Shown here in pieces: positions 1-28,958 of a stretch of 28,958 nucleotides of DNA. The position numbers were made by a program, and so were the translations under genes. This DNA comes from a virus. Under the pieces are notes generated by a model. That model was given only the letters and a program-made list of their open reading frames with translations. It had not been told where the DNA came from and searched no databases. How positions within the stretch are numbered: position 1 is the first letter of the stretch; every line of letters begins with the position of its first letter. The stretch is taken from the IMG/VR virus record IMGVR_UViG_3300017719_000121, positions 1 to 28,958 of that record. One strand, given 5' to 3'.

Positions 1-216
1 AGCTTTGATCTTATAAAAAGAGTTAGTATATGTGAAGAGCATTACTACGAAATGACTATATCAACTTGGGATTATAAATTATCTGTAGATGGAACATATG
101 TACATATACCTAAGAATTGTCCTGATGAGTATAGGCGATATCAACTCTACCCATACTTTGGTGGAGATGAACCCGCACCACATGAAATAACTATTAAAAT
201 TAAAAAAGATGTGTGA
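1..216 (+). CDS. C-terminal fragment of an unidentified protein (5' end outside window)
   Basis: Frame 1 is open from the first base to a TGA at 214-216, giving 71 residues with no start needed inside the window; an internal ATG at 52 is possible but nothing marks it as the start. The fragment is rich in Tyr, alternating polar and hydrophobic residues, and ends YPYFGGDEPAPHEITIKIKK, which looks like the last strands of a beta-sandwich domain. I do not recognise the family. It is the only gene on the plus strand and converges on the late block, so it belongs to a separate transcription unit. A terminator follows 40 bases after the stop. Coding status is supported by the uninterrupted frame and good amino-acid composition; function is unknown. 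Confidence 0.6.
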   Translation, partial: SFDLIKRVSICEEHYYEMTISTWDYKLSVDGTYVHIPKNCPDEYRRYQLYPYFGGDEPAPHEITIKIKKDV

Positions 217-247
217 ACTATGTGAAGGCCTTTGTCAAGGCTGCTAA
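209..247 (+). CDS. Possible 12-residue cysteine-rich micro-ORF
   Basis: An ATG at 209 overlaps the TGA of the preceding gene (ATGTGTGA) and opens a 12-codon frame reading MCELCEGLCQGC, then TAA at 245-247. Four of twelve residues are Cys in a C-x2-C-x3-C-x2-C pattern. The overlapping stop/start would allow translational coupling. It could be chance: it is extremely short and a small hairpin (228-232 with 237-241) lies within it. Listed as speculative. Confidence 0.2.
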   Translation: MCELCEGLCQGC

Positions 248-252
248 ATAAC

Positions 253-282
253 AAAAGGGAGGCCGAAAGACCTCCCTTTTTT
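253..282. terminator. Bidirectional intrinsic terminator between convergent units
   Basis: A 6-bp GC-rich stem (GGGAGG at 257-262 pairing with CCTCCC at 271-276) can extend around a GAAA tetraloop closed by C264-G269. Six Ts follow on the plus strand (277-282). On the minus strand the four As at 253-256 give a T run. It sits between the plus-strand gene ending at 216 and the last late gene ending at 325, so it can stop both. Confidence 0.88.
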
Positions 283-324
283 GGTTACAGGAACGTTGGG
301 TATGGTGCCCATTTTTAGTGTTCC

Positions 325-588
325 TTATTTTTTTTCTTTATTTTTATTACAAAAACTTCTTGCAGCTCCAACACTTCCAAATCCCCACTTTTTTAAAGCT
401 CTAGCTTTTCTAGTCGGTTCTCCATTAGGTTTTTTCATAGGTCCTTTCATACCTGCAAATCTACAAGCAAAAGAAACTCTACGCTTTCCAGTACCACTAG
501 TCTGTCTCTTGCCTAAAGTTTTACCTGTTTCTTTTTTATGTTTAGCCCGCATTTTACGGTTTGACTTTTCATAGCTAGCATCATCCAT
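325..588 (-). CDS. Small very basic phage protein (DUF6321-like)
   Basis: 87 residues, strongly Lys/Arg-rich. The core, GKRRVSFACRFAGMKGPMKK followed by a PTRKARALKKWGF segment, resembles from memory a family of small basic proteins common in marine phages (DUF6321 type). Function is not known; nucleic-acid binding is a guess from charge. The start ATG at 588 shares its A with the TAA of the upstream 51-residue gene (TAATG), so translation is probably coupled. It is the last gene of the minus-strand unit, and the bidirectional terminator lies 43 bases beyond its stop. An overlapping plus-strand frame of similar length is hydrophobic antisense and was not preferred. Confidence 0.72.
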   Translation of the reverse strand: MDDASYEKSNRKMRAKHKKETGKTLGKRQTSGTGKRRVSFACRFAGMKGPMKKPNGEPTRKARALKKWGFGSVGAARSFCNKNKEKK

Positions 589-743
589 TACTTTTTCTTT
601 TTACCTATTTTAACACAGTTATTAACCATTTTTACTTTACCGCTTTTATCTTTCTTGCCGCTTGGAGATGGTTTCTTACCATCAGCTTTATAACCTTTCC
701 AACATTTTTCAGCACTTCTTTTTTTACCTCTGCTTGTTGCCAT
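588..743 (-). CDS. 51-residue basic protein with CWKGYK / KPSPSG motif
   Basis: ATG at 743, TAA at 588-590; 51 residues, about one third Lys. It contains CWKGYKADGKKPSPSGKK and then VNNCVKIG. The same arrangement (CW-GY-K, then PSPSG, then NNC-K) is one I recall from small conserved proteins of uncultured marine phages, which supports it as a real gene despite its size. It overlaps the end of the upstream 92-residue gene by 20 bases and its stop overlaps the next start by one base. The two Cys residues (14 and 43) could form a disulfide or metal site, but function is unknown. Confidence 0.65.
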   Translation of the reverse strand: MATSRGKKRSAEKCWKGYKADGKKPSPSGKKDKSGKVKMVNNCVKIGKKKK

Positions 744-1002
744 GATGTATTTCTTTATCTATTTGTTTTATATCTGCTTCTAACTCTTTAACTTTTAATT
801 CTAGAGCTAGTATATGACCCTCTGTCCATTGCCTTTTGAGATCATATTCTAATCGTTTAACTTCTGCAGGCGGCAACTTCTTCGCCTCTTCTATATCTGA
901 TTCTAAGGTATAGTACATTCCCATTATTGTCGATGTAAAAACAACTATACTTATAATTGTTTTTAAATCTAATTTGAACTCAGTGTTTTCACCTATCTTC
1001 AT
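724..1002 (-). CDS. Small membrane-anchored coiled-coil protein (possible lysis accessory)
   Basis: 92 residues. A short N-terminal polar stretch is followed by one hydrophobic helix at about residues 14-34 (TIISIVVFTSTIMGMYYTL). A charged heptad-like coiled coil at about 36-85 follows, with a hydrophilic His/Lys tail. The topology suggests a single-pass inner-membrane protein. In a late phage operon this could be a holin, spanin-like or lysis regulator, but no family was recognised and no lysin is next to it. Its ATG overlaps the stop of the 3305-residue gene (ATGA), indicating translational coupling, and it overlaps the following gene by 20 bases. Confidence 0.7.
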   Translation of the reverse strand: MKIGENTEFKLDLKTIISIVVFTSTIMGMYYTLESDIEEAKKLPPAEVKRLEYDLKRQWTEGHILALELKVKELEADIKQIDKEIHHGNKQR

Positions 1003-4000
1003 TCTTCCATTAATTCTAAAAGTTTTTTAACTCTATCAGCTTCGCTAGATAGCTCTCTGATTTGTTTCTTAGTTAACCCTAGGCTATCTAATTTAGCTAC
1101 TTGTTCAATTTTAGTTAATTTAAAATACTTTTTGTTTTTTAATTTAAAATTTAATTTATCTATAGATTCGTCTTCTTTAATTTTATATTTAGGATCTTCT
1201 TCTAGTTTAACTATCAACTCTACTCTTTCTCTTTCACTTTTTAAAGAAGCTATTTTACCAGGCGAAACACCTAACTGTTTAAGCTTTTTATCTTGTGCGC
1301 TTTTATCCATATCATACAAAACAGGATGCTCATCTTTAAATAACTTATTCGCAGCTTTTGTTTTTATTTTGTTTTGCTCTTTGTCAAACACATCTATATC
1401 TTCTTTAGACTTCAATAAATCTTTATAAGAATAAGATCTTCCTTCTTCTTCTTTATATTTAGTTGGCTTAGTGTATGGTTCTAATTGCCACTTTGGCCAT
1501 CCTAAAAGCATAGCAATTCTTTGCCAATTTTGATTGTCAGAATCTACAGCTCCTTGAACGTTTCTTAGTTTTTGAACTAATCTGTCTAACGGGATGTTTG
1601 TAGTCGCGGCAACAACTTTAGCCATAGCTCCATATGCAGGGTTGTTTATATCGAAAGGGTCATTTGCTTCAGGACTATCCTTGTTGTAATCCCACTCCAT
1701 TAATCCTCCTCTAAACTTACTTACTTTTATATCTATAGGTGGAGCAAAATCTAACATTTTCCAAGCAGCATCTCCATACTCAGGTCGTTTTCTATTAGAT
1801 CTATCGTATATGTCTATAGCAAGATTCTTAACTGTAGAAACTATAGTTCCACCAATACCTAATCCTCTTAAAACATTGTCTACCATAGAATTCGCAGCAG
1901 TTAAACTTTTTTCTTCTAATGCACCTTCTTCGTCATCATCGCTAAACGCTAAACCAAATAAAGCACTTTGCAATGTAGTAAATATAATATTTTGTATTGC
2001 TCCGTAATATACTATTTTAGATATATTTTCTTTCCAATCACCTCTTCCATTAGCTAAATCTAATGCTGATTTTTTCATTATTCTAGAGTACTGACTAGGG
2101 GTATTAGCAAATGCAAGTAACACTTTACCTAGAGTACTAGCTTGTTGTGAAGATATTTTACTAGGGTCTGATGATTGCTGAGAAGTTTCAGCTGTTGCTT
2201 TAAAATCTTCAAAAGCTTTTTTGCTAGCTTCTTTATCACTTAAACCTTGTTTTTTATAAGTGTCAAGTCTGTTTCTATAAAATGTAGCTCCACCAGAAGC
2301 TATTGCAAAACTATCAGCAAACTGAGTTAACACAAACCCTTTACTCAATAAAGTACTTATAACACCTTTAGCTTTGTTTTTACTAGTTTTAGCTGCTTCA
2401 GATATTTCTGAGTCACTTACATTTATTTTTAAACCATTACGTCTATCTACTAAATAATCAGAGTTCATTAAAAACATGAAGTCTTTCCAAAACTGTGGTT
2501 GATTAGCAAATGCTTTACCTGCTTTCAATGGATTGTTGTCACTCCAGTTCATGAAGTTTATAGAAGATATAGTTTGTAATATAGCAGATCTAGTATTTAA
2601 GAACATTACAGTACCTACAGAATTATTTATATAATCTAAAACTCTAGATTCTAGTTTACCCATGGTACTACTTCTATTAGTACCTGTTTTCATTCTGTAT
2701 ATAGAATTTTCTAAAGCTTCTCTAAAGCTAGCTCCATAAGCAGCTTCTATTTTATTTAAGTTTTTATTAGAAAACGCTTGATCTATATTTTCATTCCATT
2801 CTTTTAAATACCTAGACCTAGTATTACTTCTTAAACCTTCTCTAAAGTCTGTAGTGATAGTACCGGCTAACCAGTCTTTACCTGGGTAGTAGTATCCATC
2901 AGATTTAGTTAACGCAACTATTTGCTGAGCAAATGTCCCTAACTCAGGATTTTCAGCAACAAAATCCCTCATGTTTTTTAAATCTCTTTTAGACAACCCA
3001 TCTACTTCTATACCTTGACTCTCCCAAGCTGTGACTCTTACGATGTCTTCAAAAGTAAAACCATCAAAAGCAACTTTCTTTAGGTTTTTAGGTATTCCTT
3101 CTAAGCTGTTTTTTAAGGCTTTAAAATCTGCTGTTAAAGTATTTTGAGCTATAGTAGCATCGTTAACACCTCTATTATAAGGTTTTATTAAAGTGTCTTG
3201 CATCCATTGCCACTGAGCATTTCCTTCTGATCCTTTACCTAAGAACGAATAAAGTAAACCTCCAAAGTCTTCTGCCGAAGCTGGTATTAAACTAAATCTC
3301 TTAACATTTCTACCTGCTGCTTTAGCCTTAACATCAGAATACTCTTTGAATGATTCTATACCTGTCTTTTCGTATATAATGTCATTCATTTTTTGATCTA
3401 CCGTTTCGCTAAACTTAATCTTAGCTTGTTGAGTTTTTGACTTAACATCTATAACACTCATTACCTTATCAACAGCATCGATGTTCCCTAAGTGATCGTC
3501 TGTAAAATAAAAATCATTATATCCTTCTGCCGCTTTATCAACCATCCAACCTGACTTAGCTAGTGGTGAGCTATCACCTAAGCCTGTTATATTTTCTAAA
3601 GGTATATCTAAACCTACTTCATCTAAAAACATTTTAATAGACTGAGCCGACTCTTGAGATCTAGCTGTTAAAACGAATACATCTTTTGTTCCTCTTACTT
3701 CTTGAATTTTCTTAGCAATATCTAATAATGGACCTGGCTTTCCATCAACAACTTTATTAAACTCTGAAAAATCCCATACAGCTCCTTCAGCTAACATAGC
3801 ATCTCCGTCTTTAGCAAACTGCTCAGCAGTTAACTTACCTTTAGTACCATCAGGCATTGTATATAATACATTGCTATTTGTTCTAGCTAACGTATCGTCA
3901 AAGTCAAACACTCTAATCTTTTTAACTGGAGCATTAGGATCACGAGCAATAGCTAACGCTTTGTCTAATAGCTCTGCCTCAATAACAGATATACCTGAAT

Positions 4001-7000
4001 TTTGATCTGATTCAGAAAACTTTACTTCACTACTGTTTATTAAGCTAGAGTCAAAGTTTTGAGTTCCTTTATCATTAAAAGTTTCACTATAGTTGACAGT
4101 GTTATTACCAACTACAGAACCATCTTTTTTAGTAAGTTCCATTATAGCTAAAACTTCATCATACCTAGTTTGAAATGGATCGTCTCCTATTCTATGCTTC
4201 ATACCCATAGAAGCTTGTTTTCCTTCAGCTCTTAGTATAGAATCTACTCCGTCAGGTAATATTATAGTGTGAAAATTATCTAACTCAGTATTGAAGTCAC
4301 TTTTGCTTTTAGCAGATGGATCTAGTAAATACTTATAAGTCAACAATGCCATATATTTAGCTGGTGTCATATGTTCTAATACATATTTATCATTTGGAGC
4401 TAAATTCAAAGACTGTTGCAAGTCAGTTCTATTTAAGGTAGGATAACCTATTAGCGAAGCTGAGGATTTAAGCGCGCCTTGCATACTTCCTGAGTCTACT
4501 GAGACCATCCATCTGGCTTCCGTAGGTGTTAATGTTATTAAATCTTTTGTTTTATTTTCAAATTCTTCTTGAGTAATCTTTTTAGCATCAAGATCTTTTT
4601 GTAATTTATTTAACTTGTTAAGATTTTGCGCTAAATCGTTTATAGTTTCTTTATATATTTTTTTATTTAATTCTCCTTCTTTAGCAATTTCATTAATAAA
4701 TTCTAATTCAGCTTTTTTATCTCCATTTAAACTTTCCCATTTCTCACTAAAATACCAGTTCTTTTTAAATACTCTACTATCCATGTTGCCTTTAGAACTT
4801 ACGTTTCCAAAATCACCTTTAGATGGCCCAACCAGCAACTTGCCATTAGCATCTTTAGCATTTATTACGTTGTTGTATAGGTCTTCTACATTTCTAAACA
4901 ATCCTGTTCTAGCAACTTTAGCATCACCAGAAACGTCTGAATCAACTAGTTTTAAACTTTTTGGAGTGCCAGTAACCTCTAAGCCAGCTAGTCCGTCTGG
5001 TCCTTGTAAACCAGGAGCAAATAATCTTATAAACTTTTCTCTACCTATTTTTATAGCTAATTTAAGAGCCATAGCTCTACCTTGATTAATACTAGTTATA
5101 CTTTTCTTATCATAATCAACACTGTTAATACCTAAAGCTAATTCTATGGCTTTATAATCAGTCTGATTTATAACTTTGTCTATTAAGGAATCCGCTATTA
5201 TATTACTTAGTTCAATCTCATTTGACCTCTTAGATTCAGCTTTCACTTGGCTTTGAAAGGTAGGTTTTAATGGTCCAGAAAAATCAGTAGCAATACGCTT
5301 CATTTCTTTATTTGTAATGTCTTCAAAGAATAGCTCAGCAGGATAAAAGTAATTTTCCATAGCGTCTCTTATAGCCGACGTTTTACCATCTTTATTTAAG
5401 AAATCTATATTAGCCAGGTTTTGTGACACCATAGATCTAAAGGTATCAGTTTTCATACCGTCTATTAACGCTTGTTTACTCTTAATATCTTTACCAGCTA
5501 AAGTCTCGCTAAACTTAATAGTATCTTGAGATCTTGATTCACCCGCTGTTTGATCTAAAACGTCTTGTAGGTTAGTTAAAACATTATCTATATACATGGT
5601 AGAAACTTCTTGTTCTGTCATACCTGTCCTTTTAGATATTTCGTTTAAGAAGTCAGGATCATTTTTAAGTTTGAATATCTCTGTCTTAGCTAATTCTTTT
5701 GCAATAGGTTGTATTAAAGACTTTTGTCTAGCTATAAGTGTAGTGTATCCACCTCTTGTAAAATATTTTTTAAAGTCATTAGGATCAGGTTTTTGAACTT
5801 CAAATATTTGCTTCCTATAATTAGTTGTTTTACCATCAGCATCTACTTTCTTTATATCTTCTCTACCTATTTCAGTTAGTTTAAATATATTAGACCAAGC
5901 TTTACTTTTAGCTTTTTGCTTTATAATATCAATAGGCATAGCTCCTATTATTTGATCCATGTTAGTTACAATAAAGTCTGTATATTTTTTAGTAGCAAAA
6001 CCTAAAGCACTTTTACTTATAGGTCCCATTTCTTCTTTAATAACTTTAGTTATTTCTTTTTCTATAGAAGATTGTATCTCTGTGTTAACCGTGTCTTGAT
6101 TAAAACCTTTTGTTATAGCAACTCTTTTTAGCTTGTCTGTTACTATTTTTCTTATTCCATCAAAAAGTTCAGGTGTCACAATAGACAAGTCCTCAAAGCT
6201 CTCTAATTGACGAGTACCTGGAGTTTCTTTATTGTCCATGTCTTCATCAAACCTACCTGCTTTAACGTCTTCTATTTGCCTAGCAGTTTCACTGTCAATA
6301 GACAAATCACCCGCAACCAAGTCATTTGGTAAATAACCTGTTATCTTCTTGTTTAACAATAAGTTTATATAAGCTTGAATAGAATCAACATTACCTTTAC
6401 CTTTTTGATAATTCTTAACAATGCCTGGTATACCTGAATTACCTGTAGCTACATCTGAAACAACATCATTAGCAACTTCATCTGACCAACCATCCCAATC
6501 AGAAGGTTTTAAAAATTGATTACCTAACCTATATCCTTTTCTTAATCTAGATGCAACTTCGTTTTTCCATAATTGACCTATTTCAAACCCTTTTTCTTTT
6601 GTAGTTAAATCACTTTCAAATATCTTACTAGTGTTTTCATATAAAGTAGGATTTTTTTCTGATAGTTTAATTTCAGAAGCAGCTATACTTTTCTCATCAG
6701 GTACAATAGATATTACTTTGCCTTTAACTTCAATGTCTGAGTTAGGTATAAACTTTTTAACAATAGCTTCCTTTTGTTCAGTTGTATATTCACTTGAGGG
6801 AAGTATTCTTTTTTCGATTATCTCCTTAACTCTTTGACTTTCTAAGTTTTTAAAACTTTTTTCTAAACCTTTAATACTAGGAGCTGTTAAAGATCCACTT
6901 TTTAATGCTTTACTTAGACCAACAAAGTATTGTAGTATTTCAGTTTCGCCGCTAAATTCTATTTGAAAACCACCAGCTTGTTTTAGCCCAGCGTTAAACG

Positions 7001-10000
7001 TTCTTCCTAATATAGCTATAGTATTATCCATTTTTTCTAGATCAATACTTGCTCCACCTTCTTCAATAAATTGAGACACTACTTCATCATAATCAATGTT
7101 ACCCTCCGAATCAAATATGTTAGCATTGTCTAACTGCATTTTACGCAGTACAGAACTTTGGCCAGTGTATTGTAGGTAATTAACTAATTGTTTACCCATC
7201 TGATTAAAAGCAGCAGGATTTAATTTAATTAAATTAGCTGATATGCCGTGAGTGATCTCATGTATACCGGTTTCTGTTCTTTTATTTTTCTTCATGTTCT
7301 CAATAGATATTATATCCGCATCTATTGGCTTCATTTTTAAACCATTTACATTACCTTTATTAATCTTTGAAATAGCTTTAGCCTTATCAGAGATCATTTT
7401 TTTTAACTCTTTCTCTGATTTCCTTTTAGCTTTTGAATCTTCTTGGTTATCAATATTTTCTTCCCTAAATCTATCAATCATAGCGTCGTACTGTACCTCG
7501 ATATAATTAACAGCTTCTTCATTAGTTTCAAAAACTTGATGATTTAAACCTAGTTCGCTCGCTATTTTTGCGTCTCTTCTAGTGTTGACCTCAATCTTTT
7601 CATCTAGCATTATATCGCTAGCGGCAGAGTTTATTTCAGCTTTAGTTGGTTTGTAACCTCTAGGTTTGTCTTTTATAATAGCATCTATCGCTGCAGCTTT
7701 TATTCTTCTATGATTTTTTTTCGTTTCACTAAAAGGTAAAGCTCTAACAGCCGCTCCAGTTAAAGCGGCCCAAGGATCTCCAAAAGTATCCGTGTTGGTG
7801 AAATCAGCTTTAGCTTGCATTATTTCCTTGTAGTCGTTCTCTAAAGCTTCTATAGCGGAGTTTTTATTTTCATCAGACATTTCTTTGTCATTCATGATAT
7901 CTATAGCTTCTTGCCTTATGTCCGCAGCATTACTTAAACTTTTAACATACTCTCTTACTACCGTAGGATCACTTATGCCTTTTTTCTTAATGTTTACTTC
8001 AGCTTGGTTTTCTGCATCAATTCTTTTAGTATTTTCTATTTGCTGCAGGTTCTGTAACTGTTCAATCTTTTTAAGATCAGCCGCTCTTTGCTCTGAGTTT
8101 AAATATTTCTTTTTCTTTTTTCTAGGTAAATTATTATACTTAGATTGTATATTTGATATTTGACGACTATACTCATTGTATTTTTTAGTAGCTTCTCTTA
8201 TAATACCAGTTTCTTTGTTTCCAGTAAAATCTTTCAAACCAAAAGCATATACAGAAGACATACCTGACATACCAGATCCCCAGGCTCCGGCAGTAAATAA
8301 AGTTTCAGTCATGTTTTCTAAAAAAGGTCTACCATCCACTAGGTTTTGTAAACCAGTAGTAAGACCTTCAGCTCCCATTTCAATAGCTGTCTCAGGTAAA
8401 ATATCTTTTGTCAAAGCGTTTTTCAACCAAGCTCTTTTTCCCATTTCTTCAGCTTCTTCTATAACTGCTTTTTTACTTAAATCAAAACCTTTAACTCTAT
8501 TAACTTGATCTCCTAAAGTTTTAGCTGTAGAAACATAAGCTAAACCTCCTTCTACTATTCCATATATAGCACCTTTCAGCAAAACTTCTGCATCTGAATA
8601 TAAATCTTTACCAGCAACAAACTCTTCGTAGTTCATGCCACTAACTTTACCACCAAAAGAATTTAAACCTATCATAGTGGAACTAGATACTCTACCTAAT
8701 GTATTTAAAGACTTACCAGTCATACCCATGCCTTTTCCAACTGCTCCACTAAGACCACCAGTCGCTATCATAGACAATATTATAGGTGCTTGTTGTGCTA
8801 CTGATTGTAAAGAATAACTAGCAAGCGATGACCAACTATCTATTTCACCAAAAGCTACATCTTCTTTAAAATTAAGAGATTGTTCATTTTTTAAAGAATT
8901 CCAAGAATTCATTAGTCCATCAACAAAGTCACCTGAAGGTTCAAAACCCATGTTTTTTACCATATGGTAAGTTGGATTTATTGTTTGAAATAATTTATAA
9001 CTCCCATAACCAACGTTAATAAGAAGATCTGCTGTCGCAATACCTAGTTGATTAACGAACTTGTGGCCATCATTATAGTTCCTTCTAATCATAGCCCAGT
9101 TTTCATCTTCCTTTTCAGACTTTAACTCAGCATCCATAAATAAGTCATAAGACTTTTCAAATGTGTTTCTCGTCTGTTCTAAGGTGTTTCTTTCCACCAT
9201 AGCGTTTTCATACAACGACACAGGTAAAAGTCTTCCATCTTTAGTTTCGTAAGCTGGAGTAACTCTTGGATCTACATCATATTTAATTAAAGGATTGTTT
9301 ATAAATTCATTTAACTCCTCTAAGTTATTTAAGCCTACCTCTAGTGTTTGGTTAAGCTTTTGTTGGCTATATTCTAAAACAGCCAACGATCTAGCTGCTC
9401 TTTTATCAGCTTTTGAACCTATTAAATCTTTTATTGAAGTCACTAGAGCAGTGGTTAAACTAGTACCTTCAACTCCTTTTTCTCCTCCTTCAATCCAGTC
9501 CTCCCATTTAGCGCTTTTTGTAGCATTCAAGTAGTTTGTTTCAGCATTTTGCCTAGCTCTATTCTCTACTTCAGTTGAATATTTATAATAACTACCAGCT
9601 TTAAATTTTAATGATTCAGGATTAAAATCCTTAACACCCATTTCTTGAGCTTCAGCTACTAACTGATTGTAAGCTTCTTCTAATTGTGCTTCACCATTTT
9701 GAGTAGTAAATAACTGCCCACCAAAACTAGTTAACTCAAAGCTTAAATCAAGATTATTATAAACATCTTTCGCATCTCGTTTATCTTTTTGAGTTAGTCC
9801 AAATATACCACCTTCTATTTTACCTCCATTTTTTATAAAAATATCTTCTTGTTCTTTCGATTTAAACGTGGGTGCATCTTTAAACAATGCAGCAACTTCA
9901 GACTCTTGACTAGAAGTAGATAGCTTTATTAAAGCTATATCATCTTCTGTTATATAGTTTTTTAAGTATTTTAAAAAATCGTTTTGAGCAGCTTTAGGTG

Positions 10001-10916
10001 ATCTTCTATTTTTATTATCAAAAGCATTTGTTACTTCACCTTCAAGAAATGAGTCTATTTCAAAAACTTCTCCATCTGGTGCTGTAACTTTTACTACATT
10101 ATTTCTCGAAGTTCCTTGGTCAACATTGCTTTGATCTTTTTTAAATGTTTCAATAGTAAAGTCTTCTAAAGCGCTTAGATTATTTAAGTAGTCTGCAAGT
10201 CCAGAAGCTCCAGTTCCAGCTGTTGATTTATCTTCTTTACCTTCTAAGGTTTTAGGCGTAAAGAGTTCTATGGGAATAATAGAATCATCTGCAACCGCGT
10301 CTTCTAGTTTAGCATCTCTAATAGCCACCATGCCTACAGCGCCTGGGACATCTACATCTTTCAAAGGAGATGGTGGTGGTTTAATCACCGACACTAAACC
10401 AGGAACCGGCTGACTTAGTTGTAGGTTTTGTTGTATTTCTGATAGTTCAGTGTCTTGTTGTTTTTGTTTTGACTTCCAGGTTTCAAATTTAACTTTTTCC
10501 TGATCCATCATAGGTAAAGACTCGTAGTCTATGTTTGGATTAGGATTCCAGTCTTCTTCCTCTTCTTCTTCTTCCACTGCTATTTCAGTAGCATTATCTC
10601 GTTTTTCTTGTTCAGAACCTTGCAATGCTTGAACGCCATAAGCATCATCAATATAACCTCTACCAGTAAACTCACCATCCAAACCTTTGCCTTGTAAACC
10701 TTCTCCACCTACAGCTACACTACCACCTGAGTGTTCATCTATCCACTTGTTTATATCATTGGTTATTGTAGGGTCATATTTTGACAAATAATCAAACATT
10801 GAAACCCTATAATTACCATCTTCTAAAAGTTTTTTATTTAGCTCTTCATTAGTTAAGGTAAAAGTATCTCCGTAAGCTTCTTTAATCTTAGCGTGAATTG
10901 GATCTATTGAAATCAT
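999..10916 (-). CDS. Giant 3305-residue virion-associated protein with zincin-like motif and HAD domain
   Basis: Probably an internal/cargo protein ejected with the DNA, by analogy of position with T7 gp16 and crAss-like giant virion proteins. Seen in order: acidic run near residue 118; hydrophobic segments near 622-645 and 700-728; Lys-rich helical region near 930-960; HEITH at 1219-1223 with an acidic YDEVVSQFIEE helix near 1275, a zincin-type metallopeptidase signature; a HAD phosphatase-like domain at about 2336-2490, with DFDDT (D2338, D2340, T2342), T2417 in VLTARS, and D2473-D2474 in FTDDHLG. A long helical C-terminal region follows (hydrophobic near 2969-2992), then a two-copy repeat at about 3198-3305. 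The motif [I/V]KFSE[T/S] recurs at F1802, F2300 and F2502. No RNA-polymerase DxDGD motif was noticed. It starts 18 bases after the 406-residue gene; the stop overlaps the next start. Catalytic activity and virion location are inferred. Confidence 0.85.
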   Translation of the reverse strand: MISIDPIHAKIKEAYGDTFTLTNEELNKKLLEDGNYRVSMFDYLSKYDPTITNDINKWIDEHSGGSVAVGGEGLQGKGLDGEFTGRGYIDDAYGVQALQGSEQEKRDNATEIAVEEEEEEEDWNPNPNIDYESLPMMDQEKVKFETWKSKQKQQDTELSEIQQNLQLSQPVPGLVSVIKPPPSPLKDVDVPGAVGMVAIRDAKLEDAVADDSIIPIELFTPKTLEGKEDKSTAGTGASGLADYLNNLSALEDFTIETFKKDQSNVDQGTSRNNVVKVTAPDGEVFEIDSFLEGEVTNAFDNKNRRSPKAAQNDFLKYLKNYITEDDIALIKLSTSSQESEVAALFKDAPTFKSKEQEDIFIKNGGKIEGGIFGLTQKDKRDAKDVYNNLDLSFELTSFGGQLFTTQNGEAQLEEAYNQLVAEAQEMGVKDFNPESLKFKAGSYYKYSTEVENRARQNAETNYLNATKSAKWEDWIEGGEKGVEGTSLTTALVTSIKDLIGSKADKRAARSLAVLEYSQQKLNQTLEVGLNNLEELNEFINNPLIKYDVDPRVTPAYETKDGRLLPVSLYENAMVERNTLEQTRNTFEKSYDLFMDAELKSEKEDENWAMIRRNYNDGHKFVNQLGIATADLLINVGYGSYKLFQTINPTYHMVKNMGFEPSGDFVDGLMNSWNSLKNEQSLNFKEDVAFGEIDSWSSLASYSLQSVAQQAPIILSMIATGGLSGAVGKGMGMTGKSLNTLGRVSSSTMIGLNSFGGKVSGMNYEEFVAGKDLYSDAEVLLKGAIYGIVEGGLAYVSTAKTLGDQVNRVKGFDLSKKAVIEEAEEMGKRAWLKNALTKDILPETAIEMGAEGLTTGLQNLVDGRPFLENMTETLFTAGAWGSGMSGMSSVYAFGLKDFTGNKETGIIREATKKYNEYSRQISNIQSKYNNLPRKKKKKYLNSEQRAADLKKIEQLQNLQQIENTKRIDAENQAEVNIKKKGISDPTVVREYVKSLSNAADIRQEAIDIMNDKEMSDENKNSAIEALENDYKEIMQAKADFTNTDTFGDPWAALTGAAVRALPFSETKKNHRRIKAAAIDAIIKDKPRGYKPTKAEINSAASDIMLDEKIEVNTRRDAKIASELGLNHQVFETNEEAVNYIEVQYDAMIDRFREENIDNQEDSKAKRKSEKELKKMISDKAKAISKINKGNVNGLKMKPIDADIISIENMKKNKRTETGIHEITHGISANLIKLNPAAFNQMGKQLVNYLQYTGQSSVLRKMQLDNANIFDSEGNIDYDEVVSQFIEEGGASIDLEKMDNTIAILGRTFNAGLKQAGGFQIEFSGETEILQYFVGLSKALKSGSLTAPSIKGLEKSFKNLESQRVKEIIEKRILPSSEYTTEQKEAIVKKFIPNSDIEVKGKVISIVPDEKSIAASEIKLSEKNPTLYENTSKIFESDLTTKEKGFEIGQLWKNEVASRLRKGYRLGNQFLKPSDWDGWSDEVANDVVSDVATGNSGIPGIVKNYQKGKGNVDSIQAYINLLLNKKITGYLPNDLVAGDLSIDSETARQIEDVKAGRFDEDMDNKETPGTRQLESFEDLSIVTPELFDGIRKIVTDKLKRVAITKGFNQDTVNTEIQSSIEKEITKVIKEEMGPISKSALGFATKKYTDFIVTNMDQIIGAMPIDIIKQKAKSKAWSNIFKLTEIGREDIKKVDADGKTTNYRKQIFEVQKPDPNDFKKYFTRGGYTTLIARQKSLIQPIAKELAKTEIFKLKNDPDFLNEISKRTGMTEQEVSTMYIDNVLTNLQDVLDQTAGESRSQDTIKFSETLAGKDIKSKQALIDGMKTDTFRSMVSQNLANIDFLNKDGKTSAIRDAMENYFYPAELFFEDITNKEMKRIATDFSGPLKPTFQSQVKAESKRSNEIELSNIIADSLIDKVINQTDYKAIELALGINSVDYDKKSITSINQGRAMALKLAIKIGREKFIRLFAPGLQGPDGLAGLEVTGTPKSLKLVDSDVSGDAKVARTGLFRNVEDLYNNVINAKDANGKLLVGPSKGDFGNVSSKGNMDSRVFKKNWYFSEKWESLNGDKKAELEFINEIAKEGELNKKIYKETINDLAQNLNKLNKLQKDLDAKKITQEEFENKTKDLITLTPTEARWMVSVDSGSMQGALKSSASLIGYPTLNRTDLQQSLNLAPNDKYVLEHMTPAKYMALLTYKYLLDPSAKSKSDFNTELDNFHTIILPDGVDSILRAEGKQASMGMKHRIGDDPFQTRYDEVLAIMELTKKDGSVVGNNTVNYSETFNDKGTQNFDSSLINSSEVKFSESDQNSGISVIEAELLDKALAIARDPNAPVKKIRVFDFDDTLARTNSNVLYTMPDGTKGKLTAEQFAKDGDAMLAEGAVWDFSEFNKVVDGKPGPLLDIAKKIQEVRGTKDVFVLTARSQESAQSIKMFLDEVGLDIPLENITGLGDSSPLAKSGWMVDKAAEGYNDFYFTDDHLGNIDAVDKVMSVIDVKSKTQQAKIKFSETVDQKMNDIIYEKTGIESFKEYSDVKAKAAGRNVKRFSLIPASAEDFGGLLYSFLGKGSEGNAQWQWMQDTLIKPYNRGVNDATIAQNTLTADFKALKNSLEGIPKNLKKVAFDGFTFEDIVRVTAWESQGIEVDGLSKRDLKNMRDFVAENPELGTFAQQIVALTKSDGYYYPGKDWLAGTITTDFREGLRSNTRSRYLKEWNENIDQAFSNKNLNKIEAAYGASFREALENSIYRMKTGTNRSSTMGKLESRVLDYINNSVGTVMFLNTRSAILQTISSINFMNWSDNNPLKAGKAFANQPQFWKDFMFLMNSDYLVDRRNGLKINVSDSEISEAAKTSKNKAKGVISTLLSKGFVLTQFADSFAIASGGATFYRNRLDTYKKQGLSDKEASKKAFEDFKATAETSQQSSDPSKISSQQASTLGKVLLAFANTPSQYSRIMKKSALDLANGRGDWKENISKIVYYGAIQNIIFTTLQSALFGLAFSDDDEEGALEEKSLTAANSMVDNVLRGLGIGGTIVSTVKNLAIDIYDRSNRKRPEYGDAAWKMLDFAPPIDIKVSKFRGGLMEWDYNKDSPEANDPFDINNPAYGAMAKVVAATTNIPLDRLVQKLRNVQGAVDSDNQNWQRIAMLLGWPKWQLEPYTKPTKYKEEEGRSYSYKDLLKSKEDIDVFDKEQNKIKTKAANKLFKDEHPVLYDMDKSAQDKKLKQLGVSPGKIASLKSERERVELIVKLEEDPKYKIKEDESIDKLNFKLKNKKYFKLTKIEQVAKLDSLGLTKKQIRELSSEADRVKKLLELMEE
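1002..1295 (-). repeat. C-terminal two-copy protein repeat inside the giant protein
   Basis: The last about 100 residues contain two related helical units about 64 residues apart: KKLKQLGVSPGKIASLKSER from residue 3210 (about 1197-1289) and AKLDSLGLTKKQIRELSSEA from residue 3274 (1002-1097). Both show LGxxxxxIxxLxSExxRV followed by a Leu/Glu-rich end. The pattern (helix, LG turn, helix, basic) resembles small SAP/helix-extension-helix units, though that assignment is only suggestive. Confidence 0.6.
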
Positions 10917-10933
10917 ATATATATGTTATATTA

Positions 10934-12154
10934 CTAAAGTATTTGATACTGAGCCACGATTTGACTTAATGCTTGGTCTCTATAGTCTTCTTCTGAGTAA
11001 TTAAATTCTTTTTTACTTCCAGCTTGCATTATTGGTTTACCACTTGCGTCCATCTCTGGCTGACCAGTTAATGGATCTATTTTAGGAACTGGTGTAGCTT
11101 TATCTCTTACGTTGTTAAAAGACTGAAATGTTCCTGCGAATTCTTCTGGTCCTAAAAGATCTGTTAGTAAATTATATCTTCCGTCATGTCCTGCTGTTCC
11201 TGGCGGAAGCTTACCATTTATAATAAATTGGTTTAACAACGCTTGGTCAAGTACCATTTGTTTCTTTCCTCCAGTACTTTTTATATATCTAGGATCAGTA
11301 TCTGGCATTGGCTTACCTATAGTTCCGTCTTGTACTAACTGTTCTAAAACTTTAGCAGATTTCATTATTTCATCTTGTATAAGAGCATTTTCTGGTACAA
11401 GTTCAAAATACTCCCCACTTTTAGCAACTTTAGTTGACCAGTCTGACAAATTAAAAGAGTCTTCTATTTTAAAATCATAATCTCCTTCTGTACCATATTG
11501 TCCGGTACTTGCAATAGGTTTTCCTTGTAAATCTGTTTTTACTTCATCGCTTAATAGTGATATTTGAAAATTAGCATCTCCTGGTTGACTAGATATTACT
11601 ACATTTTGCTTACCGTCTTCCCATGATGCAAACATGTTTATTAATCCAGCGTTCTTTGAATCACCTAATACTAATGCTCCACCTTCTTCTGCTCCATACT
11701 GTATAGCAGCTTTATAATCATTGTAAGCAGTTAGCAAATGACCCATGTCGCCTTTCAACTGTCTCATTTTTAATATAGCATTATTAGTAGCATTTAATAC
11801 TTGTTGATTTGAAGCTTCTGGACCTAAGCCGTCAAGTGTTGATTTTAAATTATCTCCAATAAAACTTAGTTGACCATCTATTTGAGACTGCAAAGAGTTC
11901 CTGTCTTTTTCGTCTTTAACTCCAGAAGCTAAAGTGCTAGCAACTTGCTTAGCAGCTAAAAAATCTTCATTAAACTTACCGTAAGCTTTTTCATCTCTTA
12001 GTATTTTTTTATCTGCTTCAGCTTGTTGTGCCTGCTTTTTCTTAGTAAATGTTTCAATAGAACTAGTCATAGCATTTTGAAAGTTAGCTATACTAGAAGC
12101 CATTGCCTTCATTTTTGTATTGTAATTTACTCCTTTAGGATTCGCGTAACTCAT
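10934..12154 (-). CDS. Probable internal virion / cargo protein, 406 residues
   Basis: 406 residues, no signal peptide or membrane segment. The N-terminal third is a helical, Ala/Gln/Lys-rich region (AMASSIANFQNAMTSSIETF, then KKKQAQQAEADKK). The middle is mixed, and the C-terminal region contains Pro/Gly-rich loops. I do not recognise a named domain. It lies between the 252-residue coiled-coil protein and the giant, with spacing of 2 and 17 bases. This is the same slot as T7 gp15 between gp14 and gp16, so an internal or ejected virion role is the best guess. The start ATG at 12154 immediately follows the upstream stop and is preceded by an A/T leader with no Shine-Dalgarno sequence. Confidence 0.7.
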   Translation of the reverse strand: MSYANPKGVNYNTKMKAMASSIANFQNAMTSSIETFTKKKQAQQAEADKKILRDEKAYGKFNEDFLAAKQVASTLASGVKDEKDRNSLQSQIDGQLSFIGDNLKSTLDGLGPEASNQQVLNATNNAILKMRQLKGDMGHLLTAYNDYKAAIQYGAEEGGALVLGDSKNAGLINMFASWEDGKQNVVISSQPGDANFQISLLSDEVKTDLQGKPIASTGQYGTEGDYDFKIEDSFNLSDWSTKVAKSGEYFELVPENALIQDEIMKSAKVLEQLVQDGTIGKPMPDTDPRYIKSTGGKKQMVLDQALLNQFIINGKLPPGTAGHDGRYNLLTDLLGPEEFAGTFQSFNNVRDKATPVPKIDPLTGQPEMDASGKPIMQAGSKKEFNYSEEDYRDQALSQIVAQYQIL

Positions 12155-12156
12155 AT

Positions 12157-12915
12157 TTATCCAATTTTGTAATAGTTATCATCATCAGCATCCGCATTAA
12201 AAGCTCCAAAGCCACCTCCACTGCCGCCACTTCCGCTAGATTGCACATCTTGAAGAGCACCAAAAGCAGCTACTCCACTTGAGAGTCCACTAGTTATACC
12301 ACTCATCATAGAAGCATTACCAGCGGCATTTAAGTCTATAGCATTTTGATTGCTTTGATCCATTAAGTCAGAAGCTCTGTCTAACTTTGCTATATCTCTT
12401 GTTTCTTGTCTATCAAAAGCGTTTACTTCTTCAGCTATAGCTAATTGTTCTAGGTCCATTTGTTGTTTCAACCTGTTTGCTTCACCGGTTATTTTCAATT
12501 TTTGATTAGCTGCTTCTTGATTTTCTATACTTGCAGCAACCTTAGCTTTTCCTTCTGCAGCGGCTCTAGCTAAAGCTGTTGCTCCACCAGCTGAAGTACC
12601 ACTTTTGTTAATAGCGTCTAACGTGTTAGCTAAGTCTTGATCTTGCTGTTCTACTTGCATTTCAACACCTTTCATAGCAACACCCATTTGTTCATATGGA
12701 TTAAATACTTGACTCTTGAGATCTCTTATTTTTTGAGATTGATCAATTACGGGTGGACGCATTTGTTCTAACTCTCTGAGTCTTTTTTCTTGCCTTCTTG
12801 CTTTACCAGCTTCTAGACGCGCTGCTTTCTTTTGCTGAGATCCTGAAATTATACCTGATGTAATGCCTGTAGCCGCGGCAATACTTCCCGTTACTATAGC
12901 TAAAATTGCTGACAT
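12157..12915 (-). CDS. Ala/Gln-rich coiled-coil internal virion protein (T7 gp14-like by position)
   Basis: 252 residues. The N-terminus (about 3-25, ILAIVTGSIAAATGITSGII) is a small-residue hydrophobic helix that could insert in a membrane. Residues about 28-190 are a long Ala/Gln/Glu/Lys-rich helical region with no Cys. The C-terminus is Gly/Ser-rich (SSGSGGSGGGFGAF) and then acidic. This build, a hydrophobic N-terminus, long coil and flexible tail, is typical of podovirus core proteins that are ejected and line the envelope channel. It precedes the 406-residue and giant proteins, reinforcing that reading. No sequence-family match is claimed. Confidence 0.68.
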   Translation of the reverse strand: MSAILAIVTGSIAAATGITSGIISGSQQKKAARLEAGKARRQEKRLRELEQMRPPVIDQSQKIRDLKSQVFNPYEQMGVAMKGVEMQVEQQDQDLANTLDAINKSGTSAGGATALARAAAEGKAKVAASIENQEAANQKLKITGEANRLKQQMDLEQLAIAEEVNAFDRQETRDIAKLDRASDLMDQSNQNAIDLNAAGNASMMSGITSGLSSGVAAFGALQDVQSSGSGGSGGGFGAFNADADDDNYYKIG

Positions 12916-12916
12916 A

Positions 12917-13399
12917 TTATTTATTTTTTATAGATTGTTCATATTCTTTTACGCTCATAGCTACCATTTCTTTTTCCAAGAAATCTAAATCCTCTGTATC
13001 AGTAGGATTCTTATGGCAGTTTATCCATATTGAATCTTCATTTGCGCTTATAACTCTTTGTGTTCCAGGTTGTGATATAGTATAACAAGGCGCTTGATAA
13101 TCTTGTATACCATTTTTATCAGCTACAGTTACATTACCACTCATTAAGAACCATACATGTTTTTGCTTATGTACAGCACTAACTACTACGCTACCTTTCT
13201 GTAAATCCATTCTTCTTATATACACTCCATCAGTAAACTCATGTGTAACAATAACTCCACCACCTTCATTGACTAGATTTTTTCCATCACCAATGATAAA
13301 TTCGCCGTCTGCGTTGTTTATCATTTCCTTGCCTAACTCTTCTATTAGATCTGTTCTAGATAGTTCTTTTTTATTTGATTTTATTAAATTTAATTCCAT
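12917..13399 (-). CDS. Cupin-fold (RmlC-like) small protein
   Basis: 160 residues. From about residue 45 it reads as a beta-rich cupin: GGGVIVTHEF, then GVYIRRMDLQKGSVVVSAVH with an HKQKH (H77, H81) followed by a G88 turn, then APCYTISQPGTQRVISANED and a WINCH strand (H129). The spacing matches cupin motifs 1 and 2, although the usual Glu of motif 1 is not evident (hydrophobic there). Metal-binding and enzymatic function are therefore uncertain; a structural role in the tail or assembly is equally possible. Similar proteins occur in marine phages next to tail genes, from memory. It sits between the tail proteins and the internal proteins with gaps of 1-3 bases. Confidence 0.7.
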   Translation of the reverse strand: MELNLIKSNKKELSRTDLIEELGKEMINNADGEFIIGDGKNLVNEGGGVIVTHEFTDGVYIRRMDLQKGSVVVSAVHKQKHVWFLMSGNVTVADKNGIQDYQAPCYTISQPGTQRVISANEDSIWINCHKNPTDTEDLDFLEKEMVAMSVKEYEQSIKNK

Positions 13400-13402
13400 A
13401 TT

Positions 13403-15142
13403 TTATGAGGACATAACATAGTTGCTAGCTACAGAGAATAATTCTTTCATACCTCCTGGTTGAGTTTCATTATCAGTAGATATTTTTACAGTGGCAAAAT
13501 ATCCTTTAATACCTGACATTTGCGCTCCAAAAATTATTTCACCTGGAGCTTGTGTAGAGTTATTGATAAGATTAGCAACGTATCTGTTTTCTTTTCTATC
13601 AAAACCTCCATAATAAGTAACTTGATCTACTTTGTATTGACCCATGTTGTAGCTTAAAACCGGTTTAGTAGAGTCTCTATATTGATTACTATCTACATAT
13701 GTAAAAGGATCTGAAAGTGCTCCTGAAACTTGCAAGTCAGGATCCACACCCGTGTAATCAGAGGCAAAGAAATCCATTTTCCAACCATTACTACCTTCGT
13801 AGCTTATAGTGTTGAAATTTTTAACTAAAACAGGTTGTGGATTAAATACAAAAGTAACACTTGCAGAAGCTCTTGGTTCATTGTAAAACACGCCTCTAGT
13901 GTTGTTATCTGGTATAGTTTGATAGTAATGCTCGTATATGTTACTATCAACAAAACTATAGTATATATTTTTAGAACTACCTAAGAAAGAAGGTTTATAA
14001 CTAAAAAAGCTAGTCCATCCCGATACCGTTTCATCAAAAGATACTGTAGCATAGTCTGTATTTTTAGAAATATACCTAGGCTTTTCTTGTAGTGACAAAG
14101 TATACATGGCGTTATGTATATCCCAACCTCCTGGTGCTTGACCCTTATATAACTTAGTAAATCTAATTTCAGTGTTATTATAAGTACCTGACAATAAAAT
14201 AGGACTTGAAAACGTTACATTAAACTTATCTTGAACAGCAGTAGATGTAACATCTGTAACGAAACCTCCTGAAAAGCCTTCGTAAAAAACTTGTGATCCT
14301 ATATCCACAGAGCATATGTTAGCTGCTGATATAGTTATTGTATCTGTATTACCTGTTCCTTCAAACTCTGGAACCCTAAAAACACTAACATCGCTTAGGT
14401 ACTCGCTTGAAACTTTCTGTAATTCGTCTCTAAAATAATCACGCATACCATACATGCTTATTTCAGTTATACCATCTCTAGAAAGCCTTAAAACAGCAGC
14501 TCGGTCACGATCTATAAAGTACTTTCTAAAACCATAAACAGCAAACGATTCTGGATTTGTGCTTATGCCATATTCACCTAAATAACCTACAGGTTGTCCC
14601 AAAAATTTAACGCTAGCTGATTCTACAGAACCTTGATCGCCTGAATATAATGCGTTCTTGTTTATTAAAACTTTGTTTACTTTCTTCTCTTGGAATACTA
14701 TAAGATTAGTATCTTCTGTATAAAGTTTTTGAATAGTACCATTTAAAGGGTCTAAATCTTTTATTATAGCTGCACCAATAGAAAATACATTTGTTTCATT
14801 AAAACCAGTTCTTGAGTTAATTAGACCTGAGTATATTAAACTACTAGATCTATCCACTCTCCTTGGATTGTCGTCAACAACATAAGCTCTAACACCTAAA
14901 GATAGACCAGTGTTGTTAAAACCACCTTTATATCTAGACTCTTCTATGTAGAAGTTTTGATAGCCAGTCTTAGGAGTTCCTTGAGTACCGCTAGTGCCAA
15001 AAGGGAAAGGTATGTTTTCATAACCCTTTGGGTTCCAAGGTAAACCAGGCCAAGAACCTTGGTCATTAGTTGTTGAAGTACTATTAACAACCTTCTTTAA
15101 CCAAAAAGAATTAAAATATTTTACCTCTATTGTTGCTGCCAT
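13403..15142 (-). CDS. Large tail protein, muzzle/nozzle-like, 579 residues
   Basis: 579 residues, beta-rich and nearly Cys-free. The segments YIEESRYKGGFNNTGLSLGV, SSLIYSGLINSRTGFNETN, LDPLNGTIQKLYTEDTNLIV and NPESFAVYGFRKYFIDRDRA, followed by AVLRLSRDGITEISMYGMRD, match from memory a conserved tail protein of uncultured marine podovirus-like phages. The repeated short strands with D-G turns suggest a beta-propeller or tail-tube (T7 gp12-like) fold. It directly follows the 1325-residue tail protein with a 30-base gap that contains one copy of the TAACAAGTGA motif. It may form one assembly with that neighbour. ATG at 15142 is the first in frame. Confidence 0.72.
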   Translation of the reverse strand: MAATIEVKYFNSFWLKKVVNSTSTTNDQGSWPGLPWNPKGYENIPFPFGTSGTQGTPKTGYQNFYIEESRYKGGFNNTGLSLGVRAYVVDDNPRRVDRSSSLIYSGLINSRTGFNETNVFSIGAAIIKDLDPLNGTIQKLYTEDTNLIVFQEKKVNKVLINKNALYSGDQGSVESASVKFLGQPVGYLGEYGISTNPESFAVYGFRKYFIDRDRAAVLRLSRDGITEISMYGMRDYFRDELQKVSSEYLSDVSVFRVPEFEGTGNTDTITISAANICSVDIGSQVFYEGFSGGFVTDVTSTAVQDKFNVTFSSPILLSGTYNNTEIRFTKLYKGQAPGGWDIHNAMYTLSLQEKPRYISKNTDYATVSFDETVSGWTSFFSYKPSFLGSSKNIYYSFVDSNIYEHYYQTIPDNNTRGVFYNEPRASASVTFVFNPQPVLVKNFNTISYEGSNGWKMDFFASDYTGVDPDLQVSGALSDPFTYVDSNQYRDSTKPVLSYNMGQYKVDQVTYYGGFDRKENRYVANLINNSTQAPGEIIFGAQMSGIKGYFATVKISTDNETQPGGMKELFSVASNYVMSS

Positions 15143-15144
15143 GT

Positions 15145-15162
15145 TTATATAATCACTTGTTA
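15145..15162 (-). repeat. Intergenic motif TAACAAGTGATTATATAA, copy 1
   Basis: Eighteen bases lying in the 30-base gap between the two large tail genes, ending two bases before the ATG triplet of the 579-residue gene. It matches 17 of 18 bases with a second intergenic copy at 21119-21136. Possible promoter, processing or regulatory element; no function is shown. Confidence 0.55.
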
Positions 15163-15172
15163 AAAAATATTA

Positions 15173-18100
15173 TTACCCGATCTCTGGACCTGTAACTGTA
15201 ACAACCCTAGTTAGTCTTTGAGCTTCTGCAAATGTAGAGGTTGATAAGCCACCTTCATCTTGGACATTTAGTTCTATTGTATAAGTACCATTAGGTGTTA
15301 ATGATAAACAAGATACTATAGGTATACCTAAGTTAGGAATAAATTGTGAAACTGAAAAAGCATTGTCCGGGTACAGCACACTTGGACCAGACTTTATTGT
15401 AACATCCCATGTTAAACCTAAGTTATTTCTTGAGCTATCAAAAGAGCCATTTTCAGCAGCTAATAAAGCTGGAGTCATCTCTAAGCTAACGCTTTTATCT
15501 ATGCTTCCTGAACCAGTTAATGGATTTGATCCATAATTAGGACTAGCATTACCAAGTATTGTAGGTTCATTAGGCGAAAGTATAGAAGTTATAGGGAAAT
15601 TACTTACTGAGCTAGGTGCTGTTACTTTTATGTAAAAAGTGTAAGTTTCTCCTGTTGCTCCATAATAAAATAGACTAGCTGTTTTTATTCTGTATTTACC
15701 TGGATTAGCTGCATCTACTTCTATATCAAAATCCGTTTTTCTTTCATTACCTAGATTATCTATAACAGAATTTATCTCCATTTCTGCAGTTGTTAGATTA
15801 TTACCTGCCGTGTCATTAGCATAGAAATAATCTGTAATAGGTAAACCACTAGCAAAAGACTCTACAAGACTAAAGTTCCAAACATCTAAAGATCTAGGCG
15901 TATAGATATCACCAGCTTCTATAAGATCGTTCAAGTCTTCAATTAATCCTGAAGTGCTAGTCTCCCAATAAATATCTAATCTAGAATCTATAGGAGTAGT
16001 TTCATACACTGAAAAAGCAGGTGTCATTAGACCTGGGTATTCTTTTTTCGTTACGTCTAAAGTAAATGTAGCTTCACCATCACCGGCTCCTGTTATTTCA
16101 AGGTTTTGAGTTCCGACAGTATACCCTTGTATGTCTTTAGAGTTTGCGTTTGATATAGATATTTTAATAGGAGCTCCTGCTGCATCTACTTCTTCTATAT
16201 TAACTAATATTCCAACACCACCGTCTTCTCCTACTACTTGAGTGGATATATTTTCTGATCCAGCAACGTATTCAGTACCATTAGCAGGTTGTGTTGCTAT
16301 ACTATATATTAAATTATGTGCATTAACACTAGGACCTACAGCCCCCATAGTATAATCAGCTAATTCTATTTTACCTATTAAAGGGTTGTTTTGATAACCA
16401 AAAAATACCGGAGCTCTGTTATATGGACTTACAGCTGTTGGGTTCCAAAGACCTAAGTCTGTTCCGCTACCTACTGTTACAACAACATCTTCTTTTTGAC
16501 CAGGATACCATTGAGATGTATTAGCTACTCGGCTTAAATCAAACCATATTATAGGTCTTAAACCAATAAATGCTCCACTATCTGGAACAGCTATCTCATA
16601 CTTATTAAATCCTTCCACCGCTGTCGTATCAGTGTCTCTATAGCCACTACCAAAATCTACAATTTCTATTTGAGCTATTTTATTAGCAGCTGTTACTGCA
16701 GTAACTCTAACAGTCATACCTCTGCCAGTCTTACCCCATCCATTATAATTAGGGTCATTAATTATAGCTGGCACTCTGTTAACTACAACGCTATAAATAT
16801 CTCCTACACTAACATCATCAGATGTGGCAGCACTTAGATCTAAGCCAAGTGGAAAAGGGGTGTTTGCTTTAGCGTAATTCATTACTCTAGGGAAAAGCTT
16901 TACACTAGCATTGTTTATTTGACTACCTGAATCTAAATCTCTTTCTCTATCTCTAGTTTTTAATATGTTTTCTCCTTCTTCCGTATATGGGTCTACAACA
17001 AATTTTGTTCCACTAGTATCTAAAAATTCGTAGTAAGATGGATCGTCTTCAAAGCTAGGTCTACCAGTTCTAAAAACTAATTGATTAGGACCAACTAAAG
17101 ATAAATCTCTAGGAATTTTATTAATATTGTCTGATGAAATAGCTATATGACCTATTGGTTCACTATCAGAAGCTGCTAACGGATAAGCAGATTCACCATC
17201 TATATATCCATTTAATAATCCTGGAAAAAATATATTGTAATACTCTTGTTGAGACTGTTTTACAACTATTTTATAACTATACCAACCAGTAGGGTTAGTT
17301 TCACTGTATAAACCCGGTTCACCAGTTACATCAGACTTAACTGATTGTATAGGAGAGTTAAAAGTTACTTTTAAAGAATCACCAGCCCAAGTATCATTAG
17401 CTGATAACAAATCACCAGCATCGCCTGGGTAGTAAGAAAAGTCTGTAGAAGTACTTTTAGTATTAGTACCAGCTTTATATGGAGTAAAAACAGTAGAACC
17501 CTGTAGGATTTTACCATTACTTGTATTTATAGAGTCTATAGACGAAAGTACAGTTGTGGATTGTCTACCATACCTATCAGATAATACTACGCCCACTTGA
17601 TAGGATCTATTTTGCTTTAGTGTATGGTTTTGATATTCTTTTCTTATAGAACTACTAGTAGCACCTGATAACGGCAACTTTTCACTAACAGAAACAACGT
17701 AATCTAAACTAGCTGGCGGTGTCCCTTTATCTATGTAATTACCGTATATTACTCTATTTCCTGCTACTTCTTGACCTAAAGATCTTAATGGAGTTTGGTC
17801 ATATACTCTAAGCAAAGCTGTGTCTGGAAGTGTTTTATAAGGCTTTTCTGACTTGTAGTTATATCTATAATATTTATAATCAATGTCTCCCCATGAAGAA
17901 GCGTCTTTACTGTCTAATACTTTTAAAGATGTTTGATCTGATTGCTTGTATATTATTTCAACTTCTGATACTTTAAATTTATCTTCTGCATCTTCCCATT
18001 TAGCTGATTTATTTGTACCTTCAAAAAAACCTGGCGCTGGAATAAGTAAATTTATATTATTTATCTTATTCTGCATAAATTCTATTTCAGTACTTTTATA

Positions 18101-19150
18101 AGACTGATTCTCTTGTTCACCAATGAAATATCCATCTTGTTCAGGTACAAAACATGGTTGAGTAAATGGAGATATTAAAGAGTATTCACCATCTTCAAAT
18201 TTGTATCTATAAGCAAATCTTACAAACTTGTCTTTTAAAAAGTTTTTATCACCTGAAAAATTAGCATCATAAAGAGGGTTTGGGGTTACTCCATCAGGAA
18301 GTTTTTCGCTAACTACGTCTTCCATCATAGCTATATCATCAACCACTAAGCTAAAGCTAACACCTGTTCCAAGTTTTGATAAAACGGTTACTACATCTCC
18401 AAGTTCATAACCTTGACCAATATCCGCTATTTCAAAGCTTGTTATATCTCCACTACCACTTACAGTTAATATATTAAACGTTAATCCAAAACCTTTACTT
18501 GGAGACGTAGCTGCTGTCGAAACATTGTCTTCTACTATATATCCTGTACCTGTTCCAGTTTTATTCATCTGAACTACTTCTGAATTAACCAGCTGTATAC
18601 ATTGATGTGGATATATTTTAGCTACAGATATTTGATCCTCAGTAGTGTAATATGTTATATCGTTTAAAGCTCTTGTAGTATTTATTTTTCTTGGTTGGTT
18701 TCTATTATCACTCCAAAATAGAAATTCTCCTATATAGTTTACTCCATAAATTTTAGAAGCTTTAGAAAAATTTAAAAAATTACCTTGTACAAGTATTGAT
18801 CCAATACCAGTATTTGTATTATAAGCAGCTATGTAGCACTTAGCAGCGTCTGGAGCAAAATTAGATAAAAGATCAGTGGAAGTATCGATGTAATTAGTTA
18901 TGAACACATATATAACCCCACTTATGTCTTCAGCGAAAAAACCTATTATATCTAAATTACATTCTGAGCTTAAGCCAAAATCAGTTAAAGATACATTGCC
19001 TAATACATTTTCTAAAGCGCCTACGTCTTCACCTTCTGATTTACTTACTGCAATGTTCTGAGCATCTCTATACTCCCCAGGTTGAATTAACCTTGAGTCT
19101 AAGTCTTTGTTCATCTTAGACTTGATAAAATTGTCTCTAATCTCAGCCAT
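15173..19150 (-). CDS. Large tail muzzle / tail-tube protein, 1325 residues
   Basis: The N-terminus (NFIKSKMNKDLDSRLIQPGE, then YRDAQNIAVSKSEGEDVGAL) is the signature I recall for the large tail-tube or stabilisation protein of marine podoviruses (T7 gp12 and crAss muzzle-like role). The rest is beta-rich with many Gly/Asp turns. Two modules with a GxGY core (245-248 and 834-837), each following an I-x-x-x-E-I strand, look like inserted copies of one small domain. The last about 250 residues resemble Ig/cadherin-like strands (TYTIELNVQDEGGLSTSTF), suggesting an exposed, possibly receptor-facing end. It is about 1.7 times the length of T7 gp12. It starts 5 bases after the 388-residue gene, so expression is linked. 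Role in the tail is inferred from motif and order. Confidence 0.78.
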   Translation of the reverse strand: MAEIRDNFIKSKMNKDLDSRLIQPGEYRDAQNIAVSKSEGEDVGALENVLGNVSLTDFGLSSECNLDIIGFFAEDISGVIYVFITNYIDTSTDLLSNFAPDAAKCYIAAYNTNTGIGSILVQGNFLNFSKASKIYGVNYIGEFLFWSDNRNQPRKINTTRALNDITYYTTEDQISVAKIYPHQCIQLVNSEVVQMNKTGTGTGYIVEDNVSTAATSPSKGFGLTFNILTVSGSGDITSFEIADIGQGYELGDVVTVLSKLGTGVSFSLVVDDIAMMEDVVSEKLPDGVTPNPLYDANFSGDKNFLKDKFVRFAYRYKFEDGEYSLISPFTQPCFVPEQDGYFIGEQENQSYKSTEIEFMQNKINNINLLIPAPGFFEGTNKSAKWEDAEDKFKVSEVEIIYKQSDQTSLKVLDSKDASSWGDIDYKYYRYNYKSEKPYKTLPDTALLRVYDQTPLRSLGQEVAGNRVIYGNYIDKGTPPASLDYVVSVSEKLPLSGATSSSIRKEYQNHTLKQNRSYQVGVVLSDRYGRQSTTVLSSIDSINTSNGKILQGSTVFTPYKAGTNTKSTSTDFSYYPGDAGDLLSANDTWAGDSLKVTFNSPIQSVKSDVTGEPGLYSETNPTGWYSYKIVVKQSQQEYYNIFFPGLLNGYIDGESAYPLAASDSEPIGHIAISSDNINKIPRDLSLVGPNQLVFRTGRPSFEDDPSYYEFLDTSGTKFVVDPYTEEGENILKTRDRERDLDSGSQINNASVKLFPRVMNYAKANTPFPLGLDLSAATSDDVSVGDIYSVVVNRVPAIINDPNYNGWGKTGRGMTVRVTAVTAANKIAQIEIVDFGSGYRDTDTTAVEGFNKYEIAVPDSGAFIGLRPIIWFDLSRVANTSQWYPGQKEDVVVTVGSGTDLGLWNPTAVSPYNRAPVFFGYQNNPLIGKIELADYTMGAVGPSVNAHNLIYSIATQPANGTEYVAGSENISTQVVGEDGGVGILVNIEEVDAAGAPIKISISNANSKDIQGYTVGTQNLEITGAGDGEATFTLDVTKKEYPGLMTPAFSVYETTPIDSRLDIYWETSTSGLIEDLNDLIEAGDIYTPRSLDVWNFSLVESFASGLPITDYFYANDTAGNNLTTAEMEINSVIDNLGNERKTDFDIEVDAANPGKYRIKTASLFYYGATGETYTFYIKVTAPSSVSNFPITSILSPNEPTILGNASPNYGSNPLTGSGSIDKSVSLEMTPALLAAENGSFDSSRNNLGLTWDVTIKSGPSVLYPDNAFSVSQFIPNLGIPIVSCLSLTPNGTYTIELNVQDEGGLSTSTFAEAQRLTRVVTVTGPEIG

Positions 19151-19155
19151 TTAGT

Positions 19156-20322
19156 TTAGTGTTTAATCCATTTAGATTTACCTCTCATTACTTGAGATAT
19201 TTCTTCAAGCTTTATATTTGATAATCTTATTTTAGCATTTCTTAATGCTGCTCTTCTTTCTATCTTATACCTTCTAACTACATATTCAGGTATATTAGCA
19301 CGACTAGCTAGTATACTATACAATATATGCATATACATAGCTTCTTCAGCCATTTTTGGTATTTTAGTGTCAGCATCGTTAGCGACTCCATCAGATATGT
19401 ATTGTAATACTATTAAAGAACCGTTAAGGTTACTACTAAAAGAAAACTTACCTTCTCTTTCATTTATAGTAAACCAACCATTGCCTTGAGAATACTGAGG
19501 ATCTAGACCGTATCTTTGTCCATAGTTTAGTTTCCACCAGTTCCAGCCTAATACGTCTACATTGTTAAAATCATTCCAATTATAATTTCCAGATATATCT
19601 AAATCATTAGCTGTAGCCCAGGCTTCATTAGTTTGAGACGTTCCTTGTATGTTAGAACCATATGAGTCTTGAGCAGGAATACCATTAGTATCCTGTAAAG
19701 GAACTGTATAAGGATTTGTGGTTAAGTTATTAGCTGGATATATAATGTGTTTAACACCTAAATTGTCTATTCTAGCAAGCTCTACGTAATTTACATAATC
19801 TTGAGGTATTATAACAGATAAACTAGCAGGTATAGTTAATTCTTGAGATTTAATGCTTTTTAAAGTATCATAACTAAATTCTTGAACACCTCTTTTAGCA
19901 AAGAACATAACATCAGTTCTTTTAACATTAGGTATAAGTTTTCCATCTCCTACATAAGCTACTATAAAGTTATTTATAACTTCATTTAAAGATATATACT
20001 CATAACCACCATAATTGTTCCATTTAGCAGGTATAGTTAATATAATTCTAGCTAAAACACTAGATAAAGCACTACCTATTGAGACAGTTGTTGTAACAGT
20101 TTTGTTGCTGTCACTTAATGTTAACGTACCAGTGTTATCTACCCACGTTGCTCCACCATCTGTAGATTCTTGCAAGTAAAAATTAGCTGGTGCACTTGAA
20201 GATGATAAAACTAATTCTGTATTAAAAGTTGTTTTAAATTCTACTTGTGTTGATCCAGCACTTATAGGGTAAACTTTCTCAGCTGAATAATACTCTTCGT
20301 TACTTTCTGTTATTAATCCCAT
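19156..20322 (-). CDS. Connector / tail ring protein, 388 residues
   Basis: 388 residues. Residues about 1-100 form an Ig-like beta domain (LTLSDSNKTVTTTVSIGSAL). From about 105 comes SLNEVINNFIVAYVGDGKLI, then VKRTDVMFFAKRGVQEFSYD and IPQDYVNYVELARIDNLGVK. This succession (helical bundle, then a strand with QDYVNYV) is the core I associate with tail-tube A/connector proteins that ring the portal. A Trp-rich patch (WNWWKLNYGQRYGL) follows, then a second beta core and a basic helical C-terminus (RRYKIERRAALRNAKIRL). Its place between the 248-residue protein and the muzzle protein fits a neck or ring component. Exact ring identity is not assigned. Confidence 0.72.
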   Translation of the reverse strand: MGLITESNEEYYSAEKVYPISAGSTQVEFKTTFNTELVLSSSSAPANFYLQESTDGGATWVDNTGTLTLSDSNKTVTTTVSIGSALSSVLARIILTIPAKWNNYGGYEYISLNEVINNFIVAYVGDGKLIPNVKRTDVMFFAKRGVQEFSYDTLKSIKSQELTIPASLSVIIPQDYVNYVELARIDNLGVKHIIYPANNLTTNPYTVPLQDTNGIPAQDSYGSNIQGTSQTNEAWATANDLDISGNYNWNDFNNVDVLGWNWWKLNYGQRYGLDPQYSQGNGWFTINEREGKFSFSSNLNGSLIVLQYISDGVANDADTKIPKMAEEAMYMHILYSILASRANIPEYVVRRYKIERRAALRNAKIRLSNIKLEEISQVMRGKSKWIKH

Positions 20323-20328
20323 TTTTTA

Positions 20329-21075
20329 TTAAGTTTTTTCGTTTGCTGTGTCTTGCTGTATCATAGCGGAAGCTGTTTGTACAATTTGTTGATCTCTTAT
20401 TATTACTCCAGAATACATAAGTATGTTTAATATAATATTAACTTGTTCTGTGGGGTGTAATCCAAACTGAACTGAACCAGTTGTAGGAATAGCGGCTGGA
20501 TCAGCTGCTTGTTGATATACATAACCACCTTGAGCATTTGGTTTATAAGCCCAAACAACATCTATTGGTTTTCGTATGTAAAATATAGGTAAATCGCTGC
20601 TTATAGTTTCTGGATACACGTCCATCTTAAGACCTGGCGCAGCAGGTGCAAAAGGTGTAGCTAAACCATCTAGCACGTAAGCAGGGAAAGATTCAGTAGG
20701 TTTAGTGAAAGGAGACTTGTTTATTAAAACATAATCTCTTCTACTCATTTCTTGAAGTAATTTATCTTTATATGTTATACTACCTATCCTATGTAGGTCA
20801 TCTGGAAAAGAATACAATGGTGAGGCCGCTGTAGTGCATACACCATGAGTTTCAAACATACCTATTTTTTCATTTAGGTTTTTTACTCTGTTAGCATATT
20901 CACTATCATTGTCAGGCATACGCAATGCTTGATTAAGTTCTTCAAAATATTGTTCAAATATTTCTAATTGAACTTGAGTAGCTACTTTATTAAACTCAGC
21001 TGGAGTTAAATAACCTCTTTGTTCCTTATTTAATATGTATAGAACAGTTTGATATACTTGATTTACGTTTACCAT
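20329..21075 (-). CDS. Head-tail adaptor / ring protein, 248 residues
   Basis: 248 residues. An N-terminal helical region (VNVNQVYQTVLYILNKEQRG, then LTPAEFNKVATQVQLEIFEQ and a helix to about residue 78) leads into a beta-rich middle (LYSFPDDLHRIGSITYKDKL). A final segment FGLHPTEQVNIILNILMYSG is followed by an end helix. The arrangement of a helical bundle, beta insertion and C-terminal helix is that of portal adaptor proteins (gp6/gp11/gp4-like class), and similar proteins recur in marine phage neck operons from memory. The gene starts just beyond the 21088-21116 terminator and has an A/T leader (AAATATTAAAATG) with no Shine-Dalgarno sequence. It ends 6 bases before the 388-residue gene. 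Confidence 0.7.
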   Translation of the reverse strand: MVNVNQVYQTVLYILNKEQRGYLTPAEFNKVATQVQLEIFEQYFEELNQALRMPDNDSEYANRVKNLNEKIGMFETHGVCTTAASPLYSFPDDLHRIGSITYKDKLLQEMSRRDYVLINKSPFTKPTESFPAYVLDGLATPFAPAAPGLKMDVYPETISSDLPIFYIRKPIDVVWAYKPNAQGGYVYQQAADPAAIPTTGSVQFGLHPTEQVNIILNILMYSGVIIRDQQIVQTASAMIQQDTANEKT

Positions 21076-21087
21076 TTTAATATTTTT

Positions 21088-21116
21088 AAAAAAAAAGGGT
21101 GGCGAAATACCACCCT
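21088..21116 (-). terminator. Intrinsic terminator between the 261- and 248-residue genes
   Basis: On the minus strand a 7-bp stem (AGGGTGG pairing with CCACCCT, plus-strand positions 21096-21102 and 21110-21116), with a 7-base loop, is followed by a run of eight to nine Ts (plus-strand As 21088-21096). It sits inside the late operon, 12 bases before the ATG of the 248-residue gene. Confidence 0.9.
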
Positions 21117-21118
21117 AA

Positions 21119-21136
21119 TTATATAGTCACTTGTTA
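21119..21136 (-). repeat. Intergenic motif TAACAAGTGACTATATAA, copy 2
   Basis: It matches the 15145-15162 element at 17 of 18 bases. Here it starts at the stop codon of the 261-residue gene and runs into the base of the following terminator hairpin. Confidence 0.55.
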
Positions 21137-21919
21137 TTTGAACTTTTTCTCTATTGACTTATAGACTGCAAGTCCTTCATCAGTTTTAAACCAAGCTGCC
21201 ATTGCTGAAAACGGATTTTCATCAAATGGAACAGTCATTAGTTTCTTGCCATTACTAGCCCAAGTAAATGTTCTTTGATCTGGAGATAATACAATAATAC
21301 CTGCTTCAGAAGCTTTTATAGCGTGATTTCTCAACTCTACGTTTCCATCTTCTAATAAAGCCATAAATGTTTGTGGGCTTTTTTTAGCAAACATTAGTAA
21401 ATCTCTTTTTATTTCTTTCGAGCTCATCTTAGAAACTTCAGATCCAATCTCAACTCTTAGTATAGCTTCTGCATGATCTACATCTATACTTTGAGCAGCA
21501 TTTAATGCTTGTATTTGAAATTCTATCCAACTTAACTCGTCTTTAGCGTCTTCAACTTTATCATGTTCTTTATATATCCTGTCTTTAGCGGGATGATACA
21601 TTGATAAAAGTCTTTGTAATGAAGCTTTCTCTTTAGGAACAGTTAACACACCGTTTTCAAAAATTATATGCTCTAGTGTTACTGGGCCATTTTGCTCATC
21701 AACAAATATAGATTTTTGATTAGTTGCATATCTTAATTCTCTTTCGTATCCTTTCTCTTCGTCAAACCACAATAGAGGATGTCTATTAGTATGTCTTGAA
21801 GACAACTTTAGAATTAAAGGTTCTTTATTACCTGTTAAGTAGTAAGTTCTAGTTTTATACTCCCAAGTATTTTTTTTAACTTCAGCTTTAGCTGGAGCTT
21901 TTTTTTCTTTTGTTTCCAT
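21134..21919 (-). CDS. Conserved late-operon protein of unknown function, 261 residues
   Basis: 261 residues. The first 16 are a Lys/Ala/Glu-rich tail (EKKAPAKAEVKK). Then WEYKTRTYYLTGNKEPLILK begins a beta segment with HPLLWFDEEKGYERELRYAT and a FVDEQNGPVTLEHIIFENGV hairpin. Residues about 100-200 are helical with a basic SSKEIKRDLLMFAKKSP element, ending in PDQRTFTWASNGKKLMTVPF and a WFKTDEG helix. I recall the same order of motifs in a conserved protein found beside marine phage capsid genes, but know no function. It is the only gene between two terminators and is preceded by the TATTATATTATATTATG leader, so it is probably separately expressed or read-through limited. A head-completion or DNA-binding role is a guess. 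Confidence 0.68.
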   Translation of the reverse strand: METKEKKAPAKAEVKKNTWEYKTRTYYLTGNKEPLILKLSSRHTNRHPLLWFDEEKGYERELRYATNQKSIFVDEQNGPVTLEHIIFENGVLTVPKEKASLQRLLSMYHPAKDRIYKEHDKVEDAKDELSWIEFQIQALNAAQSIDVDHAEAILRVEIGSEVSKMSSKEIKRDLLMFAKKSPQTFMALLEDGNVELRNHAIKASEAGIIVLSPDQRTFTWASNGKKLMTVPFDENPFSAMAAWFKTDEGLAVYKSIEKKFK

Positions 21920-21933
21920 AATATAATATAATA
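21917..21933 (-). repeat. Leader TATTATATTATATTATG, copy at the 261-residue gene
   Basis: Seventeen bases including the ATG start of the 261-residue gene. The identical 17 bases occur at the start of the scaffold-like gene (24948-24964). Low sequence complexity, so part of the match could be chance, but both copies are placed exactly over a start codon. Confidence 0.45.
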
Positions 21934-21941
21934 TAATAATT

Positions 21942-21967
21942 AAAAAAGACCCCGCCGAAGCGGGATC
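21942..21967 (-). terminator. Intrinsic terminator after the capsid / small head protein pair
   Basis: On the minus strand an 8-bp stem (GATCCCGC with GCGGGGTC, one T-G pair; plus-strand 21948-21955 and 21960-21967) closes a very stable UUCG tetraloop. Six Ts follow (plus-strand As 21942-21947). It lies 18 bases beyond the stop of the 105-residue gene, in the position where T7 has its late terminator after the capsid gene. Confidence 0.93.
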
Positions 21968-21985
21968 TTATTATTGTTTTGCTGA

Positions 21986-22303
21986 TTAAGTTGCAGCTGA
22001 ATCAGTAATTTCTATTGACTTGCAAAATAAACCTTCTCCAAGATCTACTACAATAGCAGGTCCAGAAGCGCCATTAGCTTTCTCAATAGCTGCATTAATT
22101 CCATCTCTGGAAGCAGCAGTTAAATCAGCGGCAGCGTCTGCAGAATTTGCCCCGGCTATGACAGCATATACCTTAGGTGCATTACCACCAAGAATTATAT
22201 TAATGTCCTTACTCGTAGATTGTGGAGCACTTACGTGAAACAAATCATCTGCAGGTAATAAATCAGCAGATCCGTCTGCTTTCATGAATTTTAAATATCC
22301 CAT
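21986..22303 (-). CDS. Small head-associated protein, 105 residues (decoration candidate)
   Basis: 105 residues, Ala/Gly/Ser/Asp-rich and compact. It has a short beta start (GYLKFMKADGSADLLPADDL), then STSKDINIILGGNAPKVYAV, an Ala/Asp helical region (NSADAAADLTAASRDGINAA) and VVDLGEGLFCKSIEITDSAA at the end. No family recognised. It directly follows the major capsid gene (32 bases) and shares its terminator, so it is probably made in large amounts with capsid; head decoration or auxiliary capsid is the natural guess. No Shine-Dalgarno sequence; leader AAAAAAAATAAGAAA. Confidence 0.62.
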   Translation of the reverse strand: MGYLKFMKADGSADLLPADDLFHVSAPQSTSKDINIILGGNAPKVYAVIAGANSADAAADLTAASRDGINAAIEKANGASGPAIVVDLGEGLFCKSIEITDSAAT

Positions 22304-22334
22304 TTTCTTATTTTTTTTAAATGTTAATAATTAA

Positions 22335-23801
22335 TTAAGCTGTAGCTTTGAATAACACGAAGTTATTAGCTGCTTGAGTGATTAAACATCTTTCAGATAA
22401 GAAATGTACTTGCATTGCATCTAAAGAAGAAGTATAAGCACCACCAACAGAACCAGTGATCCAGTTTTTCATTCTTCTATCATCAGCTTCAGAAGCTCTA
22501 TATCTTACGTGTAAGAAAGGTCTTCTAATGTTTGATCCAAGCATTTGATCGTATACTGTAGATGTTCCAGCAGGAATCATCACACCATCGATATCTTTTG
22601 TAAGTCCACGAGTAGTCGCATCATTTAGATATTTCCAGTCAGTTTTGTAGAAGTCATAAGAACCTCTTCTAAAACCACCAAATCCAAAGTTTAGCGCCAT
22701 TTCAGCTTCGTTATCAAATAAACCGTAAGATGCAGCTGTAGTAGAAGCATAACCTCCACCAGCTTGTGCAGCGATCATATCATCAAAATCAAGAGCAGTA
22801 GCTCTGTTTAAGAATAACATGTTTTCTTCAATAGCACCTTGCTTATCTAATTGTTTAAGGATAGCATCAAAATCTCCTAATGCACCAGCTCCAGGAGCAG
22901 CAGCACCAGCAAAATTATTCCATACTAAACCTCTTTCTTCAATAGCAGCAAACATACCTTGTGTACCTTTTGGTGCAACAGTAGCTGTAAATTGACCATT
23001 AGTACCCATGTCATCTAAAGCACCTGAACCAGTAGCAGCAAGTTCACCTTCAACTGATACCATTTCAAGGTAATCTTCAAATCTTAGTCTTGTTTCAGAC
23101 TCAGCTTTTAAATACCATAAGTATCCAGATGTTCCATCTTCAGTTGAAACTTCAACCCAACCAATTTGAGCAGCATCAGAACCTGATACTTCGAATTGAT
23201 CTTTGATAATAACAGGAGAGTTAGTATACGATTTTAGTTGTGGATTAATTGATCCACCCATTCCGTTTACTCCTTTTGGAAATTCAGAACCATAAACAAA
23301 TAGTTTGATGCTAGTAGAATCAACCGCTCCAAAAACAGCGTCTAAATCTGCTTCTGTATAAGGAAGGCAAGTAATAACTTGACCACTAACGTCAGAAACT
23401 ATACATTTTACAGTTTTAAATCCATCAGAAACAACTACAGTGTTATTTACTCTTACAGCATTGTTTTCACCTGTCGCAAGAGTTAAATTGTTAGTACTTG
23501 CAGTACCTGCACTTGATGTTCTAGATACACCTTCATAAGCAATGTGTAATCTATTTTGTTCAGACCAAACAACTTGGTCAGATGTCATTGGCATTTCAGC
23601 GCCAACCATTCTCAAGAAACCAGACAAAGTCCTGTTTCCGTATCTTTCTACTTCTTGCTCATAAAGCTCAGGTAGATATTGTTGTGCCCATTGGCCAGCA
23701 TCGTTAAAATCGATGTAGTTAGTAGGTTGTGTAACCTTCTTTGGCATTGGCGTAATAGATGCTGGAAAAGCTCCAGCTGGTGAATTGTCTACAAATCCCA
23801 T
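22335..23801 (-). CDS. Major capsid protein
   Basis: 488 residues, the usual size for a HK97-fold capsid of crAss-like or marine podoviruses. Near the N-terminus it has QYLPELYEQEVERYGNRTLS followed by GFLRMVGAEMPMTSDQVVW and SEQNRLHIAYEG, a helix plus E-loop-like start I recall from this capsid family. Later segments include VEVSTEDGTSGYLWYLKAES and a conserved-looking FGFGGFRRGSYDFYKTDWKY. Its C-terminus (VHFLSERCLITQAANNFVLF) is a compact strand pair. It lies between a scaffold-like protein and a terminator, the classic capsid position, and has no maturation-protease neighbour. Assignment is by length, order and motif memory; the fold itself cannot be seen here. Confidence 0.8.
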   Translation of the reverse strand: MGFVDNSPAGAFPASITPMPKKVTQPTNYIDFNDAGQWAQQYLPELYEQEVERYGNRTLSGFLRMVGAEMPMTSDQVVWSEQNRLHIAYEGVSRTSSAGTASTNNLTLATGENNAVRVNNTVVVSDGFKTVKCIVSDVSGQVITCLPYTEADLDAVFGAVDSTSIKLFVYGSEFPKGVNGMGGSINPQLKSYTNSPVIIKDQFEVSGSDAAQIGWVEVSTEDGTSGYLWYLKAESETRLRFEDYLEMVSVEGELAATGSGALDDMGTNGQFTATVAPKGTQGMFAAIEERGLVWNNFAGAAAPGAGALGDFDAILKQLDKQGAIEENMLFLNRATALDFDDMIAAQAGGGYASTTAASYGLFDNEAEMALNFGFGGFRRGSYDFYKTDWKYLNDATTRGLTKDIDGVMIPAGTSTVYDQMLGSNIRRPFLHVRYRASEADDRRMKNWITGSVGGAYTSSLDAMQVHFLSERCLITQAANNFVLFKATA

Positions 23802-23819
23802 TTTTTTAGTTTTTAAGTT

Positions 23820-24950
23820 TTATTTTTTTGTTTTAAATTTTAACTTAGAGCCATCTGAACCACTAATAGCTTTAACTCTTAAACCATTAACAAAAACATC
23901 TCCCTGTGAAGGTCTTGTTTCTTGTTGTATGTTTTTAGATCTAGCTGTAACATCTTTAATTGCATCGGTTTTACCTTGCTCATAAAAATGTTTAGCTATG
24001 CTGTCAGCATTTCTAGCGGCATATAAAGCCTTGTGATAACCATTCACATCAGATATTTCACCTTGTTTGTTTAGAAACTTTCCAACAAAATTGTTTAAAT
24101 CTGATTGATTTGTTGCTACGTCATTAGGATTATTTACTTTATACTTAAATCGTTTTTCTCCTACATTGAAATCAAAACCTTTGAAATCGTTATTGAAAAA
24201 CTTTTGTGTAGTATCTTTAAAATTATTATGACGCTCACGAATAACTTTTTGCTCTTCGTTGTGTTTATTGTAAAAATCTAAAGCTTCTTTGTTTCCTTGA
24301 GTAGAATTTGACCTCAACTTGATGTCATCATAGTACTTACTCTTAGAATTATTCAAATAAGTTTTAGCTTTAGCAATTTCTTCTTTTAAATAGAGTTTTT
24401 TAAGTTTAATATCTCTTTCCTCATCGTTCTCATCATCCCATGAAAATTTATCTTCTAATAAAAAAGATACTTCATCGTTGTTTAAGTGAGGTTTGAGCTG
24501 CTTATAATACTCATTTAATAGTTCTTCATTATCTAATGAACTATAATCTTTATTTAAGTTTACGTAATCATTTATATCTCCACCTGTTTCTTTCATGAAG
24601 TTAACTAATTTCTCTACGTTTTCCGGTAGATTAACTTCTGGTGTTTCATTAATTACTTTTTTAACTTCTTCTTCTTTAATTTCTTCTATAACTTCTTCAA
24701 TAACCTCAACAGCCTCTTCAACAACTTCTTCTTTAACAGGTTCTTCTTTTACTTCACCTTGAACTTCTACTTCTTTAACTGAGTTAGCGCTTGAAGCTTC
24801 TATTTCTTTTGCTTTTTCTTCTTTACTTTCTTCAATAGCTTCTTCTTCTTGCTTTTTAAAATCTACTTTAGTTATTGTTTCTTTTTGACTTAGTTTTTTA
24901 GGCTTTTTTTTCATTTTAAAATCACCTTCTTTTTTTGGTTCTTCTGACAT
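23820..24950 (-). CDS. Scaffold-like protein
   Basis: 376 residues. Residues 1-about 100 are low-complexity Lys/Glu/Val (VKEEPVKEEVVEEAVEVIEE), strongly acidic. The middle is helical and charged: NLNKDYSSLDNEELLNEYYK, KPHLNNDEVSFLLEDKFSWD and LKKLYLKEEIAKAKTYL. The C-terminus ends in a basic GSDGSKLKFKTKK. An acidic extended N-terminus, coiled body and basic C-terminal hook, encoded between portal and major capsid, is the build of podovirus and HK97-class scaffolding proteins. I recall the same KDYS/EYYK/KPHLN motif order in proteins at this position in uncultured marine phages. No protease domain is visible. The start is marked by the TATTATATTATATTATG leader. Confidence 0.75.
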   Translation of the reverse strand: MSEEPKKEGDFKMKKKPKKLSQKETITKVDFKKQEEEAIEESKEEKAKEIEASSANSVKEVEVQGEVKEEPVKEEVVEEAVEVIEEVIEEIKEEEVKKVINETPEVNLPENVEKLVNFMKETGGDINDYVNLNKDYSSLDNEELLNEYYKQLKPHLNNDEVSFLLEDKFSWDDENDEERDIKLKKLYLKEEIAKAKTYLNNSKSKYYDDIKLRSNSTQGNKEALDFYNKHNEEQKVIRERHNNFKDTTQKFFNNDFKGFDFNVGEKRFKYKVNNPNDVATNQSDLNNFVGKFLNKQGEISDVNGYHKALYAARNADSIAKHFYEQGKTDAIKDVTARSKNIQQETRPSQGDVFVNGLRVKAISGSDGSKLKFKTKK

Positions 24951-24964
24951 AATATAATATAATA
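24948..24964 (-). repeat. Leader TATTATATTATATTATG, copy at the scaffold-like gene
   Basis: Same 17 bases as at 21917-21933, including the ATG of the scaffold-like gene, lying in the 26-base gap after the portal gene. Confidence 0.45.
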
Positions 24965-24976
24965 GTTAATAATAAT

Positions 24977-27397
24977 CTATGATGGTGCAAACTGCTCTAA
25001 TCCCATACCTCCTAAAGTATCATTACCTTGAGATTCAAAATTAATAGGCACACCGTCATTTTTTCTTTGTGAAATCATTTCACTTTGTTGTGTTGCTTGT
25101 AATTTAGTTCTTTTATCTTTTCTATCTTCTATTTCTTTTTCTTTCTGCTGTGTTGCTCCAACTTGCGCTTTAGCCAACTGCATGTTATATTGAAACTCTT
25201 GTTCCATTAACTGCTGTTTTATTTGAGCTTCGTTTTGTAATCTTTGTATTTCAAATTGTGATTTAGCTTGTTCTATTTGAACCTTAGATTCTGTTAAAGC
25301 TTGTTGTTTTTGCACTTCAAATAAAGCTGTTTGTTCAGCTACTTGCGCATTAGCAGCAGCTTGAGCTTGCATATTTTGTTGAGCAATCTGTTGATCTCTT
25401 GCAGCTTTTTCCTTTCTTTTCTTTTTAAGAAACTCATTAGCTAGTTTTAGATTTTTAATATTTCTTATATCAATAGCATCTTCTAAGTCTATAGAACCTT
25501 GCTGTAAAGAGGCTTGTATGTTTTGTTCTAACATAGCTTTATCTTCTTCGTCAGGTTCAAGCTCTATAAATATTCCAAAATCATGTAGATTTACAGCTGA
25601 TAGCTCATCTAAAGTTCCTACGTTAAAGTTGGATATACTGTCTCTTAAAGCTGTTTTAGTTAAAGGAAACATTAAAGCATCATTAACTCTACAAGATACA
25701 TTTTCACAAGTTTTTAGCGTTAAGTATAAGCTTGCTTGCAATATATGTCTAGTTGCAGTGTTTGAGTTAGCTGCTGCCATTTTTTGTAAACCAACTAAAG
25801 CGTTTTTATCAGGAGTACTTCCATCTCTGGCTTCATTAAGTCCGGTCACGTCTCTTATCATTTGTAAGTAATACTGATACGTTTGAATAAGAGATGCTAT
25901 TTTAGCTTGACCATTAGAACTGTTTAATTCCTGTATAGGAACTTTACCTCTATTCATTTCACCGTCTTGAGTTAGAGATCTACCTACAATAGAACCTGTT
26001 TGAAAATACATATTCAAAGCCTCTTGCGGATTGTAATTAGTTCCATTACCAAGATCAACCTCAGCTAGTCCATCCATATCTAAATAAACACCATCAGGGA
26101 CCATTCTAGATAATACTTGCTGTAGTTTTAAATGAGTTAACTGTATCATATCTGCAAAACCAGTTACTCTTGACACTAACGATTCTATACGTCCCTTGTA
26201 CATTCTAGGAGCGCATATGTTATAATTCATATTTACTTTAGTAGTATTAGCAGCTGGTCTTGTCATGTTTTCAGACATACCCCAAGATAACATCATAGGA
26301 TGTCCTAAGACTTTAGCGCCTGTATATAAAACTTCAATAGTTCTAGATACTCTTTTATATCCTTGAGCATCTTCAGGTGGTATAAAAGTATCTTGCTTTT
26401 CTAATGTTTTCTCTAAACCAGTAGCTCCTTCTTTTATCTTAAACACTTGATCCATGAAGGTCTTGTATTCAAAGTATAAAACTTGAACTGTGTTTTGGTC
26501 TTGTCTTCCGTTCCAGTTTCTAGTATACTCAGAATTTCCTTGATACTTTTCTAAGTCTTCTACTTGAGCAGCGTTTAAGCTTGGAAATTGTTTCTTTACT
26601 TCTGGTATTGTTAAACTTTTTACTTCACCTACGTAATATAGATCTTGAAAATTAGGATCGTCTGTATAGGACCACACAAGCGTTGATGGATCAACGTAAT
26701 CTAAAACAATACCTTCAGATACATTGAAATTAGTTTTTACAGCTCCTATACCTAAAACCGTTAAGTCGTAGTTAACTCTTTTTCTAATAAAATCGTATTT
26801 GTTTTTATCTAATACTTGGTTTATAAGCTCTTCTTCAGCTATTTCAATAGACTGTTTGTAACTCAATTGCATATGAGCTGGTAGATCTGCTACATCTTCT
26901 ACTGTTCTAGCTTCACCTGTAGATTTAGTTAGATCTTGATCTTCTCCCCATTCAGCTTTAACAGCTTCAATATACTGCTTAAGCTGTATATCTTCCATAA
27001 TTCTTTGAGCGTACTCAGTTCTTTTACGTACTGATTCTGGGTCTTGTGCAAACGTTTTTACTTCATAACTTCTTTGAGACATACCATTTACAACTATATC
27101 TACAAACTTGCTTAATATAGGTACTGGTTTCCAGTCTAAGTTTAAATAAGATAAATCTCCATTTATTGATAGTTCATCTTTATACTTTTGTACAGGTTGT
27201 TCTCCTCTAGCGTATAGACGTAAGTAATGAAAATTGTTATAGTTTGTTTGAAATCTATAACCATTACTTCTATAGTTTCTAAACCATTCACCTTCAATAG
27301 CTCTTCCTACTGCCAGTCCGTATTCTTCAGTAGCTTTCTCAGCCATAGGTACTACCTGATCTGGGAATGTGCTATTACTATTAGTATAAATCTGCAT
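24977..27397 (-). CDS. Portal protein
   Basis: 806 residues, long for a portal and close to crAss-like portals (about 800). It forms the dodecameric ring at the DNA-packaging vertex. Visible elements: LRLYARGEQPVQKYKDELS and SYLNLDWKPVPILSKFVDI at residues 84-101, typical of the portal wing start. Next come a helical stem-like region, then KVNMNYNICAPRMYKGRIES and MIRDVTGLNEARDGSTPDKN, a motif common to portals just before the crown helix. From about 660 to 765 the chain is a Gln/Glu/Ala-rich coiled coil (crown/barrel), and the last 30 residues are polar. It starts directly on the terminase stop (TAGATG). Placement between terminase and scaffold supports the call. Confidence 0.85.
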   Translation of the reverse strand: MQIYTNSNSTFPDQVVPMAEKATEEYGLAVGRAIEGEWFRNYRSNGYRFQTNYNNFHYLRLYARGEQPVQKYKDELSINGDLSYLNLDWKPVPILSKFVDIVVNGMSQRSYEVKTFAQDPESVRKRTEYAQRIMEDIQLKQYIEAVKAEWGEDQDLTKSTGEARTVEDVADLPAHMQLSYKQSIEIAEEELINQVLDKNKYDFIRKRVNYDLTVLGIGAVKTNFNVSEGIVLDYVDPSTLVWSYTDDPNFQDLYYVGEVKSLTIPEVKKQFPSLNAAQVEDLEKYQGNSEYTRNWNGRQDQNTVQVLYFEYKTFMDQVFKIKEGATGLEKTLEKQDTFIPPEDAQGYKRVSRTIEVLYTGAKVLGHPMMLSWGMSENMTRPAANTTKVNMNYNICAPRMYKGRIESLVSRVTGFADMIQLTHLKLQQVLSRMVPDGVYLDMDGLAEVDLGNGTNYNPQEALNMYFQTGSIVGRSLTQDGEMNRGKVPIQELNSSNGQAKIASLIQTYQYYLQMIRDVTGLNEARDGSTPDKNALVGLQKMAAANSNTATRHILQASLYLTLKTCENVSCRVNDALMFPLTKTALRDSISNFNVGTLDELSAVNLHDFGIFIELEPDEEDKAMLEQNIQASLQQGSIDLEDAIDIRNIKNLKLANEFLKKKRKEKAARDQQIAQQNMQAQAAANAQVAEQTALFEVQKQQALTESKVQIEQAKSQFEIQRLQNEAQIKQQLMEQEFQYNMQLAKAQVGATQQKEKEIEDRKDKRTKLQATQQSEMISQRKNDGVPINFESQGNDTLGGMGLEQFAPS

Positions 27398-28958
27398 CTA
27401 TCTTATTATTTTTGAAATTGATCCTGTGTTATCATAAGTCTTCATCTGTAAACTTACAGGAGTTTTTGATTTAATTGCTGTAGGTCTATATTTATTTTTA
27501 TTGCAAGCCATTATAGCTAGTCCAGAACTAATAGAAGCATCATACTTAGTTCTATTATTAATATTAAATTTAGCCCAGTCTTCTAGTGTCTTTTGAAAAT
27601 ACATTGTTCCATACCCATTTGTTTGTAAACCTACACTTGTTTCTATGTAGCTTTCAATAGCGGCCGCATGTGCTTGTTTTATATCTTCACTTGAGTTAGG
27701 TATACCACCTATTTCTTTTTCTGTAGTGGATAATTTACTTAAAGTCTTATCAGGTCTGTTCATACTAAACCCTCTGTATCCTCTTCTTTTTAAGTAATAT
27801 AATAATCTTGGTTTATTGTTTTCACAAAGCAGTGGCATTCCGTAAAATACTAAAGCCATAAGAACATCTTCAAAAAATGTTTCAGCTGTCTCTGGTCTAG
27901 CTATATACTCTAAAAAGAAATGATTAGGAGGAGCGTTTTCCATACTAAACTTAGTTAACCCGTGTAAAGCTCCATTAGAACCTTTACCATCTACTGTTCC
28001 AGAAATATCGTAACTATCACAGCCAAAACCACCAATGTGTTCATTACCAGGATACTTAATACCATTCCTTACTATCACATTGTTTTGAATACTTTTATCC
28101 GGAACCCAGCTTAAATTAAACCTACCATTGTTATTTGGGTGAAAAACAACCTCTGTATCTTTAATTCCTTGTGTCCATTGAAATGAACCTCTAGTCACAT
28201 GAGTGTTATTGTTTAGATCTTCATTGTAGTCTATTTGCTCATATATTTTAACTAAGTTAAATAAAGACTGTTTAGTCTCATCTCTAAAAGCATGCTTTGT
28301 TGTTCTTGGAAATTGCCTGTAAAATTCGTTTAATCCGTCTTGGTCTCCTTTAAGTCCTTCAACTTCGTTTTCCCAGTGTTCGATAACTCCAATGTTAATT
28401 CCTTCTCCATCAATTCCAGCGACTTCAGTTTTTGGCGTATCGAAGACAGGTAGTCCATAAGTATCAATGTATCCTTCGTAGGACCATTCCATAGGGATGA
28501 ATAAACTATAGAGTCCCGAGCTTGTTTGACCATTCTTATTTCTTCTCGTAACGCTTGAATCATAATATAATTTCTTAAAATTGTTTCCTCCTTTATCTAA
28601 ATCGTTTGATGTTGATCCCATCATACACTTACCAATAACTCTACTACCTAGTCTTAACGTAGTCTTTGTAACTCTCCAGTTGTTTAATATGTTATCAGGT
28701 CTTTCCCACTTACCGCTTTCATCATGTGCTAATATCTTTAGCTTTTCACCATCATAACTATTGTCACCTGTGTTCTTCCAATCAATAGTTGTATCAAGAC
28801 CTACAATATCTGATAACTTAACATTGTCATCAAGCTTTCTTCTAGTTAGTTTAGAAGCTGGTACCCTGTAGGCGAGCTCTGTTTTAGGACGATCCATACC
28901 ATCTTGGATCGGCTTGAAGAAAAACGGATAGTTAAGAGATATGGGTACGACTTTATCC
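27398..28958 (-). CDS. terL: Terminase large subunit, N-terminal part outside the window
   Basis: The frame is open to the right edge. The in-window part is 519 residues; the ATG at 28897 is internal, since 20 sense codons (LNYPFFFKPIQDG, in the same frame) precede it. It packages DNA by ATP hydrolysis and cuts the concatemer. Numbering from that internal Met, LKILAHDE (53-60; D59, E60) is Walker B with catalytic Glu, and GSTSN (94-98) is the coupling motif; Walker A must lie outside. The nuclease half has GFGCDSYDISG (D294, D297), PLLCENNKPRLL (E359) and KYDASISSG (D453), the RNase H-like acid triad. The stop TAG abuts the portal ATG. TerL followed by portal is standard. A 77-residue antiphase frame inside it is a shadow. 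Confidence 0.92.
   Translation of the reverse strand, partial: DKVVPISLNYPFFFKPIQDGMDRPKTELAYRVPASKLTRRKLDDNVKLSDIVGLDTTIDWKNTGDNSYDGEKLKILAHDESGKWERPDNILNNWRVTKTTLRLGSRVIGKCMMGSTSNDLDKGGNNFKKLYYDSSVTRRNKNGQTSSGLYSLFIPMEWSYEGYIDTYGLPVFDTPKTEVAGIDGEGINIGVIEHWENEVEGLKGDQDGLNEFYRQFPRTTKHAFRDETKQSLFNLVKIYEQIDYNEDLNNNTHVTRGSFQWTQGIKDTEVVFHPNNNGRFNLSWVPDKSIQNNVIVRNGIKYPGNEHIGGFGCDSYDISGTVDGKGSNGALHGLTKFSMENAPPNHFFLEYIARPETAETFFEDVLMALVFYGMPLLCENNKPRLLYYLKRRGYRGFSMNRPDKTLSKLSTTEKEIGGIPNSSEDIKQAHAAAIESYIETSVGLQTNGYGTMYFQKTLEDWAKFNINNRTKYDASISSGLAIMACNKNKYRPTAIKSKTPVSLQMKTYDNTGSISKIIR

Follow-up and report, generated by a model that had tools for sequence, protein, structure and literature searches.

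What is a viral protein of 3305 residues that joins a protease-type motif to a set of phosphatase motifs in one chain, and at which stage of infection would it act? It is encoded in a 28.9-kb IMG/VR record (28,958 nucleotides, analysed in full and called the window below) of a phage known here from sequence alone. Its gene lies at 999-10916 on the minus strand, as a single open frame of 3305 codons with an ATG start. The sequence-only reading that drew attention to this gene gave its coordinates and four motifs exactly (HEITH at residues 1219-1223, DFDDT at 2338, VLTAR at 2415 and DDH at 2473). A crAss-related, 'polyvalent'-class reading is adopted here because the N-terminal module is homologous to virion proteins annotated from MS/MS data and because zincin and HAD catalytic sites follow it. 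The giant protein is probably packaged in the virion and ejected as a multi-enzyme chain, in which the zincin would process the protein itself and the HAD domain would heal nucleic-acid ends.

Genomic position and probable virion residence

The genes that place the locus, and the N-terminal module of the giant protein, are as follows.

27398..28897, minus strand: terminase large subunit, 5' end beyond the window (phrog_6681, E 9.1e-111)
24977..27397, minus strand: portal protein (phrog_6547, E 9.8e-142)
22335..23801, minus strand: major capsid protein (phrog_13704, E 3e-95)
13403..15142, minus strand: muzzle-like tail protein with the crassvirus muzzle C-terminal domain (PF25729, E 4.7e-7, above cut-off)
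12157..12915, minus strand: possible T7 gp14-like internal virion protein, a weak match (PF24072, E 0.0046, below cut-off)
999..10916, minus strand: predicted giant polyvalent-type ejection (cargo) protein of 3305 aa, single frame, last gene of the virion module
8184..9107, minus strand: N-terminal module, residues 604-911, putative membrane or ejection part (iterated profile and hydrophobic scan)

By phrog and Pfam matches, the genes of the virion module of a crAss-like or related podovirus stand in order (TerL, portal, MCP, ring proteins, muzzle). The order TerL, portal, scaffold, MCP, ring, muzzle and giant gene is shared with Cellulophaga phages phi40:1 and phi18:3, and the giant gene ends the module at the place that such genes have in Elemovirus, Pervagoviridae and Pachyviridae phages. 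The nearest reference phages belong to these three groups and not to the gut crassviruses, and the source phage is best explained as a crAss-related podovirus of marine Bacteroidota. Matches in bacterial genomes fall on short MAG contigs with mixed labels (Flavobacteriaceae, Cryomorphaceae, Saprospiraceae, also Aliivibrio and one archaeon); they look like binned phage contigs, and a Bacteroidota host is a loose hint from them.

Searches of the full protein against Pfam (E up to 1) and NCBIfam matched no family, and PDB sequence searches with the zincin, HAD and C-terminal profiles gave nothing significant. Since tblastn of the whole protein and its pieces found no match among GenBank phages, the cultured homologues were reached by synteny and profiles. 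The iterated profile of the N-terminal module, which has two hydrophobic Gly-rich stretches (712-730 and 778-796), matches phi40:1 gp101 (E 8.8e-17, in the first round), Gundel_74, elemoE gp18 and phi18:3 gp123. Of these, phi40:1 gp101 (1691 aa) and phi18:3 gp123 (1935 aa), from Pervagoviridae and Pachyviridae, are annotated as virion proteins by 'experimental MS/MS proteomics'. They occupy the same genome position and have the homologous N-terminal module, but lack HExxH and HAD, and the C-terminal module is not detected in them. Elemovirus gp18 (3694 aa) and Gundel_74 of a Tenacibaculum phage (2482 aa) also share the position and the N-terminal module; elemoE gp18 shares the zincin domain (a HEIFH domain matched by the zincin profile, E 1.1e-13) and Gundel_74 part of the C-terminal module (profile E 2.8e-12), while both have other domains and no HAD. 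By homology and synteny with the MS/MS-annotated Cellulophaga phage proteins, the giant protein is very probably carried in the virion, where the sequence-only reading had placed it from gene position.

The zincin and HAD active sites

Relatives were gathered solely by the C-terminal module, which occurs in more than 500 IMG/VR contigs, and the comparison set consists of 79 long proteins including that of the window. Judged by this shared module, the same kind of protein is present in hundreds of ocean viruses. The domains downstream of the N-terminal module are these.

7047..7559, minus strand: zincin-like metallopeptidase domain, residues ~1120-1290 (78-sequence alignment, AF2 model)
7248..7262, minus strand: HEITH, residues 1219-1223, two predicted Zn ligands and general base (motif scan, alignment)
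7083..7085, minus strand: E1278, predicted to be the third Zn ligand; the model places it on the second C-terminal helix (invariant in 78/78)
4047..4739, minus strand: central conserved domain, approximately residues 2060-2290, boundaries approximate (E2181-H2182 in 75/78), possibly a nuclease
3432..3968, minus strand: Pnkp-like HAD phosphatase domain, residues 2317-2495 (63-member alignment, phrog_415, AF2 model)
3891..3905, minus strand: HAD motif I, DFDDT, 2338-2342 (alignment)
3660..3674, minus strand: HAD motif II, VLTAR, 2415-2419 (alignment)
3555..3557, minus strand: HAD motif III, K2454 (invariant in 63/63)
3495..3500, minus strand: HAD motif IV, D2473-D2474 (invariant in 63/63)
1467..3404, minus strand: all-helical C-terminal module, residues 2505-3150, better conserved than any other part (45-73% identity, 70 sequences)

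HEITH is the sole HExxH of the window protein, and exactly one HExxH is found in 78 of the 79 proteins, where composition shuffles predict 0.05 for the whole set. E1278, which lies 59 residues past the first His and played no part in selection, is invariant in all 78 sequences, as are the H, E and H of the motif, across an alignment whose mean column identity is 14%. By this conservation HEITH and the downstream E1278 complete a zincin site, and the motif that the sequence-only reading noted is not a chance occurrence. The structure model that the same reading proposed as a check bears it out in part: the AF2 model (pLDDT 77.5) has a zincin-compatible core of helix, strand, strand, HExxH helix and E helix, with HExxH on helix 97-113 and E1278 at the start of helix 157-166, and the support from fold searches is weaker. 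A zincin is absent from the nine Foldseek rows of the model; with VIA-align, matches exceeding 120 residues are all to chains of the lethal-factor type (M34; Z 4.0-4.7, aligned over 128-152 residues), weak matches that occur amid helical coincidences. None of the Pfam zincin models is reached by the domain. Together, alignment and model indicate a real zincin domain with predicted proteolytic activity.

In the HAD domain, D2338, D2340, T2417, K2454, D2473 and D2474 are each present in 63/63 aligned members with motifs I-IV in order, motifs III and IV not being among the selection criteria. The AF2 model has a clear Rossmann-like HAD core, and HAD phosphatases fill nearly all its top fold rows (Z 7-10). 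The HAD set noted earlier is thus catalytically complete, and the comparison with PNKP suggested with it is the one that the folds return: the top three matches are Pnkp1 4xru (Z 10.1, 128 residues, 3.1 A) and T4 Pnkp 1ltq (Z 10.0) and 2ia5 (Z 9.6), all within the phosphatase part of these enzymes. Phrog_415, 'polynucleotide kinase', is matched by 60 of the 63 members (best E 1.4e-9); PNK3P is matched by two of the 63 only, and T4 PseT gives a short, weak sequence match (33 columns, probability 52). The domain is best matched, in its modelled fold, by the Pnkp 3'-phosphatase, and the shared fold leaves the substrate unfixed. Like T4 Pnkp and bacterial Pnkp1 it has the HAD core and four motifs, but it is embedded in a giant virion protein, and the window protein lacks a kinase. 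In three relatives (L037, L061 and L075) an AAA_33/zeta-type P-loop kinase (E 1e-12 to 4e-14) shares the chain with the HAD, inserted inside it, whereas it is N-terminal to the phosphatase in T4 Pnkp and Pnkp1.

It is a substantial, though lesser, possibility that the domain acts as a nucleotide or sugar phosphatase, removing metabolic or signalling nucleotides, instead of as a nucleic-acid 3'-phosphatase. HAD enzymes are diverse in substrate, and weak matches are found to DUF2608 (47/63), acid phosphatase and phosphoheptose-type families. Folds of the Nir2, NagD and AphA types follow closely in the fold list, the lead of Pnkp over Nir2 and NagD being only about 1 Z unit, and zeta-type kinases can act on UDP-sugars. 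The Pnkp phosphatase domains nevertheless take the first three places, the polynucleotide kinase PHROG is matched across nearly the whole alignment, and the kinase insertion recreates a kinase-phosphatase pair. A complete RNA-repair pathway is weakened by the lack of an RNA ligase (PF09414) among 17 contigs of relatives (52-72 kb) and two reference phages. A fold row likening the HAD plus C-terminal model to the T7 ejectosome had a probability of 0.02 and was disregarded.

Module swapping and the border motif

The HAD and the helical C-terminal module are best supported, on present alignments, as a near-constant pair: independent HAD matches are joined to the module in 78 of 80 cases, and the remaining two stop at a contig end. 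Around this pair modules are exchanged. About ten relatives have lost the HAD, and in L011, L020, L021 and L072 a domain of 160 aa is inserted between the HAD and the C-terminal module; a DUF6934-like domain or the kinase is present in relatives. A short motif, [IVLA][KR][FY]S[KER] (IKFSE), recurs in the window protein.

5505..5519, minus strand: IKFSE, copy 1, residues 1800-1804 (motif scan)
4011..4025, minus strand: VKFSE, copy 2, residues 2298-2302, upstream HAD border (motif scan)
3405..3419, minus strand: IKFSE, copy 3, residues 2500-2504, downstream HAD border (motif scan)

The motif is nearly confined to the part downstream of the zincin and to module borders, and two window copies flank the HAD. 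In shuffles that ignore shared descent, 3.0 copies are expected between zincin and HAD and 0.1 at the HAD/C-terminal border, where 20 and 24 (the latter in 77 proteins) are observed; before the zincin the count is 0 against 2.6, and inside the C-terminal module 1 against 2.4. In 36 further proteins the corresponding values are 9 against 1.05, 19 against 0.07, 0 against 1.07 and 0 against 1.18. About half of the relatives, and the cultured ones, lack the motif. L063, the sole full-length frame without HExxH, also lacks the strict motif, a single case.

The distribution of the motif suggests either a protease processing site or a domain-shuffling seam. If it is a seam or a mere linker, the same ejected protein could carry its zincin as an injected protease effector against host proteins, an alternative that is rather unlikely. 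Swapping, as described, is clear; the insert of L011 lies between two copies of KFSET where its insert-free sibling L015 has one, and in the window two of the copies are identical at 16 of the 18 bases encoding IKFSET, which a DNA seam could explain. Host-protein targets are also allowed for such domains by Iyer et al. (PMC5512222). Against it, no enrichment extends to the part before the zincin, where the motif does not occur although swapping is strong there too, and precedents from N4 and P1 point to self-acting roles, if not decisively.

It is very unlikely that zincin and HAD are non-catalytic structural relics in a protein that serves only as ejection tunnel or internal core component. 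The cultured homologues phi40:1, phi18:3 and Panino are viable without both motifs, which places the essential role in the shared modules, but all catalytic residues are strictly invariant in 63-78 divergent sequences of low overall identity. Least probable is that the protein belongs with the virion RNA polymerases, such as N4 gp50 or the crAss RNAP proteins. These resemble it in size, place, HExxH and large helical C-terminal part (PMC12633501; PMC10172136), but the identity is rejected since neither the DxDGD motif nor a match to RNAP families was found in the window protein.

A probable polyvalent-type cargo protein and its putative role

A prediction from 2017 holds that polyvalent proteins are injected and that their own zincins process them (Iyer et al.; PMC5512222). 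Those with a zincin-like MPTase resemble the window protein in very large size, several unrelated enzyme domains, predicted packaging and injection, the zincin as a hub domain and modules swapped between relatives. With zincin and HAD the window protein likewise has domains of disparate predicted activity in one chain, but it gives no Pfam match to domains of the class, not all of which Pfam may hold. In N4 virion RNA polymerase gp50 (3500 aa), an HExxH domain precedes a large helical part that has no known homologues (PMC12633501); the window protein is alike as a giant, probably ejected protein with HExxH, but has no RNA polymerase and no sequence match to gp50. Since zincins joined to enzymes are known from the polyvalent theme and from N4, the combination is not unusual in itself, and the sequence-only reading overstated its novelty. 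The unusual features are a HAD resembling Pnkp, the insertion of a kinase into this HAD in some relatives, and the placing of IKFSE at the borders of modules. A weapon against host defence or a maturation factor, as the sequence-only reading had it, would be a putative role. The main text of PMC5512222 gives no cut sites, does not mention a HAD/Pnkp-type phosphatase (no match to 'haloacid' or 'phosphatase') and likewise does not describe a border motif.

In the preferred reading as an ejected multi-enzyme protein, the giant protein would exit the capsid early and cross the envelope aided by its hydrophobic N-terminal module. Once inside, the zincin would act mainly on its own chain, releasing modules at IKFSE-type borders. 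The released HAD might then act on nucleic-acid ends as a 3'-phosphatase, as the phosphatase half of T4 Pnkp does, and perhaps also as a cyclic phosphodiesterase; at the onset of infection it would heal RNA or DNA ends that host nucleases have cut. A more specific and quite speculative version is a self-dissecting cargo, in which the zincin cuts a portable IKFS(E/K) signal, the Pnkp-type phosphatase (with a kinase in some relatives) repairs tRNA or DNA ends before expression of phage genes begins, and domains are added between copies of the signal.

The locus represents a large marine family (>500 contigs) in which both active sites are strictly conserved and a concrete candidate border signal is at hand. 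A Pnkp-like phosphatase in the virion would shift end repair to the earliest stage of infection, when host defences that cut RNA or DNA act.

Gene setting and probable virion residence

The giant protein is encoded by one open frame, and it contains each of the motifs claimed by the sequence-only reading: HEITH at residue 1219, DFDDT at 2338, VLTAR at 2415 and DDH at 2473. The window covers the whole IMG/VR record of 28,958 bases. TerL is present only as its C-terminal part (within 24977-28897, the phrog_6681 match beginning at position 249), and therefore the record is a fragment with a cut inside TerL. According to family matches, a podoviral virion module lies upstream of the giant gene on the same strand, comprising TerL, portal, a scaffold-like gene, MCP, ring-like proteins, one long structural protein, a protein having a crassvirus muzzle C-terminal domain and a T7 gp14-like gene (weak match).

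Features of the window
999-10916, minus strand: giant-protein gene, 3305 residues
12917-13399: small protein, a good match to families of short tail fibres and adhesins (phrog_12032, E 4.9e-24)

By TerL, portal and MCP, the nearest known phages are an uncultured Manatee Spring phage, Maribacter phage Panino, Elemovirus (Flavobacterium) and the Cellulophaga phages phi38:1/phi40:1 and phi18:3-type (Pervagoviridae, Pachyviridae); Tenacibaculum phage Gundel is among the nearest by TerL and portal. A large to giant gene adjoins the tail genes in every nearest phage examined (1829 aa in Panino, 3694 in elemoE, 1691 in phi40:1, 1935 in phi18:3, 2482 in Gundel and 3859 in the Manatee phage). The Manatee protein (L008:741-12320, MW202828) has two HEFGH motifs without a HAD, and its deposited name, 'reticulocyte binding/rhoptry protein', is surely wrong.

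The phi40:1 and phi18:3 giant genes are labelled 'annotation based on experimental MS/MS proteomics analysis'. An iterated profile of window residues 601-920 reaches phi40:1 gp101 in the first round (E 8.8e-17), and elemoE, Gundel and phi18:3 gp123 in later rounds. Since the N-terminal module is homologous to the MS/MS-annotated proteins of phi40:1 and phi18:3 and the gene position is shared, we infer that the window protein resides in the virion, and the earlier proposal that it rides there is supported by homology and synteny. Of the three stretches of the protein with the highest hydrophobicity, two lie in this module.

Zincin-like and HAD domains

Among 79 long proteins, counting that of the window together with those of its relatives, 78 contain exactly one HExxH, versus 0.05 expected overall. 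In an alignment of 78 sequences around it, with 14% mean column identity, the Glu 59 residues past the first His is invariant. The upstream strand pattern (G-h-x-h ... I-h-h-N) and the helix (E/D)-E-h-h-T-x-F-(S/A)-(E/D) agree with the description of polyvalent MPTase domains (PMC5512222), and the profile also matches the HEIFH domain of elemoE gp18 (E 1.1e-13). The site is very likely genuine. A zincin fold is likely: the AlphaFold model (pLDDT 77.5) has both catalytic helices in place and its VIA-align matches longer than 120 residues are lethal-factor-type (M34) chains only (Z 4.0-4.7), although no zincin was among the Foldseek matches.

The HAD set, previously described as complete-looking, proves to be invariant at every catalytic position in 63 sequences, for whose selection motifs I and II, but not III and IV, were used. 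Sixty of the 63 match phrog_415 (polynucleotide kinase). The suggested comparison with PNKP-like HADs holds at the level of structure, the model being matched best by Pnkp1 (4xru, Z 10.1) and T4 Pnkp (1ltq, Z 10.0; 2ia5, Z 9.6) in the phosphatase half of these chains; direct sequence comparison with T4 PseT gives a weak match. In three relatives, about 200 additional residues between motifs I and II contain a P-loop, GGPG[SA]GK[ST], and match AAA_33 (E 4e-14 to 1e-12) and zeta toxin. Because kinase and Pnkp-like phosphatase there share one chain, the sequences favour, but do not prove, a part in end healing. A search for RNA ligase in 17 larger contigs of relatives and in two reference phages detected none. 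Four other relatives (L053, L058, L085 and L087) have another insert between motifs I and II, of 46 residues and unlike the kinase.

Domains inserted in relatives (contig handle:coordinates)
L037:8807-10054; L061:8813-10060; L075:8798-10054: AAA_33/zeta-toxin type P-loop kinase in HAD
L011:9440-10024; L020:9428-10012; L072:9377-9964; also L021: domain of about 160 residues between HAD and C-terminal module

C-terminal module and border motif

The C-terminal module, all-helical in the model, is encoded in at least 537 stretches of IMG/VR, of which 80 were kept; it is 45-73% identical between relatives and window, in proteins of about 2100 to 3700 residues. A separate HAD-based search gave 80 loci, 78 joined to this module and two stopping at the contig end; the two collections share some members. 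Seven relatives (L006, L046, L060, L066, L080, L082 and L086) lack the HAD motifs while keeping zincin and C-terminal module, and are mostly shorter (about 2100-2300 residues), except L080 (2773) and L006, truncated by the contig end. A central domain (window 4047-4739, residues about 2060-2290) has an EHxxPA-like motif, E2181-H2182 in 75 of 78 relatives, with little else conserved, and may be a third enzyme, for instance a nuclease of HNH-like type.

The window protein has three copies of the pentapeptide motif [IVLA][KR][FY]S[KER], one at 1800 and two, at 2298 and 2500, that flank the HAD (2317-2495). In a set of 77 proteins the motif exceeds expectation in the region from zincin to HAD (20 versus 3.0 expected) and at the HAD/C-terminal border (24 versus 0.1), but neither before the zincin (0 versus 2.6) nor inside the C-terminal module (1 versus 2.4). 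The expectations come from shuffles that ignore kinship, so that the junction count is partly one ancestral site, and the scattered sites between zincin and HAD are more independent evidence. The distribution recurs in 36 further proteins, filtered so that none repeats a member of the first set exactly over its last 300 residues; as the motif was spotted by eye before testing, the first statistics are exploratory and this set is a partial replication only. In L011, the inserted domain of 160 residues lies between two KFSET copies, whereas a single copy is present in its sibling L015, which lacks the insert. This domain, DUF6934-like below the cut-off in L020 and L072, resembles by eye a GNAT-type phage domain. 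The border motif may be a cleavage site or a recombination seam.

Relation to polyvalent proteins and proposed action

The window protein would function like polyvalent proteins and probably belongs to their class. The class, with the zincin as its commonest domain, is already known (PMC5512222); in the papers compared, neither a Pnkp-type HAD in such a protein (PMC5512222) nor a HAD-inserted kinase or a portable border motif was found.

From the directly supported sequence, conservation, HAD fold and homology to MS/MS-annotated virion proteins, we infer a course of ejection and processing, a substrate and a benefit. The giant protein would be packaged in the particle, ejected early and pass the tail partly unfolded, as has been proposed for crassvirus cargo (PMC10172136). 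The N-terminal module might aid membrane passage, after which the zincin would process the protein. The HAD thus set free would heal 3' ends, a role modelled on T4, where Pnkp and RNA ligase counter tRNA cutting by host nucleases (T4 annotation; PMC2610378).
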